Source: Pyropia yezoensis (Eukaryota > Rhodophyta > Bangiophyceae > Bangiales > Bangiaceae). Taken from it: a stretch of DNA of 64,000 nt. Where the stretch lies: the NCBI GenBank assembly GCA_009829735.1, contig CM020620.1, forward strand, positions 29,048,951 through 29,112,950. The letters run 5' to 3'. The position numbers and the translations under genes were made by a program. The first letter of the stretch is position 1. The number at the start of each line of letters is the position of its first letter. Below the pieces are notes generated by a model. It had not been told where the DNA came from. It was given only the letters and a program-made list of their open reading frames with translations, and made no database searches. This document shows, piece by piece, positions 1 to 64,000 of the stretch.

Positions 1-2817
1 ATGTCTCAGGTAGGGTACCTAGGATGTCCATACTCAAGCTTGCAAAAGGCTCCGCCGCAGGAAATAGGCGTTACTTTGAAGTCTTCTTCCTCTGGGTCGA
101 TCGGTTCCTTGCACAGGACATACAGGCCTCTAGATGCTCGTGGACGTCACTTGCCATGGTTTCTCAGTAGTGGTGTCGCCGCATCGAGGCATACATCCGG
201 TTAATGCCAGGGTGTCCGGCCTGGGGAGACGAGTGTTCCAGGCGAAGGATATCAGCTCGTAGGTATTGGGGTACGTAGACTTGAGTTGCCCTATCAAAGG
301 GTGATACCCGTATCAAGAGTTCATCCGTGGACTCAGAGAAGCGACTATTCCGGTTCAGGTCCATCTGGTGGCGGAGCTATAAGCAATGAGGATCTTTGAG
401 CTGTGCCTCCAACATCCGGTGAATGGTTACCGGCTGGTGGGCTTCAGGCGACTCGTACAGAGGAGCGTGCTAACCACGTCCGACATTCGGGAGGATGGAA
501 CAGGGTACCTCCTCCGGGATAGAGCCCGTATCGGCTGCAGAGGTATCCAACCGGGACATGGTGTCGGCGCAGTGGTGCTCCCTCCTTGCTCTGGTGCACA
601 CCTTGTACTTGAATTCCGAGAGGCGTAGACGCCACCGGGCGACCCTTCCTTCGCTGCTGTTCATGTATAGCAGCCACTTTAGGCTCGCGTGGTCCGTCCG
701 GATGAGAAACTCTTGTCCTTCTGGATAGAGGTGTGACAGGAAACAGGCCCAGAAGACTGCCACGCATTCACGTTCCGTCTTGGACAAGTTCTTCTCTGCT
801 GGTGGCAAGACGCGACTGTAGTAGCTCACCGGGAGGAAGTGCTCATCAGGTTGATGCTGGAGTACAAAACACCCCAGCTGGACGCCACAGGCGTCAGTCT
901 CTAGAACGAACTGGCCCTCCCGCTTGGGTAGCGCCAGTACTGGAGTCGTGGTCTGGCGCTTCTTGAGCTCCTCGAAGGCAGCGGTCTGCTTCTCATCGAG
1001 CACCGGGAGTTTCGCGGGGAGCTTCTTGCTGGTGAGCTTGGTCCACGGCCCGGCAATCAGGGCATATTTCCGTACAAACCGGCGGTAGACGTTGCACATA
1101 CCCAGAAAGCTCTTAAGTTCCGTCTGGGTCTTGAGTTGCCGGGCTTGCCGAAGGGCCTTGATATTCTTCTCGTTGACCCGAAGCTCCTCCGGGCTCAGCA
1201 CGTGCCCCAGGTATTTATCGTCAGTCTCGAACAGGTGTCACTTCTATGCCTTCAGGGTAACTCCAGCCTTTGAACGGAGAGCCAGGACCTCTCGTGGTGC
1301 TCGAAGTGTTCCACCGGGGTCTTGGAAAAGACGATAATATCGTCCAAGCAAATCAGACATGTCCTCCACCTAAGTCCCGACAGGATGATGTCAATCGCTC
1401 TCTGGAAGGTAGCCGGAGCATTATTGAGGCCAAAAGTCAGACGCTTGCACCGAAATAGCCCCATATGGCACGTGAAGGTAGTTTTGTCCTTGTCCTCGTC
1501 GGCCAGAGGGATCTGCCAGTAGCCGGCATTACAGTACAGCGTTGAAAAGAGGGAGGCATCACCGAGAAAGTCGATGCAATCATCCATCCGGAGTATCGGG
1601 TATACATCCTTGACCTTGACCTCGTTCAGGCGCCTGAAGTCGATGCAGAAACGGAAGCGACCGCCAGGTTTCGGGACGACCACCACGGGAATGGCCGACT
1701 CGCCATCTGAGGGCTCGATAACATCCATGTTGAGCATTTTGTTAACCTGCTTGTCAAGCTCATCCCGGCGATGTGGTCCAGCCCGATACGGTTGCAGATG
1801 TACTGGCTTAGCATCTGGCTTAAGTTGAATACAGTGTAGGGTGGCGTCCATCTTGCCTTGCTCTCCAGACCACAGGTGCCGATATTCCTGGAGAAGCTTC
1901 TCCAGAGCCTCCTTCAGGTCAGGAGGAATATTTTCTTGGTTGACATTCGGCATCCTGGGTGGTGCTTGATCGGGCTTTGGGGCATCGCCGACAGCCTGTG
2001 CTTGCTCCGGAGGTACGCCTAGGGCGGATAGGTTGGATGCCAGTTGTTGTTGCAGGTTCAAGAGGTCTTCCCTGCTCAGGGCACGGACAGAACCTTGATA
2101 AGGTTCTGCCGTTCCAACTCGAGTGCCCTTGGCGAGAGTTATTGGCTTTCGGCTCACGTTGACGATCAGCACGGAGAATGGGGCGTGCCTTTCCACCTTC
2201 TTTTGATGCCCATGCGCCGAGTATAACCGGTGTTTCGCCAGAGGCTCGTTGCGTCGGTAGATCGAGGCATTGACCCGTTGTGCGAGTACTCACTTGAACC
2301 TTGGTCTCCGAACGAGGAGTAAGAAGCACTGGTTTGAAAAGCGTCAAGGTAGAGGGTGGGATACGGTCCTTTTGCTCTTGACTACACGAGCCTTCGTGAC
2401 CAGATGCTCCAGCACCGGTGACACAAACCCATGGTTGAACTGCACCTTTCCTTCTCCCGGCAGGATACTCTTAACATGCTGTTTCTGGAAGTCCCAGCCT
2501 AGGATGAGGGCAACTGAGAGTGTCTTGACTACGAGAAAGGGAAAAAGAATGGGTTCATTGTTGACAAAGATGGTGACAGGAAGGCGGCCAAGCGGTCGTA
2601 CAGTTTGACCCGAGGAGTCTACAATCCGGGTCTTGGTAGGGGCTCTCCAGGCTTGTAGGCGCCAGCCCGGAGGTAGCAGGCTCTCAGTGATGACGCTTGG
2701 TCCGGCTCCCGTGTCGACCACCGGAGTAACAGCTTCTGGGAAGCTATCTTCCTCACGCATACGAGCATCAATCTTGAAGTTGTCCTTACGCAGGACAAGC
2801 AAGGTCCCCTTGAACAA
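1..2817 (-). pseudogene. pol-derived region of element E (PR, RT, RNase H, start of IN)
   Basis: These are minus-strand remains of a gypsy polyprotein. The aspartic protease motif VVDTGAGPSVI lies near the upstream end. The RT core follows, with FCIDFRRLNEV, GLNNAPATFQRAI and a YLDD-type box within CLDDIIVF. RNase H shows the ETDACG start and the TERECVAVFWA segment. At the left edge the integrase zinc domain begins with AGHPGINRMYASMRRHHY. It is a broken fossil. The sequence is related to the pol of elements A and C but clearly diverged from them. Confidence 0.9.
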
Positions 2818-3095
2818 ACAGGGGGTCCAAGCGGCTACCAGCTGAGCAGTTAACTGCCGTCCTTTCTCCCGGCACGCGAGGGGAAGACGGGTAGAGGTAC
2901 CCTGCCGTCGAATATTTGGGAAGAATCTTGGGAAGAGCGCCTGTTCTACTCGTTTCCCGAGCCCGAGGATTCCTTGGATGTCTCGGTCTCCAGGTCAAAG
3001 TCCGTAGGAGCTTCCTTGGTCAGAGCCTAGGTGATGCTCTGCAAAGTTGCCACCCGAACCGCGTGTACCTGTGCCTAGTCCGTCTTGGTAGGCGT

Positions 3096-4830
3096 TCACC
3101 GCTCAGCCCAGTTGACCGCCATAGCGTACACTAGTCCTTGACGCTCGAAGTTCTCCTGAAGATCCTTAGGGATGGTAGGGCACTGGTAGGACAGGTGGTT
3201 CTCCTTCTGGTGCAGCCAACAAGACCGGAATCGCTGGTTCTTGGCTTGCTTAGGGGCCACCAAAGAAGGCTGCTCCTTGGAGATGAAACCACCCCACTTG
3301 TCACCTGACGCCACGGGAGAGGTCTCGCCAACATCCAGTACCGGTACTGGGTTATCGACTCCCCTATACTTGTCGTGTCCGGGACGAACTCGCGACAACG
3401 GCTTGGAAGTCGACACCCTTGGGGCTTGGAGTGCCTTGGCTTGCCGGTACTTGCCCTGGGTGTAGTCCATCAGCTGCTGAAAGGTTTGCTCTCGGTGTTC
3501 CTGGTTGTAGTTCTCAGCATGAACTTGAGAATAATCAGGAAGCCCTTCCGAGAAGATCATCTTGAGCCTGTCCTTACGGTAAACGTTGCCACAAGCCTCG
3601 CTCATCTCCCGGAAACGGCGGGCGAAGGCCTCTGGAGTCTCTTGTGGATCCGTGGTTGCCCGGTTCAATCTTCCCACCGCCTCGCGAAGGGAGTCCGCGT
3701 CGGCGTAGTTGGACAGGAGCCAGTTGACCGCTTCCGGATAGCTGCCAACGGTACGCCCGACGATGTGTCCGGCTGCGTCCGAAAAAACTTGCGCGATCCG
3801 CTGTTCTGCTTCCCCGGTCATGAGGTTGACCAAAAGGTAGAGTGCCTTGCCCTCCGACACGTCAATGTCCTTACATGCCTGGACAAACCGGCGCAGGAAG
3901 GCAAAGATAAGCGCCGGTTTCTTCCCAGAAAACTTGGAGTGTCTCCCGAAACTCGGCTCCATACACCGGTTCAGGGATGCCATCTTCTTGGCCATACTCC
4001 GGGTGTAACATTGGTCTTGGTTCTCTTGCCGGTAGTTGCCCCAATACGTGACCTTGTTCAGGGAGGTGTCCCCCACATGGTGAGCAGGAAAGTCAAACTC
4101 GACCAGCCTGCGCCGAGTGGGACCAGGGGTCGCATCCCAGTCATATCCCTCCTCAGAGCTGGAGGAACTGGTCTCACTGTTGCTAGAGTGACGACAACGA
4201 CGCCGCCGCCTCCGGCTGCTCCGGTTACGGGTCTTGAAGCTTCCCTCCCCATAGGACGCCAGGGAAGGAAAACCTTGACCGGTCCCAGGAGTCGAGGCCT
4301 CAGAGGGACCCGTTGGAACCAGTCACAGCGGTGCCTCTGTCACTGGTAGTGCCCACAGGAAGAGGCGTATACACCCAGCTGCCATGATTATGTCCAGGAG
4401 TAAACACACCAGGGGGTACCCCTGGAAGTTCAGGAGTAGAACCGGCAGGAGGGATTTGTCTGCTTCGAGCGGTCTCGAAGGCCGTTGACCCCGGTGTGGC
4501 TCCCACAGGAGGGACAGCCAAAGGAGCCGGAGCAGGAGGCACTTGGCCGCCTGTAGACTCCAGGCCGCTACCGGGTGTCGCGCCCAGGTCTGCTTCGCTC
4601 GTAGGGACAGCGCTGGGATAGACACCGTCCCCCGCGGTGGCCAGGGATGCGTCAAGGGACGCAGGGTCTACCCCTTCAGGCACCGTCGAGCCAGGGAGGG
4701 TAGCCATGTTGGTCTCTTGACTTTCACAGGCCAGTTGCTTGCGTGTCCAAAGATCGCCAGACCACAAGAGAGGGGTTGGAGTGCCAGGAATGCGATTCCC
4801 GTCCACGGGTGCAAATAGTTCCCCGACCAC
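3096..4830 (-). pseudogene. gag-derived region of element E
   Basis: Minus-strand capsid-type coding remains. The central part has the usual gypsy gag signature: a helical FLRRFVQACKDIDVSEGKAL block, then QETPEAFARRFREMSEACGN, then a C-terminal Cys/His segment (CWLHQKENHLSYQC) where a zinc knuckle is expected. The upstream part (4300-4830) is a Pro/Gly/Thr/Ser-rich N-terminal extension, as also seen in gag of elements A and B. It is a fossil and not whole. Confidence 0.8.
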
Positions 4831-4894
4831 AGAAGAGGACAGAACAGGAGCAACCCAGCCGCTGCTCCCAAATGTCTCTTCTCAAACACGCCAA

Positions 4895-4913
4895 TCCCCT
4901 GCTGCTCCACCAA
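4895..4913 (-). other. Primer-binding site of element E
   Basis: Three bases inside the LTR the minus strand reads TTGGTGGAGCAGCAGGGGA. This is identical to the 19 bases directly after the 5' LTR of element A. The TGG is complementary to a tRNA CCA end. I could not name the tRNA. Confidence 0.75.
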
Positions 4914-4916
4914 ATA

Positions 4917-5488
4917 TGTGGTGTAAAACTCGATCCTCTCAGCCACGTGTCAATATCCCTCTGGGGAAAGGGACAGGTAACTCAGAAAGGGGAACTACAA
5001 GAGTGGTACGCCTGTTGTCTCACATGCCTGCTGGCAGAGCCAACAGATACGCACGGTGGTGCACACGGGGAAGAGGAAAGCAAACGCGCAGTTGTCTTTT
5101 TCCCTGAGGGCGCCGGCCAGAGGCGCCTCGCTGTTCCTCTTACCGTGCATCTGGGGGAGCCTCGGCACGTTGGCCAGGTAGCCCCCCCATACCCCCGAGT
5201 GGCCCCGACCCGAGTCTAACCTCGTCAGGTCGGGGGCCACTATAACTACTAATTCTATTCCCACTCACTAATCTCTTACTCAAATTCTTCCAAATCAAGT
5301 CCCTCACAAGTATGCAAGAACCCATCAGAAATCCCTCTATCACGTGTGGATAGCGTAGTCCACCGCATCCCAGTGCCGGGCACGGGCCACGGCCGCCAAC
5401 CATCCCCACATGGCGGGTGTGTCCTGGCACCTGGTTTTCCTCGGTCGCCATGCCAGGTCGACGTCAAGTCAGGGCCAGCGATGCTACA
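4917..5488 (-). repeat. 5' LTR of element E (572 bp)
   Basis: The borders are TG..CA on the minus strand; on the plus strand it runs from TGTGGTG to GATGCTACA. The same unit recurs as a solo LTR at 49280-49850, which fixes both borders independently. Divergence between the two copies is roughly a tenth by eye. The base pairs outside the 5488 border belong to an AAA-ATPase-like gene. Confidence 0.93.
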
Positions 5489-5953
5489 ATATTTATCGAC
5501 CAGAACGAGCAGTTCGTGACCCGCTGCACCGACGGCCACAGCCACAGCCTCGAGGTTGATCAATGCATTGTTGTTGACCAACGACGAGACTTGCAAGTGG
5601 CACGATTCGCAGAAGTCCTTTAGGGCTCTGTTAAGCTTGTTGTAGACGAGCTGGCGCAGGGAGAGTGTACCAGGACCCTTCTCGACTTGGATGGAAAAGT
5701 CCAAGTGGAGCGCAAAGTGAGCGCGTGCTCCGCTTCCCGTGCCACCCGACGACTGCACGTAAGCGTCTGTTGGAGAACCATTGCTGTTGCTTAATACTTT
5801 GTAAAACAGCTCCTTGGTGGTGTTGATGAAGTGGTGAACCTGATGAAAGAGCAACCATCCAATGCGGGGACAAGAAGGTGACCACAATGTGGAGGCGTTA
5901 AAGAGAGTACGAGGACAAGTCAGCAAGCGCCACAATGAACATCTTTCGTGCAT
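5489..5953 (-). pseudogene. AAA-ATPase-like (PF09820-type) gene fragment cut by element E
   Basis: This is a 155-codon minus-strand open stretch beginning at an ATG (5953). It contains FALHLDFS, the segment LRQLVYNKLNRALKDFCES and, just before the LTR, the hydrophobic strand ELLVLVDKY. This resembles the predicted AAA-ATPase family, in which a beta strand ending LDFS is followed by helices and then a Walker B-like LLVLIDEYD. Reading enters the LTR of element E directly after the Walker B-like strand, so the gene was split there and its downstream half should lie beyond the left edge. No Walker A motif is visible upstream, so the fragment is N-terminally incomplete or spliced. The family assignment rests on pattern resemblance only. 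Because the split is caused by element E, the gene is presumably inactive. Confidence 0.45.
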
Positions 5954-8047
5954 CGCCCACGTTGCCCAACGTTGTTTAACAAGCTCCTTGCTTTACTGTT
6001 CATTTTTGCACAGATTTTCTTCCTCAATAACTTCAAGAAGATGTGTCAACTGATGCTTTGGCAGCATGGTCCCCCTCCTTCGTTTGAGCTGGTCGGAAAG
6101 ACCTTAGCCATGGCTGAGCATCCTTCTATCAAATTCTCTCTGCTTTTCCGTGTTCCACCGCGCACCATATTTGACTGCCCCATGCAAGCCAGTGTTCATT
6201 TATGTAGGAAGGCTGCTGCTGGCAGCGAGTTTTGTGTTAGTCAGAGTGGAAAAAGTGTCCCGTTCAACACGTCAAACGTGTTTTCTGAACACAGGAGAGG
6301 CTGAATACAGTCGATACCACGGAAACATGGATTCGCACGACCGATTGCAGTTCTGCAAGGAACAAGGTGACAGACCTTCTGCGCAGGTTGCAGCGACCGG
6401 GGTGGTGTTGCGGATGAGAGGTATGGTGCCATGCGGGCGTATCTAAGCTCTTAGTGCGAAGAAACATTCGCATTACAGATGGATTAGGGTATCAGATTAG
6501 ATGAATCTTGCCTTAATCTTTCTATTGCGGTAAGCCCTGGCGGCCGATGATGGCAAGCCAGCGCTCAACGTCGATCCTCCCCAGGAATGTACTGACATCA
6601 ATTCTCGAACGAGCGTCCCAGGACGGTTTTCACCACACGTCGGAGAACAGATCTGAGAATCGTTTGGGAATGGCTTTTGGGACTTTTTTAAAGGCACTTC
6701 TGCGATATTAAAGTCCGCGACTGTCATCCGACCAGTGTTCATTCGCTCATAGCTCCTGGAAAACAGAAGCGCCCAGGAAATGACAAAACCATTTCATGCT
6801 CTTTTCAGTCTGCTTTCAAGTGGGTATTGCAGCTCCCCGAATTTTATCTCATGGAGACAACAGCAACAGCGTAACAACAAGGCCATGAGCCAACTGCGCG
6901 ATGGGAGCTCGAAGCGAACCAATAGCGCGTGCTGTGGGGCTTTCCTTTTAATCAAGCGATGATTAGCTGCAGTCGCGGCGGATCTGGTACCGCACGCTGG
7001 TTAGTCAGACAGCTGTTGTTTTCTCTCCTGATCTCGGCGGATTACCCTCTACCTCGGCCCGATCCACTCAAGAGCACTGAGAGAGCTCGCAGCTGGTTCA
7101 TGTGATGCCTGTTCCTTCTTCGATAAGGGCAGAAATCTCGAGAAAGCCTCAGATCACACTGCTTTCACACTAACGGGGAGCACTTATTGGCCAGTAGGGC
7201 GCCATCTGAGGCGTGCCATTGGCCTGTTTTGAGACTATCGTTGTTATTGTCGTCATGAGACAAGATTCGGGGTACTGCAATATGTCGTCTTGTCACGCGC
7301 GGAGAGCTTGGATCTCGTCCAGAGCGATCAACTATCGAATAAAATTGGCAAAAACGACCCTGAGATCGTGAAGATCTGGGTCTAGAAGGCACTTGCAGCG
7401 CTCGTTAAAGCACCAAAAGGGGCTGCGTTTTATTTACTGGACGTGTCGGAAGGACGCCGTTGCAATTCCAGTGCAGGTTAAGCACAGTGACCTCGAACTG
7501 TTCTAACAACTGTTGCTGCTTGCCATGGATGGAAGGAAGGACGCACTTTTTCATCCGGTTCAATTAATCCATTGACTATTGCATTCATTTTGCAAGTTTT
7601 CACTTTTATGCTTTTAATGCATTTTTCACGGTAGAGGTGCGGGACGAAGACGATTCTTTTGAGGGCTCTTAGCGCCGCCAAAGAGTACTTTCTTCTTGAA
7701 GCGGTTCTCATCCCTCTGTTGAGAGGGGCCCCACATTTTCTCCTGCGCAGTGTCCAGCGGAAGCGTCTTGCGGAAGGGCTCCTTTCGCGGCGGCGGCGAT
7801 GATGGGGGGGGGGCGCTGTCCACCTGAGGCATTGCCGAGCGCCACGCGCCAGGTCAGGTCTGTTTGTTGGCCTGTCCGCGTGCGCCGGCGCTCTTGCTGT
7901 CGCGGCCGTATTTGACAGCATTGTCGAGGGACTGGCAAGAGCGGCGAGGAAGTGGCCACCGCCCAGCCGCAGACCTCAGCCGCCTATAAACACCGTGGGG
8001 CCACTCATAAACCGCATAGCCAAGTGGGAGCCCGCTTGCACGTGAAA
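5954..8047. other. Intergenic DNA, no gene recognised
   Basis: About 2.1 kb with lower GC than the rest of the window and only short open frames with no recognisable domain. A TATA-like CTATAAA lies near 7985. I see no LTR, terminal inverted repeats or RNA gene here. Confidence 0.5.
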
Positions 8048-8430
8048 GGTCTTGCGTTGTGCATCACATGCATTCTTCCATCCCGAAAGCCGGAGCTACA
8101 CCTCTTTCATGACGGCAAGCCTCGCCGGGTCTTATTGTGATATTACTGTTTCTGCACCTTTACACAACATTTACATAACTTCTTTACAGTTCTGACGTAT
8201 GTATTTTTAGCAAAGAGCATCTATTAATATAGATAAGGTCCTCGCGTTGTGCATCACATGTATTCTTTCATCCCGGAAGCCGGAGCTATACCTCTTTCAT
8301 GACGGCAAGCCTCGCCGCGTCTTTTTGTGATATTATTTTTTTTGCACCTTTACACAACATTCACATAACTTCTTTACAGTTCTGACGTATGTATTTCGAG
8401 CGAAGACCATTTGATTAATATAGATAAGGT
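8048..8430. repeat. Tandem duplication, two copies of a ~190-bp unit
   Basis: The unit begins GCGTTGTGCATCACATG at 8054 and again at 8244 and ends TATAGATAAGGTCCTC. The copies differ at about a tenth of positions. Both include the segment TTCATGACGGCAAGCCTCGC and an AT-rich tail. No open frame is shared. The unit is AT-rich compared with its surroundings. Confidence 0.85.
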
Positions 8431-9489
8431 CCTCCAGATGGCTTCGAATTAGTCTTGTGTAACTCATTAATCAGATCATGCATTTTAATGCGTACATTCT
8501 ACTGATGCCGTCCATGCTGCTTTTGAGTTCTGTTTTGTCCATCTACAAGAGACCGAGATGTAGAGTCGATTTATAAAGTGTACTGGCACCGAAATCGCTG
8601 GATCGCGCCATCAGCTGCTTGACCACCCAAACACATGGTCGTCTGTCGGTCCAGAACGGGCCGCAACTGTTTCTCCCACTGTCATTCTAGAAGCTTGATA
8701 ATGTGTACTGTCAGGAGGGGAAGGGGGGGAAGATCTTGGCAGATCCAATTGCTTCCCCAAAGAGGTGAAGAACAGCACAGGCGATCTGAGAATGTGTCGG
8801 CTCTTCGGGCCGGGAATCTGTCACAGCGGCGTGTCTGCATGGCTGAGAGCCCGTCTGAAGGAGTAAGTCTCGGTCCCACAGGACAGATATCAGAAGTTAG
8901 CCATATGTTCTCTCAGAAGTGTTCTTGAAACTGTTCTTGACGATTGCAGCAGAGACTGGGGGTCGCAAAAACATCACGGGATCAGCGACCATATCCCAGA
9001 AAGCATTCGAAGAGCAAGCTCGAAACCATCCTCGGAACCGTTCTGGGACATTGTTGAGCTCTATCAGCGTCTCTTACGATGTCTCTTGCGACTTCAAGCA
9101 TTTTGAAAGAATCCGCCGTTCCCCATGACATTCTTTTTTATAATATATAGAACAAAAGTAGCGAAAGTTGTCACAAGTAGTTTGCGATTACTGTCTCTGT
9201 GACAGTGAGGGAAAGATCCTCAGGCGATCCTTGGATTGGCATAGGTTTCTAGCGCTGGGGATCACATTTAGGGCGACAGCACTTTTTGGCTGGGGCCGCT
9301 TATGGCACGGACGAGGGCGGCGGCGTCACAAGCTCCAGAAACAGTAAGCCGTGCGGTCACCATCCCAATACAGATACAGCGGAACCTGCCGATTGGTCAC
9401 CTGGCGGCTAGACAGAAGCGGTAGACCGTTGTTCTCCACAAGCCGACGGGAGGAATGCCCACTGCGAGGGATGTGTCCCTTCCGCAGAC
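8431..9489. other. Intergenic DNA, no gene recognised
   Basis: Short open frames only, none with a familiar domain. An AT-rich patch with a TATATA run lies near 9150. I see no repeat ends. Confidence 0.45.
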
Positions 9490-10252
9490 TTGAGAAAGGA
9501 CCGCCCGCGTAAAGAGCTCCCATCGGGAAAGGGATGTAGTAGCTCGAGAACGAAAAAGAAGCACGTAGCTTTCATCATACAAGGAGGTAAGGCTGCAGCG
9601 GCGGATGCACATGCTCGGGGAGATGTGGACGAGGATGAGGAGTCAGTTGGGGGAGCAGAGCCCAACGAATTATCTGCGGAGGAGCTCATGCCTCTGTTCG
9701 TAACGTTCTCGTCCGGCCCTCAGCCCCTCAGCGGCTCTATCGCTTCTGCTGTCTCCGATTTCAACCGCGGCGTCCTTTTCGCGCTATCGTCAGCTGGGCC
9801 AACCAGGTGGGGTACCTGCGTGCGGCAAAAGAGAAGCTTGAAGAAAGTGACGGCACTCGGCAAGCATGCACTGAAAGTCATACAATTATTTGACTTAAAG
9901 GATGCAACTAGGTCGAGTGTGTAACCTGTAGGGGGGCTACAAGGGGCGCTTTGGGACGCGACGGCTTCTTCTGGGGCGTAATCAAGGCGTCATTTGAAAC
10001 GCTAGATGACATGGATGAGCGCCTCGCGCCCCACCAAAACGGGGCTCTATTCAAAGCCATATACGGTCATGATGAATTCCGAAGATCTGTGAAGACCCTT
10101 TCAAAGCGGCGAATCTTATACTCCCCGAAGCAGTCGTAGAACGCAGGGCAGCGGAGGGGTCCATTGATGCGACCTTTGCGTACAGTGTCACCCCAACAGA
10201 CGGTACGGGCCAGGAGCTCGGCCCAAAACCACCTCCTGGCGTGGAGATCCAT
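9490..10252 (+). pseudogene. Uncharacterised coding-like block, frame-broken
   Basis: I do not recognise this family. One open stretch (9490-9924) begins basic (KKKHVAF), continues acidic (GDVDEDEESVGGAEPNE) and then runs through a helical segment (SAEELMPLFVTF, SLKKVTALGKHALKVIQLF). A second (9951-10139) reads GFFWGVIKASFETLDDMDERLAP, and a third frame carries SIDATFAYSVTPTDGTGQEL. The composition looks like real protein in each, but no single frame spans them and no convincing initiator ATG is visible. It could be a decayed host gene, introns I cannot resolve, or a gag-like fossil. The block lies next to the left edge of element B. Confidence 0.3.
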
Positions 10253-10272
10253 TGTTATTCACTTAGTCTATT

Positions 10273-10825
10273 TTGTCTGCCGTCACCACGTTGGTGCGTA
10301 CCGTCTCCTGGCTGGCCACTTCAGCGGCCACTCTTCTAGTGTCCGAGTCTCGTCAACTTGAGCATCGCGCTCGTGCGGTCGTTGCGACTGCGAGTTGCGA
10401 GTCGGTCGCGGAGTTCATGACAACCGAGTTGGCTCACATCGGCTCAGTAAAGCCGTTTCCGGCCCCGCTTGGGCGCGGAAAGCGCAGAGCGAGCCGTGCG
10501 TACTTCCCTCCGTCGTAGTCGCCGACACTCGCGGCGTTCTCCCTCTGTATCTGACGACGAGCTGTCTTACTCCGCGTCGGAGTCATCTACCCCGTCCGAG
10601 ACCGAGTCAGTCCGTCGTCTGCGTCACCAACATGCCTTCAAGACCAAGCAAGCTAGTAGTCGCGGTCGTCGCCACAGCCGTGGCCGTGATGGTCGTGACC
10701 AATTTTCGACTTGGAGCCGTCGGCTCCACCGACTAGCGGTGATCGTCACCGGCGTGGGTCTCGCCGTTCCGCCTCCACGTGAGGGCGAGGGTCGTGGTGG
10801 TGGGGAGTCTAGCCTGCGTGCCTAG
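10273..10825 (+). pseudogene. Ser/Arg-rich coding-like block
   Basis: Continues the previous block on the same strand. It contains a helical part (SWLATSAATLLVSESRQLEHRARAV written in two frames) followed by an RS-type tail with RRSRRHSRRSPSVSDDE and SSRGRRHSRGRDGRDQF. Such Arg/Ser and Arg/Gly tails occur in RNA-binding proteins and in nucleocapsid tails, so the role is open. Frame shifts between blocks suggest decay. Confidence 0.3.
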
Positions 10826-10935
10826 TTGGCAGCTGCCTTTCTTGTGAGAGTCATAGGGTTAGGGCTGTAGTTAAAAGCCACTTTGCGTACCACTTCGACT
10901 TCAAACACTCTCTTGGCACTGACTTTTGACCTCTC

Positions 10936-13900
10936 CTCACGTTGAGGGAGGGCAGTCAGGGTCGATATCATTCCGGGCGAGGTAAGACCGGACCTTCTCA
11001 GCGGAGAGGTCCTCTACAAAATCCCGTGTATCGTCTTTGGCGCGGTAGCCAAACCCGCGCACCCTCAAAATGAGGCGGTTAGTACCCTAATCCCACCCGT
11101 GGTCGATGAACTTTCCGAACACGTACTCCTGCGGGCCCTGGCTGGCCGCAGGCAGCGAAGGCATACGCCACACCTTGAGCGCCCGCGCCGAAGCCGGGTC
11201 GCCTGGAGAAGGTGGTGCAATTTTCACCACATCCTGTCCTTTTACTGTACGGGTCCCATAGTCACTTTCCATGGCAAACCGCCGCTCATCCTTACAAGGG
11301 ACTTGGTATGGTCTCTCCGTTCGGATCACCAGCTTACCCCCAGTTGGGGTATGTGAGTGTGCCAGCACCCAGTCACCCTGCTTGGGGACGTGCTTGGCAT
11401 TACGCACCTTCTTATCAAGAATATGTTTGTAGCGCTTCTGCACTTTCTCCATATCAGCCCTGACTTTCGGGATGAGCTTCTTGAGCCTAGCAGCCAACTC
11501 CACCTTACTCTCAATCAGAGTAGGTGTCCCGCCGTTGGCCTTCCTACTTGGGAGCGGCCGCTGTACAGCAGTAAACAGCACACGGCGCGGAGTCACAAAA
11601 GCGAGGGGTGCCTCCCCTGTTGAGGAGTGAAACTGCGACTTGTAGGCGTTCGTCAAAATAGAAATGTATTGGTCCCTCGTTTTCACGAGCTCACTCACAA
11701 AGTGGCGCAGCTGCCGAAAATTAATTTTGTTGATGCGCTCCGCCAGCCCATAAGTTTGTGGGTGGTAGGGGTCGGCATAGCTTGCCCAAACCCCCAACAT
11801 ATACAGCACTCCCTGAGACAGTGCGGACGCAAATTGCGGTCCGTTGTCCGATAAAGTACTGTCTGGAATGCCATACGTGGCAACTTAGTGATCTAGAAAG
11901 GCTGACACGACTGACATAGCCGTGATCTCTGCCAGGGGGATCGCTCGCGTAAGGGTCGTGAAGCGATTGCAGCTCCAAGAGGTACTGGTTGCCATCCTTG
12001 GTCACTGGCAGGGGCCCGAAGATGTCCATTTCCAGCGCGGCAAAGAGCTCCTTAGCCGGGAACAGCAACATGGCCGTAGCAGGCCGGCGCTCCATCAGGC
12101 GATTCTGCGCACAACTTGTGCTTACAGATACCCAACTGTAGATGTCGACCACCATAGAGGGCCAGTTGCACCGGATCCTCAGGGTCGGGTAAATTTTACT
12201 TGACCCCAGGAGTCCGCCTGTGGAAGCCTGATGCTCCCGCTCAAGGATACTGTCCTTGAGGGCTGCGGGGACGACAAGTTGTTCAGTCCCCTGGATCGCC
12301 CCTCTGCTCAAGAGGAGGTCATCATCTCCAACGAAAAACCGTGTCTCCGCCACTGCGTCGAGCACCTCTCTCTGCGACTTGCAGAAGGGATGTTCGGCCT
12401 GAGCATTCTCGACTACGTCCACGTTCAGGTGCAATTACTTCTTGTTACCTGGCGCCTCGGGGTTCAGCACCTGCCCCGAGCGCGTGACTAGCCCCATGAT
12501 GAGGAGGTTATAATCGATTGGGTAAATGTCACAGATGAAGGGCGCAAGCCGCACCCGCCACCTGATAAGGCGGGTGTTGGTACAAGCCGTCTTAAATATG
12601 GACTGCAACGCGCGGTGGTCACAGCGGATGAGAAACGTCTCACCCCCCAGGTAGTGACGATGTGACGTCACCGCCCACACCACTGCGAGTCCTTCTAATT
12701 CGGTGACTCCGTAGTTTCGCTCCGCCGAGTTCAGCCCCTTGCTGAAGCAGCCTACCGGCAAGTACTCCTTGTCCGGCTGCTGCTGTAGCAGCAAAAAAAA
12801 CCAAGTTGGTCGTAGCTAGCATCCACGTCTAGGACTGAGTGGCCTCCCATCCTGGGAGTAGCCAAGACGGGAGAGTTCAGCAGCTGATTCCGAAGGGTCT
12901 CAAAGGCCATTGGCTCCACCCGACTTGGGGGAGGCAGGTTCTTTGGCAGCGTCGAGCTAATTAGCTCAATCAGCGGCTTCGCCACCTTGGGGAACTCCTT
13001 CGTGAAACGTTGCTACACGTTACACATCCCCTGAAAGCTCCTCATCTGGCTCTGTGTCCGGGGGTACTGGGTCATACGGATTGCCCTCAGATTCTTCTCG
13101 TTGACACTGAGGCGCCCCGGGCGGACAACATGTCCCAAGTATTTCACCTCCTGTGTAAGAGGTGGCACGTTTAGCCATCAAAGACACCCCGGCGTTAGCG
13201 AGCATCTTGAACAACTGACCAAGATGGTTCACGTGTTCAACAGTATCTTGAACACCTGACCAAGATGGTTCAAGTGTTCTTCCGGAGTTCGGGATAACAC
13301 GATGCTGTTGTCTAGGTGCACAAGACAGATCTGCCACCGTACTCCGGCCAGAATCATGTCCATGGCGCGCTGGACAGTTTTCGATGCGTGTCATAGCTCA
13401 AACGGCAACCGATTGCACTGGTAGGTACCACAGTGACAGGTAAAGGTAGTTTTATGCCTGTCCTCCGGGTCTATGGGAGTTTGCCAGCACCTCGCGTCAC
13501 AGTCTAGGGTGAAGAACACGTTTGCCTTCCCCAATGGGTCCAGACAGTCATCCATCCTCGGAAGTGTGTAACTATCCTTCACTGTGCTCTCGTTGAGCTT
13601 ACGATAGTCTATACAGAACCGTGGGGTCCCGTCTGGTTTGGGGACTATCTCTACCGGACTCGCCCACTCGGCGTTGCAGGCCGCTATCAATTCTAGGGCC
13701 TTCATGCGAGCAACTTGCTCCTTGATGGGGGCCTGTGAACGGGGTCTTCCTCTATACGGTTGTTGACGTATAGGGGCGACTCCGGGCTTCAACTCGATCC
13801 AGTGTTCCGTGGCTTTCATGAGTCCCAATTGACCATCCCACAGCTTGTGATATTGGTCCAAAAGGCGTTCCACTAGAACCCGCAACTTGGGCGGAACTTT

Positions 13901-14660
13901 CTCCATCTCCAAATAGGGTCGGAGAGGGGCTGCCGACTTGGCTTTGGGCCTCTCCGTCGCGGACGTCGTGCAACTGGCCACACCCGCGTTGAGGGTGACC
14001 ACAATCACAGGTCCCTCATGCTGGTCGATATAACCGAACTTGGCTCCCGACTTGAGGTACTTGGGTGAGGAACTGAGGTTCATCGCCTGAACGTTCCGCG
14101 GGACTCCCGCTTTTGAGTCCATCGTGCCAAGGGCAACATGCACTTGGTGCTTTCGAGAAAGACGGGGGTTAGGGTGCACCAACCCGCTCCCCGTGGAATC
14201 AGCTACAAGGTCCACGTGGGCCACCGAGGTGGGAGGCAACGTGACACTACGAGCCAGACGCAAGGTAGCAGTAGACCCTTCTGATACCTTACAAGCAGGC
14301 TTCCACTGTGAGACTGTCACAGGAGCCACAGACTTCCCTTTTCCAAGAATGGAGATAGTCTCTCCTTTTATCAACTTAACCCAGTACTCAGTCCCTTGAA
14401 CCAAAGGCACCTGAGCCACCACATACGGGGTGCCCAGAAGCAGGGGCACCGACATGTTCTGAACCAAACAATAGGTCACGTCGACCTCATGAGACCCCAG
14501 CCTAGTTGGCCGGGTCACAGTACCCACTTTGGGAAGTATCCCACCGTTGATGTCGATCATATAGTTGGCCTTGGACCTCCAACGTTGAAGTTCCACCTCC
14601 TTCGGCAACATGGACTTGCGTATCAAGGAAGCGCCCGATCCAGTATCAAGTACGGTACGG
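10936..14660 (-). pseudogene. pol-derived region of element B
   Basis: Minus-strand remains in the order protease (DTGSGAS box near 14640), RT (FCIDYRKLNEST, PRMDDCLDPLG), RNase H (DVDASYDQ), integrase (HHCC-like NRLMERRPA region, GVWASYADPYHPQTYGLAERI core) and a C-terminal chromodomain-like ILRVRGFGYRAKDDT segment. It is related to the pol of A, C and E. Broken fossil. Confidence 0.85.
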
Positions 14661-14756
14661 GCAAAACGGGAACGGCCAGGGGCAAATTACACCCGGCCAG
14701 CCACCTGAAAGTTCTCTCCTGTCAGCACAGCGATCACCCGACGTGGGATAACGTTC

Positions 14757-16033
14757 TTAGGCAGTCCTACCCGAGATGGGCGGACCTCTTGGGGTCTGCA
14801 CCGTATGCGACAGGGCTGATGCGTCCTCTTGACCCACTTGGCCGAGGCTGCCGCTCTGAGCTTCGAACGTCCAGCTCCAGCGGTCACGCGTTTCCCGCCG
14901 ACTTGGCTTCGGAGTGTGAGGGCGAAGAAGAGGACGACGAGTCCGAGGACGACGTGTCCACCTCTTCAACCGAGGGCGTGGGCACAGCCACCACCGACCG
15001 CAGGCCATCCTCGCGGCGGGAGCGTACTTCGCTCGTGGCCGACTTCTTACTCGCACTTTTGACAAGTTGTTGAATGCGATTACTCAATGTAGGGCAGGCG
15101 TATGCCCAGTATCCGTCAGCGTTGTAGTTCCATGACCGATTCTCAGTTCCCGGGAGGGTCTTCCCAACTTGGGAACCCGATGAGTTGCCCTGAGAGGTTC
15201 TCACAGCGGCTACTACCTTATCCTCACGGCTCCTGCGTGCCTCTCGTAGCTCTCTGGCTTTGCGAGCCACCTCCTTCTCTTTGGCCAACTCGACCTGCCG
15301 CTCCTGGCGTTGCTCATCTCGCAGCTTGCGGTAAGCCTCACCTGGGCGGTAGCCGAACCTAGCCAACTCGGTCAGTGTCGCCCGGGAGTTGTTATGCTCC
15401 CGGGTCTCCATACGGACCGACCAATGGAGACCTTCCACAAAGCGACTCTTTACCACTGCTTGTGGATGAAGAAAGCCACAAAGATTGTTGAGCTCGCGGA
15501 CACGTTCTGCAAATGACACCTCGTCCTCACTCTCTTTCTGGTGAGCCTGCGTCAACGCCCAGCTCCTCTACCTGAGCAACTGGGCATGACCGACATGATC
15601 TCCGTTCGTAGGTCGCCCTTTGTGACCTCCTGTAACATACCAAATGCCATGCCTTCACTCATGGCATTGTCGTCACAGGCTATTGTAAAACGACGTAGAA
15701 ACTCAACGACACGGACGAGGGGAGTTCCATCCCACTCCGCTTTGTGCCCAATAGAGTGAGTTCCGTTCTTCTTGGCACGGCCCATAGCTCGGGCCTGAAC
15801 AGGACCATACGCCACGGATTTGTTGTTCAGGGCGTAGGTCTCGCAGTCAAAGATCCACTGGTAGACCGCGTTGGCTACCTGGATCTTGGGCGGCACCTCA
15901 CATTGAGGGAACAGCCGCTGGCACAGAAGGGTAGACTGACACGAAGTCTCCGCCGTCAGTACCGGCGGGCTGGGGGTAGCCCCCGGCATCTCTGCTGGGG
16001 ACGCCCCCGTATAAGACGTTCGACCTGCCGGCG
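14757..16033 (-). pseudogene. gag-derived region of element B, downstream part
   Basis: Minus-strand capsid-like remains with VVEFLRRFTIACDDNAMSEG followed by KESEDEVSFAERVRELNNLCGF. These match the layout of gypsy capsid as in element E. A charged Lys/Glu/Arg-rich stretch and a Ser/Asp-rich tail follow. Interrupted at 16033 by element A. Confidence 0.75.
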
Positions 16034-16395
16034 TGTAGCAATATGGTTGTCCGTATTGTGACCCTAATATCAGGGGGGCTACTTCTAATCCTTAACTTCA
16101 ATTTGAGAGTCCGAGCTGGTCACGGTATCTATAAGTTATGTATGACCAGAGGGACTTGCATCTTGGGGTGGAGGGTAGTTAGTAGTGTCTCCGAGGGTTT
16201 ATAACGAGGGGGCCAGTGGCGAATCCACCGCCGGCCAAGGTAGAACAACAAACCCCTCCCATTTGGGCTCCCATCTTGGTCCCGTGGCTTGCGCTCCAAG
16301 GACAGCAACCTTGGCCTCCCGGTGACGTCGGTGCCGATCCCCCTTGGTGAGTGCTCCCTGAGAGTGGACGTGCGACGGATTCCTATTGTGCTACA
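16034..16395 (+). repeat. 5' LTR of element A
   Basis: 362 bp, starting TGTAGCAATATGG and ending TTGTGCTACA. Four differences from the 3' LTR by eye, roughly 1 percent. A TATA-like TCTATAAG lies near 16128. Confidence 0.97.
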
Positions 16396-16414
16396 TTGGT
16401 GGAGCAGCAGGGGA
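16396..16414 (+). other. Primer-binding site of element A
   Basis: TTGGTGGAGCAGCAGGGGA directly follows the LTR. It is identical to the site in element E and nearly so to that of B. It is complementary to a tRNA 3' end (CCA). The tRNA was not identified. Confidence 0.75.
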
Positions 16415-16614
16415 CGGGTTTCCGTCACCCTTGTGGTGACGCCGTCTTCGGCCCTGGCACACGGATAGGGATCCGGTCCTTTTCTTGTACTCGTGGTGTT
16501 GCGACCTGATCGATTGTGTTGAGATTTTACCTGTGACTGTGACATACTGTTACTCTCCCCAATCTACCCCCTCGCTCTCTTATTCGTGGTGATCGTTGCG
16601 TCGGTGGACTGATT

Positions 16615-18804
16615 GTGACTACGTCTACCCAAGAGACGGGGAACGTTCAAGATGACGGATCGGCGTCGACGCCGACTCCGGAGGTGACTACGGGAACCGG
16701 GATCGGGAACCCGATCGATAACATTGAGACGCCAATGCTTTCCGGTGCCGGATCGACGTTTGGCACGGCTCGGACGGCAGGAGGCGGGGGCCCGCCTCAA
16801 CTGTCGTCGACCGACCTCACTCCGCCGCCTCCTTCACCAGGGGATTCCCTGATGGCATCATTGGCCCGCATCGAGGCCCGGTTTTCCGGGCTCGACGCCC
16901 GTCAAGATCGGACGGAGGACGCAATGGCAGTGTTGATGTCAACACGGTACACGACGGGACCCCGTCGTGTTCCTCCCACACCGGTACGGTTCGAACCGGC
17001 CGGACTACTTTCGGAGTCCACCAGGGTCAATCCCGGGGTTGCTACTCCTGGACAACCCCCGGACACAATGGGGTATGGGTCCGACTCGTCGGCAGAGTTG
17101 GAACGGAGTCACACGGAGCGATACGCTCGGAGCACCCGAAGCGGAATCCGCGGACACGACCCGGCGGATACGTACGCCGGGGGAGAGTCGGTTCTTGGGG
17201 GAGGGGGTACCCTCTCGCAGTACCCCCACGACGAAGGAGGCCAGGCAACTCAGGTTCCCGAGGTGCCGACGCCTGAAGTACCATCTTCAGTAGTGGAAGC
17301 TATGACCGCGCAGGTAGCTGCGAGCCTACTGAAGCGGATGGAGTCCGATGAGTTCGCTCATCAACTGGCTAAGCGACTGGATATTCAGGACGCTGACACG
17401 GAGATCGTCAACGAAGTCTTCAGGTCGGTACTGACTCCCGAACGTTATCGTTTGGAGGACCGATCCACTGCCGTATCGGAATCGATGCGTACGACCTCGC
17501 ACCGAGCGATTCGCTCTATGCAGACCCTTATGAAGGGAGTCCCTATGTTCGGGGGGCCGAACGGACGCCCGTTGGCAGTCATCGGCTTCTTGACTAGCTT
17601 CAAGGCAGCCGCAGACAAGGCGCTCGTTAACGAGGGGCTGGCCCTGGAGATCCTCCCGTTCTTTGTTGATGAACGGGTGCGAGGCATTCTTCGCCAGGCA
17701 TCCCCGATGCCGGGAATGAGGGTCGCGGCCACCCCCATGGATTACCGTGGGATATTGAAGGAGCTGCTGAGCAGCTACCTCAGTGAGGACAAGTGCGAGG
17801 ACCACTACCGGGCCCTGCGCACTGCCACCGCCCAGTCCTGGGAGGATGAGGAGATGTTTGGACGCCGGATCCAAGAGCTCGACTACGAGCTGGGGAAGCT
17901 CCTCGGAGAAGGGGAGCTACGGGCCATTCTGTTCGCAGGAGTACCCAACTACGTGCGGATATCCGCACGGGGCGCCAACACGGCACGGACGAACTTCAGT
18001 CGACTGATGCATATGTGCAAGTCCCTAGGGGACGCCTACCGGGTTCTACACCCGGAGTGTGCCTTGGCCCCGAAGCCCAAGGGTGAGGGAGGCAAGCCCA
18101 GTCTTACCCCGGTACCGAGGCAAGAGAAGGTGGAACGTAAGGCCGCACCAGTACTGGTGGCGACCGAACATACCCCTATTGGTGAGGATGACCCTCTAGT
18201 CGACCAACAGGGCCACCTGTTGCTACCGGCGACGCTGGTGATTGATGAACATGGTACGGTAGCGTACATCGCCCCGGCTGGAACCCAGCTCCAGGTCAAC
18301 GAAGGAACGGGACGGCGCGTCCCGTATGTGCGGACTACGGGGTACTCCCCGGTGACGGGTAACCCTCACCAACCCTTGCCAACATGGGCGGTGCGCACGG
18401 AGGCACCTCCGCAGATTGCGGGCCGACCCAACCGGTTGGGGGAGTCCATGTTCCGGTTGACCCAAGGACCCAAGGCCTACCAGGGAGCAGGCACTCGGGC
18501 GCCCGAGGGAGGCAACCGTAGCTACGGGGCTACCCCGATGCGAACTCAAGGGGGGACCGGCACGTCCGGGTGTATGTTGTGTGGGGATCCCCAGCACTGG
18601 GTGTCTTCCTGCCCAGTCATCCCCGAGGAGTCTCGGCGGGCAGCGGCGCAACGCAAGGCATCCACCGGGGGGTATCCCGCCCGAGCACCCGGACCCGCAC
18701 CGGGTAGGCAGCCAGCTCCAGGTGGAGTACTGGCCGTCGAGGGGGCACCTCCTCAGCCGGATGTCCCGGCGGACAGCACCCTACCAAGGGCGGGAAACGA
18801 GTAA
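16615..18804 (+). CDS. gag of element A
   Basis: Open stretch of about 729 codons. The N-terminal third is Pro/Thr/Gly-rich and acidic. A capsid-like helical region follows around residues 230-470 (AVIGFLTSFKAAADKALVNE, then ELLSSYLSEDKCEDHYRALR and a METFGRRIQEL-like segment). The C-terminal part carries one CCHC zinc knuckle, CMLCGDPQHWVSSC (C-x2-C-x4-H-x4-C), near residue 650. No early ATG opens the frame, so the true start is uncertain. Pol follows within 10 bases in another frame, as in gypsy elements that express pol by frameshifting. Confidence 0.85.
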   Translation: MTTSTQETGNVQDDGSASTPTPEVTTGTGIGNPIDNIETPMLSGAGSTFGTARTAGGGGPPQLSSTDLTPPPPSPGDSLMASLARIEARFSGLDARQDRTEDAMAVLMSTRYTTGPRRVPPTPVRFEPAGLLSESTRVNPGVATPGQPPDTMGYGSDSSAELERSHTERYARSTRSGIRGHDPADTYAGGESVLGGGGTLSQYPHDEGGQATQVPEVPTPEVPSSVVEAMTAQVAASLLKRMESDEFAHQLAKRLDIQDADTEIVNEVFRSVLTPERYRLEDRSTAVSESMRTTSHRAIRSMQTLMKGVPMFGGPNGRPLAVIGFLTSFKAAADKALVNEGLALEILPFFVDERVRGILRQASPMPGMRVAATPMDYRGILKELLSSYLSEDKCEDHYRALRTATAQSWEDEEMFGRRIQELDYELGKLLGEGELRAILFAGVPNYVRISARGANTARTNFSRLMHMCKSLGDAYRVLHPECALAPKPKGEGGKPSLTPVPRQEKVERKAAPVLVATEHTPIGEDDPLVDQQGHLLLPATLVIDEHGTVAYIAPAGTQLQVNEGTGRRVPYVRTTGYSPVTGNPHQPLPTWAVRTEAPPQIAGRPNRLGESMFRLTQGPKAYQGAGTRAPEGGNRSYGATPMRTQGGTGTSGCMLCGDPQHWVSSCPVIPEESRRAAAQRKASTGGYPARAPGPAPGRQPAPGGVLAVEGAPPQPDVPADSTLPRAGNE

Positions 18805-18812
18805 GAGGAAGG

Positions 18813-21800
18813 TTGACCGGGGGGCGCTGGGGTTACCCAAGCAAACCACCCCGGAGTACCGCGGGGAAAGCCCCACGGAGAGCGCGGTTGAGCCGACGCC
18901 GCATCAACCCCCGGGTACACCTTCCGGCCCCGACGACACGGCGTCAGGGGATTGATGACCAACCTCCAAGGTTGGGAGGAGAGGACGGGAAGCCCCGTCA
19001 CGTTGAACCAGACAAGGGCCCTGTTCAGAATGCCCGAGCTACACCGGATATCGGTGTAGGACATGTGTTGTTTACCTTGGAGAACTTCAAGGTATCAGCC
19101 ACACTGGGGGTTGACCCCCAGTCGACACGATCGTACTACCCTGTACTGGACACAGGGGCTGGACCCAACCTTATCCGGAAGGATACCCTCCCGGACAAGT
19201 GGCTTCCACGAGTCAGAGTGACTCGGGGACCCACCATCAAGGACGCGAATGGTCGACTCATTCGTACGACCGCAGCGATGTCGCTGCAGGTTACCATCGG
19301 GGATCTCACCACGGAAGTTGACTTCCTGGTATGTGAAACGCTATCGGTGCCCTGCATACTGGGGTGCACCTTCATCAACGTTCACGTTGATGCAATCCGG
19401 CCAGGCCGGAGGACCGTCGAGCTTCAAGAAGCCGACGGGACGAAGCGAGGACACGCGGCTATCGTCAGGGACCTGACGCTACAAGGAAGCCACGTTAACG
19501 TGGCTGAGGTGTACGCAAGCGTCGAGCCGAAGACACTTCGGTTGGCCAAGCGAACTCGCTTTGAGCCGTTGTCAGAGACAGTCCTCCCGGTTAACTGCGA
19601 CCTCGCAGGCATCTGCAGAGTCCAGTCCAACCTACGGACGTACAAGCGCCATGGGTTGACCATGGCCAACGGTCTCATAGACCTCCCAGCAGGAGGGTCG
19701 TCCCTCCTAGTGATGGCAAACTACCGCCGTAAGGCAGTCACCCTCCCGAAGGGAACTATCCTCGGGATTGCCGAACTCTACGAAGGAGATATCCTTACCC
19801 CTGATAAGGAAGGTCAAGTGGAACCACTTGAAGTACTGGCGGTCGCCGAGACCACCGAGCGACAGCAACCCGATGACGGGAAGCCTAACCCATCGGCGGC
19901 TCCGGCGGACCTGCCGCCAAAGGACCAAGAGGCCTTGAAGGCACTGGCCGAGGCTGACCTCGACCACTTTCCCCCTTGGGTAGCCGAAGGGGTACGACGG
20001 ATGCTAAGAAAGCATGACGTTATGTGGACAGGCGGGGCCTTGGGGACCATTGGGGCAACCCAACATCGTATAGACCTGGTACCAGGCGCACGACCCGCCC
20101 GCTCACAACCGCACCGAGCGGGACCTATGCAACGAGAGATCGTCGATGCAGAAGTGAAGAGGATGAGTGAAGCTAAGGTGATCCGACCTTCGATGTCGGA
20201 ATGGGGTGCCCCAGTCGTTATTGTGCCGAAGAAGGATCAAACCCCTCGGTTTTGCATCGATTATCGACGCCTCAACTTGGTTACCAAGAAGGACTCATAC
20301 CCTTTACCAAGGATGGATGAATGCATCGACTCCCTGGGGGAGGCTACGGTGTTTACCACCATCGACTGCAATGCCGGATACTGGCAGATCCCGGTGGCGG
20401 ACGAGGATATCCCCAAGACGGCATTCGTCTGTCACAGTGGAGTGTACGAGTTCCTAAGGATGCCCTTCGGACTGTCCAACGCCCCCGCTACCTTCCAGCG
20501 GGCTATCGACATCATACTGTCGGGGGTGAAGTGGCGTAACTGCCTAGTGTACCTCGATGACGTCATCGTCTTCTCGCGTAACATGGATGACCATGTACAA
20601 CATGTTGACGAGGTACTCACCCTCTTGAGGAACGCCGGGGTAACCCTGCGTGTGAAGAAGTGCGCCTTCTTCCAACAGACGGTCGAGTATCTGGGCCACC
20701 AGATAACCCCTGGTAAACTAGGGGTACTCGAAGCCAATACCCGGGCACTCCGGGATGCCCGGTTCCCTAACACCCAGACGCAGCTCAAGAGCTTCCTGGG
20801 AATGTGCAATGTATACCGACGGTTCGTCAAGGACTTCGCTCGGATAGCTAAACCGTTAACGGTTCTTACGAGCAGTACCTTACCCAAGGTACTCCAACCC
20901 CCTTCGCCTAGCGAAGAGGAGGCATTCGAGTCGCTGAAGCGAGCCCTACTATCCCCACCCGTCCTTGCGTTACCGCACAGACGGGGGACCTTCGTCATCG
21001 ATGTCGATGCATGCGATACACAAGTGGGATGCACCCTGTTACAGGGAGAGACGTTGACAGGTACCGACAACGTTATCCCGGACCTACGTCCGGTAGGGTA
21101 CTTCAGCCGGACACTCAACCCGGCTGAGCGGAACTATAGTGCCACCGAGCGTGAATGCCTCGGAGTTATATGGGCAGTGCAACTGCTCCGTCCATACCTG
21201 GAGGGCTCCAGGTTCATCGTGAGGTCCGACCACGAACCCCTACGATGGCTCCTCAACCTTGGTGACAAGGATTCCGATAGCCATGGGAGGCTTGCCCGAT
21301 GGAGGCTGAAGATGGCCGAGCACGACTACCGCACGGTGTATAAGCCTGGGTCAACCCACCACCTCGGAGACGCGTTGTCTCGACTCGACACCCCGAGCGG
21401 GGATACCCGCCCGGTGGACGAGGACATCCCGGTAGTACCGGTGTGCATGGTGGGTAATGCTACCCAGGGTATGGCTGACCATACCATGGCACACCTTGCG
21501 TGCCCATTGACCCTCGCGGACTTCCGCGAGGCACAGGCCAACGACGATGACTGTAGACGTCATCGTGCTAACCTCCTGGCCGGTACGGCCGGCATCTTCT
21601 CCGAGAACGAAGACGGACTCATATACCGGCGGGCACCCGCCGATGGACGACATCAAGTCGTGGTTCCCGTGTCCTTACGGCAAGCCGTCATGAAACGAGA
21701 ACATGAGAACCCTACAGCCGGACACCCGGGGGGTTCACGTATGTTCGCAGCAATGCGAAGGTTCTTCTACTGGCCAGCAATGGCCGTCGACGTGGTCGAC

Positions 21801-22979
21801 CACGTAAGGGGATGCCACCCCTGTGCACGTAACCGCATGAGTCTACATAGGCGGGCGTCTGCCATGAAGCTATTCCCACCTGATGGGCCCAACGAGCAAG
21901 TCGCTATCGACATACTCGGGCCACTTCCGATAACGGAAGAAGGGAACAGGTACATCCTGGTCATGTCTGACCGCTTCACTAAGCTGTCAAGAGCGGCAGC
22001 CATCCCGAATGATACGGCATACACGATCATGAACGCAGTGGTTGACCACTGGATCAGTGCATACGGAGTCATGAAGCAACTCCTCTCCGATAACGGAGCA
22101 AACCTTACGTCGGCATTCTGCACTAAGGTCCTGGGCATGTTCGGTATCGAACCACGTCGGGCATCCGACTACCACCCGCAGTCCAACGGGCAGGTGGAGC
22201 GGTTCAACCGCACCATCGTAAAGATGCTTCAGTGCTACGTGGCCGAGCACACGAACACTTGGGACAGGCTTCTGTCCGTACTCACCCTGGCATACAATGC
22301 CAGGCCACATCGGAGCACAAACATCGCTCCGCTGGAGTGGGTCATGCCACTAGGCGTCGGTAACCTGACGCTGCCACCAGGCAGGTGCACTCGGTATGAT
22401 ACACCGAAAGGCCGACCCGCCGAACGCATCCACCTAGCTTGGTTGGCCAAGCTATCGTGGATGATTCCTAAGCTCAAGGGTGCCCTTGACAGAACACAAC
22501 TTCGGTATAAGAAGAACTTCGACGCCCGACTACGGGTGCGCAACGCAACCCTGGTAACAGGTGACTGGGTCTATATCAGACACCAGAAGTTCCGAGGGAA
22601 CAAGCTTATGCAACCGGTCAAGGGACCGTACCAGATCCTCCACAGAGATGACCACTCTGTTATCTTACACTCCGATACGGAGATTCAACGCATCAGCATG
22701 AATGACGTCACACCTGCTCCGATGCCGGAACAGCCTCAGCCGGTACCGGCTGGGTTGCTACATGAAGCTCCTACAACCCACCGGTCAGATGACCCGGTGG
22801 GACCGGATGGGATTCCATACCAAGTAGAGAGCGTGGTCGGACACACCGACCCGGACCTACCAGGACCCTGGTACGTCAAGGTTATGTGGGTCGGATACGA
22901 CTCACCCACCTGGGAACAGGCGGCAAATATACCCCGCCAACTCCTCATGCCGTACATGAGGCGACGACGCCTACTGTAA
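18813..22979 (+). CDS. pol of element A (PR-RT-RNase H-IN-chromodomain)
   Basis: Polyprotein of about 1388 residues that looks whole. The protease box VLDTGAGPNLI is near residue 112. RT covers about 420-620, with FCIDYRRLN and the catalytic YLDDVIVFS near 579. RNase H starts with FVIDVDACDTQ near 726. Integrase has an HHCC zinc domain (HENPTAGHPGG...CHPCARNR, about 960-1005) and a DDE core (IDILGPLP, LSDNGANL, HPQSNGQVERFNR, about 1030-1130). The C-terminus ends in a chromodomain-like module (YQVESVVGHTD...YVKVMWVGYDSPTWEQAAN, about 1335-1385), a mark of chromoviruses. Its stop faces the stop of the antisense ORF across about 480 bases of palindrome-bearing DNA. Confidence 0.97.
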   Translation: MTGGRWGYPSKPPRSTAGKAPRRARLSRRRINPRVHLPAPTTRRQGIDDQPPRLGGEDGKPRHVEPDKGPVQNARATPDIGVGHVLFTLENFKVSATLGVDPQSTRSYYPVLDTGAGPNLIRKDTLPDKWLPRVRVTRGPTIKDANGRLIRTTAAMSLQVTIGDLTTEVDFLVCETLSVPCILGCTFINVHVDAIRPGRRTVELQEADGTKRGHAAIVRDLTLQGSHVNVAEVYASVEPKTLRLAKRTRFEPLSETVLPVNCDLAGICRVQSNLRTYKRHGLTMANGLIDLPAGGSSLLVMANYRRKAVTLPKGTILGIAELYEGDILTPDKEGQVEPLEVLAVAETTERQQPDDGKPNPSAAPADLPPKDQEALKALAEADLDHFPPWVAEGVRRMLRKHDVMWTGGALGTIGATQHRIDLVPGARPARSQPHRAGPMQREIVDAEVKRMSEAKVIRPSMSEWGAPVVIVPKKDQTPRFCIDYRRLNLVTKKDSYPLPRMDECIDSLGEATVFTTIDCNAGYWQIPVADEDIPKTAFVCHSGVYEFLRMPFGLSNAPATFQRAIDIILSGVKWRNCLVYLDDVIVFSRNMDDHVQHVDEVLTLLRNAGVTLRVKKCAFFQQTVEYLGHQITPGKLGVLEANTRALRDARFPNTQTQLKSFLGMCNVYRRFVKDFARIAKPLTVLTSSTLPKVLQPPSPSEEEAFESLKRALLSPPVLALPHRRGTFVIDVDACDTQVGCTLLQGETLTGTDNVIPDLRPVGYFSRTLNPAERNYSATERECLGVIWAVQLLRPYLEGSRFIVRSDHEPLRWLLNLGDKDSDSHGRLARWRLKMAEHDYRTVYKPGSTHHLGDALSRLDTPSGDTRPVDEDIPVVPVCMVGNATQGMADHTMAHLACPLTLADFREAQANDDDCRRHRANLLAGTAGIFSENEDGLIYRRAPADGRHQVVVPVSLRQAVMKREHENPTAGHPGGSRMFAAMRRFFYWPAMAVDVVDHVRGCHPCARNRMSLHRRASAMKLFPPDGPNEQVAIDILGPLPITEEGNRYILVMSDRFTKLSRAAAIPNDTAYTIMNAVVDHWISAYGVMKQLLSDNGANLTSAFCTKVLGMFGIEPRRASDYHPQSNGQVERFNRTIVKMLQCYVAEHTNTWDRLLSVLTLAYNARPHRSTNIAPLEWVMPLGVGNLTLPPGRCTRYDTPKGRPAERIHLAWLAKLSWMIPKLKGALDRTQLRYKKNFDARLRVRNATLVTGDWVYIRHQKFRGNKLMQPVKGPYQILHRDDHSVILHSDTEIQRISMNDVTPAPMPEQPQPVPAGLLHEAPTTHRSDDPVGPDGIPYQVESVVGHTDPDLPGPWYVKVMWVGYDSPTWEQAANIPRQLLMPYMRRRRLL

Positions 22980-23057
22980 CAACCCAACCAACACCGACTT
23001 CGGCTGTTGGGGGGTGAGGCTTATACCTACTAAGTAGGGTGTGACGTGGTTACGGCA

Positions 23058-23147
23058 GACTTAGGTTTCTAAGTCAAATCAGACTTAGGTTTCTAAGTCG
23101 AACCAAGCTTAGGTAACTAAGTAGAGCTAAGCTTAGGTAACTAAGTA
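23058..23147. repeat. Cluster of four short palindromes after pol (element A)
   Basis: Two units of GACTTAGGTTTCTAAGTC (23058-23075, 23082-23099) and two of AAGCTTAGGTAACTAAGTA (23105-23123, 23129-23147). Each is nearly self-complementary around CTTAG...CTAAG. The same cluster is kept in element C at 59967-60055. It lies between the convergent pol and antisense ORFs. A terminator, insulator or binding-site array is possible. Confidence 0.85.
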
Positions 23148-23223
23148 AAATCTGAACCTTAATAAGTTAACTTAAAGGTAAAGGCTAACTCCGATAATAT
23201 CGAAGTAACTAGGGAGCTTACAC

Positions 23224-23275
23224 GGGAGGATGACCTCCCCAAGCCAAGACACCAAGTGAGGGAGGATGACCTCCC
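23224..23275. repeat. Two GGGAGGATGACCTCCC hairpins (element A)
   Basis: Identical 16-base inverted repeats at 23224-23239 and 23260-23275, just downstream of the antisense ORF stop. Element C has equivalents with compensated stems (59838-59853 and 59874-59889). They could fold as stem-loops in the 3' end of the antisense transcript. Confidence 0.7.
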
Positions 23276-23457
23276 CAAGCATGAACCTACCGGAAGAAGT
23301 TGGACGGGAGGCAAGGCACCACTGAGCCAGAAGGGGTACTCCCCAGGGCAGCAAACAGAGGCAAGCAATGCCCCCAAAGGGGTTGAGTTTATACTCACTA
23401 CTACCCGGCTACCATAAGGGTTGCCGGGGCCCTCTCCCGCACAAACAATAGCACTCC

Positions 23458-25905
23458 TCAGTGGGTAGACCCACTGCCCGAGGGAGGCCACTCACGCGTA
23501 AGCGCGTAGACCTCCGTGCTCCACCGGTCGGCAACGTCACGACGGTCGACCACCCGAGTTACCTCGGTGCATAGCTGGACGAGGGTGCTGCGGCCAGCCT
23601 CCACGTCCTCCAGAGCTTTCTGGAGGCGGTCCAGCACGCCACCGAAGCAACGCGCTGACCCAACCAGCGCAGCACCTGGGGGGATATCCCCCCAGCTAAC
23701 AGAGAGACCCCCACGCATTGCGCGGGTAACAAGGGCGTCAACGCCCTCATACCAGAGACGGGGACCCCCGTCATGTAGGACAGGGGCGGGAGGTGGCACT
23801 GGCGCAGCCAGAGGAGCCACAGGAGCCGACACGGCTACCACCGGAGCCGGTGGCACCTGATACGAGGCCCGGTAGGACCCTACCGAAGGGGCTCCACCGT
23901 AACCACGGCGGTACTCCGCCCGACGACGGGACACCTCACGCTCCCCACCCACAGAGCCCCACTCTCGGGGACGACGGCCAACCGCCGCCGGCATCGGGTT
24001 ACCGAACCACGGAGCAAGGACCTGAAGAGGGTCATGGATAACCATGCGAATACCCAGGTCAGCAACAGCCTCGGTGGATGCCCACCCATGGCAACTGGGC
24101 TCACCAGGCTGAGTACGCCGGACACGCAACGAGTGACGAGGCAAGGGGGAAGCCCCAGCCTGCGGGTCCCGGTACGGGGGAAGGGCCAACACCCCAGCCC
24201 AGTTCACGGCATCGTGAACAGCCAGCAGGGCTTCGAACTCCCGGGCCAACCCGGTCTTGGCGGCTATCAGATCCACGCCCAACTGCGCGATGTGCCGACG
24301 GACACCCGTCGGAAGATGAAACAGGCGCCCCTGCCGACGGACGGACAGCTAGAAGGATGAAGCCTGCCCGAGGGTAACCTCAAGGGTGAAGGTACCCTGC
24401 AACGGGTGGACCGGTCGCGAGGCCAACACACTCCCGAAGTAGCGAAGACAGGAGCCGGTGTCAAACCGGAAAGCAGGGGCGGGTTCCCACCCCTCCTGCC
24501 ATAGCGGCGGGCGCACGGGAGTGTATACCGGAGCACGACCGTTGCCGGTCTGCAACGCACACGTTATATCCGTGCGGAACGCATCCGCCATGACACCATG
24601 GTTACGTCGCCAACTCGACGCCGACTTCAACCCCGCCATGGGCGGGTAGGGAGCCGTCAACGACAGATACGGGGGTACCCCCGGGTAGTAGTCAAAGTCG
24701 GGATACCGACCGGTACTGTCCACCGTCTCCCCAAACGCAACCGGCTCCGCCGCCGCCGCAATCCCCCGAGCACTAGCCGGGTAGTCAATCTCCCGCGGCA
24801 ACGCGGGGGCAATCAGGTCGCAGACCCCGAAGTTGGGGTCGAGGTAGACCTCACCCCGTCCCACCCGGGTGCGCCAGAGCTGCGCATGCCGGTCGTCCGG
24901 CTGACTCAGGATCCAATGATGTTCCACCCGGACCGCGTTCGGCTGGTTGACCAGCCGCACCAACTCCCGCTCCCAGCTCGGGTCCACCTTAACGCGGCGG
25001 GAGGACTCTCCACGGGGATGCACCAGGTGGAAGTCCACCCGCATACGCCCATCGGACTCCATCGACTCTTGCACCGTGAGGCCTCGAACCCGAGCCACCA
25101 AGTCAAACACCGACATGGCGGGTTGACCCGCCGCCACGGCGACGCCGCCACCCAACGGGGCAACCCGGGCAGGACCAGGAAGAATCGGGGGCGCCGGGGG
25201 ACGCACCACCGGCAGAGGGGCCGACGTCGGAGATGGACGAGGCCGAGGAGGAAGAAGAAGGGCGGGCGCCCGCACGGAGTAACTCCCGGTGTCAACCGCC
25301 ATGGGAGAAGGAGCGTCTTGACCGCTCGACACCCGCGGCACCGCAGGTATGGTACCGGCGCCGGCACCACCCGTCGGCGTAGCCCCCGCCTCGGAAGGGG
25401 AAGGCACTTGGACAGCCTCCGGAGCCGGAGCCCCGGCCGTGCGGACACCCGCACCGTCTTGACCCGCCGCACCGGGTGACGCACCGCCACCACCACCCGC
25501 GTCAACGTCGGGACCGCCTCGAGGAGTCACCGCCCGGACACCCGGACCACCTTGACCAGCCGGAGTCGGCTGCGGGTCGCCACCTCCGCCGCAGGGCGGA
25601 CCATCTTGAGGTAGCTGCGGTGAGCCGGCACCGGCACCAGGCTCCATCCGGGCAGCCGGCAGAGAGGGGGTAGAAGCCGCCACGCGCGGTTGACCGCCGG
25701 GTTGACCGCCGGCCGACGGCACCGTCGTGCCGCTGCACACGGACGACAGTCCTCCGGCCGACAGACGGACGGACACCGCAGGCCCGTCGTCGTCAGACGA
25801 GCTCACCCCGTAACGCGCGGCGTCGGGACCGACAGGCGCGTCGTCCTCCATCTCCTCCCCGATCAGGAGGTCTTCCTCCTCTCCAAGCACCTGGGGATAG
25901 GACAT
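23458..25905 (-). pseudogene. Antisense ORF of element A, about one break
   Basis: Opposite-strand coding region between pol and the 3' LTR. It starts MSYPQVLGEEEDLL at 25905 and ends near the pol side with WPPSGSGSTH. Its counterpart in element C (57285-59654) is whole, about 789 residues. The first 250 residues are Gly/Pro/Ala-rich and acidic near the start. The remaining 500 are globular-looking, with conserved blocks such as VARVRGLTVQESMESDGRMR and GKLKSASSWRR-like segments. No known domain, signal peptide or membrane segment was recognised. The function is unknown. Confidence 0.85.
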
Positions 25906-26490
25906 GATAACGGGTGCAGAGTCCCCCGCGCCCACAAGCCGTCGACGGCTACGACCCGGTACGGTGGGATAACCGGGACGAGCCAGAGAAGCGCAGGCAC
26001 CCGCGCTTATGACCACAAACGGCCACGAGCAGCGCCACAAACACGCGGGTCGACCCACGCCGCACGGGGCTACGAACGCGCCCCACCCAGGCACCTGGGC
26101 GGGACGGGGCCACCCCCACACATGGGGTAAGCAAGGGGGGTCACCCCCAACCGCCCCCACGCAACGCGGGCAGCCCTCGCCCCCCACTCAATCGTCCACA
26201 CGAGAGAGACCCCCCTACCACCAGGCACCTGGTGGCGGATCCGCTTGCACCACCCCTCGGAAAGGGGGGTCGTGAACAAAAACCCGCATCGGGAAATTAA
26301 CGGTCCGGAAAACGGATCGTGTGTGTACCACACAAAGGGGGGCACCCCCCTCGGACAACCTCGAAAAGGGGTGTCTGTCGCGACGGGGCGCAAAGCCCCA
26401 CCCGACGGGTAAACAGTCACGCGACCCACTTACATTCGGTAACCCGAATGCAACTCGACCCGAGGACGGGCCGAATCTAAGGGGGGGATA
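25906..26490 (-). promoter_or_regulatory. Leader and putative promoter of the antisense ORF (element A)
   Basis: Region between the 3' LTR and the antisense ORF start. On the minus strand it holds a TATA-like GTCATAAGC (26005-26014), which matches GTTATAAGC in element C at the same distance from the ATG. It also has inverted repeats built on CAGGTGCCTG (26218-26235 as CCACCAGGCACCTGGTGG, and around 26086-26103). The position suggests that the antisense ORF is transcribed from its own promoter rather than from the 5' LTR. Confidence 0.5.
26479..26490 (+). other. Polypurine tract of element A
   Basis: AAGGGGGGGATA lies immediately before the 3' LTR, in the position where plus-strand synthesis is primed in this family. 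Confidence 0.8.
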
Positions 26491-26852
26491 TGTAGCAATA
26501 TGGTTGTCCGTATTGTGACCCTAATATCGGGGGGGCTACTTCTAATCCTTAACTTCAATTTGAGAGTCCGTACTGGTCACGGTATCTATAAGTTATGTAT
26601 GACCAGAGGGACTTGCATCTTGGGGTGGAGGGTAGTTAGTAGTGTCTCCGAGGGTTTATAACGAGGGGGCCGGTGGCGAATCCACCGCCGGCCAAGGTAG
26701 AACAACAAACCCCTCCCATTTGGGCTCCCATCTTGGTCCCGTGGCTTGCGCTCCAAGGACAGCAACCTTGGCCTCCCGGTGACGTCGGTGCCGATCCCCC
26801 TTGGTGAGTGCTCCCTGAGAGTGGACGTGCGACGGATTCCTATTGTGCTACA
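26491..26852 (+). repeat. 3' LTR of element A
   Basis: 362 bp, same borders as the 5' LTR; CGGCG target duplication follows. Confidence 0.97.
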
Positions 26853-28220
26853 CGGCGTCACCGTGGCTCTCAAGTTGGGAGTCATGGGGGACGTTCCCTG
26901 TTCGGGACGCCCCGATGCAGGCGTAGGGGAAAGAGTTCCCTGCGTCTGCGGGCTCGAAAACCCCACTCCGGTCTGGACGTTGAGACCATCTGGCACACTC
27001 GCTCTGGCAAAAACCACTCACACACACGGCACCCAAGTTGGGGCGGTGTGCAAGGGCTGCCTCCCGTGTCGGGGGAACCGGAACCGGCCCGTGGCTCCTG
27101 TGGCAAAAACCACCTACACACACGACACCCAAGTTGGGGCGGTGTACAAGGGCTGCCTCCCGTGTCGGGGGAACCGGAAGAAGTGCAAGTCGCACACACT
27201 CTGTCCCTGTTGTGGGGCAAACCCCCCACGGACAAACAAGAGGATGGTGTGTGGTCCAACAGTTTCTTGGTCGGGACGGGGACGCAGGGCCAAGCCCCGC
27301 TGTCCCTCCCCTTATCCCCCCAGGGTCCACTCAGAATCTCGCCACTCAGAATCTCCCACCCCAGCACCTGCCCACCGGGCCACACGAAAATTCAAGACGA
27401 TAAATGCAGAAAACCCTCAAATCCAAGTTGGATTTACTACTAAGCTAACTATCCCAAACTTAGGGAATATGAACCCAAATGCAGGGGGAGGAACGGATCA
27501 GGCTAGTGGCCTGCCGCCCCTTGCATGGCACGTGCTGCCCCCCTACCTGGGGGTCAATACTGCCACACTCGCCACAATCTGATTTAAAATGCTATTCGTC
27601 ATCGTGACCACCAGTTCCGGCAAAGCCTGCCGCAGCACATCAGTCGCCTCCCGACGGACAGTTTCTGCCATGAGTGGATTTCCGACTCCAGTGAAATCTC
27701 GGTCAGCCTCCGGGAGTCCACCTGAGGGGTGACCACGATCCGCAGAGGTCTCAACCGAGGGCCAGGGCGCGAGCCCATCACCGTCCAACGAAGGTCCGCC
27801 GTCCTCCGAAAGCCTATTTCGGGATGGCTCTATGCCAAATTGGCTCCAGCCCGAGGGGTTCCCGTTGAAGACGCCTCATGACCTTGGGACTTTCCCACAG
27901 GACTCACCACTCGGTGGCCGAACTTCGAACCTCCATATTTGGGGGTATCACCCGAATGAACTCCCAACTGAGTTGGGGTGGCCACTTGCCCGCCCGTACT
28001 CCCAGTCCTGCTGGCTGAAGGGTCCTCTAGTCTCTCTGCGACCCCACGTACACCTACCTGTGCCTCACCAGTATTCAAAGGCACTGAAGTACGTGCGTCA
28101 CCCGTGTAGTTCCCGGACGACGGGGGGTCCGATCCAGCCATGTTGGCTAACGATCCGCACGACACAGACCAAGACCACCTTTCTTTTGAGACTCAGGGCC
28201 CCCTACACCCGGGTGCACCC
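26853..28220 (-). pseudogene. gag-derived region of element B, upstream part
   Basis: Minus-strand Pro/Ser/Thr/Gly-rich coding remains on the far side of element A, resembling the low-complexity gag N-terminus of elements A and E. A helical stretch RREATDVLRQALPELVVTM lies near 27600-27680. It is interrupted by the solo LTR at 27003-27567. Fossil. Confidence 0.55.
27003..27567 (-). repeat. Solo LTR of the B family inserted in element B
   Basis: It matches B's own 5' LTR (28261-28724) over its length and is flanked by a 5-bp target duplication CTCGC (26998-27002 and 27568-27572). It carries an internal tandem duplication of 96 bp (27005-27100, repeated from 27101) that explains its greater length. 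A solo LTR arises by recombination between the two LTRs of a former full element. Confidence 0.88.
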
Positions 28221-28240
28221 GGAGGTAAAGTTTACCTCTG

Positions 28241-28259
28241 TCCCCCGCTGCTCCATAAA
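28241..28259 (-). other. Degraded primer-binding site of element B
   Basis: The minus strand reads TTTATGGAGCAGCGGGGGA next to the LTR. It differs at about three positions from the site shared by elements A and E. Confidence 0.6.
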
Positions 28260-28260
28260 A

Positions 28261-28724
28261 TATGGCCAAAACCACTCGCGCACACAGCACCCAAGTTGGG
28301 GCGGTGCACAAGGGCTGCATCCCGTGTCGGAGGAACCAGAAGAAGTGCAAGTCGCAAAACGCGCTATCTCTGTCGTGGGGCAATCCCCCCACGCCGAAAC
28401 AAGAAGATGGTGTGTGGCCAACAGATTCTTGGTCGGGATGGAGAACCGAGGCCAAGCCCCGATGTCCCTCCCCTTATCCCTCCAGGGTCATCTCAGAATC
28501 TCGCCACTCAGAATCGCCCTCCCCAGCACCTGCCCACCGGGCCACACGAAAATTCAAGACGATAAAATGCAGCCTCACTCCCATGTTGGATTTACAATCA
28601 AGCAAAGTCCCCCTGACATAGGGAAATTCGAGATCAAATGCAAAGGAAGAAACGGGTCAGTCCAGCTGTCTCCCGACCCCGCGTGGCTGGCCTTGCCCCC
28701 TGCGTGGGGGCCAGCTCTGCCACA
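28261..28724 (-). repeat. 5' LTR of element B
   Basis: 464 bp, defined by comparison with the solo LTR at 27003-27567 and by the adjacent primer-binding site. On the plus strand it runs from TATGGCC to TCTGCCACA. No partner LTR was found at the left end of B. Confidence 0.85.
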
Positions 28725-30628
28725 TTGCAAATTCTCGCCCTGCTCCAGCATGAGAATGAGCGGCTCGGGCAGAATTTTGCTTTTCTGATCGAGTCGATGG
28801 GCTGAGGCCAAAAGAATCTCCCCCAGGATGACAGACACGACGGCCACTGTCGGTGCTCTGTCAACCAATGACAACAGCGGTGGCGCTGCTGTTTGCTGGA
28901 CGGAGCGCTCCATTTGTCAAGACTCACGTTGTAGATGTCGAGCAAGGCGGAGAGGCTTTTCCGTGCAGACCCTCGAAAGCTGTCGTCGCGCAGGTTATTC
29001 CTTAACCAGTGCGAGAGACTGCGCGGTTTTAAAATGCGTTCGTATAAACATTGCTCAGAGGCGAAGCGATGGTCAGCCGCTTCTTTGAGCTTTACGAGAG
29101 TGCTCCCCTGACCCGTGCGCATCCGGTCATACCAAGGGAGGTGGCGACCATCAATCGCCCGAGCTGTTATAGGCATAGAGCAAGAATCGGGGGTAAAAGC
29201 GTTGTCTATGATGCCTTGAGGGGGGGTCGATGCAGGTTTTATGCAGGCTTTTGCTCGAGAGTTTCCCAAAAAAGCAAGAAAAGTTTCACAGGCAATAAGC
29301 CGTGCTGCGCAGGCGCGCAATCCGCACGAGAACGCGACGGTGGTCGCAGTTGGCTGGCAGCCTTCGGCCATCAGTGCTTCGTCGTTGGCCGCGCAGAAGC
29401 GAATGCAACACACGCTGTACAGAGCTCATTGTGTGACTTGACGCCGGCAGGATGGTACATGTTGGGCCGGCAAATCCATCTCAGGTCTTTCCAAAACAGC
29501 AGGCATGCGCAGATCCGTGTGAAGAGCGCGATATCGCGGGCTGAGGGCGCACGCCGTGCACTAAATACTTTCAGCAGCGTGCATTCTCATCGAGGATTCT
29601 CGTATCTTTCTCGTTAATTTGGCACGGTCGTGGCATATCCTATGACCGCAGATGTCAGATTCAGCAACCAAGATTATGGTATTCTCGTACCTTTCTGACT
29701 GCGCGAGATCACAGTCTCCCGAGGGCCATTCGACTTCGACAGAGTACGATCCTTAAGTAAGATCGGTGTGGGCTTTCTCTAGGTACTGCTCTGCTTTGTC
29801 AGCGCCGCCGACGCCACCCTATTTATACGGGGCGTACAACGCCCTACCGCACACTCTTACCGGCTGTCGTGCCCATGACCTCCAATGCGCTGTCGCTGTT
29901 TCGCTGTTCACAACTATGGGCACTTCCGGATCTCACACGCCGCCCTCGTCCCCCACTCAAGGCTGCCACAAGTCCCCCGCTTTCCATTCGCCCACCCCCA
30001 CCGTGTGACCTTTTTCTCCTCTGCCTGGACATTGCTTTGCCGTCCTCCTAGCCTCCATCTACCTCTGCGCTGTCAGGGTCGACGCTCCCTCCCATCCTTC
30101 CCCTTGCCGGGTCGTCGCCCCCCCATTCATCCCTCCCCCGCCCGCAAGAGGCGCTTTGATCGCTACTACTATTAACCCCCCTCTTACCCCCTGGCGGAAA
30201 CACACCTGTCGCCGCGACCGTTTCCCCCGCCTCCCCCTCCTTGCGGCTGACGAGCGTGCCGCCGCTACCGCTCTGCTCTCGTCTCGCTCCCTTCCGGCGA
30301 CGCGCTTGCTGCTGAAGCCACCCCACATCCCTCCTCTTCGTCATCTTGACGCGCCCACCGCCGCTCCCGTTCCATCCCCTTCCTGTCGGCCGGTGACGCG
30401 CCCGCCACTGGCTGGACTGCGGCACAATAGTAGGCGACGTCCTGTGCGGACACGGAAGCACCGCGCGCCGAAATGCAGTCCGCGCCGTCCCAGCTCTTTA
30501 GATGCACCAAAGGCACAACATTGCAGTCGAATCTGCCCACGTGGCGCCTCAGTATGTATTTCCTATATGAACATCCTGTATGATAAAACGGCCAGAAACG
30601 GCCAGATAAGGGACCTCTCCATACAAAT
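28725..30628. other. No gene supported; flank of element B
   Basis: Open stretches exist on both strands (for example 28634-29413 minus and 29051-29617 plus) but none has a known domain and they overlap each other. Directly after B the plus strand reads LQILALLQHENERLGQNFAFLIESMG (two ten-plus residue parts of a heptad-like helix) then a stop. That could be the C-terminal coiled coil of a gene into which B inserted. A TATA-like CTATTTATA lies near 29818. The rest is C/T-rich. Confidence 0.35.
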
Positions 30629-30957
30629 CAGGGGTTGTCAAGCGTACCACTTTTGGTTAAGCGTACGAGTATTGACTGAATTTTAAGATAAGCGAACGCG
30701 TACCAGCGTGTCGTCGACTGCGAGCAGGCGACCTTCTTCAACTCGCCTGAAAGTGCGCACTTAGCTTGCGTACTTGTTTCGCCCGACGGCGTACCTGGCA
30801 AAAGTACGTTCGAGCATGATACTTCAGCGTACATTTTGCCTGCTGGAGTTCGCGTATGCGTACACGGCACATTCGGATTTTTTTCAGAACGTACGCAAAG
30901 TACGCTAAAATAATACGCTCGCAATTCGCGTGTTTCGAGTACGCTTGGCAACCCCTG
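30629..30957. mobile_element. hAT-type MITE (329 bp)
   Basis: Ends are inverted repeats of about 19 bases, CAGGGGTTGTCAAGCGTAC on the left and the complement of CAGGGGTTGCCAAGCGTAC on the right. They start with the CAGGG typical of hAT transposons. An exact 8-bp target duplication ATACAAAT flanks it (30621-30628 and 30958-30965), the hAT length. The interior has several further GCGTAC motifs near both ends and no coding potential, so it is a non-autonomous element that needs a transposase from elsewhere. Confidence 0.92.
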
Positions 30958-32496
30958 ATACAAATGTCCCTTCGCCTGACGCACGTGGCAGGGGTTTATC
31001 GTGTTCTAGTGAGAATCTGATGAGAATCATGTTGCTGAAAGTCTCTACTCTCGCACGCACTCCCCCCCCCTCGACAGGCCTCATTAGGGCCCCGGCATGG
31101 ACCCAGGACGTATTGGGGTTTGACACCACTGCGCTGGGTGTCGCTTGTTGCTGGTGTGTGGGTGGGCAGGCTTCGCGCGCGTTGCGGGCGGGCCGGCGGC
31201 CACGGACGGGGAGACTCTGACGGGCGGTGAAGTGGTGGACACTGAAGGAGAAGACGAAAGGGCGCTGATGAACGCGACAGGCCGACCCATGGCCGCCCCC
31301 CCCCGCCCACAGCCGACTCCACCACCTTGCCCAACGAAGCCATGATTGCGGATGGCCTTCGCAGCGGCGGGGCGGTGGCACAGGCGGCCGGCGTCCATCT
31401 GTGTGCCGCAGGGTCACTGCGGCAGCGCTGTGGCCGCGGTGAGCATGCGGAAGGCGACGGACGGACCGCCGCTGGTGGATGGGGGAGGCGGGGCGTGGTA
31501 GTGGAGGGGGGGAGTGCGGATGGCCGCTGGGGGCCTTCTTCTCGACGCCCACCTCCCCGCCGCTCAGGGTACGGCACGAGCGGGTGGGTAAAGGCCCTCG
31601 TCTCGGATGACGCCCGCCCGCCACTGTGCCTGCCCTCCTCTTCCCACGTGTTCCTGTATTGTTCTCAGTCGTCGATATCCCGGGATGAGCATTGGGTCGT
31701 TGGTACGTTCGACGGTGATGCGTGTGTAGGAGAGGGGTTCGATGAGGGGGCGGGGGGGTTGAAGTGGAAGGTGAACTATGCGTCACGTGCACTGCCTGAC
31801 GACTCTGCCCGTGGCTTCCACTGTGCTGCTTACCTCTTTTCGATATCCACCCTCCCCCCCCCTCGCGTAACCACAGAGGTTGCCCTGTTTATGTGGTGGA
31901 GGTGGACAGGCGGGCAGGTGCTCGTGATGTCGGTGGAAGGGCTCACCAGCCGCCACTCCGCCCGCCCTCCCCGCCGACGCGACCACCGGCGCCGCGGCAG
32001 CGGCGCAGTACGCGGTCACGGCGGCACCGTCGGCCGGCCGCAGATTGGGGCTCTTTGGCGTCGGCGCCCCCGCGGCGGCGGCCCCATCATCGGCGGCGGT
32101 GGCGGGTGTGGCGGCGCCGCCGCGGTCGCCGGTGCGGGTTTCGACGGCAGCGACGGCGGCGACGGCAGCGACGGCGGCGACCGCAGCGACGGCGGCGGCA
32201 CGGCAGCTCGCTGGGCCGCCCGCACGCCGGCGTTTGGGGCGGCGCCTAGCCGCACCGCGCGCATGCGCAGCGCGCGGCGGGCTGCGGCGGCCGTTGCCGT
32301 GTCGGTGATCTTGACAATGGTGCCGGCGCCTGATGCCGGCGCCGCTGTCGAGGGCTCCCTGCCGGTCGGCTCGGCGTCCTCTGGTAGAGTGCCCGTGCTC
32401 CCAGAGGCTGTGCGAGGCATTGAGGGTGCTGGAGATGTGCACCCCTCCCAACATGAGGGCAGGCTTCAGGGCGAAAGCGTGGACGAGATACCATCT
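30958..32496. other. GC-rich DNA, no gene supported
   Basis: Long open frames occur on both strands but consist of Pro/Arg/Gly/Ala low complexity, as expected by chance in DNA this rich in G and C. A GACGGCAGC-type short tandem run lies at about 32140-32205. Confidence 0.45.
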
Positions 32497-32900
32497 AGGC
32501 AAGTAAAGCACGCCCGCCCTCGGTGGACGGAGCAGGGCGATTACCTGGCTGTGAAAGTTGTTGTTGGCGCAGGTGCACTCTTCGCTCCGTAGGGCGAGGC
32601 CAACAAGCGCTTTGCTGCTGCCGTGTATAGCGTCAACAAGCACCCTCGGGCGACGCGGCGCACGGACGGCAAGAAGCTGCGGGACCATTTCTACCTGCTG
32701 AAGAACCGGTGTGCTTTTGAGGACAAGAGCGGGCCGCTCAAGCGGGACGGGGACCGGGACGGCAAAGGGTACGGGGACGAGGGAGGGGACGAGGGCGGGG
32801 ACGAGGGCGGGGAAGAGGGAAAGGGCGGGGACGAGAGGGTGAGGGCAAAGACTGGGACGATGACGGGGGCGGTGACAGCGGGGGCAACCCGACGAGTACG
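32497..32900 (+). pseudogene. Myb/SANT-like protein fragment with an internal TAG
   Basis: The plus frame reads PRWTEQGDYLAV...GAGALFAP, then a TAG at 32590-32592, then GEANKRFAAAVYSVNKHP and RRTDGKKLRDHFYLLKN. It continues into an Asp/Gly/Glu repeat (GDEGGDEGGDEGGEEGK). The pattern (Trp near the start, then a KRF segment, then DGKKLRDHF) fits a trihelix/SANT-type DNA-binding module like those of transposon-associated plant and algal proteins. The TAG sits where the pattern wants an aromatic residue, so a single substitution in a former Tyr codon is likely. The upstream and downstream limits are unclear. Confidence 0.45.
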
Positions 32901-34654
32901 GTATTGGAATCAAAACCCACAACCGGCCTTTTGGGATACGTATGGGGACGGATCTTCGCGGTGGTGGCGGTCCTCCCTTCTTGCGCGCGACCGCCACCGC
33001 CTCTTGCTTGTCGTTGCGCCGGCCATGCCCGCGTCCTTGGAAGAGCCCCGCACGACGGCGGGCGGAGGCGCTGTCGGCTCGGTGTCGCTGTGTCCAGAGA
33101 TGACCCTTGACTACCTGTCTGACGTGCCCAACGCGCTGCCCCGGATCTTTGAGCAGCGTCGGTGCCCAGCGGGTGACCACGACACGGCTGCCGCGGTGGA
33201 TACAAAGGATATTGAAATGCTCCGCCTGCTGCGCCGCGCCAGTCGCCTGCCAGAGCAGCCTTCAGGCGCCGGCGGTCGGTCGTGCGACCTGTACCTGTGG
33301 GTTCCGCGGCCCGGCCGGTCTGCCCGCGCGTATTCCGTCGCTTGCGGCGAGGAGGCGGGCTCTGGAGGAGGCGACCGCGGCCAAGTCGGTGGCGCATCTT
33401 CTCAGCGGCCACGCGCTCTGCGGACGGCGGCGGCGATTGCGCCCGCGCCCGCCCCCCCCCTCGCGGCCGGCATTGTCGGCGGGACCACCCGGCTTCCGCC
33501 TCCCCCCCCCCCCACCCTCTGACGGCAGAGTCGGGGCTGGCGGCGACGGCCGTGCCGCTGGCGGCCGCTACACGGGGGGTGCCCGCGGCCGTGGTACCGC
33601 GGCGGCGTCGACGGCGGCCGGTGGCCGCCGACGCGGTCACCCCTCGGGTGGCACGCAACCGGGCGGCGGCGGCCGCCGCGAATGCGCGGCGCGCCGTTGC
33701 GCGGGCGGCGGCTCGGGCAGAGACCGCAGCGGCAGCAGTGGCGGCGCTGGCGCCGGCGACAGCGACGGCGCCGGCAACGTCGTCGGCGGCGACGGCCACA
33801 GCGACGGGTGACGCCGACGGCGGCGGACGCGCCCAGGAGAGCAGCGGCGGCATCCGCTCCGGCGGCGGACATACGCCCTTCCCCCCGCCCCCTGCCAGCG
33901 GCTGATGGCTCGCGCTCGCCCTCACCCGCCAGTGGGGGGGTCCACCGCGCCGACTTTCCCAACCCCAACGGGGCACGGAGCGAGACGTGGGTGGTGGGGG
34001 GGGGAGGGAGCGCTGCCGCCGTTGCTTCAACTCCTTGCCGCTGCCGCTGCTGTGGCTTCCGCCACCGCCCCCGCTGCCGCCGCCGCCACCGCCGCGGCGG
34101 CCGCCCACCGCGGGCTGGCCGCCCGGTGCGCCGCTTCCCGCTCCGGCCGGTAGCCCACCACGGCTGGGCGTGCTTGTCGGCCAGCCGCTCGACGCCAGCG
34201 GCGCTACGGCGACGCTGATATGAGACTGACAGCCGGTGAGATGGGCTGAAAATGGCGCGACATCTGTGTCACCCAGCCGTTGCCCTCTGGCTGCGGGCAA
34301 GCAGCACTCGGTCGAACGTCACCGTTTTACTGTGCTCGAGCGGCTGCGCGACTGCCTCTCTCTCCTGCTCCCCCCCATCAGCGCCCCGCCATGCACAGCC
34401 TCCTCCCACTCCTCCTACCACTCCGACGGCGGGATGGCGGTGCCGCCGCCGCCACCCTCACTGCCGCTCCTCCCCTGCGCCCCGCTTCTTTCCCCGCGCC
34501 CTGTTCCGCCCTCTCGCCACGCTCCGCGAAGCCTGCTTCCGTGCCATCGGAGGGTACTTTCCTTCAGTCGCCACTGCCAACGACCAAACCGTTTTTCGTA
34601 CAACACCAAAGCAATGCATGACAATGGAACATATTTCTAAAAACTCTTCTCATC
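32901..34654. other. GC-rich low-complexity DNA, no gene supported
   Basis: Dense GCG/GGC trinucleotide runs give long Ala/Arg/Gly/Pro frames on both strands that contradict each other. The frame after the Myb-like block stays open to 33522 but has no recognisable domain. Confidence 0.4.
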
Positions 34655-34856
34655 GGGCTGCTGGGAGGGGGGTGCCGGCGGCAGCCAATGGCGGGGTTGC
34701 TGGGAGGGGGAGGGGGGGGGGGCTGCTGGCAGGGGGGTGCCGGCGGCAGCCAATGGCGGGGTTGCTGGGAGGGGGAGGGGGGAGGGGCTGCTGGGAGGGG
34801 GGGGGGGGCGGGTGCCTGCGGCAGCCAATGGCGGGGTTGCCGGGAGGGGGAGTGCA
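34655..34856. repeat. G-rich minisatellite, three copies of ~65 bp
   Basis: Three units share GGCAGCCAATGGCGGGGTTG followed by a CTGGGAGGGGGAGGGG-like tail. They start near 34657, 34722 and 34784 and differ mainly in the length of G runs. Potential G-quadruplex former. Confidence 0.8.
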
Positions 34857-35120
34857 ATTTTTCATGGTCGTAGGACTCGACGGGGGGGGGGACGTGTGGT
34901 GAGATCAAATGTCACTCTGGCCGCCAGCGTGGCGCGAGGAGCATGAAGTCTTTCGGAAAAAAACTCGAGCTGGTCTCACGGCGCTTCCATCAGAAACAAA
35001 TGTAGCAGACTCCTAAAGTAGCCTCCCAGTGATGCCCAAGTTGATGAAAATGGCAGGGTGTTCTCGCGAACTCGCTTTCAGTGTGTTCAGGGCGTAAAGT
35101 TCAAGCCCCTCAAATCTGTC

Positions 35121-35149
35121 TGTACTGTACAGTACGTATGTACTGTACA
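35121..35149. promoter_or_regulatory. Palindromic TGTACTGTACA repeat upstream of a gene
   Basis: TGTACTGTAC / AGTACGTATG / TACTGTACA forms an imperfect inverted repeat 180 bases before the start of the 35328 gene. It might be a regulatory dyad; nothing else of note lies between 34857 and 35327. Confidence 0.3.
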
Positions 35150-35327
35150 TCATCGCTCTCACGCCGCACCCTCTCATCGAAGCGCGCGCTGGCCGTGGCA
35201 GGCCTTGTCCCCCCTCGGTCGGGCTGCACGGCTTGCCCATCCCCTCGCCACCCTTCCCCTTGCCCCGCCGCCGCCCCTGCCCTCCGCATCCTCGCTCTCC
35301 CGCCCGCCCCCCCCCCCCCTCCTCACC

Positions 35328-36247
35328 ATGATAGCCCCACCTCTGCTCACGCCGCCCCCCCTCCTCGTCCCGTCGCTGCCGCCCGTCCCCCTCGCCCCCC
35401 CCTCTGGCGCCCCCCCCCCTTCCGCCTCGGCCCCCCTCACGCCCGCCGGCGCCGGCACCATTCCCCCCACCTCCTCCCCCCACCCAGCGACAGGCGCAGC
35501 GCCCGTGTCGACGACGCCGGCTGCCGCCGCCGCCTACCCGCCGCCCCCCCTGGGCGGCTGCCCCGCCCGCGACCGCGCGGCCTACCTGCACCTGCTCGCC
35601 GCCGCCGACGCGTGGCGCGCCACGGCGCGGGCGCTCGGCTTTGACCTCACCGCCGTGCGGCTGACGCCCGCCGCCGCCGAGGCCGCGGGCGGCACCCCGC
35701 CGCTGCTCGACGTGCTCATTGACCGGGGCGTCGGCAGGGGGGGGGGCGGCGGTGCCACGCCGGGTGCCGCCGCGCAGGGCGTCGCCCTGCCGCCACCCCC
35801 GGTGCGAACGGGCCCGACGGCGACGCCGGCGGCGGCGACGGCTGCTGTTGCCGGGGGTGCCAGCCTGCCCCGGCGCAAGTCCACCCTGGCGGGTCGCCCA
35901 GCGGGCGGCAGTCGCCACCACCGGCCGGGGGCCGCTCCCACCAGCCGTGCCGCCGTACCGCCGCCGCCGGTGCCGCCCCTGCCGCCGCCGCCGCCCCCTT
36001 GCCCGCCACATCAGTCGTCGTCGCCGCTGTCGCCGCCGCCGCCACAGCCGACTCCGCGACGCCGTAGCTGTACGGCGACACCACGCGGCGGCGGCGGCAG
36101 CGCCGCCGTCGCCGCCCCCAAGCGAACGGCCGCGGCTGTTGGGCAGCCGCCGGCGGCGGCGGGCAGCGCCGTCAAGCGCCCCCGCCGCACCCGTGGCCAC
36201 CCCGCCGTGGGCGTCCGTGAAGGGGCGGCGGCAGCCGACGCCGCCGC

Positions 36248-36278
<31 letters not shown>

Positions 36279-37246
36279 GTGGCAGCGGGGGGCGGCGGCC
36301 GCGATGCACCCTCCCCGGCGCTGTCATCGTCGGCAGAGGCAGAGGCGGCGGCGGCAGCCGCGCGGGTCGTTGCCACCGCCGCCGCACGGGTGGTGGCCAC
36401 CCCGGCGGCGGCCGGCGCCCCCCCGCGGGCGGCGCCACGGCGGGCGCCGACGCGGCGGTCGCGGACGATGGTGACGGCGCGGATGCCCACGCCCCGCATT
36501 GGCCAGTGTGGCCGGCTGGGGCGGGCCGGCCGGCTGGCGCCCGCCGCCACCGCCCCCAGCCGCCGCCGCCGCACCACGTACGCGTCGCCGACGCCCACCG
36601 CTACCGACCTGTCGGACGAGGACCCCGACAATGACGACGACGGGAGCGACGACGAGGACAGTAACGATGATGACGACGATGACAGCGCCAACAACGACGG
36701 CGATGGCGACGGCGATGGCGACGGCGATGACGTCGACGCGGCGGCGACACACGCGCCGCCGCCCGCCACGGGCGCGGCCACCGCCGCGGCCCCCCCTCCC
36801 CCCCCCCCCGACGGCGCCCCGCCCCCCCCCCGTACGACCCACGCCAGTGGGCCCTCTTTGCCGGCCTCCCCCCCGGGGCCCCCCCCGTCCTCTTTGGGGA
36901 CCCCGTGCGGGTGGAAGCCAAGACCGGCCCCGTCCCGCCCGTCACCTCCCGCTCCCGCGACGCGGTCGCGGCGGACCTTGCCCGCATGAGCGTCATCCAG
37001 TCGGCGGTGAGCGCGGCGGTGGCGGCCGCCGCCGCGTCGGCCGCCGCTGACGAGGCCACCTATGGGGGGTGGGCGGCCAGCGGGTGGGGGGGAGGCGGGG
37101 CGGGCGGGGGGGGGGGGGGAGGGGGTGCGCGCGGTGCCCCGCGGGTGGGCGCGGCCCGCCGGACGGCGCTGCTGGCCGCCCTCAATGGGGGGGTGGGCGA
37201 GCTGCTCGACACGTGGGGGCCGATGGAAGGGGGGGGGGGGGGTTGA
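35328..37246 (+). CDS. Unknown Ala/Pro-rich protein with acidic tract (frame change in a C run)
   Basis: The start is the ATG in CTCACCATGAT at 35328, the first in this frame. The protein begins MIAPPLLTPPP. A compact helical part follows around residues 80-125 (RAAYLHLLAAADAWRATARA, FDLTAVRLTPAAAE), then Pro/Ala-rich linkers, basic patches (KRPRRTRGHP), and a long Asp/Glu/Asn tract (LSDEDPDNDDDGSDDEDS). At the C runs around 36785-36832 the credible frame changes. Downstream it reads YDPRQWALFAGLPPG, VLFGDPVRVEAKTGPVPPV, ARMSVIQSAVSAAV and ends LLDTWGPMEGGGGG. The switch in a homopolymer suggests an assembly error or a real indel; an intron is also possible. Basic plus acidic tracts suggest a nuclear protein. 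It is convergent with the glycyl-tRNA synthetase gene. Confidence 0.5.
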
Positions 37247-37668
37247 CGGTGGGGCCTTTGTCGGGTGCGCAAGGGGGGATGAAGGGGGAAGTCAAGAGGG
37301 GCGCCCGAGAGCGACGCGCCATGAGCGGCAGGTGGGCTCCCTGCCGCACGGCAGTGCGGGGGGGGGGGGAAGGGGTAGGCTGGCCACCTGATGCGAGCAG
37401 CATTGTTCTGTACTGCACTGTGCCGTGCAGCACGGCTGATAGGGATGCGGTGCTGGCCTGCTGCTCTCATGTTTTTTTTTCTGTTTTGAGAGCGCATGTA
37501 GCGGCCAACAACACAAACCAAAAACAAGGTGGGCAACGCCGTCCACGCGAGCCTCCTGCGTCATGATGACAAAGCACCGTCTCGCCACGGGGCCCCCCCT
37601 CTTCCCCTCCTTCCCCACATCACACCATCCCCCACCTCGGATCGCCGCGTGTGGGGCGCTTTCCCCCC
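37247..37668. other. Convergent 3' spacer between host genes
   Basis: 422 bases between the stops of the 35328 gene and the glycyl-tRNA synthetase gene. GC-rich with G runs near 37360 and a T run at 37470-37480. It probably holds both 3' ends. Confidence 0.5.
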
Positions 37669-40600
37669 CTACACGCCTTGCAGCTCGGCCGGGTCAAACC
37701 ACCCCCGCGGCAGCGCCGCGACGCGCGCACACAGGCCGAGGCGGGCGGCGCGCACCGCCGGGTCGTCGGCCATGACCATGACGGCGTCAAAAAAGGCGTC
37801 CACGGGCGCCTTGACGGCGCCCATGGCGGCGACCACGTCCGCAACGCCGGCCGCCGCCGCGACGGCCGCTTCGGCGCGGGCCACCGCGTCGAGGAGGGCC
37901 ACCTCGACAGGCGCCGTCAGCACCGCCGCCGGGTCGTCGGCCGCCTCGGTGGGGGCCGCGGCAGCAGCGTCCAGCGCGGCGGCCGCCGCCGGCGACGCCA
38001 CCAGCCGCGCCGGCCGCGCATGCGTAGCAAGCGCATTGTCCAGGGCGGCGGCCGCGTCACCGCCACCACCACCGCCGCGGAGGCCCGCCAGGTCGGCTGC
38101 CGTCGCCGCCGCCGCCGCCGGGTTGTCCGCCCCGCCCGCCGCCAGCACCGCCCGCACAATGTCGGGCGGCAGCCCGTCGTCGGCAAGGGCGGTGGCGAGG
38201 CGGCGGGACAGAAAGGCGAGTACGTCGGGCACCGCCGCGGCCGCGGCGGGGGTGCCAACCACGTCGGCCGCGGCGGCGACCGCGTCTGCGAGCGACACGG
38301 CCGTCCCCGACGCGCGGAGGGTGGAGAGCACGCCCAGCGCCGCCCGACGCAGTGCGTACGGGTCGGCCGCCGACGTGGGCGCGCAGCCGACCGCAAAGAG
38401 AGCCACAAGCGAGTCGAGGCGGTCCGCGACGGCAAGCAACACCCCTGCGGGTGTGGCCGGCAGGTCGTCCGCCGCCGACCGGGGCAGCACCGCCTCGTAG
38501 ATGGCGGTGGCCGCGCCCGCCGACACCTCCCCCGTCAGCGACGCGTAGTGGCGGCCCATGACGCCGGCAAGGGAGGTAAACTCCACCACCAAAGCTGTGC
38601 CGAGGTCGGCCTTGCACAGGCCAGCCGCGGCGGTAGCGTCGGCCACGTCAGATGCCGCCAGAGGGGACGGCAGAGCGGCAGCCAAGCGGGGAACGAGGGC
38701 GGTCACCCGGTGGGTCTTGTCCAACATGGACCCTGCCTTCTCCTGGAAGGTGAGCCCCGCAAGCGACGGAACAAAGCTGGCCAGCGTCACCCCCTCGGCC
38801 GTGTCCTTTGCGTAGAAAAAGGCGGCATCAGCGTATCGGGCGCGGAGGACAGCCTCGTTGCCTTCCCGAACAGCGCCCTCATCAAACAACGAAGGGTTCC
38901 CGTTGCCGACGGTCACAAAAGCAGGGAGCAGGGTGCCCGGCGATGCCGGGTCTTCGACTGGGAAGTAGCGCTGGTGCTTCCGCATGACAGTAATGAGCAC
39001 GTCGGCGGGCAGGCCCAAAAAGGCGGCGTCAAAGGTGCCCCGCACGGGGAGGGGGTTCTCCACGAGGTGGACCACCTCGTCCATCAGCTCGCCATCCAAG
39101 TAGGCAGGCGGTACAACGCCGCCCGCGGCCGCAGCTACCTCTGCGACGCCCGCTGTGATGCGTGCCCGCCTCTCCGCGGTAGACAGCACCACGCCGACGC
39201 CCGACAGCGCCTTTGAGTAGTCGTCGGCAGCCGCCACGGAGGCCGCCACCGGGACACCGCTGCTGTCCCGCAGACCATACACCAGCCGGTCGGCGGCGAC
39301 GCCTGCGTACCGGACAGCCACCACCTCTGTGCCCAGCAGGGCGAGCAGCGAGCGAACCGGCCGAGAAAAAGAGGCACCGCTGTTGTTCCAACGCATCACC
39401 TTGGTAAACGACAGGCCCGAAACGGCCGCCTCCAGCGCCGGCCCCAGCACGGCCACCGCGTCGACGCCTGCCTCGGCCACCGACAGCCACAGGTAGCCGT
39501 CGCGCTGTTCGGCGGCGCCAATATCGGTCACCCCGTTGGAGCGGAGGAAGCCCGCCGCTGCCTTGGTCGGTGCGCCCTCCGCATCAAACGCGATACGGGC
39601 GGGCGGGCCCCGTACCTCCCGCACCACGTCGGGCGTGCGCGTTGCAACCTCCATGACGGTGGCGGCCAGCCGGCGCGGGGTGGCATCGACAGTGACAGTG
39701 CCGTACGGGAGGCCTAACCCGTCCAGGGCGGACCGCACGCGGGCCTCAAACTGGGTGATGACCGATGTCACAACTCCAGCTGGCAGCTCCTCAGTCCCCA
39801 CCTCAAACACCAGTGTCTCGGTTGTACCTAAGGCCGGCGAAGATGCAGGGGTGTTAGCTGCTGCGGGAGAGCCGTCGTCGTCGTCCGCAACAGCGTCCTC
39901 GGGCAGAAGCGGGAAGGTGCCCGACTTTAGGAGGGGAAAGCCCAACGCTTCCCGCCGCTCCACCCACATCTTGGCCACATCCCGCGCGAGTTTTCGCATG
40001 CGTCCAAAGAAGCGGGCACGCTCCGTAACGCCTACCGCCCCCCGCGCGTCGAGGACGTTGAACACATGGCTGGCCTTGACCAGAAAGGTGTAGGCGGGGA
40101 GCGGCAGCTGCGCGTCCAGCAGCGCCCGCGATTCGGCCTCGTACGCGTCAAAAAAGGCGGCGGTGCGTTCCACATTGGCCACGTCCAAGTAGTATCCGCT
40201 CATCTCCACCTCGGACTGCATCCAAACGTCGCCATACGTGGCGACGGGGGCGGCGGAAGCCGCGTTGCTGCCACCGCCGCCGACGGGGCCACCCCCACCA
40301 CCAAACGCAATGTCCTTGAAATGGGACACCCCCTGCTGGCGCATGAGGATGCGCTCCAGGCCATAGGTAATCTCCAGAGACACCGCGTCGAGCGGCGCCC
40401 CCCCCGCGGCCTGGAAGTAGGTAAACTGGGTGATCTCCATCCCGTCCAGCCACACCTCCCAGCCCAGCCCCCAGGCGCCAAGCGCCGGGCTGGCCCAATT
40501 GTCTTCCACGAACCGAACGTCATGCGCGGCCGTGTCAATGCCCAGGGCTGCGTACGAGCCGAGCAGCAGCGCCTGTGCGTCGGCGGGGGCGGGCTTGATC

Positions 40601-41262
40601 ACCACCTGGAACTGGGTGTGCTGTGCCACCCGGTTGGGGTTCTCCCCATACCGCGCGTCATCGGGGCGGACCGACGGCTCCGCGTACGCGGCGCGCCATG
40701 GCTCCGGACCGAGGGCGCGGAGAAAGGTGGCCGGGTTGAACGTGCCGGCGCCAACCTCTGCATTGTGCGGCTGCATGAGGAGACACCCGTGGGACGCCCA
40801 GTAGGTCTGCAAGCGGGAGATGGCGTCTTGAAAGGTCAGGGCGGGAACAGTAGTGGTGGTGGTGGCGGCGGCGGTGGAAGAGGCGGCGGCCGCCGGCGGC
40901 GTGGGACCCCCATTGGACGACGGCGGGCTGGCCATTGGCACCGCCGTCGAATGCAGCGACGACGCAGACGAGGGCGAAGGCGGAGCGCCGCCAGGCGCGG
41001 ACGCCACCGGGCAACTCCACAGCCGCGGGGGGGTGGCGGCGCCGAGGCGGCCCCACAGCGCGCCACCCCCCAGTGGTGCCAGAAAAGAAGAGCTAGACGT
41101 GGCGCCGCGCCGGAACCACACCGCCGCGCCCACCGGGGACCGCCCCCCCACCGACAATGTAGCCGCGGGGGCGGCCCCCAACGCCGCGCGGGAGAGGGCG
41201 GCGCCGCCGCGGTGGCGCAAGAGCGCCGTGGCAGAGGCGGGGGAGAACGCCAGTTCTGCCAT
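37669..41262 (-). CDS. Glycyl-tRNA synthetase, bacterial-type alpha-beta fusion, organellar
   Basis: Charges tRNA-Gly with glycine. In plants and algae this fused GlyQ-GlyS type (EDD1-like) is nuclear-encoded and works in plastids and mitochondria. The ATG at 41262 gives 1197 residues in one exon. Residues 1-135 are Ala/Ser/Arg-rich with few acids (MAELAFSPASATALLRHRGG), fitting a transit peptide plus linker. The alpha part starts near 139 (LTFQDAISRLQTYWASHGC) and holds EVGAGTFNPATFLRALGPEP, YGENPNRVAQHTQFQVV and FVEDNWASPALGAWGLGWEV. The beta part starts near 483 (LVFEVGTEELPAG) and ends with the anticodon-binding helices (FFDAVMVMADDPAVRAARL). The stop is TAG. Length fits the plant fusion (about 1060-1070) plus a long leader. 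No defect is seen. The cytosolic enzyme must be a separate gene. Confidence 0.96.
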   Translation of the reverse strand: MAELAFSPASATALLRHRGGAALSRAALGAAPAATLSVGGRSPVGAAVWFRRGATSSSSFLAPLGGGALWGRLGAATPPRLWSCPVASAPGGAPPSPSSASSLHSTAVPMASPPSSNGGPTPPAAAASSTAAATTTTTVPALTFQDAISRLQTYWASHGCLLMQPHNAEVGAGTFNPATFLRALGPEPWRAAYAEPSVRPDDARYGENPNRVAQHTQFQVVIKPAPADAQALLLGSYAALGIDTAAHDVRFVEDNWASPALGAWGLGWEVWLDGMEITQFTYFQAAGGAPLDAVSLEITYGLERILMRQQGVSHFKDIAFGGGGGPVGGGGSNAASAAPVATYGDVWMQSEVEMSGYYLDVANVERTAAFFDAYEAESRALLDAQLPLPAYTFLVKASHVFNVLDARGAVGVTERARFFGRMRKLARDVAKMWVERREALGFPLLKSGTFPLLPEDAVADDDDGSPAAANTPASSPALGTTETLVFEVGTEELPAGVVTSVITQFEARVRSALDGLGLPYGTVTVDATPRRLAATVMEVATRTPDVVREVRGPPARIAFDAEGAPTKAAAGFLRSNGVTDIGAAEQRDGYLWLSVAEAGVDAVAVLGPALEAAVSGLSFTKVMRWNNSGASFSRPVRSLLALLGTEVVAVRYAGVAADRLVYGLRDSSGVPVAASVAAADDYSKALSGVGVVLSTAERRARITAGVAEVAAAAGGVVPPAYLDGELMDEVVHLVENPLPVRGTFDAAFLGLPADVLITVMRKHQRYFPVEDPASPGTLLPAFVTVGNGNPSLFDEGAVREGNEAVLRARYADAAFFYAKDTAEGVTLASFVPSLAGLTFQEKAGSMLDKTHRVTALVPRLAAALPSPLAASDVADATAAAGLCKADLGTALVVEFTSLAGVMGRHYASLTGEVSAGAATAIYEAVLPRSAADDLPATPAGVLLAVADRLDSLVALFAVGCAPTSAADPYALRRAALGVLSTLRASGTAVSLADAVAAAADVVGTPAAAAAVPDVLAFLSRRLATALADDGLPPDIVRAVLAAGGADNPAAAAATAADLAGLRGGGGGGDAAAALDNALATHARPARLVASPAAAAALDAAAAAPTEAADDPAAVLTAPVEVALLDAVARAEAAVAAAAGVADVVAAMGAVKAPVDAFFDAVMVMADDPAVRAARLGLCARVAALPRGWFDPAELQGV

Positions 41263-41591
41263 GGCCGCCAGCAGGAGGGCCGCGCGCGGGGAGTGGGTCC
41301 CCAACAAAGAACACCACTGGCGCGCGCTTGGCTCCGGTGGGCGAGGTGGGTGCTGGTCGCCGGCCGCGCCACACAGAGGCAGAGGTGCTGCAGCTGGGCA
41401 ATAGCGCCGGGCTTCGGGGGGATAAAAGGGAGAGGGGGCGGGCGGCTTGACTGGGCGAGACGGCAGGCGGCAGGACTGCCGCGAGGATGGCGAGCGCGAT
41501 CATGTGCATCCGGGGCGATCTCGATGGACTGATATAGAATTTAGAACTACCTACTTTGACGTACTTAGATAACTTGGAGGCCGTCACAGCT

Positions 41592-41654
41592 GCCACCACC
41601 ACCTCCACGACCACCACCGCCACCACCACCACCACCTCTACCACTACCACCGCC
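41592..41654. repeat. CCA/CAC trinucleotide microsatellite
   Basis: Interrupted CCACCACCACC repeats about 300 bases upstream of the glycyl-tRNA synthetase start, in its likely 5' region. Confidence 0.85.
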
Positions 41655-43826
41655 ATCAGCGCCAAGGCCTGCCGGTGGGGCGTCTCCCTCGCCGGTGGTG
41701 GCTTCCGCCGCCACCTCAACGTCAGCACGTTTGCCTCTCCTTGGATAGCGAGCGGCAGCGGCAGCGGCGAGGGCATCAGCGATTGGATTGCGTATGGCTC
41801 GGGCGCCATGCACATACGAGATTAGTATTTTGATTGGGGATGCTATTGATTTTTGATTAGAGCTTCCCATGACATCTGAAAGTTCAAAACAATTAAGTAT
41901 TTCCTGCTCGCCATGTATCTATCTGGCATGCGGTGAAGAGAGCAGCGTGTAGGCTGACGTTTTTGGACCTCCAGGAGGGGCATTATAGTGGTGTCATACA
42001 ATGAGGAGAGGGAACGCTAAGGGGGTGAGGAGGGGTCGCCATCTGATGAACGTTGTTTTATGGTGGCGTCGGCGCGCGGCTTCCTCGGGAAGCTCTCGCA
42101 GATGACTGGACGAGAACGGCGCGAGAAGAGTGAATGCGAGGGGAGGGGGGGGGCTGCTCTTCAATGTAAGAACAGGTGAGACTTTGCGGGGAGCAGGGGC
42201 ATGGGGTGTGATTGCGTGGGTCGCTGCCGTCCCGCTGCCTGGCACACGCTGACGACGCCGCCGAGCTCCGAGGGCGTCACCTGGGTTTCCCGCGAAAGGT
42301 CATCACGGCGAGCCAGGCACAGCTGGCTCGCCTCGGCCGCGCGCTCCTTGCATCGGGGGTGGTGATTTTGACGAAGCGGCCAACGCAGCCTCTCAACGGC
42401 CGCAACGTGCTGTCCTACGGAACGCAGGGCGGGCAGGAGTGACTATTGGGAACAGCTTGGAGGAGGGGGGAAGGGGGATGGGTGAGAGGGGACGAAGGTG
42501 GAGAAGAGACGGAGGGAGTTCACGGAGGGCTGGTTTTCATGGGACTTCCAGCTGCTGCCGGGGTATGCCTTGGTCGGTGGTTGTCTGTACTCACTCTTAC
42601 ACATAGCTGCGGACGTGCCAACGCCTCTCGGAGGGTTGGCGTGAGAACGGGGGCCTCCCCGCATGTGTGATGCGGGGGGGCGACTGGGCTGCCTGTGGAT
42701 AAAGAGCGCGAGAATGGACCGAACGGACAGTGAGAGAGGGGGCGGCTGCGGGGGTGGACAGATGGGCGTAGCCCAGGTGGCACGGCGGTGACGGGAGGCG
42801 ACTGTTCGAAACCTACCCGGGGCCAACTTGTGTTCCAGAAGTCGATACTATATGATATTTCGTGTAATTTTTTACGGTTATCAAGGTCATGAGGTGTAAG
42901 TGTTATCCCAAGGATTCTATAGGCTGATGCCCCACGACCTTGCTGCGCTGCGGGCCATCCGTTTACAGCTGCGGCCAGGATGGGTCGAGAGCGCGGCGCG
43001 CGGCGCGGCGGGGGCGCCCCCCCTCCCCCCCCTAGCCAGTCTGGACCTAATGTCGACCATTCTCGATGAGATCCTTGGTCTCTGTGTACTGCATGAGATG
43101 CACGACATACCACTTTGTAGAGGAGACTGAGGGGAGCCAGATGGTATTTTTTATTTTCTGAGTGCTCTTGTTCTCTCTGAGCTATGAGAAGAGAAGGAAA
43201 AAGTAGTGTCAGTTATCTGCTCACTAATGTCGACCACGTCTTGGGGCCAATGGGGGCACCCGATCTGCTCACCGGCGCGGGCTGCGGTGCGCTGCAAGCG
43301 AATCATTCTTGCTGAGTGTGGCCCGACCACCCCTTTGGTGCCACAAGGGTGCCGAAAGTCTCTGAGAATAATACACTCTGTAGCAGAGAAAAAAGCACAG
43401 CAAAAAGAGAGTTGAGGCTCAGGTCTTGATGCATGACAAGAAAAACAACAACGGCTATGTGTATCCATTTTTGGAAGGCCTGACGCCCAGGCCATGTGTG
43501 CTTCTCTTGTTCTTGACTTGGAAGTAGCAGACAAAAAGAAAAGAAAATACTTCGGTCACGAGTCTGCCTCCTGGGGGCCTCCAGGAGACCCTGGTGTGGT
43601 CAACATTTTGGACAGTGGTCGACATTGCAAACAGACTAGCTAGGTGCACGCCACCCCCCCTTCCCAACACCGCGGGCGCGCCCCCACGCCCAGTTACCTA
43701 CAGACCCCTGACCAACCGTTTATTGCCGAATTGACCACATTTGCCAGATTGGAGCGGTTAGGGTGGCAATGTTCTGCCACGTGTACCTATTCGGTTGGGG
43801 TTTGCTGTTGAAGGGCGTACTCCTGA
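41655..43826. other. Intergenic DNA, no gene recognised
   Basis: Several short open frames, for example 42212-42442 plus (ending GRNVLSYGTQGGQE), 42520-43113 minus and 43151-43534 minus. None has a familiar domain or supporting context. An AT-rich patch lies at 42845-42880. Confidence 0.4.
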
Positions 43827-43891
43827 GGCCCGTTCGCAGTCTCGCTTCGTATAAACATAACGCCGCTCTGATTGGATGAACGCGCTATACG

Positions 43892-43950
43892 GGCGTTATA
43901 ACGTTATGACATACGCGAGCGGCTCGCGTATGTCATAACGTTATAACGCC
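43892..43950. repeat. Perfect palindrome, 29-bp arms, 1-base centre
   Basis: The left arm runs GGCGTTATAACGTTATGACA to TACGCGAGC (43892-43920), the centre is G at 43921, and the right arm (43922-43950) is its exact complement. It lies just inside the left terminal repeat of the Harbinger derivative. The GGCGTTATAACG core recurs near the right terminal repeat (44530-44548). It can form a cruciform. Confidence 0.95.
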
Positions 43951-44077
43951 GTCCCCGTCAAAAAATTCATTTACATAAAATGTTCTAATTCCTCGCCGCC
44001 TCGCCGACAGCCACACGAGAGTAGCAGACCTCGCAGGACCCCTTGACCGCACCCTCTGCCACGCGCTAGCCAGCTCT

Positions 44078-44314
44078 TCACTGGCTGGTACACCCCCCCC
44101 TCCATCGCGGCCTGAGCACGTCCACCAACTCATGGAAAGCGGCTGCCGGCATACGCATCGCCCGGCCAAAGTGTTGCCCGTATGTTGCCTGCACGTCGTC
44201 AAAAGTCACTCGACGGCTCAGGCCCGATGGTGAAGACAGAGTACCTCGGTAGTACACGGCGCCTGCTACTGAAGCAGCAAACTGCCCGAATCGCAGGAAG
44301 GAGGGGGTATCCAT
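44078..44314 (-). pseudogene. PIF/Harbinger transposase N-terminal remnant
   Basis: 78-residue minus-strand frame from an ATG at 44314. The segment FGRAMRMPAAAFHELVDVLRPRW matches the conserved region before the DDE nuclease in PIF/Harbinger transposases (pattern FRM-x3-F-x2-L-x3-L-x-P). The nuclease domain with its DDE triad, normally 250 or more residues further, is absent because the element is internally deleted. It fits the terminal repeats and 3-bp duplication of the surrounding element. Confidence 0.6.
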
Positions 44315-44701
44315 AGCGGTTGTCCGTCTGTGACGTGCGGGTCGGAGAGGGCGAACAATCCCGAGCGGGAGGGGTAGCACCTGGCGGGCAAGGACCGCAC
44401 ACGCACGGCACGCGTTACTTATTCACGTCATCTATATTTGGAACGAGGAGCTGTAACTAAAGCGTTTCAAATATGTACTTTCGGGCAAGTGCCAGAACGG
44501 GCTGGCATTCTTCCTTTCGCAGCCCAGAGCGCGTTATAACGGCGTTATGTTTATACGAAGGCGTGTCTGCGAACGGGCCTGAATGCGCCACGAGCTCGTC
44601 GTTATTATGCGCATAATTTCTTGCCTTTATCGTCTGCGCTTGAAGGCACATAGACAGGTGACCGCAAAAAGGCCTTCTTAACTGAGCGTGCCCCCCCCTC
44701 C

Positions 44702-45664
44702 CTCACGCCTAGTTAAGGTGTGCAGCCTGGGTTTCTTTACACTAGCCTTTTCAAAGAAACGTGCAGCCCTGTGAGTGGCTGAGAAGAAAATTGGGGTTTT
44801 TTCATGACCCCAATTTTCACCCCACGCCACAGAGGCCGTGAGGGACGGTCGGGCGCAGCTCCGGTGACGCGGCCACCCGGATCTTGCGCATGAGTGTGTC
44901 CCCGCGAGTAGATCTACCCAACCCCTTGCACGACATTTCCACCCCTCCCCCCCCTCCGGTCGCCTTGACGCCTCCCCCTTCAACCCCCCCCCCGCCGGAG
45001 TCTGAAGGTGACAGCCCTTCCCCCATCAAGAACTCCATTCCTGTCGTCGTTACCCCGGGCATTCTCAGACATCTCTGAGATGCCCCGGGGAAGCGTCTGC
45101 AGGTGTACTATGAGGGTCGAAAGCCTCCGAGATGCAGAGGACAGTACATCCGCCACAGGTGGTAACGTCACAGTCATGGGGGGAATGCACCTTCCCCGAG
45201 ACGTGAAAATACGCCCCCTGCGCCGGGCCCACCCCTGTTTGACCTCACCAACCCCGGGTGTGGCGGGTAGTGAGCCTTTGGGGGGTGCACCGGGCGAGGG
45301 TGGTGGCCTTTGGGCGCTGTGCGAGGGGATGAGGTGGGGTGGGTGGCACTTCACTAAGGTGTGGTGTATTGTTCCGGCAGCCGTTCTTCGAGGAAAGGTT
45401 GACTCTCCACTATGCATTCTTTTCTAATCTTTTCTATTCTCACCTGCCCCACACGGCCGCGACAACGGGTGCAGGTGAACACGTGTACAATCTTCAACTT
45501 CCTGTGGCCCAAAGGAAGAAAAAGACCTGACACCTCGCTCTTGAGCCGATACGGTGACAGAATCTCCTCTCAGAGCGATCGAAATGATCTTCGTTGGCCA
45601 ATCAGGAGACGAAGGAGCCTGTGAAACCCAGGCTGCACAAAAAACGCCCTCTTAACTAGGCGTG
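44702..45664. mobile_element. Candidate DNA element bounded by inverted repeats
   Basis: The left arm 44702-44735 reads CTCACGCCTAGTTAAGG..TGTGCAGCCTGGGTTTC. The right arm 45623-45664 is its complement with about ten extra bases (GAAACCCAGGCTGCAC...CTCTTAACTAGGCGTG). A second, direct echo of the outer motif stands at 44672-44690 (CTTCTTAACTGAGCGTGCC). Both arms contain TTAA, so a TTAA-type insertion is possible, but the matching extends past TTAA on both sides and no clean target duplication is visible. The interior has Pro-rich frames on both strands with no known domain. Confidence 0.4.
44787..44817. repeat. Hairpin, 11-bp arms
   Basis: AAAATTGGGGT and ACCCCAATTTT flank a 9-base loop. It lies inside the candidate inverted-repeat element, 50 bases from its left arm. 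Confidence 0.8.
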
Positions 45665-46558
45665 CCCTCTTGGGTTTTGGTTTCACTGGTAGCTTTCACT
45701 CAAACTCAAGTTCAGCGAGACCAAGATCAGCCGATTATTAACTCACATCATTGAGAGATCGCTTGTGTCTACAGTCCTCGAGTTACGTCGTATTGGCACA
45801 GTTGATCGCACAGGAAAAACGTCAGAAAAATGCGATAGACATAAAACCAAAACCTGCTATTTGGTAGACTGGTCAGATTCTATTGCGTGCCCCAGCTCGA
45901 AAAGCGCCCTGCCTTCACATTCCCCAAAGAGCCCATTGATACTCTGAACGTGCCCGGAGCGCCTAAAGCGGCCGTTAGGAAGCACACTAAAGCAAGTTGC
46001 CACTACTGACCATCCACAATGCAGCAATAGTCGGGTATCTAGAGCACAACTAACCACGTCCATCCCAACGCTCCAAGTATTTTTTCTAGAATGCCACGTG
46101 TCGCACGTGGCGGCCTGTGAGTGGAGGGCCCATTTGCAAACCTGGTGCCCCAACCGATTCGGATGGACTTGCGTAGAACGACGTCAACGGGCGATGTACG
46201 ATTGGGCATCGACACACATAACGACGCTCCACTGTTTTCCATTTTTTAAAAAATGTAGAACGTGGCTGCCTGGCGTGTTGCATGTGTCGAGTGTACGCTG
46301 TCAATCGATCGGCTTTCGAAGCGCAATCGTCGCTTAGTGCATGGCTGTATGGCGTGACACGTCGGTGATCACGCGCGATCCTGGCCGGTCATGGGCGATC
46401 ATGAGCGATCGAGCTTCGGTCGTCGCTGGTCAATTTTCTTGAAACGGAGCCCTCGGCGTGCCACGACGCAGCCGTGGCGGTCCACGTCCCCGTGTTGGCA
46501 TGCGTGTGAGTCCCAACCTCAGCGATAGCAGCCCGCCGAGGCCTGCCACTGGTGGCGC
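45665..46558. other. Intergenic DNA with a double G-box
   Basis: No gene recognised. CCACGTG and CACGTGG stand three bases apart as an inverted pair at 46094-46110, typical of bZIP/bHLH target sites. An A/T palindrome ATTTTTTAAAAAAT lies near 46243, and GCGATC-type short repeats near 46375-46412. Confidence 0.4.
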
Positions 46559-47101
46559 GTGGCCGAGCATGGTCCTCCACGCCCCCCCAGTTCCTGGGAG
46601 ATATTAAGTGACCGCTTTCAGACGGCGTTGAATCGTGCGTGTGTGGCCACAGGCTGGTCTCCTGAGCGGCTGCTGGCCAGTGGCGACCACAGCGCCGCGC
46701 TGTCAACGCCCCCGCACTCCTATCGTGTGCGCTGCTCGCACCCGCAGGGGTGCATGGAGCCCGCCCACTGCACAACTGTGTGGCGCGACGCGGGAGTGGC
46801 GGCGTACGCCCTCGCTTGGGCGCCTCCCGTTGGCGCCTGGACGCTTTCTCGGGATCGTATGGCGCCGCCGGGTTTTCGACCTGCGGCGGGTGGGGGGGGG
46901 GGCGAAGGGGAGGTGGGGCTGGCGCCCGCGGCCACCGCCCAACGTAGGCCTACAGTGCCAGGGCGGGGTGTGTCGCGCCCCCCGCGCCACAAAAACCGCC
47001 GTCCGCGGGCAGCGGGAGGGTGGACGGCTTTGAGGGGGTCGTTGCTGAGCGCGGGCGCGCAGAAGACTCGTTCGGCGGCCGCCCCCTTTCGTGTGTGGTA
47101 G
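46559..47101 (+). CDS. Hypothetical protein, 180 codons open
   Basis: I do not recognise the family. The frame has no early ATG, so it may be an exon or chance. The first half looks protein-like (SDRFQTALNRACVATGWSP) and has a Cys/His group CSHPQGCMEPAHC that might bind a metal. The second half is Gly/Arg/Pro-rich. The G-run tandem array follows directly. Confidence 0.2.
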   Translation: MAEHGPPRPPSSWEILSDRFQTALNRACVATGWSPERLLASGDHSAALSTPPHSYRVRCSHPQGCMEPAHCTTVWRDAGVAAYALAWAPPVGAWTLSRDRMAPPGFRPAAGGGGGEGEVGLAPAATAQRRPTVPGRGVSRPPRHKNRRPRAAGGWTALRGSLLSAGAQKTRSAAAPFRVW

Positions 47102-47129
47102 AGAAGGGGGGTTTGGCGATCCACCCGCC

Positions 47130-47818
47130 TGATTGTCAGGACCAGGGGGTGCCGGATTGGCGGGTGGGCGGGGAAATGGCGCGGGAGGGTGCTCCTGGGG
47201 GGGGGGGGGGTGCGCTGGATGGTGGATCGCGCTGTGCCCCCCCCCCCCCTGAAATGTGCAGGAGGCGTGGGGAGCGCCCTACCCCGCCCAGCGCTTAGTT
47301 CGAGGGGGGGAGGACACTCCGCGGGATGAGGGGGCGCCAGATTGGCGGGAGGGCGCCGGATTGGCGGGGTGGCGGGGTGGGTGCGCGGAAGGGCACTTCC
47401 GGGGGGGGGGGGGTGCGTAGGTTAGATTGTGTGTCGCGCTGTGCCTCCTCCCCCTGAACAGGGCAGATGACGTGAGGGGCGGCTCCCCCGCCGCCCAACG
47501 CTTGATTGTGAGGGCGAGGCAGACCCCGCGGGACAAGGGGGCGGCCGATTGGCGGGGGGGCGGGGGGGGGGGCGCGAGAGAGCGCTTCTGGGGGGGGGGG
47601 GGGCGTGGGATACAACGTAGGTCGCGCTGCGCCCCCCCCCCCTGAATTGGGCAGAAGGGTTGGGGGGCGCCCCCCCACCCACCCAGTGCTTGACCTGAGA
47701 GCGGGGGCACCCCCCTGGATGGCGTTCTGAGGGGGGGGGGGGGGGGTGGCGTTTGCACCAGGCGCGCCCCCCCCGTGCAACACGGTCAGATGGGGAGCGG
47801 TGGCGCCCCCCGATTTGA
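47130..47818. repeat. Tandem array of G/C-homopolymer units (about 3.5 copies of 165-200 bp)
   Basis: Units begin near 47132, 47299, 47495 and 47694. Each has GGGGGCG-GCC-GATTGGCGGG or a variant, then a run of 12-15 G, then a CGCGCTGTGC-like part, a run of C, and ends in CAGCGCTTAG / CAACGCTTGA. The fourth unit is partial. Neighbouring units differ at many positions. Frames across it are artefacts of the repeats. Confidence 0.8.
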
Positions 47819-48177
47819 GTGGGGAGGTGGCGCGCCGTCCTGCGCGGCAGGCTCGACCCGTTTCCCTTCGCCGTGGTCGCCGTCCCCTTCCCGCCCCCGC
47901 CAACATGCCCGCGCGCTCTTTGCTTTCCCGCGTGCGGCCCCTGCCTGGCTTCGCGGGGTGCGGGGCTCGCTGCCCTCTCCCGCGCGCCGTCACTCACGCA
48001 CACCACCACAACACACTCTTCTTGCCCGCCGTGAGCCACCGTTAGGACGACGGCGGCCGGTACGCCGCGAGCAGGAAGCGGCCGCTGCGCGACCCCCTCG
48101 GCCGCTATGCGGATGAGTGGGGCCGTTGGGGGGGCCCCCCGCCCCCACCCCCCCCCGTGTGCTCCTTCCATTGCCAC

Positions 48178-48831
48178 ATGGGCTATGTGTGCCCCTGCCA
48201 GTCGCCGGCGCGCCCGCTCTGGCGTTCTTTCGGGGCCGGACCCGCCGATCCCCGCCGCTCACCACTGCCTCATTGTCACAGCCATCCACCCCACCCCGCA
48301 TCTCCGGGGGCGCCGGCGCGTCGCCTTCTCTGGGAGCTGGACTGCGGTCGGGGTGGCTTCGGTCGCCCCCCCCCGCCCCCCCCGCTACACTACGACGAGG
48401 ACGCTGACGACGAGAACGGTTGGCCGCGCCCGACCCCCCCTCCAAACGATGAGTACCTGCCGCCGCCGTATCGGCAGCGCACCCGCGACGGCTGGTCGCC
48501 GACCTACCGACCTGCAGGGGGGCCGAGAAGCTTGGGCCCGCCCGCCAGCCGCTGCCCTTCGCGTCCGCCGCCGCCGCAGCGGTTTGATGGCCGCCTCGAC
48601 GACGGACGTGGCTACAACCCGCCCTTCCACCGGCATCAGAGGGCGGCCTCGCCGCCGCGGGCGCCGCCGCCTCCCGCGCCGCCGCTCCCTCCGCGTGGCC
48701 CGCCCCTGCCGCCCAACTACCGCGGGGTTGACGCTGACGACCGCCCTCGCCGCCCTCATGGGCGACCCCCGCGCCCCCCGCCGCGCTACGAGCGTCCGCA
48801 ACATGGGCACGCAACGGAGTTGGACGAGTAA
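48178..48831 (+). CDS. Pro-rich acidic protein, probable N-terminal part of the NAM/Myb-like gene
   Basis: 217 codons from the ATG at 48178. Low-complexity but protein-like: PPPPPPLHYDEDADDENGWP, PTPPPNDEYLPPPYRQRTRD, PPPQRFDGRLDDGRGYNPPF, PPRYERPQHGHATELDE. Tyr/Asp-spaced Pro stretches are not expected from random GC-rich DNA. It ends in TAA within 30 bases after the start of the SANT-like frame (48803), which is shifted by one base. The two are therefore either overlapping genes, exons, or one gene with a frame shift near 48800-48830. I favour one original gene. Confidence 0.4.
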   Translation: MGYVCPCQSPARPLWRSFGAGPADPRRSPLPHCHSHPPHPASPGAPARRLLWELDCGRGGFGRPPPPPPLHYDEDADDENGWPRPTPPPNDEYLPPPYRQRTRDGWSPTYRPAGGPRSLGPPASRCPSRPPPPQRFDGRLDDGRGYNPPFHRHQRAASPPRAPPPPAPPLPPRGPPLPPNYRGVDADDRPRRPHGRPPRPPPRYERPQHGHATELDE

Positions 48832-50851
48832 GGAGCTGGAGGTGCTCGGTAAGAGGTTTTTGGCTGTGAGCAACGACCCTATCAAGGGGACCTATCAGAG
48901 GAGCGCTGAGTTTTTGGCGGCTGTGTCAGAGGCGAACGACGAGGCGGTGCTGGGAATTGCGGACTATGTGGCGCGGACGGTGAGCGCAGTGAAGAAGGTG
49001 ATGGGCATGGCCAAGAAGGGGGTAAGCGCATTTGCGTCCATCTGGCTGGCCGTGCAGCGGACGGACCTGACTGGCAACCCAGACGAGGCGGCGATGATTT
49101 TGGGGGCCCTTGCCCACAGCAAGTGGCAGCCCGTCTACGCAGCGATCCAGACCCACCAGCGTCGTATTGACGGGACAGCCACTGCCGCGGACAAGCACAA
49201 GCACTACCACCATGAGGAGAGTGTGCCATGCTGGAGGGGGATGCGGGAGTACGACAAGTGGAGTGGGTCGGCTGGGGCTTGTGGTATAAAACTGGATCCT
49301 CTCAGACACGTGTCAATATCCCTCGGAGGAAAGGGACAGGTAACACAGAAAGGGGAACTACGAGAGTGGTATGCCTGTTGCCTCACGTGCCTGCTCGCGG
49401 AGCAAACAGATACGCACGGTAGTGCACACGGGGAAGAGGGAAGCAAACGCGCAGTTGCCTTTTTCCTGAGGGCGCGGGCCAAGGGGGCCTCGCTGTCCCT
49501 CTTGACGTGCATCCGGCGGAGCCTCGGCACGCTGGCCAGGTAGCCCCCCAATATATCCGAGTGGCCCCGACACGAGTCTAACCTCGTCAGGTCGGGGGCC
49601 ACTATCACCACTTATTCTATTCCCACTCACTAATCTCACACTCAAATTCTCTCAAATCAAGTCCCTCACAAGTATGCAAAAACCCATCAGAAATCCCTCT
49701 CTCACGTGTGGGTAGCGTAGTCCACCGCATCCCAGTGCCGGGCACGGGCCACGGCCGCCAACCATTACCACACGGCGGGCGTATTCTGGCACCTGGTGCC
49801 CTCTGGTCACAGTCCCGGGTCGGCGCCAAGTCGGGACCAGGGATGCTACAGGGCTTTTGGTAGTAGCCTCTCCGGTGGTGAGAGCAGCGACAGTGACAGC
49901 GACGACGACGACGACTCTGAAGATGTCGGAGACAGCGACAGTGGATCTAGACGCAGTGCAGGCGCTGCACGCGCAAGTGCCGGCGGTGTTACTGCCGGTG
50001 CTGGTGGTGCTGCGGTAACTCGAGCTGCGGGTGGTGCGGTGGGTGCTGGAGGGGCATCTCGGGCTGGCAAGTCCCCGCGCGCCGCCCGCCCATTTAAGCG
50101 CCGCCATATGGGCACAAAGGCGGCCAAGCGGCAAAAAGCTGAGAAGCTGAGCATGTCCAGGGAGATGGAGGCCAGCACAGCTGCCCTTGAGGCTTTTGCC
50201 AACGCTTCCAAGTAGCGGTCCTCTATCCTACTTTTCAACCAACATTAGATGCGGATTACTGAGGAGGCGAAGATGTTCAGACAGGCCAAGGGCCACGCTG
50301 CACTGGCCGCCGCTGGCATCACTATGGACGAGAGCGCTCCTGCTGCTGTGTCTGCAGCTACTCCTGCACGACCGGCAGTGTATGAGATCGGTGACGACGA
50401 GTAGGAGCAGCCACCCCCGCCACCTCCCCAGGCCCCGCCCGCTTAGGAGTCACGCCCACGGTCGGGAGCCCCTGGTAATGAAGCTGCTGTACCGGATGGA
50501 CCTGATCCGGCCGCAACTACGGCCACTGACGCTGTTGGACCGGTTTCCACAGAAACCCCCCCACCCTCTGCAACTGATGGACCTGCTGCGGCTGCGCCGC
50601 AGACCCCTGAACCCCCGACACCGGCGGTTGTGCCGACGAAGCGGACGCATAGGACCGAGTCTCCGCGGCGCAAAGCCGCCACAGCCGAGAGGCGCCTCAA
50701 CCGCGCGCCTATGACCACCGTGCCCCTCTCTGAGGACGAGCCCGACTACCCTCTTTTTTTTTTTTTTTCGCCCCCCGTTACAGCTGCAGGACATCATGTG
50801 GACACGATGTCCTCCGGTTCATCCGCCAGCAGCGACTCGCACTGCACCTAG
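48803..50851 (+). pseudogene. NAM/Myb-like (PIF/Harbinger ORF1-type) protein, split by a solo LTR
   Basis: The ATG at 48803 opens MGTQRSWTSKELEVLGKRFL, VSNDPIKGTYQRSAEFLAAV and a second half with W/H spacing (AHSKWQPVYAAIQTHQRRID). This is the layout of the SANT/NAM-associated proteins that accompany PIF/Harbinger transposases and bind their DNA. After codon 159 (49279) a solo LTR plus 5-bp duplication intervenes (576 bases, a multiple of three). The same frame resumes at 49856 with FGSSLSGGESSDSDSDDDDD, a basic FKRRHMGTKAAKRQKAEK (likely NLS), MEASTAALEAFANASK, RITEEAKMFRQAKGHAALAA and a Pro/Thr-rich tail with TKRTHRTESPRRK, ending at TAG 50849-50851. Four in-frame TAG codons (50213, 50246, 50402, 50444) interrupt the second part. 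No TAA or TGA occurs in this frame over that stretch. Probably dead, but recently so. Confidence 0.6.
49280..49850 (-). repeat. Solo LTR of the E family inside the NAM/Myb-like gene
   Basis: 571 bp, matching the 5' LTR of element E end to end (TGTGGTATAAAAC to GATGCTACA). The 5-bp target duplication GGGCT is intact on both sides (49275-49279 and 49851-49855). With the duplication it adds 576 bases, so the host frame on both sides stays in register, although the LTR itself contains stops. Confidence 0.95.
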
Positions 50852-51382
50852 CGCTGCACATTTTTTGTTTTCTTACTTTTTTTTGGATCTTTGTGACGAC
50901 TATGTACTTGCTGTTCATATTGGACCTGTGCTACGAGTGGCAGCTATTAGACCTCTTGCAGCTTGAGTATTGGCTGCGCATGAGCAAAGGTATTTCTTTT
51001 GCCCAATTCGGCAGGAGTCGCTTTTGCCCACATGCGTGTCCGACTGAGGGGGGAAGGTGTCCGCCACAACATTCGTGGAAGGGAGCTGTATGGTGAAGCG
51101 CAGCGAAGCGCCGCCCGCGACCGCACACTCGTGCTCGCGCGGTCCCTCGCTCGCCACCCTACGCCCACCCTCAACGCACGCGCGGTACGACGGCGGATAA
51201 CCTACTCAGTGTTGGTCGGTCGCGCGCAACACGTGCGCGCGAAGAAGACGTCCGCGGAGAAGACGGGTGCGAGGGGGATGAGCTTGACGTCGGTCGTTCT
51301 CGGGTTCTAGGATTCAAAGGTGTTTATGGCGATGGGCTTGAGTCCTCCCTCCATTCTCCACCCTCGGTCGCAGGCACGCACG
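50852..51382. other. Intergenic DNA, no gene recognised
   Basis: Follows the NAM/Myb-like gene. T-rich just after its stop (50865-50890). The rest has no recognisable domain. The part after about 51240 may already belong to the 3' LTR of element D. Confidence 0.4.
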
Positions 51383-51917
51383 CTTTTATACCCTCTGGCA
51401 CACCCCTCGGGTCGCTCACAGGGCCCTCGGCGTAGTCCCTCTTGTTTGCCACACCAGGTGGTCCGAAAACGCAGGTCAGCACTCGTCGCGGCACACCCCA
51501 CTCTCAAAAGGGTCAACCCGAGGGGGTGGGCTACTTCCAAGATCGTTCTTGCATACTATTGGTAAGCACGTTTCACGCTCCTAAACGCTGTCCCAGAGGC
51601 TGGGAACGGGATATGCGATACTATTGGTTCCCGTCGAGCTATGGCAATTCCAGCACCATTATTGGCCTTCCATAATGGGCCCTCTGGAGGGGTCCCAGGG
51701 CCACTGTAAGCCACGCATCCTGCCACGTGTCAAAATATATTGGTGGAAGATCTTTGGGGGGTTCAAGGTTCATCCGGAAGGCGTTCGAAGCTTTCGGAAG
51801 AATCTAGAATCCACAGGATGCGGTCCGAAGAAGATCACAGATCAAGTACGGATGTAGTTAGCATGACATCAGTGGCTTGACGACCGAATTGGATCAAGTA
51901 AGGGTTGAACCCTTACA
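51383..51917 (-). repeat. 3' LTR of element D (left border unresolved)
   Basis: The right border is set by TGTAAGGGTTCAACCC (minus strand, ending at 51917) next to a polypurine tract (plus strand TCTCCCCCCCCTG, 51918-51930). The LTR tip is a perfect 19-base palindrome, GTAAGGGTTGAACCCTTAC. A minus-strand TATA box TATAAAAG lies at 51383-51390. I could not find the left border or a matching 5' LTR. Confidence 0.55.
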
Positions 51918-54900
51918 TCTCCCCCCCCTGAAGACGCTCCCCGCTTGTGGAACGCCCGGAGTAGAGCAGGAGCATGGAGGTCCGCCTCCGAGATCCATTG
52001 GTTCTCCGTGTCATCGTAGCCTTTCCATGACACCAGATACTGCGTACGACCGCGTCGCTGGCGGGAGCGCAGGATCTTGTTGATTTCGTACTCCACAGTG
52101 CCGTCAGTCAGGGCAACCGATGGAGCTGGAACAGGGCGACGATCGAAGTTCTTGTCAGCCCTGTAAGGCGTCAGCAGGCTGGCGTGGAACGCATTGTGTA
52201 CCTTGCGTTCTAGGATAGTGGTGGGCAGGTCTAGTCGGAAGGTCACCGGAGTAACAGCCTCCGTGATGCGGTAGGGTCCCGAGTACTTGGGCATCAGCTT
52301 GCGCGCCCCTTGATATGACTCAGGCATCAGGTTCTTGGTGCTTAGTAGGACGTAGTCGCCGACCTTCAGGTCGCAGGCACGCCGAGATCGATTGGCGTAC
52401 GCAGCTCGGTAGGCATTCGCTTGACGGATCGCGTCCGTTGCCGTCTTGTGAGCCGCGCTCAGAGATGAAAGCCATTCCGCTAAAGCAGGTACCTTGTCGT
52501 TCGTTCCCCGAATGAGGTCAAAGGGGACGGTCTTGGGGTTGAATCCGTACGCCAGATAAAACGGCGTGTGAGTCGTAACGGAATTCGTGGATTGGTTGTA
52601 CGCCACTTCCACGTCCGTGAGAAGAAGGTCCCAGTTCGATTGATTGTGGTCGACAAAGCAGCGCAGCACTTCTTCGATCTTCTTGTTCATGATCTCCGTC
52701 TGTCCATCGGTCTGCGGGTGGTACGCTGACGAAGGGCGCAGTCGCACACCCATCTTATCCATCAGCGCCTTCCAGAACTTGGACATGAAGAAAGGGTCTC
52801 GGTCGCTTATGATGCTTGCAGGTAGACCGAAGTTTCTATACACGTGGTCGTAGAACAGCTTGGCCACGTGGGGCGCCGAGGCACCGCTCTTGGTCGCTGC
52901 TAGGCGTATCATCTTCGACAGTCGGTCGACGACGACCAGCGGACCAGTGTGCCCTCGGGCAGTCTTGGGCAGTGGTGTGTTGAAGTCCATAGAGACGCTT
53001 GACTATCGCTTCTTCGCTGGTTCTAGTGGTTGGAGGTGACCCAGAGGTGATTCCGTTATGCTCTTATTGCGTTGGCAAGGATCACATGTCTGCACGTATT
53101 CTTTGACGTCTTGTCTCAGCTTCTTCCAGTAGAACTTATCTACCAGGTTCTTGGTTGTCTTGCGAACTCCCATGTGCCCTTGGCTTGGCACATCGTGATG
53201 TTCGTGGAGTACAGCAAGTCGGTGAGTACCAGCGGGGATGCACGTGCGGTCACCTATGAGTAACAACCCCTTGTCTATACGGTAGGGCAGCACCGGGTTC
53301 TCGTAGAGTTTGGAAAACTCGGGGTCCGCATGGTACTCACTGTGGAGCGTAGCGAGCTTGTCTGGGTCCACCTCGAAGGTCATGAGGTTGTTCACTTGAA
53401 GCCCATTCTCGGGTTCCTTGGAAGTCCGTGATTCTCCAGGACTCCTTGGCTCTTGTTCTTTCTCTGGTTCTTTGATTGTCCGTGGTTCTTTGGTTTTCCG
53501 TGGTTCTTTGGTCTTCCGTGGTTCTTCGTTTTTCTCGGGTTTGATGGTTGTTCTCGGTAGCGCCTTGCGTAGTACGCGCTCCAAGAGTTCAGCGTTAGCC
53601 TCGGTTCGAGGTTCGACATTCTCGTCCTTCCTCGAGAGGGCATCCACTACCACGTTCTTTGGTCCAGGCACAGGCTTGATGCGGAAGTCGCATTGCTCCA
53701 GCGTCTCCAGCCAGCGCACTTGCCGATCATTCAGCTTGTCTTGGGTTCAAAGGTAGCGAAGGGATTCGTGGTCGGTATGAACGTCAAAAGATCGTCCATG
53801 CAGGCAACACCGCCAGTGTCTAATAGCCTGAACAATGGCCAACAGCTCCCTTTCTCGTATGGTGTACCGCTGTTCGTGAATGCTCAGTGTCTGCGAAAAG
53901 AAGGCCACTGGGCGACGTCCCATACCGTCGTCCTGTTCTAGAGCAGCCCCTACAGCGCAGCCACTGGCGTCCGTGGACACAATCACGGGCAGGTCTGGGT
54001 CAAACGGCCGCAGCACAGGCGCACTCGCCACTCGCTCCTTGAGCGTGCGGAAAGAATCTTCATGCGCTTTTGTCCATGCAAATTCGATGTTCCCAGTCAA
54101 CTCCGTCAGTGGTTTAGCAATCTCCGCCATACCGCGTACAAATCGCCGGTAGAAGTTGACAAGGCCCAGGAAAGACTGCACATCCTTCTTGGTCCTAGGA
54201 GTCCGCCACATCCGGATGGACTCGGTTTTCGTGCGTTCCATCTCAAAGCCATTCGGCGACACGACATGGCCGAGAAAATCGACGGATGTACGACCAAACT
54301 CGCACTCAGACAGCTTTGCATACAGCTTGTGCTCTCGCAGCGTCGTAAGCACTTTCCGCAGATGAAACAGGTGCTCGTCTACAGAATTGCTGTATATCAG
54401 GATGTCGTCCAGGTAGGCACAGACGAAGCGGTCGATGTATGGCCGGAGGACGTCGTTCATAAGATTTATGAACGCCGACGGGGCGTTGCACAAACCAAAT
54501 GGTAAAACGAGGAACTCGAACAGCCCATACCGCGCTCGAAAAGCCGTCAGTGGGATCGACTCGGGGTCCATCCGAATCTGGTGATAGCCAGACCGGAGAT
54601 CCAGCGTTGAAAAGATCTTGGCGCTGCGAAGGTTGTCAAAGGTGTCGTCAATACGTGGCAGCGGGTAGCAGTTCTTGATTGTTTGCTTGTTCAGTGCCCG
54701 GTAGTCAATGCAAAGACGGAATCCCCCATCTTTCTTGACCGCAAAGAGTACCGGTGCACCCCATGGAGAAGTGCTTGCTTGTATAAAGCCCTTATCCAGC
54801 AGGTCGCAAATCTGCCGGAGAAGTTCTTCGCACTCCGCTTCGGACAGACGATAGATACCCTCTTTATGGGGTGCGGCGTCGTCCACGAGATCGATCTTGA

Positions 54901-55576
54901 ACCGCTGCTTTCTTTCAGGAGGTAGACCTTTCGGTAGGTCGTCGGGGAAGACATCTTTGAACTCGAGTATCAGCTTCTTCATTCTTGGGTCTTCAGTCGA
55001 GTGTTGAACGTCCGTGGAGTTAATCTCCAACGCAGCAGACACCTCGTTGGGTCTCAGGAAGATAGCAAAGGCAGGTTGGCCCCGCTTGAGAATCTTGGCC
55101 AGCTTCTGATTGCTTATCAGCGTCTTCGACTTGTCCAGGGTAGCACAAATGGATATAGGTTTGCCACCTTTCCGGACCGTCACCTTATTCTTGCGGTAGT
55201 TCTTCTGCACGTCGAAGTCTTCGTGCCATTTCTTGCCCAGAATGATGTCATATTCAGTCAGCGGGCTCACGGCCAAAGGCAGGTTCTCTTGGTACCGGCC
55301 GACTTTCAGCCTCACAGGTGTCGCAGTGGATGTCAACGGGTGAAGCTTCCCATCAAGCATCCGCGCATATTCAGTTGATGCAATGGTCTTGATCTTCAGC
55401 CGCTCAATCAGCTTCGTTGATGCAAAATTAATCATCGCGCAGTCGTCGAACAGGATCTTAGCGCGCTCCCCATTCACGGTCCCCATTGCACTTAGCAGAC
55501 CGAGATGAGGCCGCTGAAAGGCCAAATCCGGAACTGGAGCGGGGTGCGTATCCGCAATCGGATTGTGAGGACCCAC
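51869..55576 (-). pseudogene. pol-derived region of element D
   Basis: In order on the minus strand: a retropepsin-like part (ILFDD...[16 protein letters not shown]), RT ([45 protein letters not shown]), RNase H ([35 protein letters not shown]), integrase zinc domain (HEHHDVPSQGHMG...CDPCQRNK), DDE core (SDRDPFFMSKFW, SAYHPQTDGQTEIMN) and chromodomain (EYEINKILRSR, YLVSWKGYDDTENQW). A tandem Lys-Glu-Pro-Arg repeat (about 53440-53540) is inserted between RNase H and the integrase zinc domain. Confidence 0.88.
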
Positions 55577-56330
55577 CTAAAACCGGGGAGTCCTCAACGT
55601 ACTCGTGGGGGTGTCAGCGGGCCCTGCGAGCCAATGGGGCGGCGGGGCACGGGGAAGAGGACGGTGGTCTCGACGGGGGTGGGTCTCGGGAAGAAGATGG
55701 GCGCGACGTCGGTGGGGATCGAGGGTACAAAAGGTAAACAGTGTCTTTGGTCTGTGTCTGTGGTTGCCCCTCTCGTCTCCCCCGGTGGCGCCGACACCCA
55801 CGCACTATATACTCGCGTCGGGGCACCCGAGGTGCCCCAACGCATGCGTTTCCCCATCGCACCGCCGGTAGGCACAAAACGGCCCAAGAACAAAGCATGT
55901 CTCTCAGAACGAAGCATGGGCGGGCGTGCGCACTAAAGGAGTGCAGCCCCAGTTTGCCCGAAACGAAGGGGGTCCCGTGGATGGCGCCCAGCGCGCCCCA
56001 CCAGCCGGCTCCACACGCCGATCGGCCAGAAGGTCCGACTGGCTGTAAGGGCCAGCAAGGCCAAATTCAATCAATCCAAAAGCCGGCGAGCCAGTCATAT
56101 CGCACTCAGCCGCCAGCGAGGATGTGCGGTGTCCTCAGTGTCGGTGAATCATGTGACTGGTCCTTGATGCCAGCTTTCAAGCAGCGCAGGGAATAAAATT
56201 CAGGCAGCACAAACGGGGATGTCCGCCCGTGGTTGGTCGACGATGTCACTCGCTCCTCGTTGTCGAGTTTCGACGTCCATGACAGGGTTCCGACAGTGCG
56301 TTGACGGCGGCTTTCGTGCGGTCGGCCGAC
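55577..56330. other. Intergenic DNA between elements D and C
   Basis: No gene recognised. A minus-strand TATA-like TATATAG lies at 55805-55811 within a GC-rich, promoter-like stretch. This could be a piece of an LTR or a host promoter. The short frames here have no known domain. Confidence 0.4.
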
Positions 56331-56693
56331 TGTAGCACAATAGGGATCCGTCGCACGTCCACTCTCAGGGAACACTCACCATGGGGGATCGGCACCAACA
56401 TCACCGGGAGGCCAAGGTTGCTGTCCTTGGAGCGCAAGCCACGGGACCAAGATGGGAGCCCAAATGGGAGGGGTTTGTTGTTCTACCTTGGCCGGCGGTG
56501 GATTCGCCACCGGCCCCCTCGTTATAAACCCTCGGAGACACTACTAACTACCCTCCACCCCAAGATGCAAGTCCCTCTGGTCATACGTAACTTATAGATA
56601 CCGTGACCAGTACGGACTCTCAAATTGAAAGTTAAGGGTGAGAAGTAGCCCCCCTAATATTAGGGTTACAATACGGCCAACCATATTGCTACA
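56331..56693 (-). repeat. 3' LTR of element C
   Basis: 363 bp, from TGTAGCACAATAGG to CATATTGCTACA on the plus strand, homologous to the LTRs of A in reverse orientation. The bases before it (56326-56330) are CCGAC; the partner copy is outside the window. Confidence 0.95.
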
Positions 56694-57284
56694 TATCCCC
56701 CCCTTAGATTCGGCCCGTTCTCGGGTCGAGTTCCATTCGGGTTACCGAATGTAAGTGGGTCGCGTGACCGTTTACCCGTCGGGGGGGGCTTTGCGCCCCG
56801 TCGCGACAGACACCCCTTTTCGAGGATGTCTGAGGGGGGTGCCCCCCTTTGTGTGGTACACACACGATCCGTTTTCCGGACCGTTAGATTCCCGATGCGG
56901 GTGTCTGTTCACGACCCCCCTTTCCGAGGGGTGGTGCAAGCGGATCCGCCACCAGGTGCCTGGTGGTAGGGGGGCCCCTCTCGTGTGGACGATTGAGTGG
57001 GGGGCGGGGGCTGCCTGCGTTACGTGGGGGCGGTTGGGGGTGACCCCCCCCTCGATTACCCCGTGTGGGGGGGGCGTGGCCCCGCCCCAGGTGCCTGGCG
57101 GGAGCGCCCTCGTAGGTCGGCTGGCGCGGGTCGTCCCGCGCTTCCCTATCGCTGGTGCCCAGCTGTGTGGTTATAAGCGCGGGTGCCCGCGCTTCCCTGG
57201 CTCGTCCGTGCGAGCGTTCTCTGTACCGGGTCGAGCCGGCCTCGGCCTTTCTGCACGGGGCGCCCCTGCTACCCCGGTTGCACC
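56694..57284 (+). promoter_or_regulatory. Leader and putative promoter of the antisense ORF (element C)
   Basis: 591 bases between the LTR and the ATG. It contains TTATAAG (57171-57177), 108 bases before the ATG and conserved in position in A. It also contains the inverted repeat CCACCAGGTGCCTGGTGG (56949-56966) and a second CCAGGTGCCTGG (about 57088-57099). These E-box-like dyads are kept in A. It includes the polypurine tract of the sense strand next to the LTR. Confidence 0.5.
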
Positions 57285-59654
57285 ATGTCGGACCCCCAGG
57301 TACTCGGGGGTGAGGACGACCTCCTGCCTGAGAAGGGGGAAGAGGTGATGGTGGACGACGTTCCCGTCTCCGCCACCGCCGCCGAGTGCTTCCTCGCGAG
57401 CTCGTCCGAGGACGAGGACGACCGGGTGACCGTTCGTGTGGCTCCGGACGGTGCTCCGGGCGGTTTGTCGTCCGTGTGCAGCGGCACGACGGCTCCGTCG
57501 GGTGGCGGGCAACCGCGGGTAGCTGCTGCGTCTACCCCTACTCCTCCGGCGGCCCGGATGGCTTCTGTCGCCGGTGCCGGCGCGGCTCAACCTCAAGACG
57601 GCGTCGCCGGCGTGTCGGGCGGTTATGGTGGCACCCCGACCGGGACGGTGGGTCAAGACGGCGCGGGTGCCCACCCGGGCGGTTCATCCGCGGCTGCGGG
57701 TGGCGGGTCTACCCTTGCTGCCCCTGAGGTGCCCCCGTCGGGCTCTGGTGCCGGCGTTGCTCTGCCCGCGGTGCCGCGGGCGTCTGGCGGTCAAGGTGGG
57801 TCTACACCGATGGCAGTGGACTCCGGTAGTTACTCCGGGCGGGCGCCCGTCCTTCTTCTTCCTCCTCGGCCGCGTGCGACTCCGGCGCCGACCCCTCTTC
57901 CGGTGGGGCATCCCCCGGCCCCCCCTATTCTTCCTGGTCCTGCCCGGGTTGCCTCGTTGGGTTGCGGCGTCGCCGTGGCGGCGGGTCAGCCCGCCATGTC
58001 GATGTTCGACTTGGTGGCTCGGGTTCGAGGCCTGACTGTGCAAGAGTCAATGGAGTCCGATGGGCGGATGCGGGTGGACTTCCACCTGCCCCATCCCCGT
58101 GGAGAGTCCTCCCGGCGCGTCAAGGTGGACCCGAGTTGGGAGCGGGAGTTGGTGCGGCTGGTCAACCAGCCGAACGCGGTGCGAGTGGAACACCATTGGA
58201 TCCTGAGTCAGCCGGATGACCGGCATGCGCAGCTCTGGCGCACCCGGGTGGGACGGGGTGAGGTCTACCTCGACCCCGCCTTCGGGGTATGCGACCTGAT
58301 TGCTCCCGCGTTGCCGCGGGAGGTTGACTACCCGGCTAGTGCTCGGGGGATTGCGGCGGCGGCGGAGCCGGTTGCGTTTGGGGAGACGGTGAGCAGTACC
58401 GGTCGGTATCCCGACTTTGACTACTACCCGGGGGTACCCCCGTATCTGTCGTTGGCTGCTCCCTACCCGCCTATGGCGGGTTTGAAGTCGGCGTCGAGCT
58501 GGCGGCGTAACCATGGTGTCATGGCGGATGCGTTCCGCACCGATATAACGTGTGCGTTGCAGACCGGCAACGGTCGTGCGCCTGTATACACTCCCGTGCG
58601 CCCGCCTCTGTGGCAGGAGGGGTGGGAACCCGCCCCTGCTTTCCGGTTTGACACCGGCCCTTGTCTCCGATACTTCGGGAGTGTGTTGGCCTCCCGGCCG
58701 GTCCACCCGTTGCAAGGTACCTTTACCCTTGAGGTTGCCCTCGGGCAGGCTTCCTCCTTCCTGCTGTCCGTCCGTCGACAGGGGCGCCTGTTCCATCTTC
58801 AGACAGGTGTCCGTCGGCACATCGCGCAGTTGGGCGTGGACCTGATCGCTGCCCGAACCGGGTTGGCCCGGGAGTTCGAAGCCCTGCTGGCTGTTCACGA
58901 TGCCGTGAACTGGGCTGGGGTGTTGGCCCTTCCCCCGTACCGGGACCCGCAGGCTGGGGCTACCCCCTTGCCTCGTCACTCGTTGCGTATCCGGCGTACT
59001 CAGCCGGGTGAGCCTAGTTGCCATGGGTGGGCGTCCACCGAGGCCGTTCCTGACCTGGGTATTCCCATGGTTATCCATGACCCTCTTCAGGTCCTTGCCC
59101 CGTGGTTCGGTAACCCGATACCGGCGGCGGTTGGCCGTCGTCCCCGAGAGTGGGGCTCTGCGGGTGGGGAACGTGAGGTGTCCCGTCATCGGGCGGAGCC
59201 CCGCCGGGGTTACGGTGGAGCCCCTTCGGTAGGGTCCTACCGGGCCTTGTATCAGGTGCCACCGGCTCCGGTGGTAGCCGTGTCGGCTCCTGTGGCTCCT
59301 CAGGCTGCGCCAGTGTCACCTCCCGCCCCTGTCATGAATGACGGGGGTCCCCGTCTCTGGTATGAAGGCGTTGACGCCCTAGTTACCCGCGCAATGCGGG
59401 AGGGTCTCGCTGTTAGCTGGGGGGATATCCCCCCAGGTGCTGCGCTGGTTGGGTCAGCGCGTTGCTTCGGTGGCGTGCTTGACCGCCTCCAGAAAGCTCT
59501 GGAGGACGTGGAGGCTGGCCGCAGCACCCTCGTCCAGCTATGCACCGAGGTAACTCGGGTGATCGACCGTCGTGACATTGCCGACCGGTGGAGCACGGAG
59601 GTATACGCGCTTACGCGTGAGTGGCCTCCCTCGGGCAGTGGGTCTACCCACTGA
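57285..59654 (+). CDS. Antisense ORF protein of the A/C family, whole (789 aa)
   Basis: Starts MSDPQVLGGEDDLLPEKGEE in good context (GCACCATGT). Residues 1-240 are acidic, then Gly/Pro/Ala-rich and probably disordered. Residues 250-560 look globular (MFDLVARVRGLTVQESMESD, RRVKVDPSWERELVRLVNQP, DFDYYPGVPPYLSL, SASSWRRNHGVMADAFRTDI, FRFDTGPCLRYFGSVLASRP). After a Pro/Ala linker the C-terminus is helical (CFGGVLDRLQKALEDVEAGR, LVQLCTEVTRVIDRRDIADR). No known domain, signal peptide or membrane segment is seen. It lies opposite in strand to pol, tail to tail. In about 350 bases compared with element A near 58118-58480, most differing codons are synonymous. This suggests the protein is selected. 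It is comparable in position to the antisense ORFs of plant Tat-lineage gypsy elements, but I see no sequence link. Confidence 0.85.
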   Translation: MSDPQVLGGEDDLLPEKGEEVMVDDVPVSATAAECFLASSSEDEDDRVTVRVAPDGAPGGLSSVCSGTTAPSGGGQPRVAAASTPTPPAARMASVAGAGAAQPQDGVAGVSGGYGGTPTGTVGQDGAGAHPGGSSAAAGGGSTLAAPEVPPSGSGAGVALPAVPRASGGQGGSTPMAVDSGSYSGRAPVLLLPPRPRATPAPTPLPVGHPPAPPILPGPARVASLGCGVAVAAGQPAMSMFDLVARVRGLTVQESMESDGRMRVDFHLPHPRGESSRRVKVDPSWERELVRLVNQPNAVRVEHHWILSQPDDRHAQLWRTRVGRGEVYLDPAFGVCDLIAPALPREVDYPASARGIAAAAEPVAFGETVSSTGRYPDFDYYPGVPPYLSLAAPYPPMAGLKSASSWRRNHGVMADAFRTDITCALQTGNGRAPVYTPVRPPLWQEGWEPAPAFRFDTGPCLRYFGSVLASRPVHPLQGTFTLEVALGQASSFLLSVRRQGRLFHLQTGVRRHIAQLGVDLIAARTGLAREFEALLAVHDAVNWAGVLALPPYRDPQAGATPLPRHSLRIRRTQPGEPSCHGWASTEAVPDLGIPMVIHDPLQVLAPWFGNPIPAAVGRRPREWGSAGGEREVSRHRAEPRRGYGGAPSVGSYRALYQVPPAPVVAVSAPVAPQAAPVSPPAPVMNDGGPRLWYEGVDALVTRAMREGLAVSWGDIPPGAALVGSARCFGGVLDRLQKALEDVEAGRSTLVQLCTEVTRVIDRRDIADRWSTEVYALTREWPPSGSGSTH

Positions 59655-59837
59655 GGAGTGTTATTGTTTGTACGGGAGAGGGACCCGGTGGCCCTTATGG
59701 TAGCCGGGTAGTAGTGAGTGTAAACTCATCCCCCGCTGGGGGCATTGCTTGCCTCTGTTTGCTGCCCTGGGGAGTACCCCTTCTGGCTCAGTGGTGCCTT
59801 GCCTCCCGTCCAACTTCTTCCGGTTGGTTCATGCTTG

Positions 59838-59889
59838 GGGAGGTTATCCTCCCTCACTTTGTGTCTTGGCTTTGGGAGGTCATCCTCCC
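59838..59889. repeat. Two GGGAGG..CCTCCC hairpins (element C)
   Basis: GGGAGGTTATCCTCCC (59838-59853) and GGGAGGTCATCCTCCC (59874-59889), counterparts of the pair in A, placed 185-235 bases after the antisense ORF stop. Confidence 0.7.
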
Positions 59890-59966
59890 GAGTAAGCCCT
59901 CTAGTTACTTCGATATTATCGAGGTTAGCCTTTACCTTTAAGTTAACTTATTAAGGTTCAGGTTTT

Positions 59967-60055
59967 ACTTAGTTACCTAAGCTTGGCTCTACTTAGTTAC
60001 CTAAGCTTGGTCCGACTTAGAAACCTAAGTCTGATTTGACTTAGAAACCTAAGTC
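59967..60055. repeat. Cluster of four short palindromes after pol (element C)
   Basis: Two TACTTAGTTACCTAAGCTT units and two GACTTAGAAACCTAAGTC units, in the same order relative to pol as in A (23058-23147). Confidence 0.85.
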
Positions 60056-60133
60056 TGCCATAACCATGTCACACCCTACTTAGTAGGTATAAGCCTCACC
60101 CCCCAACAGCCGAAGTCGGTGTCGGTTGGGTTG

Positions 60134-63100
60134 TTACAGTAGGCGTCGTCGCCTCATGTAAGGCATGAGTAGTTGGCGGGGTATATTCGCCGCCTGTTCC
60201 CAGGTGGGTGAGTCGTATCCGACCCACATAACCTTGACGTACCAGGGTCCTGGTAGGTCCGGGTCGGTGTGTCCGACCACGCTCTCTACTTGGTATGGGA
60301 TCCCATCCGGTCCCACCGGGTCATCTGACCGGTGGGTTGTAAGAGCTTCATGTAGCAACCCAGCCGGTACCGGCTGAGGCTGTTCCGGCTTCGGAGCAGG
60401 TGTGACATCATTCACACTGATGCGTTGGATCTCCGTATCGGAGTGTAAGATAACAGAGTGGTCATCTCTGTGGAGAATCTGGTACGGTCCCTTGACCGGT
60501 TGCATGAGCTTATTGCCCCGGAACTTCTGGTGTCTGATGTAGACCCAGTCACCTGTTATCAGGGTAGCGTTGCGCACCCGTAGTCGGGCGTCGAAGTTCT
60601 TCTTATATCGAAGTTGTGTTCTGTCAAGGGCACCCTTGAGCTTAGGAATCATCCACGACAGCTTGGCCAACCAAGCTAGGTGGATACGTTCGGCCGGTCG
60701 GCCTTTCGGTGTATCATACCGAGTGCACCTGCCTGGTGGCAGCGTCAGGTTACCGACGCCTAGTGGCATGACCCACTCCAGCGGAGCGATGTTCGTGCTC
60801 CGATGTGGCCTGGCATTGTATGCCAGGGTGAGTACGGACAGAAGCCTGTCCCAAGTGTTCGTGTGCTCGGCCACGTAGCACTGTAGCATCTTGACGATGG
60901 TGCGGTTGAACCGCTCCACCTGCCCGTTGGTTTGCGGGTGGTAGTCGGATGCCCGACGTGGTTCGATACCGAACATGCCCAGGACCTTAGTGCAGAATGC
61001 TGACGTAAGGTTTGCTCCGTTGTCGGAGAGGAGTTGCTTCATGACTCCGTATGCACTGATCCAGTGGTCAACCACTGCGTTCATGATGGTGTATGCCGTA
61101 TCATTCGGGATGGCTGCCGCTCGTGACAGCTTAGTGAAGCGGTTAGACATGACCAGGATGTACCTGTTCCCTTCTTCCGTTACCGGAAGTGGCCCGAGTA
61201 TATCGATAGCGACCTGCTCGTTGGGCCGATCGGGTGGGAATAGCTTCATGGCAGACGCATGCCTATGTAGACTCATGCGGTTACGTGCACAGGGGTGGCA
61301 TCCCCTTACGTGGTCGACCACGTCGACGGCCATTGCTGGCCAGTAGAAGAACCTTCGCATTGCTGCGAACATACGTGAACCCCCCGGGTGTCCGGCTGTG
61401 GGGTTCTCGTGTTCTCGTTCCATGACGGCTTGCCGTAAGGACACGGGAACCACGACTTGATGTCGTCCATCGGCGGGTGCCCGCCGGTATATGAGTCCGT
61501 CTTCGTTCTCGGAGAAGATGCCGGCCGTACCGGCCAGGAAGTTAGCGCGATGACGTTTACAGTCGTCGTCATTGGCTTGTGCCTCGCGGAAGTCCGCGAG
61601 GGATAGTGGGCATGCTCGGTGTGCCATGGTATGGTCAACCATACCTTGGGTAGCGTTACCCACCATGCAGACCGGTACCACCGGGATGTCCTCGTCCACC
61701 GGGCGGGTATCCCCGCTCGGGGTGTCGAGTCGAGACAATGCGTCTCCGAGATGGTGGGTTGACCCAGCCTTATACACGGTACGGTAGTCGTGCTCGGCCA
61801 TTTTTGGCCTCCATCGGGCTAGCCTCCCATGGCTATCGGAATCCTTGTCACCAAGGTTGAGGAGCCATCGTAGGGGTTCGTGGTCGGACCTCACGATGAA
61901 CCTGGAGCCCTCCAGGTATGGACGGAGCAGTTGCACTGCCCATATAACTCCGAGGCATTCACGCTCGGTGGCACTATAGTTACGCTCAGCCGGGTTGAGT
62001 GTCCGGCTGAAGTATCCTACCGGACGTAGGTCCGGGATAACGTTATCGGTACCGATCAACGTCTCCCCCTGTAGCAGGGTGCATCCCACTTGGGTGTCGC
62101 ACGCATCGACATCGATGACGAAGGTACCCCGTCGGTGCGGTAACGCAAGGACGGGTGGGGATAGTAGGGCTCGCTTCAGCGACTCGAATGCCTCCTCTTC
62201 GCTAGGCGAAGGGGGTTGGAGTACCTTGGGCAGGGTACTGCTCGTAAGAACCGTTAACGGTTTAGCTATCCGAGCGAAGTCCTTGACGAACCGTCGGTAT
62301 ACATTGCACATTCCCAGGAAGCTTTTGAGCTGCGTCTGGGTGTTAGGGAACCGGGCATCCCGGAGTGCCCGGGTACTGGCTTCGAGTACCCCTAGTTTAC
62401 CAGGGGTTATCTGGTGGCCCAGATACTCGACCGTCTGTTGGAAGAAGGCGCACTTCTTCAGACGCAGGGTTACCCCGGCGTTCCTCAAGAGGGTGAGTAC
62501 CTCGTCAACATGTTGCACATGGTCATCCATGTTACGCGAGAAGACGATGACGTCATCGAGGTACACTAGGCAGTTACGCCACTTCACCCCCGACAGTATA
62601 ATGTCGATAGCCCGCTGGAATGTAGCGGGGGCATTGGACAATCCGAAGGGCATCCTTAGGAACTCGTACACTCCACTGTGACAGACGAATGCCGTCTTGG
62701 GGATATCCTCGTCCGCCACCGGGATCTGCCAGTATCCGGCATTGCAGTCGATGGTGGTAAACACCGTAGCTTCCCCCAGGGAGTCGATGCATTCATCCAT
62801 CCTTGGTAAAGGGTATGAGTCCTTCTTGGTAACCAAGTTGAGGCGTCGATAATCGATGCAAAACCGAGGGGTTTGATCCTTCTTCGGTACAATAACGACT
62901 GGGGCACCCCACTCCGACATCGAAGGTCGGATCACCTTCGCTTCACTCATCCTCTTCACTTCTCCATCAACGATCTCTCGTTGCATAGGTCCCGCTCGGT
63001 GCGGTTGTGACCGGGCGGGGCGTGCGCCTGGTACCAGGTCAATACGATGTTGGGTTGCCCCAATGGTACCCAGGGCTCCGCCTGTCCACATGACGTCATG

Positions 63101-64000
63101 CTTTCTTAACATCCGTCGTACCCCTTCGGCTACGGAAGAAGGAAGGTGGTCGAGGTCAGCCTCGGCCAGTGCCTTCAATGCTTCTTGGTCCTTCGGCGGA
63201 ATATCCGCCGGTAATGATGGTCGACTAGGCTTCCCGTCATCGGGTTGCTGTTGCTCGGTGGTCTCGGCGACCGCCAGCACCTCAAGTGGGTCCACTTGAC
63301 CTTCCTTGTCAGGGGTAAGGATATCTCCTTCGTAGAGCTCGGCAATCCCGAGGATAGTTCCCTTCGGGAGGGTGACTGCCTTACGGCGATAGTTCGCCAT
63401 CACTAGGAGGGACGACCCTCCTGATGGGAGGTCTATGAGACCGTTGGCCATGGTCAACCCATGGCGCTTGTACGTCCGCAAGTTGGACTTGACTCTACAG
63501 ATGCCTGCGAGGTCACAGTTAACCGGGAGGACTGTCTCCGACAACGGCTCAAAGCGAGTTCGCTTTGCCAACCGAAGTGTCTTCGGCTCGACACTTGCGT
63601 ACACCTCAGCCACGTTAACGTGGCTCCCTTGTAGCGTCAGGTCCCTGACGATAGCCGTGTGTCCTCGCTTCGTCCCGTCGGCTTCTTGAAGCTCGACGGT
63701 CCTCCGGCCTGGCCGGATTGCATCAACGTGAACGTTGATGAAGGTGCACCCCAGTATGCAGGGCACCGATAGGGTCTCACACACCAGGAAGTCGACTTCC
63801 GTAGTGAGTTCCCCGATGGTCACCCGCAGCGACATCGCTGCAGTCGTACGAATGAGGCGACCATTCGCGTCCTTGATGGTGGGTCCCCGAGTCACTCTGA
63901 CTCGCGGAAGCCACTTGTCCGGGAGGGTATCCTTCCGGATAAGGTTGGGTCCAGCCCCTGTATCCAGTACAGGGTAGTACGATCGTGTCGACTGGGGGTC
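60134..64000 (-). CDS. pol of element C, partial at the window edge
   Basis: Minus-strand polyprotein, open from the window edge to the stop at 60134. It begins in the protease (LDTGAGPNLI near 63960) and runs through RT (YLDDVIVFS near 62560), RNase H, integrase (LSDNGANL near 61015) and the chromodomain-like end (KVMWVGYDSPTWEQ). It is nearly identical in protein sequence to pol of A and looks whole as far as seen. Confidence 0.96.
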   Translation of the reverse strand, partial: DPQSTRSYYPVLDTGAGPNLIRKDTLPDKWLPRVRVTRGPTIKDANGRLIRTTAAMSLRVTIGELTTEVDFLVCETLSVPCILGCTFINVHVDAIRPGRRTVELQEADGTKRGHTAIVRDLTLQGSHVNVAEVYASVEPKTLRLAKRTRFEPLSETVLPVNCDLAGICRVKSNLRTYKRHGLTMANGLIDLPSGGSSLLVMANYRRKAVTLPKGTILGIAELYEGDILTPDKEGQVDPLEVLAVAETTEQQQPDDGKPSRPSLPADIPPKDQEALKALAEADLDHLPSSVAEGVRRMLRKHDVMWTGGALGTIGATQHRIDLVPGARPARSQPHRAGPMQREIVDGEVKRMSEAKVIRPSMSEWGAPVVIVPKKDQTPRFCIDYRRLNLVTKKDSYPLPRMDECIDSLGEATVFTTIDCNAGYWQIPVADEDIPKTAFVCHSGVYEFLRMPFGLSNAPATFQRAIDIILSGVKWRNCLVYLDDVIVFSRNMDDHVQHVDEVLTLLRNAGVTLRLKKCAFFQQTVEYLGHQITPGKLGVLEASTRALRDARFPNTQTQLKSFLGMCNVYRRFVKDFARIAKPLTVLTSSTLPKVLQPPSPSEEEAFESLKRALLSPPVLALPHRRGTFVIDVDACDTQVGCTLLQGETLIGTDNVIPDLRPVGYFSRTLNPAERNYSATERECLGVIWAVQLLRPYLEGSRFIVRSDHEPLRWLLNLGDKDSDSHGRLARWRPKMAEHDYRTVYKAGSTHHLGDALSRLDTPSGDTRPVDEDIPVVPVCMVGNATQGMVDHTMAHRACPLSLADFREAQANDDDCKRHRANFLAGTAGIFSENEDGLIYRRAPADGRHQVVVPVSLRQAVMEREHENPTAGHPGGSRMFAAMRRFFYWPAMAVDVVDHVRGCHPCARNRMSLHRHASAMKLFPPDRPNEQVAIDILGPLPVTEEGNRYILVMSNRFTKLSRAAAIPNDTAYTIMNAVVDHWISAYGVMKQLLSDNGANLTSAFCTKVLGMFGIEPRRASDYHPQTNGQVERFNRTIVKMLQCYVAEHTNTWDRLLSVLTLAYNARPHRSTNIAPLEWVMPLGVGNLTLPPGRCTRYDTPKGRPAERIHLAWLAKLSWMIPKLKGALDRTQLRYKKNFDARLRVRNATLITGDWVYIRHQKFRGNKLMQPVKGPYQILHRDDHSVILHSDTEIQRISVNDVTPAPKPEQPQPVPAGLLHEALTTHRSDDPVGPDGIPYQVESVVGHTDPDLPGPWYVKVMWVGYDSPTWEQAANIPRQLLMPYMRRRRLL

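What the first reader, a model, noticed from the sequence alone, without database searches (positions are those of the whole stretch)
57285..59654. Conserved extra protein encoded antisense to pol in the A/C retrotransposon family
Both members in the window carry a ~789-residue ORF on the strand opposite gag-pol, between pol and the 3' LTR (23458-25905 in A, 57285-59654 in C). The protein matches no family I know. In a roughly 350-base stretch compared by eye, about eight codon differences are synonymous and about four change the residue, so it seems to be under constraint. Antisense ORFs of unknown role are known in plant Tat-lineage gypsy elements (for example Grande, Retand). One in an algal chromodomain element would be a new occurrence.
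Basis: partly seen in the sequence, partly recalled or inferred. Interest (0 to 1): 0.78.

Follow-up and report, generated by a model that had tools for sequence, protein, structure and literature searches.

The report
Conserved antisense gene in nori retrotransposon
An abundant jumping element in the edible red seaweed nori carries, on the strand opposite its normal genes, an extra protein gene that natural selection has clearly kept working for a long time; the protein belongs to no known family, and its job, probably controlling the element itself, is still to be tested.

Summary
Contig sizes identify the host as the red alga Pyropia (Neopyropia) yezoensis. The ORF at 57285-59654 (+), antisense to gag-pol between pol and the 3' LTR, is real; copy A's version, however, has an in-frame stop. 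Of 30 copies fetched, 21 are intact. Three results show constraint on the protein. (1) Pairwise dN/dS is 0.37 in this frame; four of the other five frames exceed 1, and the fifth (0.45) is full of stops. (2) Variants shared between copies are strongly synonymous (74 S, 64 N, 0 stop; 42, 93 and 3 expected), private ones nearly neutral. (3) Three further families, one near synonymous saturation, keep a full-length open frame downstream of pol on the opposite strand, with dN/dS 0.27-0.34 (pol 0.07-0.14). Relatives 43-59% identical are hypothetical proteins of Pyropia vietnamensis; Pfam, PHROGs and PDB gave no usable match. A TATA-like block lies about 110 bases upstream, absent from the most divergent family. 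Antisense extra ORFs are known in plant Retand/Grande, fungal Boty and HTLV; this is a new protein family in a red-algal gypsy element with a probable chromodomain. Most likely role (inferred, no RNA or protein data): a nuclear regulator of the element's own expression or silencing.

The parts
57285..59654 (+). Antisense extra ORF (aORF) of copy C: ATG to stop, 789 aa; acidic N-terminus (net charge -13 over residues 1-60), Ala/Gly/Pro/Ser-rich linker 61-237, conserved central region (~300-620), second linker, C-terminal part helical in the model
57172..57206 (+). Putative antisense core promoter block: YATAAG plus a 34-nt run (57173-57206) identical in the divergent family L040, about 110 bases before the ATG, inside the element and outside the LTR
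   Evidence: conservation only, no transcript seen; absent from L039
56331..56693 (-). 3' LTR of copy C (TGTAGCA...TGCTACA ends)
60134..63895 (-). pol of copy C (RT, RNase H, integrase, probable chromodomain); homology runs on beyond the window edge
16034..26852 (+). Copy A, complete element with 362-nt LTRs (16034-16395 and 26491-26852) and a 5-base target duplication CGGCG
16615..18804 (+). gag of copy A (CX2CX4HX4C knuckle in the translation; weak Pfam zf-CCHC_2, E 0.08)
18813..22979 (+). pol of copy A, 1388 aa (protease, RT, RNase H, integrase, probable chromodomain at the C-terminus)
23458..25905 (-). aORF of copy A, 815 codons before the final stop, one of them an in-frame stop (broken copy)
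25991..26011 (-). TATA-like block of copy A, same motif as in C; no third match in the window with up to 2 mismatches

Best explanation
The ORF is a real gene of the retrotransposon. It has its own promoter between the 3' LTR and the ORF, is transcribed against gag-pol, and encodes a nuclear accessory protein that acts on the element itself: it controls the element's transcription or counters host silencing. Shown here: the protein is under purifying selection in transposing lineages; it lies downstream of pol on the opposite strand, with full-length frames, in divergent families; it evolves faster than pol; and a TATA-like block precedes it in most families read. Inferred: that the block is a promoter, that an antisense mRNA exists, that the protein is nuclear, and that its acidic N-terminus and conserved core act like the activation and binding parts of a regulator.
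For: Coding constraint: dN/dS 0.373 in the ORF frame over 28 copies, against 1.31, 1.42, 1.16, 0.45 and 1.51 in the other frames; the 0.45 frame has 585 stops and shares its third positions with the ORF. Shared variants S/N/stop 74/64/0 against 41.9/92.9/3.2 expected, reached by 0 of 2000 simulations; private variants 110/197/7 against 94.8/211.1/8.1 expected, reached by 64 of 2000; Fisher P 2.7e-4. Codon-model omega 0.45 over 21 intact copies; pol 0.18 over 10 stop-free copies. Further families: dN/dS 0.27-0.34 in 9 of the 10 pairs (the tenth, the recent pair L009/L013, gives 0.73); the pairs represent four lineages and are not independent; dS reaches 1.6, all frames open. Orientation: 16 of 44 RT hits on contig C3 have a listed aORF match on the opposite strand at the expected distance, 0 on the same strand, 0.1 expected at random; a lower bound, as the lists are truncated. 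Homologues in Pyropia vietnamensis and other assemblies. Promoter-like block. N-terminus net charge -13, no hydrophobic window above 1.6. Precedent, from passages read: Grande's antisense gene23 product is nuclear and its transcription starts upstream of gene23; the Retand TRP28 domain is predicted to bind DNA.
Against: No transcript, protein, localisation or binding data exist here. Two AlphaFold2 attempts gave no usable fold (mean pLDDT 36.0 and 29.5), so the regulatory role rests on architecture and analogy. Only one bipartite-like basic stretch was found, in one of four full-length proteins scanned, so nuclear import is not shown. The most divergent family, L039, lacks the TATA-like block. 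By hand calculation a 34-base identical run in 600 columns at 78% identity has a chance of about 3%, so the promoter footprint is only suggestive. Private variants of the ORF also show a slight synonymous excess, so they are not perfectly neutral.
Confidence: 0.5

Rival explanations
1. The ORF is a by-product of GC-rich, A-poor strand composition (a chance antisense ORF), or the shadow of a sense ORF on the gag-pol strand.
For: GC is 67.5% in the ORF, a 422-codon sense frame overlaps it in C, and the region is strongly AT-skewed.
Against: dN/dS is low in the antisense frame and 1.16 in that sense frame, which holds 189 stops over 28 copies. The sense frame is 171 and 167 codons in L039 and L040 (longest of any sense frame there 210 and 241) while the antisense frame stays full length. 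Homologous proteins occur in another species.
Confidence: 0.01
2. The antisense RNA, not the protein, is the working product (for example double-stranded RNA or transcriptional interference).
For: Convergent transcription would give overlapping RNAs; antisense RNA functions are discussed for plant elements and retroviruses (abstract of PMC10186651).
Against: Selection acts on amino acids: excess synonymous changes and no stop among 138 shared variants; indels between families leave the frame open. An RNA role could exist in addition.
Confidence: 0.05
3. The protein is a structural or particle component or chaperone (a second gag-like or env-like product) rather than a regulator.
For: ORFs between pol and the 3' LTR in sense orientation are often called env-like; the fold is unknown.
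Against: No membrane-like segment in any of the 7 aORF-family proteins scanned (five full-length copies, two of them close relatives, plus P0004 and P0007). Antisense expression would uncouple it from gag-pol dosage (inference). gag already has a knuckle motif.
Confidence: 0.17
4. Host gene captured by the element, kept for a cargo or host-like function.
For: No family is known, so a lineage-specific host origin cannot be excluded; GC3 0.69 is slightly above pol 0.65.
Against: No match stood out as a stand-alone host gene, but matches were not inspected one by one, the lists are truncated and the search is blind to introns; so this is weak.
Confidence: 0.1
5. The protein helps integration or nuclear import of the pre-integration complex.
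For: Proposed for plant antisense ORFs in the review section read.
Against: No integrase-, transposase- or Transposase_28-like match; the element has its own integrase with a probable chromodomain.
Confidence: 0.12

Closest known systems
Retand-lineage antisense ORF with Transposase_28 (PF04195), flowering plants (Vicient 2025, PMC11963269; abstract, results section 11 part 1 and discussion read)
   Different: No Transposase_28 match here; Retand is non-chromovirus and the domain is reported only from flowering plants; this element is red-algal with a probable chromodomain
Maize Grande gene23 (described in the review PMC7264820: abstract, first third of the text and sections 7 and 8 read; primary paper not read)
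   Same: Antisense, promoter in the region upstream of the ORF, 3' position; product reported nuclear
Fungal Boty antisense ORF (Botrytis; mentioned in PMC7264820)
   Same: LTR element outside plants with a 3' antisense ORF
   Different: Host kingdom; sequence not compared
HTLV-1 HBZ (antisense bZIP factor; PMC10186651, abstract and passages read)
   Same: Antisense gene at the 3' end, N-terminal activation part, acts on the element's own transcription
   Different: HBZ has a bZIP and an LTR promoter; no bZIP match here and the putative promoter lies outside the LTR; whether the acidic N-terminus activates is unknown; analogy only
VANC anti-silencing proteins of Arabidopsis VANDAL transposons (PMC5735166, abstract and discussion read)
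   Same: Element-borne accessory protein with conserved and highly variable regions that differs between related families; possible functional analogue
   Different: DNA transposons (recalled); no target motif or methylation effect known here

Membership tests
LTR retrotransposon, Ty3/gypsy | Two LTRs with TG...CA ends and a target duplication | tested here: met
   Copy A: 362-nt LTRs, TGTAGCA...TGCTACA, flanking CGGCG
LTR retrotransposon, Ty3/gypsy | pol order PR-RT-RH-INT | tested here: met
   Pfam order in the 1388-aa pol; the protease match (E 4e-5, 24.4 bits) is below its cut-off of 28.2
Chromovirus | Chromodomain at the integrase C-terminus | tested here: inconclusive
   PF00385 E 0.019, 15.3 bits against a cut-off of 25.1, right position, in both A and C tails; RT phylogeny not run
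Antisense 3' extra ORF (aORF-3R) | ORF between pol and 3' LTR on the opposite strand | tested here: met
   Copies C and A; L040 with both LTR edges; L039 and L041 downstream of pol, LTR edges incomplete or not fetched
Antisense 3' extra ORF (aORF-3R) | Present in most copies of the family | tested here: inconclusive
   16 of 44 pol hits on C3 as a lower bound from truncated lists
Antisense 3' extra ORF (aORF-3R) | Conservation like that of other element proteins | tested here: met
   dN/dS about 0.3, but weaker constraint than pol at about 0.1
Retand antisense family | Transposase_28 domain PF04195 | tested here: not met
   No match in the 8 members of A2 at E up to 10, nor in P0011-P0013, nor in P0001 at E up to 1
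Retand antisense family | Additional RNase H (aRH) between RH and INT | tested here: inconclusive
   Only RT_RNaseH-type matches in pol at E up to 1; no aRH-specific model was run
HBZ-like antisense bZIP | bZIP domain | tested here: not met
   No bZIP match listed (HMMER's filters drop most weak matches)
HBZ-like antisense regulator | Antisense transcript from the 3' end and effect on LTR transcription | not testable with these tools
   No RNA data held
VANC-like anti-silencing protein | Binds own element and removes silent marks | not testable with these tools
   Needs ChIP and methylome data

The most novel reading that the evidence does not exclude
Founding member of a new protein family, so far seen by name only in Bangiales red algae: a fast-evolving, element-encoded anti-silencing or activator protein made from a dedicated internal antisense promoter. 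It would specifically recognise its own element family and would have helped this family to reach very high numbers in the nori genome.
Probability: 0.25. Interest if true: 0.78.

Novelty: new variant of a known kind. Interest (0 to 1): 0.57.

Why it matters
In the papers I read, antisense genes of LTR retrotransposons come mainly from flowering plants, with one fungal example and the T-lymphotropic retroviruses, and a plant survey raises the question whether such extra ORFs have any function (PMC6317226, passages). Here well over a hundred young copies (133 scored pol matches), further divergent families and a second species allow a clean codon test, and it shows that the protein is maintained. 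No sequence relation to the known ones was found by domain search, so this looks like an independent occurrence in a lineage far from land plants, and it offers a tractable case for asking what such proteins do. It also concerns the predominant repeat class of a crop seaweed's genome, 48% of which is predicted to be repeats (PMC7423979, passage).

Tried and rejected
Fold inference: two AlphaFold2 jobs gave mean pLDDT 36.0 and 29.5; no fold search was run because matches would be meaningless. Only about 60 C-terminal residues had block means of 70-88.

Relatives in viral and prokaryotic contigs: none found with P0001 in genome contigs and P0004 in viral contigs, searches that reach close relatives only; the alignment form was not usable.

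A green-algal TGTAA poly(A) signal after the stop looked attractive in C, but copy A and six of the other 20 copies aligned read TATAA there, so I dropped it.

Lysine poverty as an anti-degradation feature: 1-4 lysines per ~800 residues, but base composition alone predicts only 6.6-7.8; kept as a note only.

Even copy A, which has the gene, is not in the aORF lists.

Full report
Where it is. The window is G000:C3:29048951-29112950 of a 107.5 Mb genome in 11 contigs. The three large contigs are 43.59, 34.33 and 29.39 Mb. The published Pyropia yezoensis assembly has scaffolds of 43.6, 34.3 and 29.4 Mbp, equated with its three chromosomes, and 48% repeats with LTR retrotransposons predominant (PMC7423979; abstract and passages read). 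I take the host to be this red alga.

The observation. Copy C (minus strand) has its 3' LTR at 56331-56693, pol on the minus strand ending at 60134, and between them, on the plus strand, an ORF from ATG 57285 to stop 59654, 789 aa. Copy A (16034-26852, plus strand, 362-nt LTRs, target duplication CGGCG) has gag, pol and the same antisense gene at 23458-25905, but with one in-frame stop.

Copies. A DNA search scored 40 full-length copies at 95-100% identity (1,124 candidates in the first look). I fetched 30 of the 40: 28 align over the 2,370 bases without indel, 21 of 30 are intact from ATG to stop, 7 carry an internal stop or have lost the final stop, and 2 are frameshifted. In the 20 of these loci where pol was also read, the ORF is intact in 15 and a 3,762-nt stretch of pol is ungapped and stop-free in 9. 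A protein search scored 55 matches, 44 of them without an internal stop. These samples are biased to close and complete copies because the query is the ORF itself. A piece of pol (RT to RNase H) gave 133 scored matches, 98-100% identical (4,292 candidates), so the family is large and young.

Is the protein selected? Pairwise Nei-Gojobori over 28 copies gives dN/dS 0.373 in the ORF frame and 1.31, 1.42, 1.16, 0.45 and 1.51 in the other five; the 0.45 frame shares third positions with the ORF and has 585 stops, so it is not coding. A copy decays neutrally after insertion, so variants shared by several copies should show selection and private ones less so. This is what is seen with real copies only, at columns with two letters whose codons differ at that site alone. 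Shared: 74 synonymous, 64 nonsynonymous, 0 stops, against 41.9, 92.9 and 3.2 expected (0 of 2000 simulations reach it). Private: 110, 197 and 7, against 94.8, 211.1 and 8.1 expected (64 of 2000 reach it, so a slight synonymous excess remains). Fisher P 2.7e-4. pol, as comparison over 15 copies, gives 96/19/0 shared and 150/175/6 private; there the private variants too are clearly enriched in synonymous changes (92.6 expected, 0 of 2000), so with fewer copies 'private' does not mean neutral. A codon model gives omega 0.45 for 21 intact copies, and 0.18 for 10 stop-free pol copies. Constraint is strongest at residues 401-500 (ratio 0.11) and 1-80 (0.22), and weakest in the linkers 81-237 (0.69) and 631-690 (0.79).

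Further families. With homologues as queries, more divergent matches appear. All three have a full-length open frame (815, 817 and 838 codons from ATG) on the strand opposite pol, ending 400-480 bases from the pol stop. Both LTR edges were seen for L040 only; one edge for L039; L041 was not fetched that far. Against copy C the protein identities are 51.7% (L039, over residues 172-781), 60.8% (L040) and 81.7% (L041), while pol is 85.9, 94.6 and 98.0% identical to copy A's pol over the 820-1126 residues held. dN/dS in the ORF is 0.27-0.34 in nine of ten pairs and 0.73 in the recent pair L009/L013; pol gives 0.07-0.14, and 0.26 for the recent pair; dS reaches 1.6. The pairs stand for four lineages and are not independent. 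The sense frame that overlaps the gene in C (422 codons) is 171 and 167 codons in L039 and L040. So the antisense gene has been maintained to near synonymous saturation, with about three times the dN/dS of pol.

Place and strand. On contig C3, 16 of 44 pol matches have a listed antisense match at the expected distance, 0 of 44 have one on the same strand, and random placement gives 0.1 (44 of the 133 matches lie on C3). The lists are truncated, so 16 is a lower bound. Three other gypsy pol copies in the window (2-2919, 11228-14728, 52265-54904) have no match to the antisense protein beside them.

Relatives elsewhere. In the 5.8-billion-protein collection, three searches returned 16 relatives besides the window's own gene (in each only about 8,000 best candidates were scored). 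All nine with an organism name are hypothetical proteins of Pyropia vietnamensis (Bangiales), mostly 43-59% identical to the C protein over the parts aligned. The other seven are unnamed contigs; two of these (P0011, P0012) are 97-99% identical to copies in this genome, and another (P0013) is at most 49% identical to anything scored here. No relative was found in prokaryote contigs with P0001 or in viral contigs with P0004. Pfam: none, but for one of eight members touching DUF6214 at E 0.014. PHROGs: best E 0.27. PDB: one chance-level match, E 0.86.

Anatomy. Residues 1-60 carry net charge -13 and 61-237 are 66% Pro/Gly/Ala/Ser; the part best conserved in the alignments is about 300-620; the last ~90 residues are helical in the model, with block pLDDT 49-88, in an otherwise unusable prediction. 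No hydrophobic window above 1.6 in seven aORF-family proteins. About 110 bases before the ATG, in the element but outside the LTR, lies YATAAGCGCGGGTG...; YATAAG is kept in 20 of 21 copies aligned (L020 differs), and the block is the longest identical run (34) between C and L040, but it is absent from L039. By hand calculation such a run has about a 3% chance at 78% identity, so it is a suggestive footprint.

How it most likely works. Inference from anatomy and precedent: a separate antisense mRNA is made from this block, translated, and the product acts in the nucleus on its own element. Precedents read: Grande gene23 is transcribed from a promoter upstream of it and its product is nuclear; the Retand antisense domain is predicted to bind DNA; both papers propose regulation (PMC7264820 sections 7 and 8, PMC11963269 section 11 part 1 and discussion). 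Faster evolution than pol would fit a protein that meets host defences or family-specific targets, as argued for the VANC anti-silencing proteins (PMC5735166 abstract and discussion). None of this was tested.

Known or new. The kind (antisense extra ORF between pol and 3' LTR) is known. The protein family, the host lineage (red alga) and a gypsy element with a probable chromodomain are new as far as searched: no paper on Pyropia antisense ORFs appeared in the searches 'Pyropia, retrotransposon, antisense' (2 papers listed, neither on this), 'red alga, LTR retrotransposon, Porphyra, Gypsy' (13 papers, listing only, apart from passages of one) and 'Pyropia yezoensis, retrotransposon, LTR, Gypsy' (15 of 3,176 listed). 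The library lacks most subscription papers. I recall, from no call, that a plant survey of about 2011 saw extra ORFs of chromoviruses only on the 5' side.

Limits. Copies and families were sampled by similarity; the expected counts assume context-matched mutation on one real copy; the fold, transcript and function are unknown.

Noticed in passing
G000:C2:9880067, 9883556, 9887045, 9890534: Four aORF matches in the same orientation spaced exactly 3,489 bases, too short to hold pol: looks like a tandem array of a 3' module.
   Followed up: no
L009 versus L041 (window 57285-59654 equivalents): Mosaic divergence: dS 0.67-0.91 in the N-terminal part of the antisense gene but 0.03 in the C-terminal part; in several pairs the ORF's dS is two to three times that of pol. 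Suggests recombination of 3' modules between families.
   Followed up: partly
57285-59654: The protein has only 4 lysines in 789 residues (1-4 in four families), 15-56% of what its codon-position composition predicts.
   Followed up: partly
G000:C2:9532685 (+) and 9542978 (-): Two 99% matches to the divergent P0012 family face each other about 10 kb apart, apparently too close for two complete elements; only the left one was fetched in part (L039).
   Followed up: no
37669-41307 (-): Single 1212-aa ORF with glycyl-tRNA synthetase alpha and beta subunits in one chain (Pfam E 4e-121 and 3e-163); a bacterial-type enzyme, probably organellar (recalled).
   Followed up: no
51869-55576 (-), 2-2919 (-), 11228-14728 (-): Three other gypsy pol copies, 28-44% identical to the A pol over the aligned pieces; the first has a clear chromodomain (E 3e-12). 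No match to the antisense protein beside them.
   Followed up: partly
47147-47693: G-rich short direct repeats in a GC-rich stretch.
   Followed up: no
8051-8410: Direct repeat of 170 bases, 91% identical, spaced 190.
   Followed up: no
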